A stretch of DNA of 64,000 nucleotides from Eutreptiella sp. 'Long Island Sound 2002' (lineage: Eukaryota > Euglenozoa > Euglenophyceae > Eutreptiales > Eutreptiaceae). This document shows positions 1 to 64,000 of the stretch, piece by piece. Position 1 is the first letter of the stretch, and each line of letters starts with the position of its first letter. The notes below the pieces were generated by a model, which saw only the letters and a program-made list of their open reading frames with translations, had not been told where the DNA came from and searched no databases. The stretch spans positions 117,543,429 to 117,607,428 of the forward strand of contig OZ038382.1 in the NCBI GenBank assembly GCA_964036045.1, given 5' to 3'. A program made the position numbers and the translations under genes.

Positions 1-690
1 TAGGTGCTGTAGTTGGAACGCGCCTGGTTCCGTTTCCAGTTCCAGTGTCCCAGTGGAACAAGTCGCCACTCACTGGAGGGATAGTCGTGCTTCAGGGAAC
101 CATCACGGTTCAGACCTGTGGGGCGATAATGGTAATGAGTTAGTTCAGCTGCATTAGGCTCTTGCCATTGGTTTATCGTTCCACCCCCCCCTACATCACT
201 AGCATCAGTGATCAGGAGTATCTCACCCTTAGGGCGAGGTACCCCCAGGCAGTTGGAGGAGGCAATTTTCTTTTTCAATTCCTAGAAACACTCCTACTCT
301 CTAGCGGTCCACCTCCAGGGAGTAGTTTTCTTGATGAGGTCAGTGAGAGGGGCAGAAGAGTAGGTAAAATTGTGGATGTGTCGCCTATAGAAGTTACAGG
401 CGCCCACAAAACTCTTCACGTCGTGTAGACCTTCGTAGGGTCATCGCGAATCTGCATGTCCTGTAGGGGCTGCATCTTAGATGCGGCTGATTTTCACCAG
501 CCATACCCCACATCGAAACCAAAATACTCCTTCTCCTCTTTCATGAACTCACAGTTTTGGAGTTTGATTCGGAGATGCTTTTCTTGACAAACAACAAAAA
601 ACTCACGGAGGAGAAGGACAGGATAGCATACGCTAGACCCATTGCTTTCCAGAAGAAACGGAAAGCGTTTTTCAAATGTTTTGAGCAATA
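1..690 (-). pseudogene. RT C-terminus and RNase H remnant of element F
   Basis: Minus-strand conceptual translation gives the end of the RT palm/thumb (LRIKLQNCEF, then EEKEYFGF) at about 494-600, then the RT-RNase H connection (FVGACNFYRRHIHNF, SSAPLTDLIKK, PWRWT), then the first RNase H strand with its catalytic Asp (ILLITDASDVGGGG), down to the window edge. A TGA sits directly after the RT part at about 494, further stops lie near 270, and a frame change is needed near 450. The catalytic YxDD region of RT is missing entirely. It is a dead remnant. The assignment rests on motif order and spacing typical of Ty3/gypsy pol. Confidence 0.75.
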
Positions 691-858
691 CAACTGCATG
701 ATGTGCTGTTGTTGGCTCGCGAACAATTCAACCTGGATCTCGTCCAGGGATACTTGCAGGGCCGCCAGTCAATTTTCGAAAAAGTGATGGGCCAATTGGT
801 AGTTTTCAGTACGATAGTTAGTCTTTGCCGCGTAGCACAGCCCAGACTCTTTTCGTCC
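540..858 (-). pseudogene. Dam/DIRS-like domain remnant between protease and RT (element F)
   Basis: Directly after the protease the minus strand reads through a segment containing LDEIQVELFASQQQH, then FRFFWKAMGLAYA. This resembles the module with a D-x-F-A-S strand, a W-rich middle and a Y-A-N-P-P-F-like turn that occurs in DIRS-type elements and in Dam-type N6-adenine methyltransferases. Here the NPPF-like motif is spoiled (AYAILSFSS), and the segment is fused by deletion to the RT tail. The corresponding domain in elements A, B and C occupies the same position. The identification is by motif only; a profile search would be needed to settle the family. Confidence 0.5.
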
Positions 859-1197
859 TTACAGCTCCAAAGGTACAGAGAAGAGCCCACTGCCAAAGTC
901 GCAGTGTAGAGGATAGGGGCGTTGGAGAGACAGGAAGTCCGTGCCGATGACGATGTGAAAGGAGTCAGTGTCCAACACTCTGCAGTGTTGAGTCACAGTT
1001 TCATGCCCTAGACGAATGGACACATCGACACCCCCAAAGGAATCGATGGTACACCCATCCCCTATTGTTATGGCCACTGACTCAGTTTTCTTGAAAGTCT
1101 TTAGCAGGCGCCGGGCCACTATAAAGAGTGTTGCGCCGGTGTCAAGCAGTGCATGAAAAACTTGATCCCCGATTTGCACGAGGATCCAGAAAACCAA
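859..1197 (-). CDS. Retropepsin-like aspartic protease domain of element F
   Basis: A 112-codon open segment contains the active-site strand and turn ALLDTGATLFIVARRL, the flap-side region, and the second conserved strand with the hydrophobic-Gly motif (HIVIGTDFLSLQ). This order is diagnostic of retroviral-type aspartic proteases, which process Gag-Pol polyproteins as dimers. It lies downstream of gag and upstream of the Dam-like segment. The boundary with gag is not in one continuous frame (gag stops at 1325), so either a frameshift or decay separates them. The listed start is only the first in-frame ATG and is probably internal to a polyprotein. Confidence 0.8.
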   Translation of the reverse strand: MVFWILVQIGDQVFHALLDTGATLFIVARRLLKTFKKTESVAITIGDGCTIDSFGGVDVSIRLGHETVTQHCRVLDTDSFHIVIGTDFLSLQRPYPLHCDFGSGLFSVPLEL

Positions 1198-1324
1198 GTC
1201 CTCCTCTTCAGAGCCGACCCCCTACTCCTTAGCAGGGAATATTACACCAACCCCTGCAGCCATGAGGGACTTGGCCATCCAGGTCAGTCACCTCTACTTG
1301 GAGCTAGACCCCTCAGGGGAGGCG

Positions 1325-3412
1325 TTATCCCCCTGGACGTTTCTTGGGATTAGCATCGGGAGAAATAGCGGGCGCTGATAAGCTCCTCGGCGGGTTGGAG
1401 CTTCTACCCTTGCCACCCCTGTGGCCTCCTCCCTTACCACCCTTGTCCCCATTCTGTGGAGTTCTGGTGGCTTTGTGGCCTTCAGCCTCCTGCCGTTTGT
1501 GTTTGTCACTCTCACGGTTTTTGGGGTGACATTCGTCCTCCTGGTGACAACGTTTGCCAAAGTACCCACAGGTGATGGTGCACCTGCAATGATGCTGATG
1601 GGTCACTGTGTTCCCATCTTTAGTGTGCTGTTGTCTCTTCAGTTGCAGCACACAACCACGGCGATGGTCGGAGTCAGGGGCATGACAGAGTCCTCCCTTG
1701 TCATTGAAAGGCTTACAGTAGAAGAGTGGGGGTGTACCGGTTTCAGGTTTAACCTCACTCATGGCACGCAGCTTACCCCCCCCTTTACCACCACCCTTGT
1801 CGGCGTTAGTGGGATTTTTAGGCCCTTTCGCTTTGCCACTTTCAGGGGTAGGGGTGGCACCTCGACCCAGGTGTCTGTTGAGGAATTTTGCCATATGGGA
1901 GTCATTCTTTCTCTCAAGGGCCAGTTCGATGAGCAGGTCCAAAACGTCATCGTACGTGTGGGTCGGACTCTTCCTCTCTGAAGTGGTGTGGCAATCATCC
2001 CACGTACCTGTAGAGATTTTACTCACGAGCCACAGGTGGGGTTCCGTGGGTCCATAGGAACCCACATTCATTCGTGAGAACAGATATTCCAGGTCGCACA
2101 CATATTCAGAGACTCGCGCAGCGGAAGGAAATTCAGGGGGCATAGGGAGCTCCTCAATCTGTGTGCGCACACTGAGGTCTGTTTCATAGACCGGGAGAGG
2201 TTTCTCCAATCTTTGGAGAACCTCAGCCCAAGTAGAACAGGTTTTTTCAATCTGCTTCACCTGTTTTTGCAAAAATTTCTTTTTGCACGAGCGTTTCAAA
2301 AGAGAACATTTAGTGGCCACATACACTTGAGTTTGGCCAGTAAGCAAAAGAAACTTGGCGAATTCCTCTGCCCATTCTGGCAGATTTTTAGGGTCGAACT
2401 CCGGCAACTCCAGCTGGATGTTCGCCTGTGCAATTGGTTTGCCACTCTTCCCACCCCCTGAGGTTAGGTCTGCAGGGGAGGATGGTCTGCCAGCGAGAGG
2501 TGCCAGAGCTGTTAGTTCCTTTTTCTGAGTCTCCGCGACAGGCACGTCCCGTAGCTCAGCGATGGGGACTGTTCTGGCACGGGGATGAAAAGGGCTGGGG
2601 CATGTGACCTTGGGTAGTAACCTGGAAACCCTTGATCGCTTCAGACCAGCAGCGTGCGTGCTCCATCCGGGAGAGGGTGAGGCCAACGCTGGCTTGGGTA
2701 AGGGTTCAGTGATACCCAGCTTTGCCTTGACAGCCTCAGACAGGGCTGTCACATCTGGATCTTCGGACCCAGACAATAGTTTGGCCAGTAGTTCGGGCGT
2801 ACGGTCCAGGGCACCATAGGTTGGCCCTCGGAGATGGCAATCCTCCACATAAGCTGGACACACTTTAGGGTTCCGGCTAGTTGTTGGCAGCTCTGGACGC
2901 CGAGGTGACCCTCTCGGTTGCCTGGGTAGAGATATTGTGTCGGCCAGGTCCGCAGGTGGGCCGGAGTAAAGATGGGAACACATGTCCGTATGTGGTGGAT
3001 ATCCCAAGGCTTCGAGAGGTTCCTCTCCATCTTCCCCTCGGACGGACTTGTAGTACTCTTCGTGGAGCAGGTATTGGTCCGTTCTCCTTCTCAGTTCGTC
3101 TTCTTTCTCAGAGCCTCCAACTGCAATAGACGAAGATGCTCGGGAAGCTGAGCCGGAGATGGAGACAGCAACTCGACGGCGGAGGTGCTGCAGGCTGTCA
3201 CCACGGGCCGCTAAGGCCTCAGTGGTTAAGGGTATTGGTATTTCTCTGGGCGCTTCTTGTTCCGCCCTTCTGTGACCTGGATCTTCTTGAGATCCAGATG
3301 CTACTCTGAGCTTGGGCTCACTCATTGAGATGGGCCCACTGCTGCCCAGATGTTCTTGTACACTCCGAATTGGCCAAGTCCTGGAGGACAGTTGTACTGA
3401 TGGTGTGGACAT
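1325..3412 (-). CDS. Gag-like polyprotein of element F
   Basis: A 695-codon open frame starts at an ATG at 3412. The N-terminal ~330 residues are low-complexity, rich in Ser/Pro/Glu/Arg. A capsid-like region (about residues 330-510) holds LPEFDPKNLPEWAEEFAKFL and the spacing of tryptophans and charged helices typical of Ty3/gypsy capsid. Near residues 600-640 there is a Cys/His knuckle (CTITCGYFGKRCHQEDEC, i.e. C-x3-C-x7-H-x4-C). The C-terminus is Gly/Lys-rich. It is the longest uninterrupted frame in element F, so gag decayed more slowly than pol or had no disabling mutation. Capsid assembly and RNA binding are inferred from family position, not from detailed homology. Confidence 0.75.
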   Translation of the reverse strand: MSTPSVQLSSRTWPIRSVQEHLGSSGPISMSEPKLRVASGSQEDPGHRRAEQEAPREIPIPLTTEALAARGDSLQHLRRRVAVSISGSASRASSSIAVGGSEKEDELRRRTDQYLLHEEYYKSVRGEDGEEPLEALGYPPHTDMCSHLYSGPPADLADTISLPRQPRGSPRRPELPTTSRNPKVCPAYVEDCHLRGPTYGALDRTPELLAKLLSGSEDPDVTALSEAVKAKLGITEPLPKPALASPSPGWSTHAAGLKRSRVSRLLPKVTCPSPFHPRARTVPIAELRDVPVAETQKKELTALAPLAGRPSSPADLTSGGGKSGKPIAQANIQLELPEFDPKNLPEWAEEFAKFLLLTGQTQVYVATKCSLLKRSCKKKFLQKQVKQIEKTCSTWAEVLQRLEKPLPVYETDLSVRTQIEELPMPPEFPSAARVSEYVCDLEYLFSRMNVGSYGPTEPHLWLVSKISTGTWDDCHTTSERKSPTHTYDDVLDLLIELALERKNDSHMAKFLNRHLGRGATPTPESGKAKGPKNPTNADKGGGKGGGKLRAMSEVKPETGTPPLFYCKPFNDKGGLCHAPDSDHRRGCVLQLKRQQHTKDGNTVTHQHHCRCTITCGYFGKRCHQEDECHPKNRESDKHKRQEAEGHKATRTPQNGDKGGKGGGHRGGKGRSSNPPRSLSAPAISPDANPKKRPGG

Positions 3413-5170
3413 TTCGTTTGCTGGGTTTGGCTTGTGTACTTCTCAGAGTGGGTTCCAAAGGTTCTCAAGGGTTGCCTTTGCTACCGGAAAGATATCCTTG
3501 ATTAGTGCCCTAATAGGTTTGATGAAATCGTGCAAGTTTTGGTGTTGAAAAACAGGACCAAAGCAGGGAGTAGAACAAGAACAGGATGGGGATCGAATGA
3601 ATGAATAGTTTTGAAATCCAGTGTATCACAGAAGGGCTGCAGATAGACAAAGCAGGCTTAAGTACAAAGATTCAATCGCAAAAGGATAAAACAAACGGTT
3701 TTTATGTGAAACCTGGCATGACTCAGGCCTCCAAGTTAGCATCAAGCGCTTCATGTGCACTCGTTTGGATGAAATAGAGTTGGTTACGAATCTGGGGCAT
3801 ATGAGTTAGGCCAGACGCAAATTATGGCTTGGCCAGCATGGCCAAGCAACTGAACTCAGAAACAGTTAAAAAGTAGAACCACAATGAGTGGTAGAATGAG
3901 TTGAGTATAGCGGTCTTGAGGTGGGGGACCACTAGGCTTATCCTATAAGGCCTTAGGCATGATGTGCGGATTTTTTTTTGGTATTACCTCCACGAAGGAA
4001 GATACCTCCGCTCAGTTGAGTGGTAGGGGTGAACTTCATGGGGGGCTAGGGTTATAACCCTCAGGGTTGGTACAATACAGTACGTGTAATGTATTGTATC
4101 GTCTGATACAGTACTGTAATGTAATGTATTGTATCTCAATTTTTTCTGACAAAATAGTGTTTGTTCACAGAAGTTATGTTCCTTTTGTTTGCAGCTATTC
4201 TCCTTTAGGTTACAACCTGCAATTGTTTGCTAAAACAGTTTTTTCCTTGCTTATGCTTTCTGGATAGCTTTTGTTCTATATTTGGTTATGATGTTCAAGG
4301 TAGTCAAAAAATTTCAACACGCGTTGGGGATAAGCATGAGTTAGCTATATGCATGGCTCAGGCTGATTCCCCCAAAACTGCAATTTCGCAACACTCTCTT
4401 GCAACAAGAGTGAAAACCCTCCAAAATGTCTCTCAACCTAGGGGAACACTCTGCATTGGTTTTTAAAACCTGCGGTGTGGCGTGCCTCTGCTTGTACTTG
4501 GTTTTTCAACACCACTTGCATGCACAAAATAGATGAAGTGAAACAACAACCGGAGGGACCTGAAAGAGCAGTTGGCAGGTTTGAATAAGATTCATAACTT
4601 CTTCGCACCATGGCCTTCACACGACACAGTGCTGTGTGTGGACAGTAGGAGGCAATCGTGTTCTGAGCATATGGAAGGGGCTGGGGCCGGGGTTCAGGGG
4701 TGTTGTGGAGTTACCCAATGCGTGCGGGCACGTCGAACAGAGGGTCAAGGAGGACAAATATGAACAACTGCAAGTGATCGGAGATGCACTCGGCTGGCCC
4801 AGTAAAACGCTGAATGCGACACGAGTCTTGAACCCCGTGAGCAGCCCAGTGAGGAATGACACAGGATATTGCGGTCGGTGGACATGGACTCAAAATCGGC
4901 CGCAAAATCATGTTCAACTGCTGGGCCAAACCACAGCTGGAGAGCAAGGAACTGTGGACAGGTCCTCAGGCCCAAGTCTAATGGGCTGGTGCAGTTAGAT
5001 GGCAACTCCGGAGAAAATAGCAACGGAGTACTGCCCTCCAGCATTGTAGTGCCGACGAGTCGATGATATTGGTTGCTCACTTCGCTCATCCTCTCATTCA
5101 CTCTCGTTGCGATCTCGGCCTTGACCCTGCGCATCAGAAACCATTGCTGCACCTCAAACGACATTCAAAC
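3413..5170. other. Non-coding stretch, possible 5' leader/LTR of element F
   Basis: No supported gene. It lies immediately upstream (minus-strand sense) of the element F gag, so it probably contains its leader and perhaps its 5' LTR. At about 4076-4135 the motif ACAGTAC followed by TGTAATGTATTGTATC occurs twice as an imperfect direct repeat. No matching second LTR copy is in the window, so LTR ends cannot be placed. Confidence 0.4.
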
Positions 5171-5320
5171 GACACTCAAATGACACTCACAGCACGCGCT
5201 GACACTCAAATAACACTGACATCTCGCGCCTACACTCAAATGACACCCACAGTACGCGCCAACACTCAAGTGACACTCACAGAACCGGCCGACACTCACA
5301 TGACACTCACAGCACGGCGC
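5171..5320 (+). repeat. 30-bp minisatellite, 5 copies
   Basis: Five head-to-tail 30-bp units (5171, 5201, 5231, 5261, 5291), each of the form GACACTCAAATGACACTCAC plus a GC-rich decamer. Inside each unit the decamer TGACACTCAC echoes the first ten bases, so the 30-mer itself derives from a ~10-bp repeat. Because 30 is divisible by three, both strands stay open across the array and give fortuitous 10-residue peptide repeats. Confidence 0.9.
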
Positions 5321-7572
5321 CAGATGCTGGCCTGGGAACAAGATGCGTACTGTATCACATTCTCGCATTACAGTACACGTATATGTACGTTACGCGTATA
5401 CATACGCCGTACTGTGCCAAACATGATAACCCTAGTTACTTTGAGAAAGTGTACTTTAAACTTCAAAAGAGTGATAAAGATGATTAAGTTAGTCCCAACA
5501 TCAATAAAAGGCTTTTAGGGGGGGCTTGGCCTGGATCAAGTCACCCAAGAAAGACATGGCAGTGACGTTTTCTTACTCTCAGCATGGAGAAATTGCACTT
5601 TGAAGCATGTTAAAGCATCATGAGCTACTGTAAATAAAAAAGCGACCTTTCGTCCTCAAAAACAACGAGTGCCTTGAATCAATAATTGAGTAGTGCTCCC
5701 AACTCCAAGAAGATTTCTTGCAGCAAAACAAAATTTCGTACAAAGAAATTCAACAGATGACCAACGAACCAAAATGACTAGCATGCATGCACTCACTGTG
5801 GGATGGATCATGGATGACGGATCACAAGAGAGCAATGCCGGCCGTCAGCAGGTGGCAACTTTGCAGAACAAACAGAAGTAGTGAGAAAATATTGTGCCAG
5901 AGTTCTTCCACCTCATGGGCTGTTGAATCAATCACATGACGATATATACATATGTCAGAGCAACACAGAATACACGTGCCTGTTGCACGTTGTTACACAT
6001 AACATATCATATGATAACATAATATAACATAGTGGGTGGGTCTGGGCTGGGGTTGGTTGGTAGAGCTGGATCCTACGTCTAACCTTTTGTCATACAGTTC
6101 CACTAGACGTAGTAGGGCTTCTGGAACAACTCTTACGTCTTGTGGAACTGTATAACCTGTTCGAGAAATAGCAGTCGTACTGTTCCGCTAGGCGTATTTT
6201 GTCCACCACTTGCGGGGGGACGGGTTCTGAAAAAAAATCCCAAACCTTGTTGGATCAACGGCAAAGGTCTCAAAAATGCATTTGTCCGCCTCTAGACCCA
6301 GTATTGAGTTCGGCAGGGACTTTTGGCCCGCCAAGATCTCAGGTGTCTCGTTTAGAGCCTATACATTATTATCTATTTTTTGATGAATGCCTAGTATGCC
6401 TTGTTGTATGCACCCTTGGGGCTAGGGCACCTCTTTTTGAAAGGTCTTGTGATCAAAAAGCAGCAGCCTAACTAAGTAGCGAGATGTCAGGTGACGTGGT
6501 CCTGACCACAATGCAACAAGCCATACCACCACAACAACAATGGGACCGACGACAAGGGGTTGTTTATGCAAAATCCACACGGGTGTGGGCATCGCCCTGA
6601 AGGTGACTTGAACCGAGTGAATCTTCCATTTTTCTCAATTTTCAACCAACCTAATTTCCATCCAATAAAACCAGCAGAGATTTCCAAGCTCACAACTCAC
6701 TCAAGTCTCTCAGAGCACGGCAATGACACAAACAATTCCAACTGAATACCCAATGACGAAATGACCCAGGTTTCCAATACGGTCCAACAATGATCCAACC
6801 AAAAGTTCACCAATGGTCCACAAAAAGCCACAAATGAGCCACGGTCAACAATGCTTCACAAATGAGCCAATATGGGTCCAAGATGGGTCCACTAGTCCAC
6901 ACACAACAGGCACGGGCAAAGCTCCACCCTAGAGACAAAGAAAATATTCCACAAGCGCGAGTAAGACTCAACCTACTCCTCCGGTCGGACCACATGCAAT
7001 GCAAGAATGGAGAGTTCATAATCACGGGCATCATCCTATGGACTTAAAGTCTTGCATGCATAAGTGTCAACCAAAAATTACACTACTTCCAGCCGTCGAC
7101 ATGAATGGTCTCACCGGTGGTGGACGAGTTGGAAGAAATGAACGACACCGCCGTTGGGCCAGCCCCAAAGAGCAAATGAGTCACACTCGAGTCTCTGGAC
7201 GTCTTGACTACACCAACGTGAGGGAAGGAAATGCACAAGCACATAAATGGGCACATGGGGCATGTAAACGCACCAACAAAGGCACCAAACCATGACGCGG
7301 TTAGCTCTTAGGATCAACATCTAATCTAAACCAAATTACCAAATGAGCAATACACCAATGACAATGGAGATCCACCGCTTGAGCAAAGGAGCACACAATA
7401 GGCCAATGGCCTCCCGGGCTACTCATGGGACCTAACCCACACCCAAAGAGACAACGTGCATGGAGAAAAGATCCCACCCAAAGAGAGCACGTGCATGGAG
7501 AGTTGGTCTCATCCCGGAGAGCCGGAGAGAGTACATGCATCGCCTAACCATGCCCGAGAAGAGATATTCCCC
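5321..7572. other. Intergenic, no supported gene; old dispersed repeats
   Basis: Only short unrelated ORFs. It contains an inverted repeat at 6092-6153, short repeated phrases such as CACAAATGAGCCA near 6825-6870, and a GTGCATGGAGA motif spaced by ~35 bp near 7455-7500. A 24-bp segment at 6567-6590 recurs with few changes at 17394-17416, on the other side of LINE-1, so an older repeat family flanks the LINE insertion. Confidence 0.6.
6092..6153. repeat. Perfect 12-bp inverted repeat
   Basis: ATACAGTTCCAC at 6092-6103 is the exact reverse complement of GTGGAACTGTAT at 6142-6153, with a 38-base spacer. An overlapping shorter pair (CTACGTCTA near 6073, TAGACGTAG near 6104) could form a competing hairpin. 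It may be a MITE remnant or simply a hairpin; no terminal duplication was recognised. Confidence 0.6.
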
Positions 7573-7589
7573 AACCAAATCCCTTGAGA
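7573..7589 (+). repeat. Left target-site duplication of LINE-1
   Basis: AACCAAATCCCTTGAGA here matches 16060-16076 exactly (17/17). The two copies bracket LINE-1; the right copy follows its short A-tail. This is the signature of target-primed reverse transcription and fixes both ends of the element. Confidence 0.93.
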
Positions 7590-7849
7590 TCACTTTCTGA
7601 GTGTCTACTTTTTTTCGATTGACCCTCAGCATTTTGTTGATGGATCCACCAGTAGTCCAGGCTATTCGGTGATTGGTGAAAATCCTGGGCTGTTCAAGTT
7701 CTGGAGCCTTTCCCGCAGTTTTCAAATCATCATCTCAATTCCCGAGTCCAAATCCACGCTCGCAACCTTCCAATTGACGCCAAGCCGCCTTTTCGTTCAT
7801 CCCGAGAACACCATGAATTTCACCCTATTTGGAAGCTCCAAAGCCGCCG

Positions 7850-9895
7850 ATGATGGCCTTTCAACGCTTTTTAACTATTCTCCGTCACACCTCTTTCAAA
7901 AACACCAAGCCTCAAATTTGCCGTTACAAACACGCTTTCCCTCACGCCAATTTCCGAACCGTTGAAGGCAAAATACTTGACACACGCCAACGCATTTTTG
8001 TTCCCGAAGTTTACTGCCGCCTACAAGACTACTCTGAGTTCTACCTGGATGTGGAAGGCACAGATATTCAATCCGCCTTTGTTGGGAGCAACTCCACGGA
8101 AATTCTAGACCGAGGCAGGGTCTCTTCCGTTGCGCACAATAACTACAACGAATTTGAAAAGCTTATGTTCAAACACAAGCGTTTCTACCTAAAGCCGTAT
8201 GAGTGGGACTACTCTCAAACCGAAGCCAAGAAGTCTCCACCTACCGCCACCCCGTGGGCTAAACAATTAAGAACCGTGCTAGATAAAGCCAAGGAAGAGA
8301 ACAAAGACCTCAAAGGATGGTTCGTTATTCCGGCGTGGGACGCTCAAGTGGTTGCCGCCACCTTTCGCATGCTAGGCTCAACTTCCGCCCTTTTTGCACT
8401 CCTTCCCTACATTTCTAGCGTGATATGCATGCACGGAGCACAACTCCGGGACGCCTACAAGGTCAAAAAGGACGGCAAAGACTCCTACGAGTTCCGCACG
8501 AGCGGCCATCAAACGATGCCGTTTGTTGCCTTACTCCTAAACACCTCTTCCTTTGACGGGTGCCGATATAAAGACATCAATTTTAAGTTTGAACCCTTCC
8601 GCTTCGCCGCCAAGCACGCCCATCCAACGGTGCGGGACCTCGGGTTGCACAAAACACTTCGTTTTGAGGTGAGCATAGAGTTCCTTGATCACATTGAGCC
8701 TTCGCCGCCGGAAGAGAGAGACAAATCTCAACCAAAACAACGCAAAATTGGAGACGCCCGTGCATTCATGAAGTTAATGAACGAAATGTTTGTCCCTGCG
8801 CTAGCAAACGTATCGGTGAACACCAAGAATGCTTACTACCCGTTTGGCCACATAGTTCCTTCCGAGAGCCCGCATTGGGCCTACTACCGGTTTGATTGGG
8901 AACTCCCATCCTGCTTTGCCGACGAGCCCATGTTTAAAGTCCGCGAGTGCGCCCAATTCCTCACTGGAGAACTCCTTGCAATGGATATGCACGCTTTGCC
9001 GACTACCGAAGTGTATCTAGCCGTGATCGCTAGGGACCGGAAGGAGAGAAACAAAGACCTACAAGCCCCGGAAATGCTCACCATGATGATCGCCAACCCA
9101 CCCGGAGGACGGGGTGCCTCACCGCCCTTAGGAGCGATGTTCCGGTCTAAAGATTCCCTGGTCGTGGCGATTGACACCACTCACGCGCCGTGCGACGTCA
9201 TGTAAACCGGGGTCCAAACGTTATCTATCCGCTTCTTCCACTCATGCGGCATTGTTCTCCTTCATCGCATAGATGGGCAATTGGTGCGGTTTTCGTCAAG
9301 ATCCGACGGCAACACAAGGTCCGCGCCTTCGGGCGCCCCCGAGCGACCCCACGCAACGCTGGCCCCGCCCTCATACGACTCGTCTAAGGCCCCAAAGACC
9401 GCCGTGCTCCTAGTGGCCCCAAGCTCGGCGCACGCTCTCGACTTGCGCGTCCAAGCGGGGTTCCTTGGCCTCTACGTGTTGTTCGACCCCACGCGGCCTC
9501 CCTACGAGCACCAAGAAGCCCATCTCGTGGTCTGAGAAAAGGAGGAATCCGCGCTGCTAGCGCATGATTTCAAATATGGAGACACTGCCTTTGCCCCACT
9601 GCACCGCAACCTCCTCGGCCTTGAGAAGATCCTCCCCGCTCAAGACCCGGATGTGGCCGAGCACAAGCAACCCATCGGGCAGCGCCTCCAAGCGGGCGCC
9701 GCCTTGGGGTCCACGGCCTTCGTGTCCCAACTTGTCTCCGCCCTCCGTGATAGGTCCGCGACGGGGCTGACTGAGCGCATCAGCGAGTGGAACGCGGCAC
9801 CGGACGACGCCGACGCCGCTACGCCAACGCCGGGACCAAGCCGCATCGAAGAGATGTCGGAGGCCGGCGTCCCGCTGCTTGCTCTGCTTGGGGGG
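7850..9895 (+). pseudogene. LINE-1 ORF1 protein, unknown family
   Basis: A long frame opens at ATG 7850 (an upstream TTG at 7829 is less likely) and runs 452 codons to TAA 9203. The same frame stays open and protein-like beyond it, through a TGA at 9533, to a G-run near 9890 where the frame must change to enter the AlkB-like domain. The first 450 residues are mixed alpha/beta in composition, with many aromatic and basic residues and no zinc knuckle, RRM or coiled coil that I recognise. Its position upstream of the endonuclease/RT makes an RNA-binding ORF1p role likely by analogy only. Whether it was one polyprotein with the AlkB part or a separate ORF is unclear. Confidence 0.6.
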
Positions 9896-10523
9896 GGAGG
9901 CGACCACCCTCCTACCCTCCGACCACGATGCCCCCACCCCCGCCTCGGAGATACCAATCGACCCCCGCCTCCCTACTCGTTTTTATTACGTCCGCGACGT
10001 ATTCTCCGAGAGCCAAGGGGAAACGGTAAAAAAGGTTCTCCACGACAACACGTTGGAGAAATACCACGGACGCTCAGTCCAACACTTCGGCCATGCGTAC
10101 CTCGGCCCGGGCAAAGTCACCGCCATGTCCCCCATCCCGGAAGAGTTTTCCTCTATCCTCCAAACCTACAATGACGCGCTGGAGCGGCTAGGCCTTTCGC
10201 ACCCTCCCCCCAACCAAATCACGGGCACAATGTATCTCTCCGGGGAAGGCATTGGCTCACACAGGGACGACCCCTTGCTAGGCGACCCGGTGTCCATTTT
10301 TGGCTCCCAGTCGGACACCACAATGTTCTTTAAAAACCCCTCCAACGGGGACTCGTTTCGCATCCGCCTCTTTGCCTGCTCTCTTCTTGTCCTCACGGGG
10401 GCCGCGCGCCATGAGTGGCACCACGGGATACCCTGACGGAGGGAAGACGAAGTGTTTGGGTTGACTGTCCCTCGTACCATCCCTCGGCTCGCTCTAATCC
10501 TCCGCCACGTCCCACAGGCAAGC
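9880..10523 (+). pseudogene. AlkB-like 2-oxoglutarate/Fe(II) dioxygenase domain inside LINE-1
   Basis: In frame 3, residues after FYYVRDVFSESQGE give the AlkB fold order. TGTMYLSGEGIGSHRDDP supplies the iron-binding HxD (His codon 10260, Asp codon 10266). SQSDTTMFF follows, then LLVLTGAARHEWHHGIP, the classic AlkB strand with the distal iron-binding His (10419 or 10422). Past an in-frame TGA at 10434 the frame continues with RLALILRHV, which fits the C-terminal Arg that binds 2-oxoglutarate, to TAA 10524. AlkB enzymes oxidatively remove methyl groups from N-methylated bases in DNA or RNA. All metal ligands are present; the TGA is the only break in the domain. It lies between ORF1 and the endonuclease, well inside the TSD-defined LINE. 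Confidence 0.8.
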
Positions 10524-10847
10524 TAACCCACGAAAGCCAGAGGGCCGGGTACCCGCCTCCTGCACTCTCCAGCCCCCTCTACCTGAAAACACAAGCGTCA
10601 ACATTCGGTGAAACACCGGCTCAGTCACGGGTTCCCCCATCACCGGCAAGGGACTAGACGAAGAGCTCCCCTCGGCCGGGGTACCGGCCGACCGAATTCA
10701 GCATTCTCGTTGCCTTAGCCAGCCCAGCCAGCCCGACCCCCCAGCGCCCCCCCCCGCCCCCCCCTATCCCGCCCCTCTGGAGGTCCCGTACACGCCTACG
10801 GAAGGGGTACCAACGGCCTCACCGCCCCCCCATACCCCTCCCTTCAG

Positions 10848-12190
10848 AACTGCATTTCCTGTCTCACAACTTGCAGAAGAAACCTATTGTGAGCAGCCAA
10901 ATTCTCCGACACCTCAAGAACGACTTCGACATCCTCTTTCTCCAAGGAATCAACCACGCCCCTATCCTCCCCCACGTATACGCCTACGTTTCGGGCACTA
11001 AAGCCACCATTGTTTCGAACATCAGCCAAGACAAACACGCCAGAGGCGAGCACGGGTACGTTTTGGTTTGCTCACCCCGGCTCTCCCGTTTCGTTACCCC
11101 CCTCCCCCGACTCGATACGGAAGGGCTACTGGCAGCAGCCGTTCTCACCCTCCCAGGGGCCCCGCCCACCTTGTTGGTCTCGGTATACGCCCCAAGCGCG
11201 GACGTCCACCGCTCAAAGATTGAAAGCATCCTCCGCCCACTCATGCATCAGTATCCCAACCACGTCCTAGGTGGGGACACCAACTGCATAATGTGCCCTG
11301 AGCTGGACGGAGCGAACCTCCAAACGGACAACGACTGGCCATGGCTCCGCAGGCAGGTCACGAGCCACCCGCCACGCCTCATCGATACCTTCCGGCACTT
11401 TCACCTGACCGAGCGGTCTTTCTCCCAATACCCCACCCCGTACAGGGCAAGCAGCAGCCGCCTCGACCATATTTTGCTCTCCCCGGCGGCGTCAAATTTT
11501 TTTGCCGCCACCTCTGCAACCATCCAAACCGACGACAAAACGTCAGACCACCAGCCAGTCACGTACATCTCTCAACTCCCCCCCCACCCCTTCTCCGAGA
11601 CTCCCACCACTAAGAGGAAAGTTTTCCGCAAACTGACGGAGCGGGAGCGCTCCAAGCACCACGAAGCCCTCGCCCCCCTGGCGCGGTGGTGCGAGTCTAC
11701 CCTCCCCCGTTTCGAGTCTTTATCCTCAGCAGACATAGAGTTCTTCACAGATGTTGTGCTGGAAGAAGTAGCGACCAGCCACCACAATATCACCACACCG
11801 TCACACCCCACCTCCTCGGCTCTGGTTAAGAAAATCAAAGCGGCCCTGCACTCCCTGCCCCCCCCCAACCATCCCGGCCATCCTGCTTCCATGGACACGC
11901 TCAACAAACTCGTCAAGGAGTGGGAGGCCAAAGTGAACAAGACCGCAACCACGAAAATTCATCGGTGCCTTGTGCGGCAAACTAGGATCAGACACACCAT
12001 CAACGAGGCACTCAACCCCGTGGAACGCAGTGAAATAGCGCTGAAGCGCCCGGGCACCACACAGCTCGTCTCCACCCCAAAAGACGTGGGCTCTATTTTC
12101 TCTTCCACACTCCTCACCCTGGGGGGCAGCCTGGAATACGCACCGCCGAGCACAGGATCACCTGCTCACACACTCCCCTACCTGCCCTGA
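10848..12190 (+). pseudogene. LINE-1 APE-type endonuclease domain
   Basis: The reading begins near LSHNLQKKPIVSSQILRHL and shows the ordered APE/exonuclease III motifs: DFDILFLQ, VSVYAPS, GGDTNCIM (D-x-N), SSRLDHILLS, and TSDHQPV (the terminal SDH). These enzymes nick the target for reverse transcription. The metal-binding Glu expected after DILFLQ is Gly here (codon at 10946), so this copy is probably catalytically dead. A linker of ~200 residues leads toward RT. The frame ends at a TGA at 12188, after a G-run near 12121 where the RT frame takes over. Confidence 0.85.
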
Positions 12191-13075
12191 ACCCACAAAA
12201 CACAGCCCTCTCCCTGACATTACCTGGGAATCGTTCTGCAACACGCTCAAGAGGCCAAAGCCCAGCAAGGCGGGGGGGCGGGATTTCACAAACAACTACA
12301 CTTTGCACGTCTCTCCCCCCCCTATCCAACAATTCATTTGGAGGATATGCAACCACTACCTCCACCGGCCGCTGCCCGAGAAATGGCTCGAAGCCAACAG
12401 TATCTTGCTTTTTAAGAAAGGGGACGTGATGAACCCTGTAAATTACAGGCCTATAGCCTTACTGAACAGCATTTACAAAAAAATTGCAACACACGCCAAC
12501 CGGGAACTACTGGCAGCGGCCATCGAACACTCCATCATACACCCCACCCAGTTCGGCGGGCTTCCCAACCGCAGGTGCCAAGACCACATTTTCAACCTCC
12601 TATCCACGTTTCGGGAATGAGTTGGTGGCTACAGCCTCTACATTGAACTCAATAAGGCTTTCAACTCCGTCCCCCACACCACCCTCTTCACAGTGCTGTC
12701 CCGCCTGAACTTTCCCACGCCCCTTGTAAGCCTCATTCAATCCTTGTACCATGCCCCCCGCGACTTCCCGATGGTGTCAGGGCACACCCACTCCTCCCAC
12801 TTGCAAACCAGAGGTGTTCGGCAGGGATGCCCCTTGTCACCCATCCTTTTCTGCCTTTACCTGAATGTGCTCCTCTTCGCCTTGCCGTCTCACGTCACTG
12901 CACCCCCCTGCCCACACGAATCGGGCCACGCCTTTGTTGACGACCTCCTCTATCGATCAGAGGATGGGGACCGCATACAGCAAATTTTGAATTTCTTCGA
13001 CACGGTTTCCAGGGAATGGGGTCTAGACCTTAACCTCCGCAAAACTGAGATCCATGCTATGGGAACAGCCCCCCT
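12120..13075 (+). pseudogene. LINE-1 reverse transcriptase, fingers and palm
   Basis: Frame 3 gives LPEKWLEANSILLFKKGD, NPVNYRPIALLNSIYKKIA, FGGLPNRRCQDHIFNLL, TRGVRQGCPLSPILFCLYL and the catalytic box AFVDDLLY (FVDD codons 12933-12944), a clear non-LTR RT. A TGA at 12618 lies between the fingers and the palm. In the palm A motif the usual D-x-x-K-A-F-D is E-L-N-K-A-F-N, so one catalytic Asp and the following conserved Asp are replaced. The copy is inactive. The frame must change near 13070-13140 to enter the thumb. Confidence 0.88.
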
Positions 13076-13079
13076 CCAG

Positions 13080-14020
13080 AACCCTCACCTCCCCCTGGGG
13101 CATCCCCCTATCAACAACCAACCAGAAGACGGGGCAACCACACAACTGCTACAAGTACCTAGGGGTGTACATCTTCACCGCCAACCACGAGGCACAAACA
13201 CTGGCATTGGCCAAGTTAGAAATACGCTCATTTTCCACAACCCTCCAACCCCTCCGGCTCACCCTTTCGGAATACGTTCTCTTAATGAACGTCCAACTCA
13301 TCCCTATTCTTTCCTACCGCCTCATGGCACACCCCCTGGCCCTGAGCGAGTTCGGAGTCCTCCAGGCCATGATCTGGCAAAATATTGCGCATGACCCCTC
13401 CCCGGACAAAGCCAACAGGATTTCCCGCCTCGTCTCTCCTAAGGCCCGCTACACCCCCCGCCACCAGGGAGGCTTGGGACTCCGCCATTTCACTTTTTCC
13501 ATTTGCATGGCCCTGGTGAACACCGCAATCAGGTACCTCAACGGGGACGGCCCGGCCTCAACAAACGAAGCGTTTTCCGGAGCAATGCTCTCCACCACAC
13601 GCAACCCAATCCAGGACACCGTCATGGACGCGTGCCACAGCATAGGCCTCCGATACCACAGCACCGGCCTCTGGGCCTCCTGCCCCCCCTCCCTCTGCCT
13701 CCCGAAGGAAAAAGTCCAGGTCCGGTTCCTAGCCACCAAGCCGGCACCGCAATACAGCAAGTTCGGCAACAGGCTAAAACGAACACCCCAGGACCTAGGG
13801 TTCCACCTAGGAACAGTCACGGGGGTGAACACAGGATCGGCCACACTCCCGTTTTCGGACGGCACCACCCACATCATCAAAGACCCCGGCCTGCACCGCA
13901 ACGAAAAAAAGTACACCTTTCAAAGCCCAGCCATTTCTGTCCGCCCCCAACTGGCAGGGCGCCACGAACTGCTTACCCCCCCCGTTCTCCACCCCCAAGA
14001 GTACATCCTCAACCCCCCCC
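13080..14020 (+). pseudogene. LINE-1 RT thumb and post-RT region
   Basis: Frame 1 carries CYKYLGVYIFTANHE, the conserved non-LTR thumb start (Y-K-Y-L-G), then LSEYVLLMNVQLIPILSYRLMAHP and an RHQGGLGLRHF motif typical of LINE post-RT segments. It continues as a linker to a poly-C run at about 14013-14030, after which RNase H is in another frame. No stop codons occur within the segment, so decay here is by indels rather than point mutation. Confidence 0.8.
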
Positions 14021-14039
14021 CCCCCCCCCGGGCCACACG

Positions 14040-14625
14040 GCGGAGTCCTACTTGATTCGTCACTGCATGGCGAGCTGTACCGGCTCCCAGATGAACCTCA
14101 CTCCCTTGACCCCGATGACCTTGAAGAATGGGGTTGCGAAGCAGCCCTTGCCCTCCTCCACACATCGTCCCCCGGCACGACATGGGTCTACTTGGATGGC
14201 TCAGCGGGCGCCTTGGGCTACGGATCTGCGGCCACCCTGTTTTTTCCGAATGGCTCCAGATGGGTGCTGTGCCAACCGTCCCCATACCAGTCCTCAGAGG
14301 GATCGGAGTTCTCGGCGGCCATTATGTTCCTACGGTGGGCCCTTGCATCTCACCCGCACCTCACCTTTGCCGTGCTAGGGGACAACATCCACGTTATCAC
14401 TGTTTTCTCTCCGAGCACCCCCCAAGGACTCCCATCACGCTCCCCAGCCGGCACATGGGAATCCTCTCTTCAGTCCATCCAGGCCTCCCTACGCCCAGGG
14501 ATGATCCAGGGTTGGGGGTGGATCAAGGGGCACGCCGGGTCCGTGGGGAAGGAAATCTCAGATGCTTACTCAAAGTGGGCCGCCCACGTGATGATCTGGG
14601 ACCACTCCCTCCTCCCCCCCCCCCC
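14040..14625 (+). pseudogene. LINE-1 RNase H domain
   Basis: Frame 2 gives TTWVYLDGSAGALGYG (first Asp), SEGSEFSAAIMFLRWAL (Glu), FAVLGDNIHVI (second Asp), then GWGWIKGHAGS and EISDAYSKWAA (His and last Asp). All acidic residues of the D-E-D-D site are present. RNase H removes the RNA strand after first-strand synthesis and is found in only some LINE clades. The segment is bracketed by poly-C runs (about 14013-14030 and 14617-14630), at both of which the reading frame changes. The equivalent domain in LINE-2 starts near 59930. Confidence 0.85.
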
Positions 14626-14639
14626 CGATAGGATGCATA

Positions 14640-15579
14640 TCCAGAGGCCCCCTCCCCGTCATGGAAAAACTGACTACCACCTCAATCAAGCACCTCCTCC
14701 CTCGCCACAAACACGAAAACATCCACGCACCGTCCAGCTTCCATTTTTACAACCACACTTCATGGTTCAAAGGCCTCCCTTTCAAATGGTCCTCCGGAAA
14801 CTTCAACATGGCACCGTTTGCTTTCCACGACGACTTGCGCCCTCGCCACTGCCACGCTTGCCCCGACCCGCACCCAATGGATGTTATCTCTTTCGTCTCA
14901 CACTGCCCAACATGCGAACACCTGGTGCAAACCTACATTCAATGCTGGCGCCCCCCCTTCACCACGGTGGTGTCCCAATGGTGGTCCAGGACCACACACG
15001 TCGGGGAGAGGCGCAATTTGTCCGGGGGCTGGTCCCCATGTCCCTGTACACGAAACTCACAACCCCCCCCTCCGGCCGAAGAAAACCGGCACACTGTCAT
15101 GACTTAAAACTCGCCCTGATGGCTCGTGTTCCTCTGCTCCTCAATGCCCTATACCGCACGCTGGAATGGCTAAACGACCACCCCCCCCCAGCCCCACTCA
15201 CCCCCCCTGCTGGCCCAAACCCATGGAGACGCCCCTGGTCGCCTTAGAGCACGTCACACACCGCCCAACAGCGCCCCCCCCCCCCCCCGCCTACCACCCT
15301 CCCCCCCCCCTCCCAGACAAAGTTGCACACAAGCCTCCAAAGCGCCCCCGTTCCCCATCCCCTGCGGCACACACCAAAGCTCAAAAACACGCCCGCCAGC
15401 CCCGTGGGCCTGTCCGGCCTATATCGCTGAAACGCAGTACCGGAAGCCAACCTCAGCCAGAGCCACCGCCCCCCGAACGGCCACTCACAATCTGGGACAT
15501 GTTCAACCTCCCCCCCCCCCTCGACCAGCACCCCCCCTCGCCGCCTCCGCCCCCGTTTCTGCCCCTTCTCCCCGCATAA
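14640..15579 (+). pseudogene. LINE-1 C-terminal zinc motif and Pro-rich tail
   Basis: After RNase H, frame 3 shows SWFKGLPFKWSSGNF and a Cys/His cluster, C-x2-C-x14-C-x4-H (codons 14850-14921; HCHACPDPH, then HCPTCEH). Then the frame changes to 2 (FVRGLVPMSLYTKL) and later to 1, where a Pro-rich tail holds DKVAHKPPKRP and LTIWDMFNLPPP. The same elements in the same order occur in LINE-2 (CPACTHPH, LLPIPLYNHL, SKVTHKAA, SLWDFFQLRPPP), so the tail is a genuine conserved part of the protein. Nucleic-acid binding is inferred from the zinc-like motif. Confidence 0.75.
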
Positions 15580-16059
15580 CAAGGTACTTCGCACCAACCC
15601 CCCCCTCCCCCGCGAGCACAAACTCACAATCGTCGTCACCTTCGTCCAACATGTCATCTCTTTGAAAAAGCCACACTTACACGCTTCTCCCACGCCGGCC
15701 CTCGACAGCCCTTACCACGGCGCAACCAATCAGTACTACCACACTGGCACTCACCAGTCACTTCTGCAAATGAGTCCCTCCCCCAAGCCACCCCCCGTGC
15801 CGAAGCCGTCATGTTCCAATCCTCAAGCCGCAACGGTACCGCCTCCGGAAATCAGGCAGAGACCCATGGCTCTGCGGTTGTTCATACCGGGGCTGCCAAG
15901 TCTCATTGAGATATGGCAGAAGAGGACAGCAACGTGCAGCGGTACTCAGCCCGCCATTGAACTTGGTTTCACGCTCCCGCCCCTCCCCGAAAAAGATTGG
16001 CGTGCAAGAGCCCTTCTCCCCGGCCTGGCCAGCCACAAAAGGCGCCGTTCAGTGCAAAA
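15580..16059 (+). other. LINE-1 3' untranslated region and A-tail
   Basis: About 480 bases after the last recognisable coding segment. It has no supported gene and ends in a short A-run directly before the right 17-bp duplication. Confidence 0.7.
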
Positions 16060-16076
16060 AACCAAATCCCTTGAGA
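16060..16076 (+). repeat. Right target-site duplication of LINE-1
   Basis: Exact match to 7573-7589. Because the element ends in A residues, the true start of the duplication could be one or two bases off. Confidence 0.93.
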
Positions 16077-18793
16077 GAGATTGTCCTATCCACCATGAGA
16101 GAGGGCATGCCTGGGGAGAGAGCTTCGCCTAGCTTTGACCCAAGACAAGAGAGCATGCATGCACTTGGAGAGAGAGTGGCGAAAGCGCGACCAATGCCTA
16201 TCCGTGAGTCTAACCATAAGACGGCAAAACCACGGCATGTCTTAATTGGATAACTCCCAGGCCACGGGCACTTGAAAAAAAAGAGAAGAGCCCAAATGTC
16301 TCAAAGGATCAAAGACAACCGTCAGATGGCATTAAATGCTCAATTTACCTCTTCAGGAGTATGACAAATTGGGAGACAGGGAGGGTGAGGGAAAGCACAA
16401 AATCCATCTTGGGGTGAGGACACACCATATGTTCACCTTGACCATGGAATCATGGGTACCACCAAGTTTGACTCACACCATGAATGGACCATGCATAAAT
16501 GACAAATGCAATGTCAACTCTTAGAATGAATGCATGAGACCTCAAAAACAAATATGGTGTGCCACCCCAATGGAATCCCATTGCAAGGCAACAACCAATG
16601 TATCCCACGACCAGCGGTGCGCCTACCTCAGCCACTTCCACTTCAACTCCTCTTGCACTGGGGCTCCTCCAGCTTCGAGGGACTCCTGATCCCCCATACA
16701 TGTAGGCGTGGCACTGCCGAAGCAGATGCGCCCATTAACGTCTACCATTCTCCTCTCAAGTGCAGTGATGCACCCAAGGATCACAGTCGCTGTGGGCGGA
16801 GGCACCACACCAGGGTTTAGGCAGATCGCAATTCCGGGCCTTCTCTCTTCCACTGGAGTCGCCCTAGCTTCCGATCGGTATCCATTTTGGTAACAGAATA
16901 GAGCTAACACTATTAGCACCAAACTGGAAGGGTATTCAATTGGCTGGCCTGCATTACAGCGCGACCAACGACGGCGTGCGCGCACACACAAGCAGGATCC
17001 AATTGACGGATCGGAAACCCAAATAATGTTAGAACGAATGCTGGCCAATCGCAGAGATGAAAAAAAAACAATGCAACATCATAAATGCAAAAACAGAACT
17101 GAAATCTGCAGTGGGAATTAATTCTGGGATCGAAATCTGGGATTTGAATGAAATGCTGAGATCGCATAATAATTTACACCTGAAGAGGCACACAAGAAGC
17201 AACATGAGTGTGCAAAGGAGAAATGGGCAACAAACATGCATTATGGAGACGGCTATGCCCTAGGTTTTACACCCCCCTCCCTGACTCAGACATCCCCGAT
17301 GCTCTGACCCAGCCAAAATCAGAAAACGAGGGTCAGAGCCATGGAAACGAGTACAAGCAAGCATCATAGGGCGGGTGGGTGGGTGCAAAATTCACACAGG
17401 TGTGGGCATTGCATGAGCACCCCCCTCCCTAGCCCTGAACACCCTTCATAACTCAAATGCTGATGTTTAGGCGATAAACTACCTATGCAAAGCCCCCACA
17501 CGTGCCATTGACACCCCCCTCCCTACCTGCAAATTCCCGGCGACAAGCCAAGCCGCAGCAAAACAATGCCACCCTATGGCGCGAAGGGGAATCAACAAGC
17601 GGAATGAGAGCCATACAATGCTGAAATGCACTTTGAGGTCAGCAAAGACAATAAATGCAGAAGATATGGAAACATTTTTTCTTTTTCGAAAAATTTTTTT
17701 TCCGAACCTTTTTTTTTCCGCAAAATATATCATCTCGGACCCAGGTGGAAACAGGAAGGAAACGGATGCCATGGTTGCATCTGGAATGAGTTTTCGAAGC
17801 GGGTAGGTACTCACGAAATCCTCCAACACAACGATATGTCAAAAATATGGCAAAAACACGGTTTTGACCCTAGGTAACCCTACCCTAAAAACTTTTTTTA
17901 GGCGGGTCTACCGGGGGACGCTGGTGCAAATGGAATGCAAACAGACCCCACGGTGGCGTTGGGCATGCCAAAAAATGGTTGAGGACCCGTTCGGAACCTC
18001 CTGAGGAACCACCAGTTCGGAGATATGAAAAATCAAATTTTTACTAAAAATAGCAACATTTGTTACTGAAAATAGCGAAGCGGAAAAATTGGATATCCAA
18101 ACGGGCCAACCCTGGAGGGAAACGGACCTCATCAATGCGATCACCGTGCAAAAACATGGTCGCGGACCCTCAGGAAACGCGACACGGGGCCGGCGGCGAG
18201 GAGCTCTAAAAATAGAAAATTTGTTACTAAAAATAGCACGAAAATTTTAGGAATATAATGTGGTGTTCTAAAAATAGAAAGACCCATTTTGGAAAAAATA
18301 TATGCCCCCCAAGCACGATTGGCCGCTCCCATGGCGTCCGGCAACCTCAAATTAGGGCCGGGGGCTCAAACAACATAAGCATTCAGCGCGTCAAGCTCAA
18401 ATCTATCCCAAGTGCCCAAAGTGGTGGGCACACCATGGAATAGGCAGTGAAACACCCACAACAATACAAAACAATGGCATGGTTGCATCCGGCAACACAA
18501 AATTAGGGGCGAAATGCAAAGCAGGAGAGAGGAGGACATTACAATGCAGACGGGAGGAGTAGGTCAAACAACTGGAAAAGACATGTGGGTAAGAGAGACA
18601 ACCACCATCAATCAATGGCAACGGATAAGGGCAAAGGGATCATATGGCAAAGGGTTCAAAGGATCAATGCAGAATTGCCTGAATAAAGTGTGAAGAGGGG
18701 TCATTCCACTCCAACGGGGAAAGTTCAATGAAAGAGCTTGCTGGAGGGCCAACCTGCCAATAGTTGGTAAAAATAATGAAAATGAACAATAAT
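16077..18793. other. Non-coding; dispersed repeats, possible 3' LTR region of element D
   Basis: No supported gene. The first ~130 bases resume the repeat interrupted by LINE-1 (GAGAGAGGGCATGC, CATGCATGCACTTGGAGAGA). The phrase ACCCCCCTCCCT recurs near 17269, 17420 and 17512. From about 17880 to 18300 the motif CTAAAAATAG or close variants recurs several times. The right part lies directly downstream (minus sense) of element D's chromodomain and should hold its 3' UTR and LTR, but no LTR pair could be matched. Confidence 0.5.
17301..17339. repeat. 10-bp perfect hairpin
   Basis: GCTCTGACCC at 17301-17310 pairs exactly with GGGTCAGAGC at 17330-17339 around a 19-base A-rich loop. Function unknown. 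Confidence 0.6.
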
Positions 18794-19030
18794 TCAGCGC
18801 AGATCTGACAAAGACACATCAATCCCTTTCTGACGGTCGTACCGAGCCCATGTGTCGTTGATATTATGCAAGAAAGAGCCTGCATAATGCCACTCAGGCT
18901 TGGGGAACCCCCAAAATTTGACTCGCCACTGTCGCTTCCCCCTAACAACACAATCCTTCAAATCACGCTCGACCACGTAGTCGTTGGTCTCAATCAACCC
19001 TTCCCTATCCGTATGATAGTGCAAAGGCAC
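18794..19030 (-). pseudogene. Chromodomain of element D
   Basis: The frame contains ETNDYVVERDLKDC, RQWRVKFWGFPKPEWHY and FLHNINDTWARY, the three-strand-plus-helix pattern of a chromodomain (Y-V-V-E-R, W-R-V-K-F-W-G, and an aromatic helper). In chromoviruses this domain sits at the integrase C-terminus and steers insertion to marked chromatin. It is separated from the integrase core by a stop at 19063, about 30 bases upstream. Confidence 0.75.
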
Positions 19031-19062
19031 TTTCTTGTCGTCCTTGTAAGGGACATAGGACT

Positions 19063-19872
19063 TTAATCACCGAGGAAAATCTCTTCCCCTCCTCGGATAT
19101 TTACACAGTAGGTGCCCGGTGAGATGCGTCTCAACAATTCACAAGGGCCTTGCCAAACTCTTTTGAGCTTGCCGTGCACAGGAGGTTCTACAGTATGATT
19201 ACGTACCCATACACGGTCCCCCGGCTTGAACGATTGCTCCGGATGTTTGGCCCAAAATTTGGCAAACTCCTTGGCATGGAGGTCTTCAAGGCGCTTTCGG
19301 ACTTCAGCGTGTTCGTCCAACATGCGAGCAAAAAATCCTCCTGCATCCTCAGCCCGATCCTGTAGGGATACGAGCAAACAATCCCCCCAACCTACAGGAT
19401 CTCTCCCAAAAAGATATCGATGTGGGGAATACCCACTGACTGCCCCCGGCAAATCGTTCAAAAGCCAAAGGGCCAATGGCAAGCTCTCCACCCAGGAGTG
19501 CTTGCTGGAGTCACCACGCTGCTCAAGGTACTGCCGAAGTGAGTTTACAATACTTTGGACAGCTCGTTCAGCACATCCGTTGCTCTGTGGTCGGTAGGCC
19601 ACCGAGCTGTGTTGTTCAACTCCACCCATGGCAAACAAATGCTTCAAAAATTCAGAGTTGATAATGGACGCATTGTCACAGATGAACTCCTTTGGCAACC
19701 CAAGCATATGGACGCATCGATCCAAAAACAGAGGAGCAGCATTCTTACTGTCCAATCCCTTTTCTTGACAAGGGATTGCCAATACATACCCGGTTTCACG
19801 GCAGACGATGACCATGAGATAGTCCACCTTTTTGCAAGTGGTTTTGCATTCGTGGTTTGACACTGATGACAT
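19063..19872 (-). pseudogene. Integrase catalytic core of element D
   Basis: A 269-codon frame holds the RNase H-fold DDE core: the first Asp in KVDYLMVIVCRETGYV, the second in EFICDNASIINSEFLK, and the Glu in QSNGCAERAVQSIVNSL. SGYSPHRYLFGRDPVGWGD then marks the end of the core, and FKPGDRVWVRNH with KLKRVWQGP marks the SH3-like C-terminal domain. Catalytic residues are intact. The protein would insert the cDNA copy into the genome. The listed start is internal; the N-terminal zinc finger is in other frames upstream. Confidence 0.85.
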
Positions 19873-20752
19873 CGCGCAAGAATTTTAGCAATGTCGGTTG
19901 ACAGATTACGACTACCTCTTGGCAAGTCGTAGGCAAGGCACCAAAATTTCTATCAAACAACTCCACAGTCTTCCGCAACGGAGGGTGGCCATAAGAATGT
20001 ATTGCCACCACCACGTCTTCAAAAAGAGCTGTAGGGCACACAAGCTTTCCCTTGAACCAAATCTTTTTTTCGTCATCGTCCCACCTCATACCGTAATCAC
20101 AATAATTTTGGTTTGAGATGACTGGATCAGACTCAAAGTCCCAGTCAGGAACTTCATCCTGACAATGCTCAGTCCAATGCTCATAGAGAATTTCGGACTG
20201 AGGTTGTATGTTCACCTTGGACACGGCACAAATGAGTCCTTCTGACTCCGGCCAATACAACAAATGACTCATCCAAGCTTGAAGATGGGCTGCATAGCCA
20301 GAAACAGTCTCACTGGACCAATTAGCTACACATCCCTTTACAGAAGCAATAGATGCAGCAAGCTCATTTATCTCTTTGTCCTGTTGGTCCTGAATGTGCT
20401 GAGAACTGTCGTGGAAACACTGAAGAATGGAGAAGCAAGGTTGTACCCAAGCTTGATGAGCACTGAAAGCCTGCACCGTGGCATATCCAAGCCATTGGAG
20501 AGTTAAGACGGCCCCCACGGCAGTGATGGCATTGAGAAGTCCTGTATCCCACTGGACTTGCGTGTCTCTAGCCCGCTGGGCTAAAACAATTTCTTCCCTT
20601 TCCTCGAGTTCACGTTCTTGCTTCATGACCCCCCTTTTGATCGGCATCACTGCTGTGAAAATTGGTGTCATCCGCCAATCCGGTCGCATATGCCCACCGG
20701 GACAACCCATCGGCGACGCTGTTGTCCTTGCCGGGTTTGTACACCACTTCAA
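19873..20752 (-). pseudogene. Pre-integrase spacer and H2C2 zinc finger of element D
   Basis: The spacer begins in one frame after RNase H (ERELEEREEIVLAQRARD, charged and helical), passes a hydrophobic stretch (AITAVGAVLTLQWLGYATV) and ends with VVAIHSYGHPPLRKTVELF, the His half of the H-x3-H-x..-C-x2-C finger. The Cys half (ILARCHQCQ) is in another frame at about 19873-19925, so a frameshift lies between them. A ~130-residue insert with a hydrophobic segment is unusual between RNase H and integrase. Confidence 0.65.
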
Positions 20753-21640
20753 TGTGGTACCGCCTTACAAATTCGTACCACCGGCCACGCCTTCTGAAAT
20801 GCCCTGAGAGGGTACAAAGATCTTCTTTGTACCAACTCCCAAGGACTTGTGGTCGGTGTACACGGTGACTTTTTGTCCCCCAATCCAACTTATAAAGTTT
20901 AGCAAGCAAGAGACTAATGCATAAGTCTCTTGCTCGCGGGTGCTCCAAGCTCTTTGTCCCTTCGATTCCTTGCCTTCAAGCTTGCGGTGGAAAAAAGCGC
21001 AAGGCTTCCCCTCCCCTTCGGGGTTTTGTTGTTCCAGGACAGCACCGACTTCATGGTGGCATGCATCCACATGGATGCGATATTCACCGTCGGGTGATGG
21101 TATGTACAACTCAAACTCAGCATTGAGTGCTTCCTTCAACTGAAGAACAGCAGACTCCATCTCGGGCGTCCACTGGATACAATTACGCTCCCTTGGTACC
21201 CTAAAACGTCCCTTACGACCACCTACCCCGGGGACACGCTCATACTTACCTTGCAGTGACGTCATCGATGGGGCTGCAATATTGGAAAAATTTCTTATGT
21301 AAATTAAATACCAATTTACAACCCCCAAGAATCCCTTCATCTGCTTTGGGGTTTTAGGCGTGGGCCAATTGCGTACCGCATCCACCTTGGAAGGGGCGGC
21401 ACTACGCATTCCCCCTTGCAAAACATGCCCACAATACTTGATTTTCTCCAAAAAAAGATGACATTTCTCAAAGCGAACTTTGAGATGGCATTCCTCAAAC
21501 CTCTCAAATAATTTATCCACGTTTTGTAAGTGGTCTTCGAGGTATGCCTTTGAATCAAGTATTTTGCCCTTACCACAAAGCTTGAGTCGTGTCCCCGTGA
21601 GTAAATCATCGATGTAAATGGGTGTGTGGCTGTAGCGACT
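20610..21640 (-). pseudogene. RT catalytic box, connection and RNase H of element D
   Basis: The frame opens with the RT catalytic box PIYIDDLLTG (near 21620) and continues through FEKCHLFLEKIKYCGHVL, MKGFLGVVNWYLIYIRNFSNIAAPS (connection), YRIHVDACHHEVGAVLEQ (RNase H first Asp), REQETYALVSCLLNF and VTVYTDHKSLG. A frame change near 20860 leads to the end of RNase H (YHIEVVYKPGKDNSVADGLSRWAY). The canonical TDAS of RNase H reads VDAC here. Motif order is that of Ty3/gypsy pol. Confidence 0.85.
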
Positions 21641-22265
21641 TCAAACAATCACTTACCATTCTCTGGATAGCTTGGGGTCCTACCTTCACCCCCATAGGTA
21701 GGACCCTCCACTCAAATACCCCAAAAGGAGTACACAAGGCAGTGTTTTGCCTACTGCACTCACTTAGAGGCATTTGGTGGAACCCATCCTCGAGGTCGAG
21801 GAGGGTCCAGAGCTGGTTCCCAGCCTGTTTGACAAACAAGTCCTTGGTTACCGGCACGTACCGATAATCAATGACAAGTCGCCATTTATTTGTGCCAGGC
21901 TTTGGCACAAGAAACCCCCGGCTGACCCAATGGGATTGGCTGGGCACTATCCAGCCCTTTTATTGAAACTCTTTTCTTTTTTCACGTCTGGCCTCCTCCC
22001 TAAGGGCAACTGCACGAATGCGCTTGTCATCCTTCGGCTTAGCATCCGGAATGGGCTTCAAGACACAGATCCCATTCAGACCCCGTTTGTCCATATTTTT
22101 TTCAATCTCCGACCAATGATTACCTCCTTCCTTGAACACGGTATCTTTGAACGGGTTGTAAATCTAAACCCTATAATCTTGGCAATGTGGATGTTCAGCA
22201 TCCGCCTCAATCACAGAACGCACACACCTATCCCTCGTCCTGAAAATGGTAACTGGATCACCTGA
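21606..22265 (-). pseudogene. RT N-terminal part and upstream linker of element D
   Basis: RT fingers and palm A motif are present: VSRGFLVPKPGTNKWRLVIDYR, LWTLLDLEDGFHQMPL and FEWRVLPMGVKVGPQAIQRMV. The frame stops at 21606, one base out of register with the YIDD box. Upstream a TAA near 21957 separates it from REEARREKRKEFQ and the linker that should join protease to RT. No protease active site could be found to the right, so the 5' half of the element is lost or too decayed. Confidence 0.8.
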
Positions 22266-22556
22266 GATACGTGAAAAAGGCAAAGGGCCATCATTTGCCT
22301 TGAAAGACAGAGTTTGAGACTCCTATGAAGTCAACTCGCTGGGAGAGGCATTCTGTAAACCTTTACTGCAATCAGAGATCCTGTCTTGAAGTCAGACCTT
22401 TTTTGTTCTCGGATGCACAAACGAGACCTTTGAAATTCGGGGCTCACACACTTCAGGAAGATCAGGGGAAGCGAGAGGACTACCACAGTTTGTTCAATGC
22501 ATACTCTTTCAACCAGTCGATCCAGAGATTGCTTTTGTCCTGAGCTCTTAAGTCGG

Positions 22557-22668
22557 TAATGGAATCATTTTCTTGAGACAGGACTGTTGAGCAAGGGAGA
22601 ATGGTATCGACAATGGAATCATATTCTTGAGACATGAGTGCTGAGCGAGGGAGAATGGAATTTAGAAT
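22557..22668. repeat. Two-copy ~56-bp tandem repeat
   Basis: The unit starting AATGGAATCATTTTCTTGAG near 22558 is repeated from about 22612 with substitutions, and a third partial copy (AATGGAATCA) follows. It lies upstream of element D in its reading direction and might be part of its 5' LTR, but this could not be verified. Confidence 0.7.
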
Positions 22669-22894
22669 GGAATCAGGCGGCAAGGGTATAAGCCCTCTAG
22701 CCGCCGCTGAGACACGCTGCACCTTCCACGCTTTCCGACTCATCCCTACGGGTCTGCGAAGAAAATAGAAAACCAAGAAAAAGACGCACAGCCGGAAAAA
22801 ATAACGTGCAAAATCGATTTTTCCGACCTCAGAAACCCCCAGAAATATTTTTACGCCGCTGTTTGGCGAGGTCGCAAAATTCAGGACACCCACA

Positions 22895-25280
22895 GAAAAA
22901 GAAGGACAACAGAGTCGCGACGGCGACGAAGTTGAGCGTTGCTTGCCCCAAAACACCTAGCAAAGTGCGTGTCCTAGGCGCTAGGGACTTGTGCGCGCTC
23001 CAACAACAAAGAAGATGGTTAGAGGCGAGAATAGCACAAAAGAGCCGCCAAGACGGGAAAGCGGAACGTTGCGTGCCCCAAATCACATAGCAAAGTGCAT
23101 GCAGTAGGAATAGGGGACTTGTGCGCGCCCCAACACCAATAAGAAAAACAAAACAACGAGACAACATAGGGTAGGCGCCACGTGAACATGCCGGCCGCCG
23201 AAACAAGTATGTTATATGTTATACGATGCGCCACGCTGCCACACGACGAAAGGGAGCCGAGGTGCGCAACGCACGAGGGAAAGGACACAACGGCCACACC
23301 GCCACCAACGAAAAGGCAAGCCCGCTAACATCCCCCGCATGCATAGGACGAGGACGCCATGAGACAAGCAAGGTCAAGGTGTGTGAAAGCATCAAGGGGA
23401 AGAGACCCCCCCAACGCAAAGCGGCACACAAAAAAACAGGGAAACCATGAAACACCATGACTTAAACACACACAAGAGGTATGCCCATGCACGCACACGC
23501 CATGAGAGCCGCCGCAAGCACGCCAAGGTATAAACAACCTGCCGCCGAACAAACCGACGCCACGAGCACCGCGCCGCCGCTCAACCGCCCACGTATGCAT
23601 TCTATAATCTCTTTACTCTAGGCCGCCCGCACGGAAAGAAGCATGGTATGAGGGACACCCGCACGGAACCGAAAGGAGGGAACCACACGCCGCCGGAGAG
23701 CACACCACCGCGACCACAAACACACATACCAGAGACCCAAGGGCACACGAAGAGCAAGAGGTATACCCGCACACGCAAGGGCCCGACAAACGCCGCAAGC
23801 GCCAAAAGGTATGGGTAAAAAAAACAAAAAAGTACACGCAAAGGGCCGCTGCTAATGGAGACGCAAGCGAACCGCGGCGCCAACGCGCCCACCGACCAAG
23901 CAACGAGGCAACCACCCCCTTCTCCTCCTATCTCACTCTATAGGGTGCCGGCGCCGAGGAAAATGTGGACACCGCCAATAAACACACAAAGAGCAAAAGG
24001 CCGCCAACACCGCGGAACGGAACATGAGTGGTATGAGGGAATACCTAATGGGCAGCCCAAGCGGAAAGAAGTGATCGTATGAAACCAGGAAACCACGAAA
24101 CCGGAAGAAGGGAGCCACACGCTACCGGGGAGCACACACCACCGCCACCAAAGACACAAATCACAAGCCCGAGGGCACAAAAAGGGCAAGTGGTACGCCC
24201 ACACGCGCAAGCACGCACAAGCAAGGTATGGAGAGACCCGAGCCCGCCGCCGCAAACAACACAAGGAAGGAAGGGCCAAGGACAGACTAAAAGAACGAAG
24301 CGCACAACGCCGCAACGCCAGCGCACCCGCCGACCGAACAAATGTCATGAAAACCACCCTCCTCCCTCGCTCTGTAGGCCAACAACAAGAGAGGAAGCCG
24401 CCAACGCCTAAAAGTGGACACCGCCAACGACCAAATGAAGAACAAGAGGCCGCCACCGCCACGGAGCAAAAGTGGTATGAGGGAATACCCAGGGGCAGCC
24501 CAAACGAAAAGCAATGAGGATGGTATGAATGGTATGGATGCCCACATGCGCAAGCATACACAAGCAAGGTATGGAGATATGGCGAAGGAGCACGAACCAG
24601 CCGCCGCAAACGTGACGAGGAAGGGAGGACCAAGGATGGACAACGAGAGCGAAGTACACAACGCCACCCTCCTCCCTCTCTCTATAGGCCATCAATGCGG
24701 GTCAAGGAGTGGGAACACAACAAACAGGTCTGTTCTCGCAAGCGCAACGCAACCGCCACCGCCGCGGACAAGCACACCATGGTATGGCACGAAGGGTGAG
24801 GAGAGTGCGCGCACACGTAGACACAAGTGCGAAGACAGGTATGTTATACGCCGCGCAATGGAGAACGCAGCCGCAACGAACATGGTGCCAACGTGGGTAC
24901 AGTATGTTACATGATGACCGCGCCCAGCCGCCGAAGGCCCACATACCCCCATCCTTCCTTTGTCTCACAGGGCCCAACGGGAGAGAACGACGAGCCGGCA
25001 AGGAAAAAGACCGAGACACGCACCAGAGCGGAGGCAGGGAAAAAGTGCAAGCCAAGGAGAAGGGTAGAGGAAAGAGTAAAAAGCATCGAAGCCACGAAAG
25101 AAACAGGGGATAGCCAGCAGCCGAGCAAGGGACACGCGCAGGGAAGGGGGCACGGCTGGCACACAGCGAGCACAACACCGCACCGAAGCATCGGAGAGGG
25201 GTGCACCAGAGGGACAAGAGAAAAGCGGTGCCGCGCACCACGACACGCACGGCACAGACACAACACACACCGCACACACC
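22895..25280. repeat. Old diverged tandem repeats, no gene
   Basis: At 22937-23013 and 23067-23143 two ~77-bp blocks match strongly (TAGCAAAGTGC, GGGGACTTGTGCGCGC), giving a ~130-bp period. From ~23250 to 24930 a longer unit recurs with a landmark of CTCTNTAGG after a pyrimidine-rich run near 23620, 23936, 24373 and 24680, so units of roughly 300-440 bp. They also share CACACGCAAGCACGCACAAG-like and CAAGGTATGGAGA phrases. Open frames here appear on both strands and are compositional. Confidence 0.65.
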
Positions 25281-28200
25281 AACACCCGCGCCCACAGCAC
25301 GAGGCCAGCGAGCCCCAGCAGCCCGCCCAGAGGGCGGGCAGCCGGGGGAGGGAGAGCGCCTGACCCCAGACGCCCCTCACAATGGCGGACGGCAACGCCC
25401 CCAGGGACGCCCTACCGCCAGCCCCACGGCGCGCAACGCCGGCCCGCAAGGGCGCGCGCCGTGGGGCCGGTACAGAGTCCCCACGCCCGCACCGACCGCA
25501 CCCGGGACACACGGGTCGCGGAACCCTGGCTGCCCACTCCAGAGGACGGGCGGCTGGGGGAGGGACAGCGCCTGACACCAGACGCCCCTCACAACGGTGG
25601 CAGGCCAGCCCCCCTGGGGACGGCCCCCCACCACCCCCGCGGCACGCAGCCCCCACAGGGCATGCAAGCCAAGGGGACAGTGTTGGGCCCCCACACCCAC
25701 ACACCCGCGCCCACAGCACGTTGGTGGCGGACACCAACAGCCCGCCCAGTAGGCGGGCAGTCGGGAGAGGGACAGCGCCTGACCTCAGACGCCCCTCACA
25801 ATGGTGGAAGGCACCCCCCCCGGGGACGCCCTTCCGCCACCCCCACAGCGAGCAACGCCAGCCCGCAAGGGCGCACGCTGTGGGGCCGGTGCTGGGTCCC
25901 CACGCCCGCACCGACCGCACCCGGGACACACGGGGCGCGGAACCCCGGCTGCCCGCTCCAGAGGACGGGCGGCCGGGGAAGGGACAGCGCCTGACAGCAG
26001 ATGCCCCTCACAACGGTGGCAGGCCACCCCCCCCGGGGACGGCCCCCCACCATCCCCGCGGCACGCAGCCCCCACAGGGCATGCAGGCCAAGGGGACAGT
26101 GTCGGGCCCCCACACCCACACACCCGCGCCCACAGCACGTGGGTGGCGGACCCAAACAGCCCGCCCAGTGGGCGGACAGTCGGGGGAGGGACAGTGCCTG
26201 ACCTCAGACGCCCCTCACAATGGTGGAAGGCACACCCCCCGGGGACGCCCGTCCGCCACCCCCACAGCGAGCAACACCGGCCCGCAAGGGCGCACGCTGT
26301 GGGGCCGCCGCTGGGTCCCCACGCCCGCACCGACCGCACCGGGACACACGGGGCGCGGAACCCCGGCCACCCGCTCCAGAGGACGGGCGGCCGGGGGAGG
26401 GACAGCGCCTGACACCAGACGCCCCTCACAACGGTGGCAGCCCACCCCCCCCGGGGACGGCCCCCTACAACCACCCCCGTGGCATGCGGCCCCCGCAGGG
26501 CATGCAGGCCACGGGGACAGTGTTGGGCCCCCACACCCACACACCCGCGCACACAGCACGTGGGTGGCGGACCCCAACAGCCCGCCCAGTGGGCGGGCAG
26601 TCGGGGGAGGGACAGCGCCTGACCTCAGACACCCCTCACAACGGTGGCAGGCCACCCCCCCTGGGGACGGCCCCCCACCACCACCCCCGTGGCACGCAGC
26701 CCCCGCAGGGCATGCAGGCCAAGGGGACAGTGTTGGGCCCCCACAGCAACACTGCCGCGCCCACGGCACGTGGGTGGCGGACCCCAACAGCCCGCCCAGT
26801 GGGCGGGCAGTCGGGGGAGGGACAGCGCTTGACGTCAGACGCCCCTCACAATGGTGGTAGGCACCCGCCCCGGGGACGCCCTTCCGCCGGCCCCACAGCA
26901 AGCAACGCCGGCCCGCAAGGGGCACGCTGTGGGGCCGGTGCTGGGTCCCCACGCCCGCAGCGACCGGACCCGGGACACACGGGTCGCGGAACTCTGGCTA
27001 CCCGCTCCAGAGGACGGGCGGCCGGGGGAGGGACAGCGCCTGACACCAGACGCCCCTCACAATGGTGGAAGGCATGCACCCCCCCCGGGGACGGCCCCCC
27101 ACCACCCCCGCGGCACGCAGCCCCCACAGGGCATGCAGGCCAGGGGGACAGTGTTGGGCCCCCACACCCACACACTCGCGCCCACAGCACGTGGGTGGCG
27201 GACCCCAACAGCCCCCCAGTGGGCGGGCAGTCGATGGAGGGACAGCGCTTGACCTCAGACGCCCCTCACAATGGTGGAAGACACCCCCCCCGGGGGCGCC
27301 CGTCCGCCACCTCCACAGCGAGCAACGCCGGCCTGCAAGGGCGCACGCTGTGGGGCCGATGCTGGGTCCCCACGCCCGCACCGACGGCAACCGGGACACA
27401 CGGGTCACGGAACCCCGGGTGCCCGCCCCAGAGGACGGGCGGCCGGGGGAGGGACAGCGCCTGACACCAGACGCCCCTCACAATGGTGGAATAAAGGCAC
27501 CCCCCCCCCGGTGACGCCCTTCTGCCACCCCCACAGCGAGCAACGCCAGCCCGCAAGGGCGCACGCTGTGGGGCCGGTGCTGGGTCTCCACGCCCGCACC
27601 GACCGCACCCGGGACACACGGGTCACGGAACCCTGGCTGCCCGCTCCAGAGGACGGGCGGCCGGGGGAGGGACAGCGCCTGACACCAGACGCCCCTCACA
27701 ACGGTGGCAGGCCACCCCCCCCGGGGACGGTCCCCTACCAGCCCCGGGGCACGCAGCCCCCACAGGGCAAACAGGCCAAGGGGACAGTGTTGGGCCCCCA
27801 CACCCACACACCCGCGCCCATAGCACGTGGGTGGCGGACCCACAAAGCCCGCCCAGTGGGCAGGCAGTCGGCGGAGGAACAGCGCCGGACCTCAGACGCC
27901 CCTCGCAATGGTGGAAGGCAGCCCCCCCGGGGACGCTCTTCCGCCACCCCCACAGCGAGCAACGCCGACCCTCAAAGGCGCACGCTGTGGGGCCGGTGCT
28001 GCATCCCTATGCCCGCACCGACCGCACCCGGGACACACGGGGCGCGGAACCCCGGCTGCCCGCTCCGGAGGACGGGCGGCCGGGGGAGGGACAGCGCCTG
28101 ACAGCAGACGCCCCTCACAACGGTGGCAGGCCACCCCCCCCGGGGACAGCCCCCCACCACCCCCCCGGCACGCAGCCCCCACAGGGCATGCAGGCCAAGG

Positions 28201-31200
28201 GGACAGTGTTGGGCCCCCACACCCACACCACACCCGCGCCCACAGCACGTGAATGGCAGAACCCAACAGCCCGCCCAGTGGGCGGGCAGTCGGGGGAGGG
28301 ACAGCGCCTGACCTCAGACGCCCCTCACAATGGTTGAAGGCACACCCCCCGGGGACGCCCGTCCGCCAGCCCCACAGCGAGCAAAACTGGCCCGCAAGGG
28401 CGCACGCTGTGGGGCCGGTGCTGGGTCCCCACGCCCGCACCGACCGCACCCGGGACACACGGGGCGCGAAACCCTGGCCGCCCGCTCCAGAGGACGGGCG
28501 ACCGGGGGAGGGACAGCGCCTGACACCCGACGCCCCTCACAACCGTGGCAGGCCACCCCCCCTGGGGACGGCCCCCTACCACCACCCCGTGGCACGCAGC
28601 CCCCGCAGGGCATGCAGGCCAAGGGGACAGTGTTGGGCCCCCACACCAACACTGCCGCGCCCACAGCACGTGGGTGGCGGACCCCAACAGCCCGCCCAGT
28701 GGGTGGGCAGTCGGGGGAGGGACAGCCCTTGACCTCAGACGCCCCTCACAATGGTGAAAGGCACCCGCCCCGGGGACGCCCTTCCGCCACCCCCACAGCC
28801 AGCAACGCCGGCCCGCAAGGGCGCACGCTGTGGGGCCGGTGCTGGGTCCCCACGCCCGCACCGACCGGACCCGGGACACATGGGTCGCGGAACTCTGGCT
28901 ACCCGCTCCAGAGGACGGGCGGCCGGGGGAGGGACAGCGCCTGACACCAGACGCCCCTCACAATGGTGGAAGGCACCCCCCCCGGGGACGCCCTTCCGCC
29001 ACCCCCACAGCGAGCAACGCCGGCCCGCAAGGGCGCGCGCTGTGGGGCTATTGCTGGGTCCCCACGCCCGCACCGACCGCACCCGGGAGACACGGGTCGC
29101 GGAACCCTGGCTGCCCGCTCTAGAGAAAGGCGACCGGGGGAGGGACAGCGCCTGACACCAGACGCCCCTCACAATGGTGGAAGGCATGCACCCCCCCCTG
29201 GGGACGGCCCCCCACCATCCCCCCGGCACGCAGCCCCCACAGGGCATGCAGGCCAGGGAGACAGTGTTGGGCCCCCACACCCACCCACCCGTGCCCACAG
29301 CACGTGGGTGGCGGACCCCAACAGCCCCCCAGTGGGCGGGCAGTCGATGGAGCGACAGCGCTTGACCTCAGACGCCCCTCACACAATGGTGGAAGGCACA
29401 CCCCCCGGGGACGCCCTTCCGCCACCCCCACAGCGAGCAACGCGGGCCTGCAAGGGCGCACGCTGTGGGGCCGGTGCTGGGTCCCCACGCCCGCACCGAC
29501 GGCACCCGGGACACACGGGTCGCGGAACCCCGGCTACCCGCTCCAGGGGACGGGCGGCCGGGGGAGGGACAGCGCCTGATACCAGACGCCCCTCACAACG
29601 TTGGCAGGCCAGCCCCCCCGGGGACAGCCCCCCACCACCCCCGCGGCACGCAGCCCCCACAGGGCATGCAGGCCAGGGGGACAGTGTTGGGCCCTCACAC
29701 CCACACACCGGCGCCCACAGCATGTGGGTGACGGACCCCAACAGCCCGCCCAGTCGGCGGGCAGTCAGGGGAGGGACAGCGCCCTACCTCAGACGCCCCT
29801 CACAATGGTGGAAGGCACCCCCCCCGGGGACGCCCTTCCGCCACCCCCACAGCGAGCAACGCCGGCCCGCAAGGGCGCACGCTGTGGGGCCGGTGCTGGG
29901 TCCCCACGCCCGCACCGACCGCACCCAGGACACACGGGGCGCGCAACCCCGGCTGCCCGCTCCAGAGGACGGGCGGCCGGGGGAGGGACAGCGCCTGACA
30001 CCAGACGCCCCTCACAACGGTGGCAGGCCACCCCCCCCGGGGACGGCCCCCCACCACCCCCACGGCACGCAGCCCCCACAGGGCATGCAGGCCAAGGGGA
30101 CAGTGTTGGGCCCCCACACCCACACACCCGCGCCCCGAGCACGTGGGTGGCGGACCCCAACAGCCCGCCCAGTGGGTGGGCAGTTGGGGGAGGGGGAGCG
30201 CCTGACCTCAGACGCCCCTCACAACGGTGGAAGGCACCCCCCCTGGGGATGCCCTTCCGCCACCCCCACAGCGAGCAACGCCGGCCCGCAAGGGCGCACG
30301 CTGTGGGGCCGATGGTGGGTCCCCACGCCCGCACTGACCGCACCCGCGACACAAGGGTCGCGGAACCCCGGGTGCCCGCCCCAGAGGACGGGCGGCCGGG
30401 GGAGGGACAGCGCCTGACACCAGACGCTCCTCACAACGGTGGCAGGCCACCCCCCCGGGGCAGCCCCCGACCACTTCCGCGGCATGCAGCCCCCACAGGG
30501 CATGCAGGCCAAGGGGGCAGTGTTGGGCCCCCACACCCACACACCGGCGCCAACAGCACGTGGGTGGCGGACCCCAACAGCCCGCCCAGTGGGCGGGCAG
30601 TCGGGGGAGGGGGAGCGCCTGACCTCAGACGCCCCTAACAACTGTGGGAGGCACCCCCCCCGGGGACGCCCTTCCGCCACCCCCACAGCGAGCAACGCCA
30701 GCCCGCAAGGGCGCACGCTGTGGAGCCGGTGCTGGGTCCCCAAGCCCGCACCGAACGCAGGCGGGACACACGGGTCACGGAACCCCGGCTGCCCGCCCCA
30801 GAGGACGGGCGGCCGGGGGAGGGACAGCGCCTGACACCAGACGCCCCTCACAACGGTGGCAAGCCACCCCCCCCTGGGACGGCCCCCCACCATCCCCGCG
30901 GCACGCAGCCCCCACAGGGCATGCACTCCCAGGGGACAGTGTTGGGCCCCCACACCCACACACCTGCGCCCACAGCACGTGGGTGGCGGACCCCAACAGC
31001 CCGCCCAGTGGGCGGGCAGTCGGGGGAGGGGGAGCGCCTGACCTCAGACGCCCCTGACAGCGGTGGAAGGCACCCCCCCCGGGGACGCCCTTCCGCCACC
31101 CCCACAGCGAGCAACTCCGGCCCGCAAGGGCGCACACTGTGGAACCGGTGCTGGGCCCCCACGCCCACACCGACCGCACCCGAAACACACGGGTCGCGGT

Positions 31201-31340
31201 ACTCCGGCTGCCCGCCCCAGAGGATGGGCGGTTGGGGGAGGGACGGCGCCTGACACCAGACGCCCCTCACAACAGTGGCAGCCAGCCCCCCCCCCAGGGG
31301 ACGGCCCCCCGCCAGCCCCGCGGCACGCAGCCCCCACAGG
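25280..31340 (+). repeat. GC-rich satellite of two alternating ~210-bp monomers
   Basis: About 29 monomers in head-to-tail array, each marked by GACGCCCCTCACAA. Two types alternate. H1 continues GTGGCAGGCC and holds GGGGACGGCCCCCCACCA and GTGGGTGGCGGACCCC. H2 continues TGGTGGAAGGCACC and holds GGGACGCCCTTCCGCC and GCACGCTGTGGGGCCGG. The H1-H2 dimer is ~420 bp. Homotypic doublets break the alternation: H1-H1 near 26427/26634, H2-H2 near 27266/27477 and 28745/28957. A block near 26.5-27.5 kb shares private variants with one near 28.5-29.6 kb, pointing to a larger duplication. The dimer length is a multiple of three, which explains long frames on both strands; I do not regard them as genes. Confidence 0.95.
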
Positions 31341-31773
31341 GCGTGCAGGCCAAGCCAGGTAGGGGGGAACCCGGACCGGACCGCCCCCCCCCCCAAGCAC
31401 GCCAAACGGAGCAAGGGACCGGGGCAGGACACGCGGAGGGGCACGGACCACGTGGAACGGCCCTACCAGCGCCCAGTGCCGGGACCGCGCGAGGTGCGCA
31501 CGCCACACCACCCAGGAGGGGGGGGGAGCGGACGCCGCGGGAGCGCTAGCGCACACACAGGCAAAGGGCACGCGAGGACTACCAGAAGGGCAACCGGACC
31601 GAGCTCGCGGAACGCACAGACCGTGTGGAATGGCGTAGCAGCGAGCGAGGGTAAGGGACACCCGGACGGGATGGCCCGCCACAAGCAGCGCGGGACACGC
31701 GGGGCGGGAAGGCAGAAACGGGAGAGACACAACACCAGGTACCGGCCCGAGCCCCCCGAACCGGCCGCGAGCG
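31341..31773 (+). repeat. GC-rich block shared with the insert in element B
   Basis: From AGCCAGGTAGGGGGGAACCC onward this block matches about 46883-47294 closely over its length (shared landmarks AGGGACCGGGGCAGGACACG, AACGGCCCTACCAGCGCCCA, CACCAGAAGGGCAACCGGAC or near variants). Here it is joined to the satellite on its left and cut on its right by the LTR of element A; in the B insert it continues for another ~430 bp. It is therefore a copy of a mobile or dispersed repeat whose right part was displaced by A. Confidence 0.85.
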
Positions 31774-34042
31774 TGAAGCCGGTTCGGACCCCCGTGGCCA
31801 TTTTGGGGTCACTTGGGGTGTGTATCTATGTGCCGGCAAGCCGCCATTGGCTGATATCATACTCTCCCATCCACCTGACCTAACCCGATGTGATAGTGTG
31901 ATAGGTTTGGCCATTCCGGCCATGAGCGGCCATATTCAGTACCGAGGCACCGCCAGCGGAGATTTATATATCGGAATGTCAGGAATCAACAGGGTTTTTT
32001 TATCATAATGTTTCCGTAATTTTTCAGCCTTCTGTTCTGATGGTCAATGTATCGGCGACTGTCAGTTGGCTCGCGATTTTGCGGTAACCGAATGGTTAAC
32101 TGTTATTTACAGATATTTTGGCGGAAACCCCGATGAAGGGTCAGATTTCATCAGTAAAGGGTTCGTTGCTTCCGCAATTTTCATATTATACACTCGCAAA
32201 ATTAATCCGTTTTTTTCAGACTTTCAGAATCAGATTTTCGACTTCGACATCGCCGCACTTGATATGATGAATCTCCAGTGGTCCGACATTTTTCCCCGAT
32301 CACGAATCACCCTTCATTTTGTTATGCCCTTCATTTGTCTTGGAGATATAGTCGAAAAAAAAGTGATTCGTGAGACCACTTTGAAACGTCATATCTCGGG
32401 CTCACGGCGAGGTATAACAATTTCGAGAATTGGGTTGGAACCGCCTTGGTCTCAACTTAATTTAGCAAGCATCAAACGCCTTTGGTGTGTATACATGCCG
32501 GGTATAGCAAGGGATAAGGGTCAAGAGGGTAGAAAGTGATATATAACTCTTGGACCGTGCAACCGAATATTTTATTGCGACTTTCGAGTGTACCGCATGA
32601 GTGTTGGGGTTGCACAGCAACTTTCCTTGGGTTCCTACGTATTTTTAACGTGAAGTTACGTCCATGGAGGGGCATGGCATACCATGGTGGGAGCCACTTT
32701 TGAGGGTATGTGTTATATGCATGGTATGTGCTTCGATATGCTCACGCCCATGTTATATATCTTCGTGTGGCCGAAGAGATGGGGAGCCACACGTGACAAG
32801 GGCTTTGCCCATGTCCCAATTGTGGAATTCAAAGCGCTAGACTAAGTCTACCGCGTATGTATTGCTCATGGTATGTTGGGCAAAGAGATCCATGAGTGCA
32901 CTCCCATTTTCATGGGGCATGTAGATATGGGTGGCGAAGGTATCTCCATGCGCCCGATTGGGGATCCAAGTGGGGGAATTGTTCGCAAATGGTTCTAATC
33001 ATTTGTGTATTGAGCCATGAGCGGATATCATGGGTGAGCATAGAGATATACTATCATGACAACTTTATATTTGGACATATTTTTCATGTTTTTGACCTCA
33101 TTTTATGCTCGTCTTTGTGTTTTATGTGCCCAACTGGTCGGCTAACAGTAAAGTGCCTAGAGATCCGTGAACTATGGTATGTTGCTTATATGTTGGCATA
33201 TGCTTCGGTGTTGTACCTCACCATATGCCGGAGCACATGGTCCCTTTGGCTTGGCACACGAGGCCTCACAAAATTAGGTCTCATATTCATGAGTTGACTT
33301 GTGAAGCATGTCATGTACATAACCGGAAGGGTTTCGGAACCAACGATGGGATATTCTTGGGCATGGATCTTTGGTCTATATCACCCTTGTATATTACTTT
33401 CCGGTTTGACACATGCATGGAGCATTTGGGTAATTGCCGTATGCATTTTTGAGTATATTATTGAATATTGAGCACTATGGTGTGTTTTGCCTGATTTTGT
33501 TAGGTAGTGAGGTCATCTTCAGCGGGCAGTTCTCCAAGCCCATTCGACTCCAAGTCCAACCAAGGGTAAGTCAGGGTAGGGCATGGTCCTGAGTGCCACT
33601 CTGGGCCATGACACGCCACCTCCCTATTTGGGCTAGGATTTAGAGGCTTGGGAGTGAACACATTTTTGGGGTTTGTGTATTGACTTGTGACACATGGCAT
33701 TCAGCCATCTCATTTGACCTGGTTCAGGGCAATATGTTGGTGAGTCAAGGGAAGGTCTTGAGTCCAGGGAATGAGGGGTTTATGGCTTTGAATGTATAGG
33801 TTTACCTCTTTCCCCAACTTTGCTTTATTTGTGTTCATATGCCAATTTCACGGCTTTCTTCCTTGGTGCAATTGTTGTACATGCCCGCCACCGTGGGACG
33901 ACCGGTGTGCTGAACGGAAGCCCGCAGTGTGGATTGGATTATTGCTGGATTTGTGGGATCTGGTTGCTGTTCAGGGTTGAAGCAGGATTGTATTTTTTTT
34001 TCTATATTTTTGGATTTGGAACCCTGGATTTTGATAAATGCA
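31774..34042 (+). repeat. 5' LTR of element A
   Basis: Starts TGAAGCCGGTTCGG and matches the copy at 56932. The 3' end is set at the CA at 34041-34042; similarity to the second copy continues beyond it because element C follows, so this end is not independently proven. TATA-like TTTATATA lies at 31963-31970. Just after the proposed end, TTGATCAGGAGC resembles, with gaps, the initiator-Met tRNA primer site of plant retroelements; weak evidence only. Short ORFs inside are incidental. Confidence 0.75.
31963..31970 (+). promoter_or_regulatory. TATA-like box in LTR of element A, core shared with B
   Basis: TTTATATA sits within a ~50-base core (ACCGCCAGCGGAGATTTATA, then GAATGTCAGGAATCAACAGG) that is almost identical in the LTRs of A and B although most of the rest differs. 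Equivalent boxes lie at 41233, 52644 and 57121. Position and conservation suggest the LTR promoter; the start site is not known. Confidence 0.6.
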
Positions 34043-37000
34043 ATCGTTGATCAGGAGCAAATCGGCACGGGTTACAGGCGGAAGGGGCACAGCAGGGGCC
34101 GGTCCTGGTAGGGACCTTCTTTATGGTAGCAGAGGCGTACCTGATGCCCCTACTTACCGCCGACCCGGGGACTTGGGCCCTTATGAGCCCTGCCCAAGCA
34201 CGCCCCGGGTGCGTATTGTGGACTCGGTGGAGACCACGCCGGAGATTGGAGCCATAGAAGAGCCAAGACGTTCAAGAGCATTACGAACTCCGGAAGGTGA
34301 AGCCCGAAGAGAAGTACGACATTCGGGAAGAGGAGGACCTGACATGGAGGATCTGGTCTCCATGTGTGAGCGTCGCTGCCGAAAGGCATGCAACCTCTGC
34401 TCCGCCGCGGAGGACTCTGAGGAGGCCTGCCATTCAGGCAGCAGTGGAGGACGGGCCCGGCGCTACTGGAAGCGCGGGTCACCCAAGTCCGCGGCAAGGG
34501 ATGCCGGGGCTATGGACACGGACCCCAGCCCGGTCAGGCTGTGGGAATCCGAGGGGCACTCCGAGGCCTATCGGACAGCCTACGAGCCACCTTCGGAGTC
34601 GGAGATGTCCGCGCCGATCGCCCGGGCGCATACGGCCCCCGAGCCTGCCCTGAAGCATGATGCCGAGGCGTTGGAGAGGCCAGCCAGGGCCCGGACGGCA
34701 CCTGTGCCCCGGCACACGGAACCAGAGACGGACGCCATAGGCGATATGCCCATAGGCGACGAGTCTGAGGTGCCGGGAACCGCGGGATGCGCCGGATCAG
34801 GCGGAAAGCAGGCTCAGTGCCACTGCGAGCACGTGTCCTTCCTCATGGGCAAGTACCCAAAGATGGGGATGGACGCCATCGTGCATCGCCTAGACCGCCT
34901 GGACAACGCGAAGGACGGTCTAGAGGAGGACGTCGCCGGGATCCTGGAGGACCAGTCGGCCGCGGAGAAAGACATGGAGGAGCTGCGAGCGGAACGGGAC
35001 CGGTACCAGGAGAATCTGGAGGTGGCCCTGGAGAAGCAGCAGCGAGTGGTGGACAGCCTCCTCCACCTGGTGGAGGACATGTCGGGACGCCTGAAAAGGC
35101 TAGAGGAGCTACAGCCCCTCGCCTCGGGTACGGAGCTCCCGGCAAAGCCGGCAGCGGCAGAGCTGGTGGAGCGGGTTAAGACCCTCCGGAGCGCCATGGA
35201 AAAACCCATGGGCGGTCCGGCAGAGGCACCCTACGCGCCTCTGCGTGTTGACCCGGGTGCGCTGCCGTTTGTTCCCATGTTCAGCGAATCCACAATGCTC
35301 GGGGAACACACGGCACCGGCTGGGTCCATGCGGGAAGGGCACGTAACCACGGACCCGAGGAGCCTGACGGTGCAGATGTCCCATGCCGCCCAGGATCTAC
35401 CGGTCACGACGAATATGGTAGTTTATGCGGAAGAGAAGATCGAGAACCACACCATGCAGGGGCGAACCATGGGAAGCGTCGACGGACATGGTCGAGGTCA
35501 TCCAGGTGGAAACCTGTGGGCGAGGGACCCCAATACGGGGATATGGACGGCCGGTGGAGCAAGTTCTTCCCGCATTCCAAACCCCATGGGTTCAGGCCCA
35601 ACTGGACCGCACTCCATGGAGGAGAGGGATGTACGGGGAGTGTACTCACACCCCCCGGCCACAGGTGGTATCCGTCTCGGTGGAGTGGTGGCTGGGGACG
35701 TTGGAGACGCCATCAGGATTGACGACCTCAGGGGAATCAAAATCCCCTACTACGATGGCAACCCCTCCAACCTGGATGACTTCATCCTGGATTGGGAGGA
35801 CTTCGCCGAGGAGGTCGTCGGCGAGATGCGGGGAGCGCCGCGGGACAAGTGGGTATGTCGGACATTCCCACACCGGCTGGCGCAGGACCTGAAGGAGGAG
35901 CTGCGGGATCAGATCCGGGAAGGATTGATCCGTACGGAGCAGGCCTGCCTCCAGTGGTTGGAGGATGAGGAGCGGGTGGACGCTCCGAATCAGAAGCTGG
36001 AGGACTTGTGGTCCATCCCGCTGCCGCTGGACCGCGGTGAGTTGCGGGTCCGGGAGTGGAACCGGTATCTGCGAAAGTACCGCAGATGCCTCAAGCTGGT
36101 GGAGGACTGGAACGAGGCCAGCGAGATCCGCCACCTCCTGAAGGACGTCCTCCCCGGCCACTGGAAGAGGCGAGTGGAGGACGAGGAGAAGAAGCGCGCC
36201 AAGAAGCGGGTGGCGGTGAGGATCATGGCGGCGGAGGATACCCATGCGGGTATCATGGAGCTCTTCAGGAGGAACCCCGGGCGAGCCGGACTGGATGTTG
36301 GGACTGAAGAACGCCGTGTACGTGGAGGTATTTGGAGACTCCATGCGGCAAAGGTTGCGGCGCCTCAACAACCCTGAGTGGAGGCGCGGGGAGCCGCTGA
36401 GGATGCAGGTCATCTTCGCCCGCATGAGCCTGGACGAGATCGTGAAGTACATCACGGTGGAGTTGAAGCTCAATGCGAAGAACGAGGCCCACGTGCAGGA
36501 TCGACATGGTCATGGACAACGAGGCCACCGAGAAGACCGCCATCATCGGGAGATCCAGGAGGACACGGCCAACTCCGCGGAGGATGGTAGCGGAAGTGGT
36601 CAAGACCACTGGTCCCGGGAGGATCACGAGGAGGCCCATTTCTTCGCGTTTGTGGCGCACAACGTGAGGGACCATGGGCAGGATCGGTCCAGATGGAGCC
36701 GGGTGGGACCCAAGAAGGGCAATGCGCCAAGGAGGATCGGGAACCCACTGCTCTCGTTCCGAGAGTACAGGTCTCAGCACGACGGGTGCTGGGTCTGTTA
36801 TGGCAAGGGAAACACCCATGCACACGACCACCGTCAGTGCAAGGTGTATGAGGCGGACAAGAAGGCCTACTTCGCCGCTCACCCCGAGAAGAAGCCCAAG
36901 GAGCAGCGATTTCCGATTGGAAGGCGAAGGGCGGAGACGGGGAAAAAGGCCAAGGCAAAGGCCAAGGAAAAGGCGAAGGAAGAGGCTATGGTGGTGGACC

Positions 37001-37140
37001 TGGCCGAGACCGACGAGTGAGGTCGATCGAGGAAGTTGCTGAGGACATGTTGAGGACGTTGGAGGAACTCAAAGCCCAGCAACGTGGTGGACAAAGTCCT
37101 GGCGGATCGCAGCCGGAAGGGGCTGCGGGAAGTCAAGTCT
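34038..37140 (+). pseudogene. Gag of element A
   Basis: A 779-codon frame from 34038 covers a Cys-rich, charged N-terminus, a coiled coil (about residues 270-370, rich in E/L/R heptads) and a capsid-like core (LRGIKIPYYDGNPSNLDDFI, WEDFAEEVV, CLQWLEDEERV). At ~36290 a small indel relative to element C shifts the frame; the rest is in frame 1 (36244-37020) and holds a CCHC knuckle, CWVCYGKG to HDHRQC (C-x2-C-x8-H-x4-C). A one-base deletion at ~36908 relative to C destroys the Gly/Lys-rich tail. The first ATG overlaps the LTR end, so true initiation may be downstream. Gag would form the particle and bind RNA. Confidence 0.8.
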
Positions 37141-37223
37141 AGAGGAGCCCCCACGGGAGTGGGACCTCGGAGGTCTCTCCTCCGAAAATCAGTGGAATCC
37201 CTGAGGAATCAGAGGCACATCGG

Positions 37224-39432
37224 GTGCCGAAGAAGGCTCCGGAAGAGCCAAAACCACTGAGTTTCGCCACTCCCAACCCCTGGAGCGCCCTGCCAAGGGA
37301 AGTACATGTGGGTACGGTACATAGCAAGAAGGAAGGAGCGACCACGGAGAGCCCCGTGGACGGGCAGGACCAACCCAAGATCTACACCATCCGTGACCAT
37401 ACCCTGGAAGTCCTGATGCACCCGGACGTGCTAGAGTTGCATGCCGTGAGAGTCGTCCATACACCTCATGGCGACGAGCGGCAGTTGCACTTGAAAGTGC
37501 GAGTACGGTGCGGACGAGAGGAGAAGGTGGTGGATGTGTTGGTGGATACGGGTGCCCAGGTGAGCCTGGTCCGGAGAGGGTTGTTCAAGGAGGAACTCCT
37601 GCAGCCCAGCCGGAGACCGGTCCGCCTGAAGGTCGCCAACGGAGAGATCATGGGTGGCGGCAACCATGAGGCCACCATCAGTATGGAATTCTGGGAGCAT
37701 GAGCGCTTGAACCGCCCTGATCAGGCGAAGAGAAGCACTCTATCCGGGAACTTCTATGTGGCCGACATTACAGATTGGGAAATGATCATGGGGTATGACT
37801 TCATGGTGGCAAACGCCATTGGAGCCCTTCCACATCGTGCAACGCTGGTCCGGGAGGATGATGAATGCCTCACATGGCTGTCCACGGACTATGCATGCGG
37901 TTCATCCCAATGGAATGCTGAGGAAGAGGATCGGATCGTCCAAGCGGTGCAAGCTGTGGGTGCCAAGTCCAGAGGAGACCGTGGAGTTCAGCTCACGGAG
38001 TATGGAATGGCGCCGCAGGTGTATGCCAGGATGATCCAGACGCTGGGAGCCGAAGCGCCCGAGACGGACGTCTTCGCTTCCCGGGATGCCCCACTTCTGA
38101 GGAAGTGTAGGCGGCACTGGCATCGAGGAGACTCAGCCTGGCACAGGCATTGGGGTTTGAAGGAGTGGGGACCCATGTATTGGCATGGCTCCCTGGACAA
38201 TACCAGATGTACGGTGGAGAAGATCATCGCGGATAGGGCGAAGGGGATCCTGGTCATAACCGGCATAGGATCCACCCCATGTCCGCTGGAGGGTCTCAAG
38301 TCGACGCTGGACTCCATCACCCTGAACGAGATGTCATTCGGGCCAGAGGAGGAGTTGTTCATCGACGCCAAGAGTGTATCAATGCCCTCCCCGGGTCAAG
38401 CGTGGGGTACCAAGGCTTTCCTGGTGGATGGGGCGCAAGCCCAGCCCACGGGTGATGAAGCATTCATCCGTAGGGTGGAGGCGGTGCCCATGAAGGTCAT
38501 GTTTGAGCCCAAGGAGGGGACGGATCAGCCTACTGATGGCATTGACGTCCTGTCCCACGCCGAGATCGACGACGTCGTCAACTACATGCGGATGGGGATG
38601 CACGACCGTGTGGCAGCCAAGAAGAGGCGGGCCATGGTCACATCTCCGCATTGGTGGGATGACAAGATGTTGGTCACCGGCAAGTACGAGAAGGACGAGT
38701 TCGTGGCGAGGGTCATGGATCACATCGCGGACCAATACAATGGTCTGGTTGGGTCGGACCCACCAACATGGGATTTTCCAAGAATGGGTGCCGATAGCGA
38801 CAGTCACCAGCCCGAGGCCGCAAATTTCCGAAGATTATCGGTGGGAAGAGCTCCCCACGACGATGAAGACGGCATATCGGACGAGGAGAAGTCGGAATCG
38901 GACCCAGAAGAGGCCTATACCGCAGTGCGGTCGGTTGTATCTATACCGAACCAAGCGGCTGAAGAGGCCCAGGAGAACCCGAAGGTCGCCGAGCTGAAGG
39001 AGAGGCTGATCAATGCCTATCCGCGGCTATTCAGTGGCGTCGCCAATAAGAACCCTCCAGATCGTGGGAGGTTTGGTACAGCGAAGATCAAGCTGAAGCC
39101 GAACCCGAAGATCTATCGTCATCGGGAGTACCAACTTCAGGGCGATCGGGCCGAGGCCATGAAGAAGCTGTTGGCCGAGTTCATTGAGCGGGGATGGATC
39201 GAACCCTCCGACAGTGAGTGGGCCAGCCCAGCCTTCATCGTGCCCAAGAAGGAGAAGGGCGAGTGGAGGTTGGTGGTGGATTACAGAGGTTTGAACGAGC
39301 AGACCGAGCACGACTCGTACTCGCTTCCCCTGATCGACTCCATCCTCCAAAAACAACAGAAAAAGCGGATTTTCACGGTGTTAGACCTGAAACACGGCTA
39401 TCACCAGATGCCGCTACACCCGGACTCCAGGG
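37224..39432 (+). pseudogene. Protease, Dam-like domain and RT fingers of element A
   Basis: One frame (784 codons to 39578) holds the protease (VVDVLVDTGAQVSLV, DTG at residues 108-110; second strand DWEMIMGYDFMV), then the Dam/DIRS-like domain (residues ~259-350: YGMAPQVY, ETDVFASRDAPLL, DSAWHRHWG, GILVITGIGS), a ~250-residue acidic linker, and RT fingers/palm A (GWIEPSDSEWASPAFIVPKK, WRLVVDYRGLN, RIFTVLDLKHGYHQMPL). At ~39432 an indel (compare B at ~48220) throws RT out of frame. The start at 37224 is probably internal: the segment likely follows gag as a fusion. Confidence 0.85.
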
Positions 39433-39760
39433 CCCTGCACAGCGATGTCGACGCCGCTGGGGCCCATGCAGTGGAAAGTGGTGCCTATGGGCGCCAAGAA
39501 TGGCAACGCCGCTTTCCAGCGCATGATGGAGGACCTACTCGGTCCTGTCCGGGACTGTGCCGACCCCTTCGTGGATGACATCATCATCGGGTCCGGCACG
39601 GAGAACATGACTGAGGATGAGCTCATCGACGCGCATGAGAAGGATCTGCGCCGAGTGCTCAGCGAGTTGGACAAGCACAACATGGTGTGCAAGCCCACCA
39701 AAGCCTCACTCTTCGTGAAGGAAGTGGATTTTGCGGGTCACGTGGTTGGTCACGGGCAAC
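39433..39760 (+). pseudogene. RT palm with FVDD box, element A
   Basis: Frame 1 continues RT: PMQWKVVPMGAKNGNAAFQR, then DCADPFVDDIIIGSG (catalytic FVDD) and VDFAGHVVGHGQ. The frame breaks again near 39750, where RNase H and the connection continue in frame 3. Both breaks are small indels relative to intact element B. Confidence 0.85.
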
Positions 39761-41026
39761 GCCTTCCATGCCTTGGAAGCTGGCGTCCCTGCACCACTGG
39801 GAGAAGCCCCAGACCATCAGCGAACTCCGGTCCTTCATGGGGTTCTGCAATTACTATTCGGGCTATGTCCGGATGTATGCAGAACTCTCGGGGCCGCTGC
39901 ACAAGATGCTGCAGGTGGGGAAGTTCGATGGCCGGAGAGGGAGCAAGAAGAAGCTTGCCTGGACCCCTGAGGCCGAAGATGCGTTCAGCCGCCTGAAGGA
40001 GAGACTCCTGGGGCAGCTGGGGTTATTCTTGGTGGACCCGGACAAGGGATTCGTGCTGCGGACGGACGCCTCGGACTATGCTGTGGGGGCAGTCCTCGAG
40101 CAGATCCGGGACGACGGGTCACACGTACCCGTGGCATTTTGGAGCCGGATCCTGGCCGAGGGCCAACGCCGAACCTGGACCGCGAGGGAGAAGGAGACGT
40201 ACGCCATTGTCTGTGCGCTTAGGAAGTGGTCTGGCCACATCGGATTGCAACCGGTGGTGGTGTGTACGGACCATCAGTCCCTGCAGAGCTGGCACAAGGA
40301 GCACGTCGACACCCCCTCGGGACCGGCGGCAAGGAGGGCCCGGTGGCACGAGACGTTCGCCAAGTTCGACCTCAGCGTCGTATACGTCCCGGGGAAGGAC
40401 AACACTGTGGCAGACTGCCCCAGTCGATGGGCCTACCCCGCGGGCAAGGCTTGGATGGACATTTCCAGCCATGGAGACGCCGAGGAGACCGAGGAGGCCA
40501 AGCGCATCATCGAGATGGAGAAGGCCATGGAGCAAGAGGGGGTCAAGTGCTTTGTGGTAATGGCAAACAGTACGGACCTGGCCAAGTTCCGGGGCGCCCG
40601 CGTCCAAGCTATTCGAGAGGAAACCCCCGAGCAATGGATGGTGGCCCCTGTAGAGCTAGTCAGGTCGGTGCTCACAGAGGACTGGTCGGATGACTATGCG
40701 GCATCCGAGCACTGGAGCAAGTACTGGAACGCCGTGAGCGCCCCGTCGGACGACGAATGGCCCCAGGGCTTGACCGAGGATGGGGACAAGTTGTTCCTCA
40801 AGGACAAGCTGCTGGTGCCCGAGAACCGAGTGGAGGAGCTCATTGACCATTGGCACAACGCCCAGCTCATGCACCCTGGCCGAGACAAGATGCAGCAGGA
40901 CCTGGAGTGGCGTTTCAAGTTCCCTCCGGGGTACTACGCCATCCTGGATAGGTACTGTAGCGACTGTGCCGTGTGTCGGGCCACGAAGAGCCCCAACCAC
41001 TCCACAGCGGGCAACCCGGTGTATAC
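39687..41026 (+). pseudogene. Connection, RNase H and integrase zinc finger of element A
   Basis: Frame 3 gives ISELRSFMGFCNYYSGYVRM (connection), RNase H (FVLRTDASDYAVGAVLEQ, REKETYAIVCALRKW, VVCTDHQSLQSW, VYVPGKDNTVADCPSRWAY), a linker, then the integrase H2C2 finger (IDHWHNAQLMHPGRD, RYCSDCAVCRA). The frame is then cut after NPVYT by the LTR of element B at 41027; the downstream codons of the ORF are LTR sequence. Element A integrase resumes at 55465. Confidence 0.88.
41023..41026 (+). repeat. Left target-site duplication of element B (ATAC)
   Basis: ATAC precedes the TG of B's 5' LTR and recurs at 55465-55468 directly after the CA of its 3' LTR. Joining across B with one ATAC gives an uninterrupted integrase frame (NPVYT then AIPEAPMRSVAMDVF). 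Confidence 0.85.
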
Positions 41027-44000
41027 TGAAGCGGTACCCAGAACCCCATCGCTAGGTTGCGGCATACAACCGGTCTCCGGTCCACTAACCCCATGTACGG
41101 AAGGGAAGACCGGTCTCCGGTCCACTAACCCCATGTACGGAAGGCGCCCGTTGACGCCCGGTGCGAGCCCGGCGGGAGCGTGTTCCGTGCCGTAAAGCCC
41201 CGCATCGGCAACCGATGCACCGCCAGCGGAGATTTATATATCAGAATGTCAGGAATCAACAGGGTTTTATTTTCATATTGTTTCCGTCAATTTTTACGCT
41301 TCCGTTCTGATATTCACTGTTTTGACAGCTGGCGGTTAGCTCGCGACTCTAGCGTAACCGCCTGTTTAACTGTTATATACAGATATTTTAGCGCAAATCG
41401 TGACGAAGACTCTAAAGTCTTCAGGAATTGCATTGATGCTTCCGCAATTTTCACATCTTACACTCGCAACCTTAATCCGAATTTTTCAGGATGTCGAAAT
41501 CGGATTTTCGACTTCGACATCCCCGCACTTGATTTGACCTCTTTGGAGTGGACCTACGTGCTTCCCTATGCACGAATCAACTTTCCTTTTGTCTTGCCCT
41601 CCATTTGTCTTAGAGATATGGGCAAAACAAAGTTGATTCGTGAGGCCACTTGTGAGGGTCATATCTCGTGCCGCTTGCGAGGAATGACAATAAGGCAACG
41701 TGGGATGTATTCACAATACTCCCGACGTAATTTGGGAAGCTTTATACGCCTTGCATCTCCACACGTGCGCGCTAGCGTAATGGATCATGGTCAAGAGGGT
41801 AGAGTTTGCGTTATAACTCTTTGGCTATGATATTGCGTGCGTTAAGATAACTTTCGAGTGTAGCGCGCGAGTGTTGGTGTTGCATAGGAACTCTCCTTGA
41901 GTTCCTATGAGCGTCTGACACAAAGTTATGCCCTTGGAGGGGCATGACATATCGTGGGGGGAGCTCCCTTTTTGGGCAATATGTGGTATGTGCCATGTGT
42001 TGTGTTGCGTGCCCATTTGGCGGGTCCATTGCTCCAAGCAAAACCTGCCAATGGACCTCATATTGCGCAAGCCCCTTCTCCATACTCCGCACGATCAATT
42101 GCAAGCCTAACTTTCGTGGAGGGAAGCTTGTGTGGCGATCCCAAAGCGATGTGTTGGGAGCAAGGTGTGTATTTTGCAATTTTCCCTATTTTCATGTGCC
42201 CACTTGGGAAGTAGCGCTCGTGACCTTTCGAAGCGCCCCAAGTGGAGCACATATGTGGAACCGAAGGTCATTGGTGTCAAGTCATTGTGTTTAGAAGGGT
42301 TAGTTGATTGCACGATCCAAGCCGAAGATATTATAATATAATTGTGCACCTTTCAATGCACTTTTGTGTGTCTTTGTGCCAATTTTGCCGTTTTTGGCCC
42401 GTCATGATGTCAAGTGGCGACCGTGTATCTCAACGTTGCGCTCAATTGACATCATGACTCAAGTATGATATGGGGGTACATACTTCGGTGCCCAACATAT
42501 CTTGGACCCGGCGAATAACTCCTCTTGGGCTTGGCATACCGTGGCCGCCATGTTGGCAATTTGGGACTATCCCAAATCATGGGCTCACTTGGCGACCCTG
42601 CCATTCCCAAAACCAGAGGAGTTGGGCGACGCCCAAAAGATATGTTGGACACATATGACTTGATACCAATCCTATGGCACACTCCGGTCCAAAACGGACA
42701 TGTGCCTCATTTGCCCCAACCATGAGTGTGCGCATTTTTGGCCATTTTGAGCAATTTTCCACTTTTGCTGCCCGCCGTGCACTATGTTGAGGCCACCCGT
42801 GCACGCCAGACGCATGGACCAATGGACCATATATGACATGGGTGTTATGTATATTGGTCCCCATGGTTCACACACCACGTGGGCGAAGCGAAGCAACCTT
42901 CGTTAAGGCGCTAGCCCAAAGTGGGTGTGGGCAATTTTGCCATTTTGGCATTTGTGGACCCAATTGGGATTGTCACCGGGCCGAGTGGCATGGAGATCTT
43001 TGAGAGCCAAGTGCATGGGAGTCTCTGTTGGACTCCCGATGGATCGCGTATGGAATGGCGGATCCGATCTCTAAGCCGGCGTGGTGATACACTATTGGGA
43101 GCACCCCGAATTTTGGCTCATTTCAGGCAGCCAAAATGATCCCTTTTGGGACCCCAATTTCAACCCCCCGTGTGGTCAATTGGCGGCCCCATATCTCCAT
43201 GCCCACAGGGAGCCCTGACCTAATTGCAAGTTGTGCACTCAGATATGAGTCCTAGGTCCTGCCTCCTAACCTGTGAGCCATTGGCCTTGCCCTGGCCGGG
43301 CGAGCCACGCGTGGGAATGACGCCAATTGTGGTGATTTTGGCATCATGACCCCACTTGACGAATCCGTGTTGCCCTGATGCCAGGACCTCAGAGGGAACC
43401 AGGTTGGGTGAGGGCTCCAGGAGGTTCGTACTCAAGGGGCAAAGGGTCAGTTACCTCGTCCCTACCTCTGGCGGGTCCAGACGACAGGTCAATTTCGGAG
43501 ATTTTTGAGCTAATTTCAGTTTGGGCTGAAACAGCCCATTTTCAGCTACCAACTCCTAGGGGAAAATGGCGGAGCCATATCTCGCGCTCAGAGGGGAGTT
43601 GGAACCTGCCGTTAAGGGAGCATAGGGAGCCACTGTTGGTTGGCTTTGGAAATCTTTGGGTTTCCAGGAGCTCGCCTGTGGCTGGGCGGGACACCCCCCC
43701 TATTGGCAGGGTATCAGGGTCCGGACTGAGCAGGGCATGGGTTGTGTTTGAGCCCCGCCCCGACCAGCCACTGAGAGGGTCGGACCTGGGATTGTGATAT
43801 GAGTTGGGACTGAGTGTCTATTGTCCTGTGATGCCCTTACCCCAGTCCAGTCGTAACCCCATGTGTACATATCCTGATGTGTTGTTGTACATACTTTCGT
43901 TCCCTTGTTGCAGAGTGGCAAGGATCCTGAAACGCTTTGTCACATGACATGAGCGCATTGATGCCCCTGTGAGCGTAGTGCTTTGCCTGCCTGCTCACTT

Positions 44001-44052
44001 GCGCGTGTCCACCGCAGCGTCCCGTGGCCAGGCCCCCCACGGGAACGCGTCA
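41027..44052 (+). repeat. 5' LTR of element B
   Basis: A 3,026-bp direct copy of 52438-55464. It contains a 36-bp direct repeat with 40-bp period at 41069-41104 and 41109-41144 (CCGGTCTCCGGTCCACTAAC core), a TATA-like box at 41233-41240, a palindrome at 41489-41522, a 13-bp inverted repeat (42401-42413 / 42446-42458) and a ~60-bp imperfect inverted repeat between about 42490 and 42655. No tRNA primer site starting TGG follows the LTR; the leader begins AAAGCGTTTCACC. Confidence 0.93.
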
Positions 44053-44434
44053 AAAGCGTTTCACCGCCGCGGGGTTACCCATCCCTCGCGTGCCACTCGG
44101 GGCCACCAACCCCGAGCAGCGCGGCGCAGCAGCTCGCAGCTCGCAGCTCGCAGCGCAGCGCAGCAGCTCGCAGCGCAGCGCAGCGGCTCGCAGCGCCGCC
44201 CAGCGACAGCGCCGAGTTCGTCGCGGAGCCCGCAGCGCCGTTCAGAGCATCGCCCTGACCGCGCCGCGACCGTGAAGGAGGTGGACAGACCAGGACTCCC
44301 TCATCAGCGAGTCCTATCGGCCGACCAGCAAGGCCGCACACCCAGTCGCGTCAACCACCTCCACAACCACCGGCTGACCAGCACCAGCCGCACTCCCAGT
44401 CCAGTGCTACATCACCCACCTCAACAACCACCCC
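44053..44434 (+). other. Leader of element B with simple repeat
   Basis: No gene. About 44118-44205 is built of CGCAGCTCGCAG/CGCAGCGCAG repeats. It is the untranslated leader between the LTR and the gag remnant. Confidence 0.6.
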
Positions 44435-45048
44435 ATGGAGAGCATCGATGGTGAACTGGGACGAGGCGGGCAAGAAGTGGCCGCAGCCCCAGCCCCCATG
44501 CGGCACGCCTACTGCGTGGGTTGCTGTGGGGTCAGCAGTACCGCCACAGCAATCCCCAGTGCAAAGGCGGCATGCCCGGGAGCTTCGAGCTCCGTGAGGA
44601 CATGGGCGAGGACCGCCTGCGGGCAGTGGAGGAGTGGCTGCGGGCGGAAGGGTACGAGTACCGCTTCCGCCACAAGCGCTGGAGGACCTGGACCCGCCCC
44701 GACAGGCCCGGCGAAGGGCTGCGTCCCGACAAGATTGAGGAGGACGAGATGCCCAACGAGTACCCGTCGGGCGCCTCGATCAATGTCTCCATGTGGGACA
44801 TGATCGAGAAGGAGTTCCCGGCGTTGGGGAACGAGCGCAGGCTGCAGGGCAGCAGCAGCGCGTCTCCTGGGAAGGAGAAGCGTTTCGCCGGGGACAGGAG
44901 GCGGGACAGGAAGTGGCGGGAGTACCAGGAGTACCTGGCCGCCGAAGCCGCCCAAGGCGCCAAGGGCGGAACCCCAGCCCACAATCGACGCCCCCTAGCG
45001 GAGCCCCTGCAGCCAAGGGCCCCAGCTAGGGCGGTCGCAGGATGGTGA
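44435..45048 (+). pseudogene. Truncated gag of element B (nucleocapsid remnant)
   Basis: Only the C-terminal part of gag remains. Frame 2 supplies YCVGCCG and frame 1 supplies QQYRHSNPQC; together they make a C-x2-C-x6-H-x4-C knuckle, split by a one-base change at a GGGG run near 44530. A 175-codon frame follows with charged helices (LRAVEEWLRAEGYEYRF, RRDRKWREYQEYLAAEAAQ). The capsid and coiled coil seen in element A are absent, so B could not form its own particle. Confidence 0.6.
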
Positions 45049-45049
45049 C

Positions 45050-46774
45050 GTGGGAAGCGCCGAACCATCCCAGTCGGGAGTCGATAAGCACAAAGGGACT
45101 GCCGCGGGCGGAAGGCCCGGTCCGGCACCCAGTCGCGGAGGCGGGGTGAGGGCAAGTCAAGGCACGAACCCTTGCACCCGTCCGTCCTTCGCGACCAAGA
45201 ATGTGTTTGATGCACTACAGGATCTTTCCGAGAGTATCGGAGGATCACCCGGACCGCAGCTGGATGCTGCAGATGGGCAGCCTGAGCCCATTGTCCAGGA
45301 CCTGCACCAGTCGCTTGTTGAGCTTCTGGAACGGCCGGAGATCCTGAGTTTGCACGACGTGCGCCGTGTCGGTCGCGAGCGGCAGTTGCATCTTGAGGTC
45401 CGTGCCCTATGCGGGGAAGTGGAAAAGGTTTTCGACGTGTTGGTCGACACGGGAGCTCAAGTCAGCTTGGTCAAGGCTGGCCTGCTTCCACCAGAGTGTC
45501 TGACCGACAGTCGGAAACCTGTCAGGCTGAAGGTGGCGAACGGCCAGTACATGGTGGGAGGCACGAAGGAAGCGGCCATCGGGCTGCAGTTCGTGAACCA
45601 TCGTGAGCTGAGCCGCCCAGACCTCGGCAAGGAAATCCTCCTGCACGGTCGCTTCTACGAGGCCGAGATGGACTGGGACATGATCGTTGGGTAGGACTTC
45701 ATGATGTAGGGGGACTCCGGCGTTCTCCCGGCCCAGGCCTCCATGACCCTGTACCAGGACGACCAGCTCTCGTGGCTTTCGTCACCTGAGCACCATGTGG
45801 AATGCCAATGGATCCACCCCGAACGCAATCAGCTCGACGTGGCCGCGCTGGGGACTGAGCCAACTGGTCCTGCAAACCAGGAGTACGGCGTAATGCCGGA
45901 AGTGGCGAGCCGAGTTGTCGCGGACTTGGGAGCTTCGGATCTGGCCCTGGATGCGTTCTCTTCAGGAACCTCCGCCCATCTTCGGGTTTGTGAGAAGTAC
46001 TGGAGCGCCCAGGACTCCGCGTGGAAGAAGCACTGGGGTCCGCATCAGGGATTGATGTGGATCCATTGCCCCCGTTGGGACATTCCAAGAGCGATAGCGA
46101 AGATTCGCAAGGACCGCTCCAAGGCAGTGCTGGTTGTTCCTATGGGATGCACCGAGGAGGAAAGTACCCGACATTGGGTAGCCTCATTGACCAACATGAC
46201 CTTCAACAAGGTCGTCCTACCGGCTGGAGAGAGTGTCTATCAGGACGCTAAGGGACAGCCCATGCCACCCCAGAGATGGCCAACGGAATTCCACTATGTG
46301 GATGGGGGCCTTGATCAGGCCGACACCACGGACTTCGTGTGTGTCAACCGCATCGTAGCGGAGCCTTGGAGGCAATGCTTCGCGGTTCCCCCTGTTGACA
46401 TCGGAGAATCAGAAGGCCCCCTCACTGAAGAGGAGTTGGATCTGGTTCAGGGGTATATGGATCAGCTCTTTCACGACTCGGGAAACCAGCGTTAGGGCAA
46501 AGGCCAGGACAAAGCCTGGTGGGAAGTGGACTCGATCGTCTCTGGTTCCTACGATGGAGATACCTTCGTAAGGAGGGTACTGGACCACCTGTCCAGCCAG
46601 GACGAGCCAATCGGGGGTAACCCACCCACCTACGGCGATCTGTTCCGAGGCAAGACCAGAGATGGCCCTTTGGGCCACCTGGGAAGACCGTTTGAGCCGG
46701 AGACGAGCGGAGTAGCCACCCCTCAAGTAAGCTCCGTGGTTCAAGTGCCCGGAAAAGCCAAGGCAGAGTCCGAC
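45050..46774 (+). pseudogene. Protease and Dam-like domain of element B
   Basis: Frame 2 encodes the protease (KVFDVLVDTGAQVSLVKAGL; second strand MDWDMIVG followed by TAG 45692 where A has Tyr, and another TAG at 45707), then in the same frame the Dam/DIRS-like domain (QEYGVMPEVASRVV, LALDAFSSGTSAHL, QDSAWKKHWGPHQG, KAVLVVPMG) and the acidic linker. A third TAG lies at 46493; the frame then resumes (WWEVDSIVSGSYDGDTF) until the GC-rich insert. Three TAGs and no frameshift suggest point-mutational decay. Confidence 0.85.
46741..46774 (+). repeat. Left 34-bp flank duplicated around the GC-rich insert
   Basis: The 34 bases starting TCAAGTGCCCGGAAAAGCCA recur at 47726-47759 with one mismatch. 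The right copy continues straight into the RT linker of B, so the pair looks like an unusually long target-site duplication. Confidence 0.85.
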
Positions 46775-47725
46775 CCTCAGGGCAGGATACATAGCCGACG
46801 ACACCCCTCAGTGGCGTAAGAGACTCCCGCGGACGAGGGCACCCCCCCGGGGACGCCCAGCCGCCGCCCCCACAACCCCAAGCCAAGTAGGGGGGAACCG
46901 GGACCGGACCGCCCCCCCCCAAGCACGCCAGACGGAGCACGGGACCGGGGCAGGACACGCGGAGGGGCACGGACCACATGGAACGGCCCTACCAGCGCCC
47001 AGTGCCGGGACCACGCGAGATGCGCGCGCCACACCACCCAGCGGGGAGCGGACACCGCGAGAGCGCGAGCGCACACACACGAAAAGGACACGCGGGGACC
47101 ACCAGAAGGGCAACCGGACCGAGCGCGCGGAACGCACAGACCACCTGGAATGGCGTACCAGCGAGCGAGGGTAAGGGACACCCGGACGGGACGGCCCGCC
47201 ACACGCAACGCGGGATACGCGGGGCGGGAAGGGGGAAGAAGGGGAAACACAACACCAGGAACCGGCCCGAACCCCCCCGAACCGGCCGCGAGCGCCGCGC
47301 ACACACAGACGGGACACTGCACCCGCCAAGGCAGTAGTGGCGCACAGCGCCACGCCCCAACCCCTAGGCTAGGCAGCCACCGCGCCAGCCCAAGGGGGTC
47401 CCACTGGCGACAAGCCAGTAGCACGGGCCCGGCGGCGCCGGTGCCCCGGGCGACCACGCATTAGGGGGGCGACGCAGTGGGTAAGCGCCCGCGGCCACGG
47501 CTGCGAATTGATGCACTGACCGGGGAGTGGCGAAACGGGGACGCCGGGGAAGGACGGGGCTCCGAGCTCTGTGAACCCGGGGGACTCCGCCACCAGGCAG
47601 GAGGTGCGTCTTGGAGGGCCCCCCACTAGGACCCGGTGGGGAGGATATCACCTGGCCCGACCAGGTGGCCCCCCGGGGCCGAAAGGCGTCTAGTACCCGC
47701 AAAATCAAACCTCAAACCTCAAACC
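46775..47725 (+). mobile_element. GC-rich retroposon-like insert in element B
   Basis: A 951-bp insertion between 34-bp duplications. From left to right: a segment resembling one satellite monomer (CACCCCTCAGTGGCG, then GGCACCCCCCCGGGGACGCC at ~46836), a ~410-bp block shared with 31341-31773, a unique ~400-bp part, and a tail of TCAAACC repeats (three near-copies at 47705-47727). A tail of short repeats plus a duplication of the target suggests retroposition. Near 47464, GCGACGCAGTGGGTAAGCGC resembles a tRNA-type A box, but no properly spaced B box is visible. No coding capacity is seen. I infer a non-autonomous element. Confidence 0.7.
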
Positions 47726-50700
47726 TCAAGTGCCCGGAAAAGCCAAGGCGGAGTCCGACGATTGCCCCAAGATTCAGGCATTGAGGGCCAGGCTGAAGCA
47801 GAAGTATGGGGATACCTTCTTCAGCGGAAAGCCTGTGTTTCCCCCACCGGTGCGAGGACCGTATGGCGAGGCCAAGATACGACTGAAGCAGGACCCCCGT
47901 GTGTATCGGCACCGGGAGTTTGCCCTGAGGGGCGAGAGGAAAGAGGCCATGGAGAAGATCCTCCGTGACTTCATCCAGAGAGGCTGGCTCGAGCCGTGCC
48001 ACTCCGAATGGGCCTCTCCGTGCTTCGTCGTCCCCAAGAAGGTTGCCGGTGAGTGGCGGCTCGTGGTCGACTACCGCGGCCTGAACGCCCTAACGCAGCA
48101 CGACAGCTATACGCTGCCCCTCATTGAGGACATGCTGCAAAAGCAACACCGGCGGAGGATCTTCACGGTGATTGACCTGAAACATGGTTATCATCAGATG
48201 CCTCTCGCCGAGGAGTCCCGTGCCTGCACAGCCATGAGCACCCCACTTGGACCTCTCCAGTGGAAGGTGATGCCCATGGGCGTTACCAACGGCAATGCGG
48301 CTTTTCAGCGGATGCTGGAGAACCTGCTTGAGCCGGTGCGTGACTGTGCGGACCCCTTCCTGGACGATGTGATCATCTCGTCCGGGGACCCCAGTATGAG
48401 CTACGAGGAGCTCTTGGAGGCACATGAGAGGGACGTCACTCGAGTGCTGGACCTTCTGTTTCGGCACAAACTCACGGGCAGCAGTGACAAGGCCACCATT
48501 GCGGTGAGCGAGGTGGTCTTTGCTGGCCACGTATTTGGGAACGGGCAGGGAAAGCCCATACCTGGCAAGGTGGCTGCGATTGAGCACTGGGAAAAGCCCA
48601 AAACGGTCTCTGAGCTACGGGCGTATCTGGGGTTCTGCAACTACTACTCGGGGTATATCAAAATGTATGCCGAGTATGCAGCCCCCATGACGACCATGCT
48701 CAAGGGCAACCGAGAGGAAACCAACAAGGGGTCCAAGAAGGCTCTGGTCTGGGATGCTGATTCCGACCGTGCCTTTGAGGGGATGAAGCAGGCGCTGCTA
48801 TCCGCAGTGGGTCTGCACCTCGTGGATCCCGACCGAGGGTTCGTCCTGCGCACCGACGCTTCCGACTACGCCGTAGGCGCTGTGTTGGAGCAAGTGCTTG
48901 ACGATGGGAGGCACGTGCCCGTGGCCTTCTGGAGCCGAGTCCTGGCGGAAGGCCAGAGACGGACGTGGACGCCCCGCGAAAAGGAGGCGTATGCCATCGT
49001 CATGGCTCTCAGGAAATGGGCTGGGTACATAGCCCTCCATCCCGTCACCGTCTGCACCGACCATCAGAGTCTGCAGTCGTGGCACAAGGAGCACGTGGAC
49101 ACCCCCTCAGGTCCCGCCTCCCGACGGGCAAGATGGCATGAGACCTTGGCCAAGTTCGACCTCACGGTTGTGTATATTCCTGGAAAGGATAACACCGTGG
49201 CGGACTGTCTCAGTAGGTGGGCCTATCCCGCCAGCAAGGGCATGACACACGTGTCTGCCCATGGCGATGAGGCTGAGACCGCTGAAGCCAAGAAGATCCT
49301 CGAAATGGAGCGCCTGATGGAGGAGGAGGGTGTTAAGTGCTTCGTCGTCATGGCTGCGGATGCCCCCCTCGCGTCGAGGGTGAGCAGAGCGGTCAGAGTA
49401 CTCGCCCCTGAGGGAGCTGAGTCCGACAAGCACCTCTTCCCGGAGTCTTGCCTCCAGGACGACTGCACCGACGATTACGCCAAGTCTGAGGCCTTTGCGG
49501 CCGAGTATAGGGCTGTGACCGACCCTGACGACGGGCAGAAGTGGCCAAAGGGGCTGACCGAGGAAGATGGCAAGCTCTACCGGAATGGTAAGCTGCTAGT
49601 ACTGGAGTCCCGGGTGCTCGAGCTTTGTGAAGCTTGGCACCACCACATGCTGCACCCAGGGGTCAAGAAGCAAGCTCTTGACATGCAGCGTCGGTTCGAG
49701 ATCGACCATATTGTTCTCTACACCGCCATCAAGAAGGTCAGGAAGGGTTGCTCGGTCTGTCAGGCCTGCAATCCCGACAACCGGAACGTCAAGGGGGAAG
49801 CCCAATGGACGCCGGTTCCTGACCAGCCCATGGAGAGCGTGGCCATGGACGTCTTCTCCATGCCCGAAGTGCACATTGGCAAGGAGACCTTTGACTGTGT
49901 GGTTCTCTGTGTGGACCGCAACAGCGGCTACGTTGTAGCTGTTCAGGCACGCAAAAAGGGGTTGCTTGCCAAGGAAGTGGCAGTCATGATGATTCGTCAT
50001 TGGCTGACCGTCTTTGACATCCCCCGCACCATTTGCAGTGACCGAGGGCCCCAGTTTACTGGTGGCTGGTTCAAGGCTATGTGTTCCCACATGGGGATAC
50101 GTCACGCCAAGAGCGTCGCCTATCTCAGCCGGTCTAACGGCCGTGCTGAAGTGGCTGGACGGCAGCTGTTCGAGAAGCTGCGCAAGATTCACATCACCAA
50201 TCCACGTCGGAACTGGTTTGAGGAGATGTGGCCTGCTCTGAAGGCCGATCATGACACCCCCACACCGGGTGGTTTGTCCCCTCACCAGATTCTGTTTGGC
50301 AGGGACCCCCTGGGTAGGGGACTTCCCTTGTCTGGTGATGGCATGGCCATGGATGCCAAGGAATTCTTCGCGCGGCAAGAGCAAACGGCGCGGGACATCC
50401 GCCAGCAGCTCGAGAAGGAGCATGCTGAGCGTCAGAAGTCCGCCCCAAGCTCGACAGCGCAGAAGTTCAGGGTGGGAGACCCGTTGTGGGTGATCAGACC
50501 CCGCCCTATGGGCACCCACCGCACCAAGACCTGGTTCACACCCGGAGAGGTGGTCCGCAGGATTGGTGAGGACACCTACCGCATCAAGGTGGGTCACGGA
50601 CAGTTCCGGGAGCGCCACGAGAGTCAACTCCGTGTGCGGGAACCCGACCTCCGTGGCCAACATGTGTCCCTGAGCTATGCCGCACATGAGGCTGATTTGG

Positions 50701-50960
50701 ATGATGACTATGCTGAGCAGGACGACCATACTGTCGAGAAGATCCTGGCTCAGCGTCCGAAAGCCTCGGCACCCGGAGGTCTGGAGTTCAAGGTTCGTTG
50801 GCGAGGCTATGGGCCGTCCCACGATACCTGGGAACCCGTCTCCTCGTTCGTGCCGCGGGTCAATACTCCCTTCATGGAGTACATCCGCAAGCACAAGACC
50901 AAGATCCACGTTTCGGACTTGGCAGCACTCACCCGGGCGATTGCAGCCAGGGGTGCCTGA
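47726..50960 (+). CDS. Pol of element B: RT, RNase H, integrase, chromodomain
   Basis: An uninterrupted 1,076-codon frame. RT spans residues ~86-270 (GWLEPCHSEWASPCFVVPKK, FTVIDLKHGYHQMPL, catalytic FLDD at 210-213). RNase H ~365-500 (FVLRTDASDYAVGAVLEQ, VCTDHQSLQSW). H2C2 finger ~630-680 (WHHHMLHPG, CSVCQAC). Integrase core ~695-860 with D (VVLCVDRNSGY), D (TICSDRGPQFTGGW) and E (SNGRAEVAGRQ). C-terminal domain (FRVGDPLWVIRP) and a complete chromodomain (TVEKILAQRP, LEFKVRWRGYGPSHDTWEP). All catalytic residues are present. The usual ATG is absent at the listed start (GTG at 47730); it would have been the tail of a Gag-Pol fusion, now cut off by the insert. Confidence 0.95.
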
Positions 50961-52437
50961 TCAGCGCCCTGAGCTCTCCCCTGATGCATTTCGAGCGCTT
51001 GTGAGGTCGACGGATCGTCCCTTACTTGCTTGCTCTCTCATCCTTCGGTGACCTGCCATCAGAGTGGCCATATACCCCCCCCTGCTGAATCCAGAGGAGG
51101 ATGGCCCCTCTCTTCTTCTATTCGTCACTCCCCCCCCTGCTGAATCCTTGGGAAACCAGGTAGGGCGACTGACCTTCATATTTCTGAGCTCTTGGGGCCT
51201 TGAAGCCCATACGACGTTGCGCAACGGATGCCGCTGTCATCGGCATTGCGATTTTTGGTGTGTGGTCTGGTCCCATGGCATTTGCAGGATCCAGACCAGT
51301 CGACGTGTGTCTCGAGACTATATATGGCCTGAACTCAGGCGTTTTCCTGTCCACCCTCCTGTATATGCCTTATCCTAACCGGGGCGTGGTTTGGCGCTCT
51401 GTCCAGAGTGTGTTTACGCGCCTCCTTACCCCGCTTGTTTTGCTTTTCCGCCCCTCCAGGATATGTGCTTCTGTATGTTCAGTTTTGTCAGCCCATCGCT
51501 GAGATGTGGACTGTTTTTCCCCGACGGGATACGAATCGACTACGAAGGCGCCCTGAGTCGCCGTTTACATGTTCTTACATAGGGTCCAGCTTGGACCAGT
51601 ACCTAAGTACAGATTCTTCTGTTTGAGTGCCTGTGATACCGTGTGCCCTATTCGCTGTGATGTGGACATCCTGATGGCGCCAGGCGGGAAGCCCAGTTGC
51701 CTGACTACACTCCCAGCGGTCCGCCACTGTCAGTCCCAGTGTGAGCCTACCGACTCGCAGACGCACTTGCAGTCGGATGGCGGCCTCCGGTGCTCCTGAC
51801 CTCGGTCAGTCTGCCTGGGAAACTGGTGGTTTGAGGAGTCGACGCCTCCGCCCACACTGCATGAGGACTCCCTCATGTATGGCCTTCGTGGTAATAGGGC
51901 GAGGGAAAAGACGGCCTTGATGCCCGATCCCTTAAGGAGGAGCTCGTTCGGCTGTACCACTCTGGACTCGCGTCGTATGGATATGGACATGGTGCGCCCG
52001 AGGAAGGGCCCGTGGGGACTCTCCCCAGTCGGCGGGCCTTGGGAAGCTTGGGGTAGCCTGATGGATCTTTGTGGTCGCTCTCCACCTGTGGGACCACCTC
52101 GGTTGTCGTGTGACGCCTATGTTGGCCGTTTATGCCACTGCCACTGTGGTAGTGACCGTAGCAGCCGGCACCCGGTGCGCCTGGTATGGGTTAACGGGTC
52201 CTTTGGATGCCGAACAATCGCCGCCAGGACCCGGGACTTGATACTTGATACTATACTTGCAGTTACTAACAGCTACAGCACTGTAATTGTCTTACTGTGG
52301 GATTTGGGAGCCTATCCTGCGAGTCAGCCTGAAGTGAGGATGTGACACCCCCCCCCCTTCAGGAAATGGTCCTGGGTACCCGCTGCCATGCGTGGGTGTT
52401 ATCGAGCCCCCCCCAGGGTTTGCTCTAAGGAGGGGGG
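50961..52437 (+). other. 3' untranslated region of element B with polypurine tract
   Basis: No gene. CCCCCCCTGCTGAATCC occurs twice (about 51076 and 51130). The tract AAGGAGGGGGG at 52427-52437 directly abuts the 3' LTR and should prime plus-strand synthesis; element A has nearly the same tract at 56922-56931. At ~1.5 kb this 3' region is long. Confidence 0.8.
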
Positions 52438-55400
52438 TGAAGCGGTACCCAGAACCCCATGGCTAGGTTGCGGCATACAACCGGTCTCCGGTCCACTAAC
52501 CCCTTGTACGGAAGGGAAGACCGGTCTCCGGTCCACTAACCCCATGTACGGAAGGCGCCCCATGACGCCCGGTGCGAGCCCAGCGGGAGCGTGTTCCGTG
52601 CCGTAAAGCCCCGCATCGGCAACCGATGCACCGCCAGCGGAGATTTATATATCAGAATGTCAGGAATCAACAGGGTTTTATTTTCACATTGTTTCCGTCA
52701 ATTTGTACGCTTACGTTCTGATATTCACTGTTTTGACAGCTGGCGGTTAGCTCGCGACTTTAGCGTAACCGCCTGTTTAACTGTTATATACAGATATTTT
52801 AGCGCAAATCGTGACGAAGACTCTAAAGTCTTCAGGAATTGCATTGATGCTTCCGCAATTTTCACATCTTACACTCGCAACCTTAATCCGAATTTTTCAG
52901 GATGTCGAAATCGGATTTTCGACTTCGACATCCCCGCACTTGATTTGACCTCTTTCGAGTGGACCTACGTGCTTCCCTATGCACGAATCAACTTTCCTTT
53001 TGTCTTGCCCTCCATTTGTCTTAGAGATATGGGCAAAACAAAGTTGATTCGTGAGGCCACTTGTGAGGGTCATATCTCGTGCCGCTTGCGAGGAATGACA
53101 ATAAGGAAACGTGGGATGTATCCACAATACTTCTGACGTAATTTAGGAAGCTTTATACGCCTTGCGTCTCCACACGTGCGCGCTAGCGTAATGGATCATG
53201 GTCAAGAGGGTAGAGTTTGCGTTATAACTCTTTGGCTATGATATTGCGTGCGTTAAGATAACTTTCGAGTGTAGTGCGCGAGTGTTGGTGTTGCATAGGA
53301 ACTCTCCTTGAGTTCCTATGAGCGATTGACACAAAGTTATGCCCTTGGAGGGGCATGACATATCGTGGGGGGAGCTACCTTTTTGGGCAATATGTGGTAT
53401 GTGCCATGTGTTGTGTTGCGTGCCCATTTGGCGGGTCCATTGCTCCAAGCCAAACCCGCCAATGGACCTCATATTGCGCAAGCCCCTGGTCAATACTCCC
53501 CACGATCAATTGCAAGCCTAACTTTCGTGGAGGGAAGCTTGTGTGGCGATCCCAAAGCGATGTGTTGGGAGCAAGGTGTGTATTTTGCAATTTTTCCTAT
53601 TTTCATGTGCCCATTTGGGAAGTAGCGCTCGTGACCTTTCGAAGCGCCCCAAGTGGAGCACATATGTGGAAGCGAAGGTCATTGGTGTCAAGTCATTGTG
53701 TTTAGAAGGATTAGTTGATTGCACGATCCAAGCGGAAGATATTATAATATAATTGTGCACCTTTCAATGCACTTTTGTGTGTCTTTGTGCCAATTTTGCC
53801 GTTTTTGGCCCGTCATGATGTCAAGTGGCGACCGTGTATCTCAACGTTGCGCTCAATTGACATCATGACCCAAGTATGATATGGGGGTACATACTTCGGT
53901 GCCCAACATATCTTGGACCCGGCGAATAACTCCTCTTGGGCTTGGCATACCGTGGCCGCCATGTTGGCGATTTGGGACTATCCGAGATCATGGGCTCACT
54001 TGGCGACCCTGCCATTCCCAAAACCGGAGGAGTTGGGCGACGCCCAAAAGATATGTTGGACACATATGACTTGATACCAATCCTATGGCACACTCCGGTC
54101 CAAGTCGGACATGTGCCTCATTTGCCCCAACCATGAGTGTGCGCATTTTTGGCCATTTTGAGCAATTTTCCACTTTTGCTGCCCGCCGTGCACTATGTTG
54201 AGCCCACCCGTGCACGCCGGACGCATGGACCAATGGACCATATATGACATGGGTGTTATGTATATTGGTCCCCATGGTTCACACACCACGTGGGCGAAGC
54301 GAAGAAACCTTCGTTAAGGCGCCAGCCCAAAGTGGGTGTGGGCAATTTTGCCATTTTGGCATTTGTGGACCAAATTGGGATTGTCACCGGGCCGAGTGGC
54401 ATGGAGATCTTTGAGAGCCAAGTGCATGGGAGTCTCTGTTGGACTCCTGATGGATCGCGTATGGAATGGCAGATCCGATCTCTGAGCTGGCGTGGAGATA
54501 CACTATTGGGAGCACCCCCAATTTTGGCTCATTTCAGGCAGCCAAAATGACCCCCTTTTGGGACCCCAATTTCAACCCCCGGTGTGGTCAATTGGCGGCC
54601 CCATATCTCCATGCCCACAGGGAGCCCTGACCTAATTTCAGATTGTGCACTCAGATATGAGTCCTAGGTCCTGCCTCCTAACCTGTGAGTCATTGGCCTT
54701 GCCCTGGCCGGGCGAGCCACGCGTGGGAATGACGCCAATTTTGGTGATTTTGGCATCATGACCCCACTTGACGAATCCGTGTTGCCCTGATGCCGGGACC
54801 TCAGAGGGAACCAGGTTGGGTGAGGGCTCCAGGGAGTTCGTACTCGAAGGGCATAGGGTCAGTTGCCTCGTCCCTACCTCTGGCGGGTCCGGACGAGAGG
54901 TCAATTTGGGAGATTTTTGAGCTAATTTCAGTTTGGGCTGAAACAGCCCATTTTCAGCTACCAACTCCTAGGGGAAAATGGCGGAGCCATATCTCGCGCT
55001 CAGAGGGGAGTTGGAACCTGCCGTTAAGGGAGCATAGGGAGCCACTGTTGGTTGGCTTTGGAGCTCTTGGGTTTCCAGGAGCTCGCCTGTGGCTGGGCGG
55101 GACACCCCCCCTATTGGCAGGGTATCAGGGTCCGGACTGAGCAGGGCATGGGTTGTGTTTGAGCCCCCGCCCCCACCAGCCACTGAGAGGGTCCGACCTG
55201 GGATTGGGATATGAGTTGGGACTGAGTGTCTATTGTCTTGTGATGCCCTTACCCCAGTCCAGTCCTAACCCCATGTGTACATATCCTGATGTGTTGTTGT
55301 ACATACTTTCGTTCCCTTGTTGCGGAGTGGCAAGGATCCTGAAACGCTTTGTCACATGACATGAGCGCATTGATGCCACTGTGAGCGTAGTGTTTTGCCT

Positions 55401-55464
55401 GCCTGCTCACTTGCGCGTGTCCACCGCAGCGTCCCGTGGCCAGGCCCCCCACGGGAACGCGTCA
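52438..55464 (+). repeat. 3' LTR of element B
   Basis: A 3,027-bp direct copy of 41027-44052, TGAAGCGG to GCGTCA, with few scattered substitutions and no large indels. The same internal direct repeat (52480 and 52520), TATA box (52644-52651) and inverted repeats (53812-53824 / 53857-53869) are present. Confidence 0.93.
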
Positions 55465-55468
55465 ATAC
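55465..55468 (+). repeat. Right target-site duplication of element B (ATAC)
   Basis: Matches 41023-41026; element A integrase resumes here. Confidence 0.85.
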
Positions 55469-56531
55469 GGCTATACCGGAGGCCCCTATGCGGTCCGTGG
55501 CCATGGATGTGTTCGCCATGCCGGAGGTCACCGTGGACGGGGAGACCTACGACTGTGTCATCCTAGCGGTGGATAGGCACAGCGGGTATATCATGGCGGT
55601 CCCTGGCAAGAAGTCCACGAAGAAGGACAAGAAGGACAAGCATGGAGTGGGGCTGCAGGCCAAGACCGTCGCTAATGCCATGATCAGGCATTGGCTGACG
55701 ATTTTTGATGTCCCGGCTGTCATCTGTAGCGATCGGGGCAGTCAGTTTGTGGGGACGTGGTTCAAGACGATGTGCAAGCACATGGGTGTTCGGCACGCCA
55801 AGACCGTGGCGTACCACAGCCGGTCGAATGGCTGAGCTGAGTTGGCCGGGCGGCAGATGTTCGAGAAGTTCCGCCAGCTGCACATCGACGAACCGGGCCG
55901 GAATCAGTATAATTCGCTGTGGAGAGTACTCCAAGCGTATGACGACCTTCCGGGACCCACTGGACTGTCGCCCCATCGCATCCTGTTCCTGCGGGATCGA
56001 GTGTCACGCACTCTCCCGTGGTTGAACCATGGCAAAGTGGCTCGGGATGCGAACGCTATGATGGCTGAGGCGGACGACACGGCGGCCAAGGTGTGCAAGG
56101 CACTTCAGGACGAGCATGACAAGAGGGCCAAGTACTTCAAGCAGGGAAAAGTCCAGAACTATGCTCTCCAAGACACCGTGTGGGTGGAGCGGCACCACAA
56201 GGATGTCCTGTCCAGGCATCGGCAGGCATCTTGGTATGTGCCGGGGGTAATCGTGCGGAAGGTCTGGCAGGACGTGTATGCGGTTCGTGTGGGGGATAAC
56301 AAGATCCTGGACCGCGACGATACCCAGCTTCGTCCCCGAGCACCAGACCCCAGCGGACGTCCCGTCACCTTCGAGTTCATGGCTGGCGATGTGGACTCGG
56401 ACGACCAGGGTGAGGACAACGACTTCACCGCCGAGAAGATCGTGGCGGACACGGTCTGGATGGACTACCTGAAGAAAAAGAACATTTCTTTGGATGTCAA
56501 GGACGTGTTGGTCCATTTGGTTGCGCCGTAG
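55465..56531 (+). pseudogene. Integrase core and C-terminus of element A, chromodomain gutted
   Basis: Continues from 41026. DDE residues: AMDVFAMPEV, CVILAVDRHSGY; VICSDRGSQFVGTW; and Glu in AELAGRQMFEKF directly after a TGA at 55833 that replaces the Arg of SNGRAE. The C-terminal domain (ALQDTVWVERHH, RQASWYVPGVIV) is intact. At the end, FTAEKIVAD is joined straight to TVWMDYLKKKNISL; in B the corresponding parts are separated by ~35 residues that form the chromodomain core (VRWRGYGPSHDTWEP). So A carries an in-frame loss of most of its chromodomain. Confidence 0.88.
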
Positions 56532-56931
56532 CACCGTAATGGATCCCCCTTGGCATTTTTGTTTGTTTCTGTGCTTGGGAGACGGGTGAGGGCGTTCATC
56601 CGGGGACTTTTGGGCCTTGATTGGCCATATACCCCCTTCACTCGATCTCCACGTATATATTTCATCGTGGTATACGTATTTAGATCGATCGACGACGTTT
56701 CTCTATCTTTGATCCCCTTGGTCCATGTTGTAGATCAAGAGGAGACCAGATATGGCGTAGGGCACCGATTATCAGTGTCCTCACCCCTCCCTGGGGGCAT
56801 GGGGGACGCCTACGACGTGTGTGGGGCCTCCATGTGTCCTTGGGACATGGGGGGGGGGTAGGAGCCCATTGGGGTCCTCCCGTCCTCTCTTCAATGACTT
56901 CCGAGCGGTAACAACGCTCTGAGAAGGGGGG
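56532..56931 (+). other. 3' untranslated region of element A with polypurine tract
   Basis: No gene. AGAAGGGGGG at 56922-56931 directly precedes the LTR start TGAAGCCGG and is the expected plus-strand primer. Confidence 0.8.
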
Positions 56932-59203
56932 TGAAGCCGGTTCGGACCCCCGTGGCCATCTTTGGGTCACTTGGGGTTTGTATCTATGTGCCGGCAAGCC
57001 GCCATTGGCTGATATCATACTCTCTCATCCACCCGACCTAACCCGATGTGATAGTGTGAGAGGTTTGGCCATTCCGGCTATGAGCGGCCATATTCAGTAC
57101 CGAGGCGCCGCCAGCTGACATTTATATATCAGAATATCAGGAATCAACAGGGTTTTATTGTCATAATGTTTCTGTAATTTTTCAGCCTTTCGTTCTGATG
57201 GTCAATGTATCGGCGACCGTCAGTTGGCTCGCGCGATTTTGCGTTAACCGATTGGTTAACTGTTATTTCCAGATATTTTGGCGGAAACCCCGATGAAGGG
57301 TCAGATTTCATCAGTAAAGGGTTCGTTGCTTCCGCAATTTTCTAAATATGCACTCGAAATTTTAATCTGAATTTTTCGCGATGTCGAAATCGGATTTTCG
57401 ACTTCGACATCGCCGCACTTGATTTGGTCTTCTTCCAGTGGTCATACTCCTTTCCCTATGCCCGAATCAGGTTTCCCTTATACTTGCCACCCATTTGACT
57501 TGGAGATATAAGGGAAACAAAAGTGAATCGTGGGACCACTTTGAAGAGCCATATCTACGCGCGAGTGTGAGGAAAGAGAATAAGGAAGGTTGGGTTGCAA
57601 GCGCCTTAGTCTCAACTTAATTTAGGAAGCATAAAACGCCTTTGGTGTGTACACATGCCCGATATAGCAAGGGATAATGGTCAAGAGGGTAGAAAGTGAT
57701 ATAGAACTCTTGGACCGTGCAACCGAATATTTTATGGCGCCTTTCGAGTGTACCGCATGAGTGTTGGGGTTGCATAGATACTTTTCTTTGGGTTCCCACG
57801 TATTTTTAACGTGAAGTTATGTCCATGGAGGGGCATGGCATACCATGGTGGGAGCCACTTTTGAGGGTATGTGTTATATGCATGGTATGTGCTTCGATAT
57901 GCTCACGCCCATGTTATATATCTTCGTGTGGCCGAAGAGGTGGGGAGCCACACGTGACAAGGGCTTTGCCCATGTCCCAATTGTGGAATTCAAAGCGCTA
58001 GACTAAGTCTACCGCGTATGTATTGCTCATGGTATGTTGGGCAAAGAGATCCATGAGTGCACTCCCATTTTCATGGGGCATGTAGATATGGGTGGTGAAG
58101 GTATCTCCATGCGCCCGATTGGGGATCCAAGTGGGGGCATTGTTCGCAAATGGTGCCAATCATTTGTGTATTGAACCATGAGCGGATATCATGGGTGAGC
58201 ATAGAGATATACTATCATGACAACTTTATATTTGGACATATTTTTCATGTTTTTGACCTCATTTTATGCTCATTTTTGTGTTTTATGTGCCCAACTGGTC
58301 GGCTAACAGTAAAGTGCCTAGAGATCCGTGAACTATGGTATGTTGCTTATATGTTGGCATATGCTTCGGTGTTGTACCTCACCATATGCCAGATCACGTG
58401 GTCACTTTGGCTTGGCACACGAGGCCTCACAAAATTAGATCTCATATTCATGAGTTGACTTGTGAAGCATGTCATGTACATAACCGGAAGGGTTTCGGAG
58501 CCAACGATGGGATATTCTTGGGCATGGATCTTTGGTCTATATCACCCTTGTATGCTACTTTCCGGTTTGACACATGCATGGAGCATTTGGGTAATTGCCG
58601 TATGCATTTTTGAGTATATTATTGAATATTGAGCACTATGGTGTGTTTTGCCTGATTTTGTTAGGTAGTGAGGTCATCTTCATGGGGCAGTTCTCCAAGC
58701 CCATTCGACTCCAAGTCCAACCAAGGTTATGTCAGGGTAGGGCATGGTCCTCAGTGCCACTCTAGGCCATGACACCCGACCTCCCCTATTGGGCTAGGAT
58801 TTAGAGGCTTGGGAGTGAACACATTTTTGGGGTCTGTGTATTGACTTGTGACACATGGCATTCCGCCATCTCATTTGACCTGGTTTCAGGGCAATATGTT
58901 GGTGAGTCAAGGGAAGGTCTTGAGTCCGGGGAATGAGGGGTTTATGGCTGTGAATGTATAGGTTTACCTCTTTCCCCAACTTTGCTTTATTTGTGTTCAT
59001 ATGCCAATTTCAGGGCTTTCTTCCTTCATGCAATTCTTGTACATGCCCGCCACCGTGGTACGACCGGTGTGCTGAACGGAAGCCCGCAGTGTGGATTGGA
59101 TTATTGCTGGATTTGTGGGATCTGGTTGCTGTTCAGGGTTGAAGGAGGATTGTATTTTATTTTCTATATTTTTGGATTTGGAACCCTGGATTTTGATAAA
59201 TGC
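56932..59203 (+). repeat. LTR shared by elements A (3') and C (5')
   Basis: Direct copy of 31774-34042. From ~57833 to the end the two are nearly identical, but about 57330-57620 is strongly diverged from the 5' copy and in places reads more like the B LTR (for example the GATGTCGAAATCGGATTTTC palindrome and CTTTCCCTATGCCCGAATCA). It is preceded by a polypurine tract and followed by gag, so it ends one element and starts the next. TATA-like box at 57121-57128. Confidence 0.85.
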
Positions 59204-59820
59204 AATCGTTGATCAGGAGCAAATCGGCAGGGGTTACAGGCGGAAGGAACACAGCAGGGGCCGGTCCTGGTAGGGACCTTCTTTACTGGACCGCACTCCA
59301 TGGAGGAGAGGGATGTACGGGGAGTGTACTCACACCCCCCGGCCACAGGTGGTATCCGTCTCGGTGGAATGGTGGCTGGTGACGTCGGACACGCCATCAG
59401 GATTGACGACCTCAGGGGAATCAAGATCCCCTACTATGATGCCAACCCCTCCAACCTGGACGACTTCATCCTGGATTGGGAGGACTTCGCCGAGGAGGTC
59501 GTCCGCGAGATGCGGGGAGCGCCGCGAAACAAGTGGGTATGTCGGACATTCCCACACCGGCTGGCGCAGGACCTGAAGGAGGAGCTGCGGGATCAGATCC
59601 GGGAAGGATTGATCCGTACGGAGCAGGCCTGCCTCCAGTGGTTGGAGGATGAGGAGCGGGTGGACGCTCCGAACCAGAAGCTGGAGAACTTGTGGTCCAT
59701 CCCGCTGCAGCTGGACCGCGGTGACTTGCGGGTCCGGGAGTGGAACCGGTACCTGCGGAAGTACCGACGGAGCTTCAAGCTGGTTGAGGACTGGAACGAG
59801 TCCAGCGAGATCCGTCACTT
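59204..59820 (+). pseudogene. Gag of element C, 5' part (internal deletion)
   Basis: The leader matches A up to 59285, then joins sequence matching A from 35602: a 1,478-bp deletion relative to A (34124-35601) that removes the gag N-terminus and coiled coil. The remaining capsid-like part (MEERDVRGVYSHPP, LRGIKIPYYDANPSNLDDFI, CLQWLEDEERV, SSEIRHLF) stays open from 59300 until LINE-2. Confidence 0.85.
59804..59820 (+). repeat. Left target-site duplication of LINE-2
   Basis: AGCGAGATCCGTCACTT matches 61255-61271 exactly (17/17). Both copies are element C gag sequence. The first A of the right copy could belong to the A-tail, making the duplication 16 bp. Confidence 0.93.
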
Positions 59821-59891
59821 ATTCCGGAATAATGCGGCTGAGAAGAATCGGCAGGAGGAAATTCAGATGAGCATTTGCTGTTTTTGAAGGT

Positions 59892-60500
59892 TTGAATGCG
59901 CATTCTTGCAACGTCACTGCATCAGTTTCACCTCTACAGTCATCAGGGGGCTCAGAATTCTGGGCCTTACACTTGAAATTACATCATCTGCAAACACACC
60001 CAAACCCTAACCCACTGCAATTTGTCCTCTGCGACAATGCGAATGTGGTAGATTGCTACAGGCTTGCCAAACACCCAGACTTCAATTTATTTCAAAAGCA
60101 TCCTTCAGGACACTGGATCAAGTCATTCAGGTCAGCCATTGTGCAGCTTTCTGCTCAGGGTGTGCGAGTAGAGGTAAGATGGATCAAGGCCCACACAGGA
60201 TTCAAAGGAAATGAAATTGCGGACACTTTTGCCGAATGGGCGAGTTTTGCAATTTTACCAACCTCACTGATCCTTCCACCACCCCAAAAAGGAAGCATCA
60301 CATGGCAAGGCATGCCTGTCCTTGGTAAACTTACACAAAAATCATACAGTCATCTCCTCCCCAAGCACATGCACACAGACATCAAGCTGCCCGAGAGCTA
60401 TGACTGGTTTCAATCTACTTCCTGGTTCTGGAGTTTGCCATTCAAATGGTCTGCGGGTATATTCTGCACTAAGGGATACAACCCACATTTCAGAATTTAA
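59892..60500 (+). pseudogene. LINE-2 RNase H domain (5'-truncated)
   Basis: The open frame starts inside RNase H: LQSSGGSEFWALHLKLHHL (Glu), QFVLCDNANVVDCYRL (Asp), VEVRWIKAHTGFKGNEIADTFAEWA (His and last Asp). The first catalytic Asp is lost with the 5' truncation. The frame continues to FWSLPFKWSAGIFCTKG, matching LINE-1 FKGLPFKWSSGNF, and stops at 60500 just before the zinc motif, which is in frame with the next ORF. Confidence 0.85.
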
Positions 60501-61166
60501 AAACACCCCTGTCCAGCCTGCACACACCCTCACCTCATGGACCCAATATCTGTCACAGCTCTGTGCACTAAGGCAGCTCACCTCCAGCACGAATTTATTC
60601 ACGCATGGCCAGCACCATTCCAGGCCTTGGTGTCAGAATGGTGGCATACGGCCCCCTCAGCCAGACACAAACGCAATTTCATCAGAACACTTCTTCCAAT
60701 CCCACTATATAATCATCTATTTTCCCGCATGGGCCTAACAAAAAAATCATTCAACAGCCAGTTGAGGGCAGCTTTGAAAGAAAGGAGAGACAAGACAACA
60801 AAGGCAGTCAAAGCAGCCAAGGATTGGCTGATTGAAAACCCATTATGCTTCCCACTCTCTCCTGCAGTCAGCCTGAATTTATGGAGTATGACAGGTTCAC
60901 CAATGGGCACATCCCTTTCTTCCGCCCCAAAGCGAAAGCCACAGTACCATGAACCTGAACCCCTGCCCTCGAAGGTCACACATAAAGCAGCTACCAGGAC
61001 ACCAAAGAGGGGCAAAAAAACACCACACAGGCCACTAATTCAGCCTGCCATGCGCCCACAATCATTGCGACCACCTCAACCATTCTTCTCTCCTTCCCTC
61101 TGGGATTTTTTTCAGCTCAGGCCACCTCCAGAACCACCTCCAAGTGGGGTTACTGTACATACTTAA
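60501..61166 (+). pseudogene. LINE-2 zinc motif and C-terminal tail
   Basis: Starting at KHPCPACTHPHLMD, the C-x2-C-x14-C-x4-H motif spans 60510-60581, then NFIRTLLPIPLYNHLFSRMG, a basic helix-rich region (LKERRDKTTKAVKAAKDWL), SKVTHKAATRTPKRGKK and a Pro-rich end with SLWDFFQLRPPPEPPP. This stretch is open for over 200 codons, whereas LINE-1 has two or three frameshifts across the same region. Confidence 0.8.
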
Positions 61167-61254
61167 ATGTACATACGGTAATGACGGTGTGACATGCACA
61201 ATGGAACAATGATGATGACGTTATGGGTGGCGGCCAATGCCGTGGGAAACAAAA

Positions 61255-61271
61255 AGCGAGATCCGTCACTT
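61255..61271 (+). repeat. Right target-site duplication of LINE-2
   Basis: Exact copy of 59804-59820; gag of element C continues from here. Confidence 0.93.
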
Positions 61272-62283
61272 GCTGAAGGATGTCCTCCCCGGCCACTGGA
61301 AGAGGAGAGTGGCGGACGAGGAAAAGAAGAGAGCGACGAAGCGCGTGGCGGTGAGGATCATGGCGGCGGAGGATACCCATGCGGGTATCATGGAGTTCTT
61401 CAGGAGGAACCTGGGCGACCCCAACCGGATGTTGGGACTGAAGAACGCCATGTACGTGGAGGTATTTGGAGACTCCATGGGGCAAAGGTTGCTGCGCCTC
61501 AACAACGTGGAGTGGAGGCGCTGGGAGCCGCTGAGGATGCAGGTCATTTTCGCCCGCATGAGCCTAGACGAGATCGTGAAGTACATCACGGTGGAGTTGA
61601 AGCTCAATGCGAAGAACGAGGCCCACGTGCAGGATCGACATGGTCATGGACAACGAGGCCACCGAGAAGACCGCCATCATCGGGAGATCCAGGAGGACAC
61701 GGCCAACTCCGCGGAGAATGGTAGTGGAAGTGACCAAGACCACTGGCCCTGGTCTCAGGAGGATCACGAGGAGGCCCATTTCTTCGCGTTTGTGGCGCAG
61801 AACGTGAGGGACCATGGGCAGGATCGGTCCAGATGGAGCCGGGTGGGACCCGAGAAGGGCAATGAGGCAAGGAGGATCGGGAACCCACCGCTCTCGTTCC
61901 GAGAGTACAGGTCTCAGCACGACGGGTGCTGGGTCTGTTATGGCAAGGGAAACAACCATGCACACGACCACCGTCAGTGCAAGGTGTATGAGGCGGACAA
62001 GAAGGCCTACTTCGCTGCTCACCCCGAGAAGAAGCCCAAGGAGCAGCGGATTTCCGATTGGAAGGCGAAGGGCGGAGACGGGGCAAAAGGCCAAGGCAAA
62101 GGCCAAGGAAAAGGCGGAGGAGGAGGCTATGGTGGTGGACCTGGCCAAGACCGACGAGTGAGGTCGATCGAGGAGGTGGCTGAGGACATGTTGAGGACGT
62201 TGGAGGAACTCAAAGCCCAGCAACGTGGTGGACAAAGTCCTGGCGGATCGCAGCCGGAAGGGGCTGCGGGAAGCCAAGTCTAG
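61272..62283 (+). pseudogene. Gag of element C, 3' part
   Basis: An open frame to 62283 continues the capsid end (RHLLKDVLPGHWKRRVADEE, NRMLGLKNAMYVEVFGDSM, FARMSLDEIVKYITVELKL), the CCHC knuckle (CWVCYGKG to HDHRQC) and a Gly-rich basic tail ending near RSIEEVAEDMLRTLEELKAQ. There are no frameshifts, unlike A. With LINE-2 and the deletion removed it would still lack the gag N-terminus. Confidence 0.85.
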
Positions 62284-62364
62284 AGGAGCCCCCACGGGAG
62301 TGGGACCTCGGAGGTCTCTCCTCCGAAAATCAGTGGAATCCCAGAGAAAGCGAAGGCACATCGA

Positions 62365-63530
62365 GTGCCGAAGAAGCCTCCAGAAGAGCCAAAACTACTG
62401 AGTTTCGCCACTCCCAACCCCTGGAGCGCCCTGCCAAGGGAACAACATGTCGGTACGGGACATGGCAAGAAGGAAGGAGCGACCAGGGAGAGCCCCGTGG
62501 ACGGGCAGGACCAACCCAAGATCTACACCATCCGTGACCATACCCTTGAAGTCCTGATGCACCCGGACGTGCTAGAGTTGCATGCCGTGAGAGTCCTCCA
62601 TACACCTCATGGCGACGAGCGGCAGTTGCACTTGAAAGTGCGAGTACGGTGTGGACGAGAGGAGGAGGTGGTGGATGTGTTGGTGGATACAGGTGCCCAG
62701 GTGAGCCTGGTCCGGAGAGGGTTATTCAAGGAGGAATTCCTGCAGCCCAGCCGGAGACCGGTCCGCCTGAAGGTTGCCAACGGAGAGATTATGGGTGGTG
62801 GCACCCATGAGACCACTATCAGTATGGAATTCTGGGAGCATGAGCGCTTGAACCGCCCTGATTTGGCGAAGAGAAGCACTCTATCCGGGAAATTCTATGT
62901 GGCCGACATCACAGATTGGGATATGATCATGGGGTATGACTTCATGGTGGCAAATGCCATTGGAGCCCTTCCCGATCGTGCAACGCTGGTCCGGGAGGAT
63001 GATGAATGCCTCACATGGCTGTCCACGGACTATGCATGCGGATCATCCCAATGGAATGCTGAGGAAGAGGATCGAATCGTCCAAGCGGTGCAAGCTGTGG
63101 GTGCCAAGTCCAGAGGAGACCGCGGAGTTCAGTTCACGGAGTATGGAATGGCGCCGCAGGTGTATGCCAGGATGATCCAGACGCTGGGGGCGGAAGCGCC
63201 CGAGACGGACGTCTTTGCTTCCCGGGATGCCCCACTTCTGAGGAAGTGTAGGCGGCACTGGCATCGAGGAGACTCAGCCTGGCACCGGCATTGGGGTTTG
63301 AAGGAGTGGGGACCCATGTGTTGGCATGGCTCCCTGGACAATACCAGACGTACGGTGGAGAATATCATCGCGGATAGGGTGAAGGGGATCCTGGTCATAA
63401 CCGGCATAGGATCCACCCCATGTCCGCTGGAGGGTCTCAAGTCGACGCTGGACTCCATCACCCTGAACGAGATGTCATTCGGGCCAGAGGAGGAGTTGTT
63501 CATCGACGCCAAGGGTGTATCAATGCCCTG
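62365..63530 (+). pseudogene. Protease and Dam-like domain of element C (truncated)
   Basis: The frame matches A 37224-38389: protease (VVDVLVDTGAQVSLV; ITDWDMIMGYDFMV) and the Dam/DIRS-like domain (TEYGMAPQVYARM, ETDVFASRDAPLL, DSAWHRHWG, GILVITGIGS). Similarity ends at SVSMP/GVSMP, followed by a TGA at 63529 where unrelated sequence begins. Protease active-site residues are intact. Confidence 0.85.
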
Positions 63531-64000
63531 AAAGTGCTGCCCTGGGTCGTTGATGGTGCCGGAGGGCTCGGGGCCGGCAAGACCAGTGGGGCAGGCACGC
63601 GAGGAGTCGACCTGAACGCTGCTATTGGGGGTAGAACCGGAGACTCGGACACCAACGGAGGCAAGAGGAGCAACAACTGAAGCAAGATCCATGTTGAGTG
63701 TTATCCGGCAGAAAATCCCAGTCTATGAAGAAAATTGATGCGGATTATTCTAAATACATCTGAGTGTCCAAAACTGTCTGAAAAGATTTATATAAATCCA
63801 ATTATGAAAAATGTTTGGCCGATCTGGCCCGCGAGCGCGCGTCAGCGGCGAATGGCGATTCCAGCTAAATGATCGGAACGCGGCGGATTTACGGAGCATG
63901 GACCGCGGAATCAGATCCGGCATATCAGAAATATATAGGTCTGATCCTGAGACTGAGCTGCGAGGCGGCGATTCCGCCGAAGCAAAGAAAATGATCAAAA
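63531..64000. other. Unassigned sequence right of element C
   Basis: No supported gene. A short frame on the plus strand to 63680 is Gly-rich and unrecognised. The last ~300 bases are AT-rich then GC-mixed with no repeat recognised elsewhere in the window. The abrupt end of element C here marks a deletion or another insertion. Confidence 0.4.

Follow-up and report, generated by a model that had tools for sequence, protein, structure and literature searches.

The LINE and its layout

The window, by which is meant the whole 64,000-nucleotide stretch of Eutreptiella DNA that was analysed, carries an 8.47-kb element. The element is enclosed by a 17-bp target-site duplication, AACCAAATCCCTTGAGA, which a repeat comparison within the window showed to be perfect, as originally predicted, with exact copies at 7573-7589 and 16060-16076. 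Self-comparison of 7000-16800 revealed no long direct repeats (LTRs). The features of the element are:

7573..7589, no strand: 5' copy of the target-site duplication AACCAAATCCCTTGAGA, exact repeat
7591..7617, plus strand: extreme 5' end of the element, nucleotides 2-28 of the euglenoid spliced leader (SL) with one mismatch, by comparison with the published SL and host SL genes
7618..7629, plus strand: ATTGACCCTCAG, an acceptor-like C-rich tract with CAG that is common to family III; family II has ATTGCCCCTTCAG
7813..10526, plus strand: ORF1, broken, comprising an N-terminal domain whose fold was not recognised, a linker and a C-terminal AlkB domain
9957..10523, plus strand: AlkB-type Fe(II)/2-oxoglutarate (2OG) dioxygenase domain, by Pfam, PDB matches, alignment and fold search
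10850..15665, plus strand: ORF2, broken, comprising an APE-type endonuclease (EN), a reverse transcriptase (RT), an RNase H, a Cys/His motif (seen by eye) and a proline-rich tail
15666..16059, plus strand: 3' UTR, ending in GTGCAAAA
16060..16076, no strand: 3' copy of the target-site duplication, exact repeat

Downstream of AlkB and on the same strand, Pfam recognises EN, RT and RNase H with E-values of 7.8e-7, 2.7e-22 and 6.4e-4, the last of these below its cut-off. As expected of a LINE, EN and RT lie within one ORF in the relative P0059 (Exo_endo_phos 4.6e-8 and RVT_1 7.4e-32, Pfam), and the RNase H-like domain scores above the Pfam cut-off in P0062 and below it in P0059. The best PDB match of ORF2 is human L1 ORF2p (E 1.5e-19). 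Target-site duplications of variable length without LTRs are likewise characteristic of LINEs; among the fetched stretches of these families, clear duplications of 14-18 bp flank L022, L023, L029 and L031, those of L030 and L033 are doubtful, and none was found in L021, L037, L038 and L039. The ORF1 of the window copy is interrupted by in-frame stops at 9203, 9533 and 10434 and by frameshifts near 7960 and in a G-run at 9890-9897, and its ORF2 contains several further breaks. The window copy is a full-length yet dead copy of an autonomous LINE.

Elsewhere in the window, positions 59913-61082 belong to a further LINE of the same clade, of which the 3' portion is present; over RNase H and the C-terminus it is 35-38% identical to P0059 and P0062. 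It sits between 56931-59289 and 61255-63529, two stretches that share 93-95% identity with 31773-34126 and 36120-38388. A large tandem array with a unit of about 210 bp (from the self-match offset) and long proline/arginine-rich frames on both strands occupies 25270-31354, and two 3.0-kb copies in the same orientation (41027-44053 and 52438-55465) are 97.4% identical.

An AlkB dioxygenase domain at the C-terminus of ORF1

The ORF at 9771-10436 matches the Pfam AlkB profile PF13532 with an E-value of 6.6e-6 and 26.9 bits, below the cut-off of 31.2. Among three less decayed copies, P0086 (38 bits) and P0085 (31.8 bits) pass this cut-off and P0084 (31.0 bits) falls just below it, which bears out the profile match that had been proposed as a check of the domain. 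AlkB proteins in the PDB are matched more strongly, namely Ofd2 (E 2.8e-11), ALKBH8 (6.8e-9) and ALKBH6 (1.3e-7), and these rather than repair-type enzymes are the nearest solved structures by sequence. The same three occupy the top of a fold search, in which the double-stranded beta-helix of the AlkB fold, claimed in the original prediction, was recovered. The RRM and methyltransferase domains that are the hallmark of ALKBH8 are absent from P0085 and P0086, where Pfam at E-values up to 1 gives only PF13532. A kinship with the m6A demethylases was considered and rejected, the closest sequence relation being to neither ALKBH5 nor FTO.

The iron ligands of the window copy are the histidine at 10260-10262 and the aspartate at 10266-10268 of the HxD motif and the distal histidine at 10422-10424, all at positions already assigned from the sequence. 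The arginine suggested to bind 2OG was placed in RLALILR, and alignment confirms this as an R-x5-R motif with codons at 10485-10487 and 10503-10505, beyond the in-frame TGA at 10434. H136 and D138 are invariant in all 15 aligned AlkB rows, the R-x5-R motif reads RLALILR, RVAVILR, RVSLVFR and RWSIVVR in families I to IV, and the distal histidine is kept in representatives of each. The residues of all three motifs are thus retained in the four families, with some lost in single decayed copies, such as the distal histidine in P0016.

In one respect the original prediction has to be revised, as it placed the domain between ORF1 and the endonuclease. In the uninterrupted copies P0084-P0087 a single open ORF1 runs through to AlkB at its C-terminus, and an extra module between two ORFs is thereby ruled out. 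Counted from MNFTLFG in P0085, intact ORF1 is about 900 aa long. Its N-terminal domain (ORF1N) resembles no known fold in Pfam and PDB searches, and a structure model of full-length ORF1 was uninformative (pLDDT 26). The ORF1-AlkB frame of P0084 continues from an unrelated upstream frame, with the junction at residues encoded by the SL; this upstream frame may encode a Helitron protein.

Copies and families

A protein search with the AlkB frame returned 58 relatives that are 58-90% identical, all from ENA and each on one contig, 13 of which already carry the PF13532 label. As this search was length-filtered and misses long proteins, the whole ORF1 read-through served as a second query. It gave 20 matches, among which P0085 (984 aa) represents 163 sequences and P0086 (824 aa) 121; five are labelled PF13532 and several others are shorter or out of frame within AlkB. 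ORF2 gave 25 matches. P0059-P0061 are 85-90% identical to the query, P0059 being 1589 aa long with 372 members, and the sister family P0062 (30 members) is 46% identical over 97% of the query, its RT being 61% identical to that of family I, the family of the window copy. The other 21 match parts of the query with no more than 34% identity.

A PF13532 search of the genome of the window (2.28 Gb in 2205 contigs) yielded 1107 first-look candidates (150 of them scored) and at least 151 matches. From these, 20 AlkB-centred stretches of 9.9 kb were fetched, picked mainly for long open frames and including two likely host genes (L034 and L035). EN lies downstream of AlkB in 18 of the 20 stretches and RT as well in 17, and a single open frame spans ORF1N and AlkB in 17; these counts are not rates, given the choice of open frames. 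Of the fetched LINE loci, 11 belong to family II and 7 to family III, both distinct from family I, and L016 represents a fourth type, family IV, in which AlkB is followed by EN in another frame. Pairwise identity among families I, II and III amounts to 24-25% in ORF1N, 33-36% in AlkB, 39% in EN and 48-52% in RT; in a larger alignment that includes family IV, AlkB identity is 27-33%. A single origin of the domain was not recovered by the AlkB tree.

The claim that AlkB lies inside a LINE therefore holds for many copies in several families. The case that would have spoken against it, a domain private to the window copy and missing from others, did not materialise, since 18 of 20 stretches have ORF1-AlkB followed by EN, and copies with the same order, which had been sought, are represented by the 17 stretches with both EN and RT downstream; uninterrupted ORF1-AlkB frames occur in P0084-P0087. 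In at least three LINE families the AlkB domain is a component of the element itself, joined to ORF1 and with its catalytic residues kept.

Selection on the AlkB domain

Substitution rates were compared for families II and III, at loci picked for long open frames and a strong AlkB match. Mean pairwise dN/dS of AlkB is 0.16 in family II (10/11 loci) and 0.21 in family III (7 loci). The corresponding values for families II and III are 0.15 and 0.23 in ORF1N, 0.15 and 0.28 in EN, and 0.15 (7 loci) and 0.36 (3 loci) in RT. Codon bootstraps of AlkB pN/pS range from 0.12 to 0.26 in family II and from 0.12 to 0.41 in family III, against 1.19-2.20 for the same codons read in shifted frames (0.92-2.20 over all four regions). 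Judging from these low values relative to the shifted-frame control, AlkB is under purifying selection about equal to that on EN and RT in families II and III.

Family I was represented by protein sequences and, as DNA, by the window copy. Among 69 protein copies that cover parts of the domain, the HxD histidine is kept in 40 of 46, the aspartate in 36 of 46, the distal histidine in 29 of 33 and the two R-x5-R arginines in 25 and 26 of 28, and the iron ligands show no higher retention than the average column (0.887). This fits a population of mostly dead copies and lends no support to selection in family I. Overall, the LINEs almost certainly encode a conserved, predicted AlkB enzyme.

The spliced leader at the 5' end

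The 5' end of the element, 7591-7617, reads CACTTTCTGAGTGTCTACTTTTTTTCG and corresponds to nucleotides 2-28 of the SL with one mismatch. The euglenoid SL, ACACTTTCTGAGTGTCTATTTTTTTTCG, has been reported for Eutreptiella and is identical in E. gracilis (PMC3621762). Its 26-nt form has 2580 exact matches in the genome and none for a reversed-pattern control. GTA follows directly in 1003 exact matches, in keeping with the GTATA given for the SL donor (PMC11170887), and 986 of these also begin with ACAC, many of them in a tandem array with a spacing of about 1.3 kb. These 986 SL-gene-like sites, which carry the 28-mer of PMC3621762, represent the host SL RNA genes and on their own point very probably to a euglenid host.

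Leader-bearing LINE starts form a second class. Exact SL followed by ATTG(A/C)CCCT occurs 429 times genome-wide (control 0), and among the 100 such matches listed at least 11, by hand count, lie 2.4-4.2 kb upstream of an AlkB match on the same strand. On contig C1, 4 of 16 AlkB matches are preceded on their own strand by an exact SL at a distance of 2.4-3.1 kb, where random placement gave a mean of 0.016 and a maximum of 1 in 2000 rounds; this test took 16 of the 17 AlkB matches listed, one of which lay beyond the SL matches listed. About 1100 of the 2580 exact SL sites are neither SL-gene-like (1003) nor LINE-like (429) and are perhaps retro-copied host mRNAs or other elements. An SL-like site with three differences at position 8677 of L028, which places it on the downstream side of the LINE ORFs and some 8.7 kb from the start of that stretch, is possibly another retro-copy start.

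In family II the SL stands at the 5' end in 10 of 11 loci, in five of them exactly, and the stretch of the eleventh, L036, ends inside the SL. Both 5' ends fetched for family III have it, and no SL was seen in the family IV stretches examined (L016 and L043). Full-length copies examined in families I, II and III thus begin with the host SL. The first base varies: SL followed by ATTGACCCT gives 178 matches with all 28 nucleotides (A before CACTTT) and 175 with nucleotides 2-28 after a T, and on contig C1 these two types together make up 25 of the 25 matches listed. This T is part of the target duplication in L022, L023, L029 and L031 and not in the window copy, and base 1 of the SL may therefore be target-derived.

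The leader could be hard-wired in the element DNA as a leader or promoter module or be re-acquired by trans-splicing in each cycle, and the former is somewhat the likelier. The SL with ATTG(A/C)CCCT is common to families I, II and III. Families I and III are 91% identical over their first 115 nucleotides, though their RTs are 52% identical, and family II shares the first 37-38 nucleotides; because the 5' ends stay alike while the proteins have diverged far, the SL and the next bases constitute a conserved 5' module. In the SL-bearing copies that were read ATTG is not preceded by an AG, SL diversity is not below that of the next 73 nucleotides, and no family II match has the SL joined past CAG. 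A shared 77-nt 5' promoter, Pr77, is described for trypanosomatid LINEs (PMC8190864). Against a purely hard-wired leader stand 15 exact matches (11 with family III and 4 with family I sequence, set against the 429 with intervening ATTG(A/C)CCCT) in which the SL is joined exactly after CAG, the junction that trans-splicing would produce, and the eight Ts that, substitutions aside, are kept in all ten family II copies compared. Two of the 11 family III junctions lie 3.0-3.1 kb upstream of AlkB matches (C1:82373493 and C6:81624775) and one is L041. C-rich tracts have been described in E. gracilis outrons (PMC11170887). The favoured reading is a leader that is carried in the element DNA and occasionally re-spliced.

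L041 (G000:C5:113710200-113712700), the only SL-CAG junction that was read, has tandem, partly truncated SL copies at one LINE 5' end, which suggests RT template switching at the leader.

Possible roles of the AlkB domain

In other LINEs ORF1 is an RNA-binding protein of the RNP. By extension ORF1p would bind or coat the element RNA, and AlkB, with Fe(II), O2 and 2-oxoglutarate, would carry out an oxidation, most likely a demethylation, of methylated bases in the element RNA or RNP, thereby clearing blocks to reverse transcription or host marks. The original prediction likewise proposed that the domain may protect RNA or cDNA from methyl damage or from marks set by the host. That AlkB acts on the RNA of the element itself or on its nascent cDNA is a serious proposition to which we assign slightly less than an even chance. 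As a whole, an autonomous LINE with a two-part ORF1, a conserved AlkB acting on its own RNA or RNP and an SL start is the best explanation and a reasonably probable one; it suggests that the element edits chemical marks on nucleic acid to aid its own copying.

The 5' end of the SL in Euglenozoa can carry base methylations that stop RT, such as the cap-4 known from trypanosomes, and may do so in euglenids. AlkB and SL might accordingly be joined in one mechanism, an improbable one at present, whereby ORF1-tethered AlkB would strip the leader of its methylations and let RT copy through to the end. If true, this would account both for full-length, leader-bearing insertions and for an AlkB that is conserved as strictly as RT.

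Kinship with ALKBH8 and Ofd2 makes a tRNA-type hydroxylation or a protein target possible. These closest relatives differ in substrate, ALKBH8 acting on the tRNA wobble base and Ofd2 responding to histones, the latter being reported as inactive on methylated DNA oligonucleotides (PMC3175000). AlkB could then act on host molecules, be they wobble bases of tRNAs, further RNAs of the host or proteins of its chromatin, and might for example adjust translation or silencing in favour of the element; made from many copies, the LINE protein could conceivably reach host pools. The fusion to ORF1 argues for action in cis, and host targets are the less likely choice.

AlkB folds bind nucleic acid and ORF1 proteins require RNA binding. 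The fold might therefore have been retained as an RNA-binding part of ORF1 with catalysis dispensable, which is improbable, since family representatives whose AlkB domains are just 33-36% identical still share the metal and 2OG residues. A further reading, in which one or a few copies picked up a host ALKBH gene by accident and the gene is of no use to the element, could draw on the ALKBH8-like genes of the host (L009, L013 and L015). It is in practice refuted by the spread over several families, clusters with 163 and 121 members, ORF1-AlkB-EN in 18 of 20 stretches, low dN/dS and an identity of only 21-30% between the element AlkB and these host genes.

Relation to known systems

The sole AlkB-bearing retrotransposon found in the open-licence PMC literature is a Ty3/Gypsy element of orchids that encodes an ALKBH5-like 2-ODD domain, for which a role against RNA methylation has been proposed and demethylase activity in vitro reported (PMC9289625). 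Like the Eutreptiella element it is a retrotransposon with an AlkB-family dioxygenase; as described there, it is an LTR element with a separate ORF, confined to one Phalaenopsis lineage, whereas here a LINE carries the domain as an ORF1 fusion, nearest by sequence to Ofd2, ALKBH8 and ALKBH6, in several divergent families. ALKBH8, ALKBH6 and S. pombe Ofd2 have the same HxD...H arrangement but are cellular genes, and ALKBH8 adds a methyltransferase domain (PMC3175000) and an RRM (PDB title), both of which the LINE AlkB lacks. The AlkB domains of plant RNA-virus replicases are also parasite-encoded and appear in the viral fold search, but at 12-17% identity and ranked behind those of giant viruses and phages.

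Other non-LTR elements have added enzyme domains, such as the viral helicases of insect TRAS/Jockey LINEs (PMC5563155; PMC6338049) and an esterase (PMC3905857); as described there, none of these domains is an AlkB or other 2OG dioxygenase. The cytosine methyltransferases of dinoflagellate and charophyte retrotransposons (PMC5890265) are also nucleic-acid-modifying enzymes but of a different kind that writes DNA methylation. Closest in position to the leader is Pr77, a short conserved 5' end likewise shared among Euglenozoan LINEs; its transcripts are described as unspliced (PMC8190864), whereas here the 5' end is the host SL itself.

No AlkB-bearing LINE was found in searches of the open-licence PMC literature. 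As far as that literature reaches, no earlier LINE lineage is on record whose ORF1 includes an AlkB dioxygenase as a stable component under selection, here in several families and hundreds of copies, and this is, after the orchid Ty3/Gypsy element, the second case of retrotransposons with a predicted oxidative eraser of nucleic-acid marks. The contest between host and element over RNA or DNA methylation thereby becomes testable in a Euglena-like alga, and the SL at the 5' end bears on how LINEs are expressed and copied at full length under trans-splicing.
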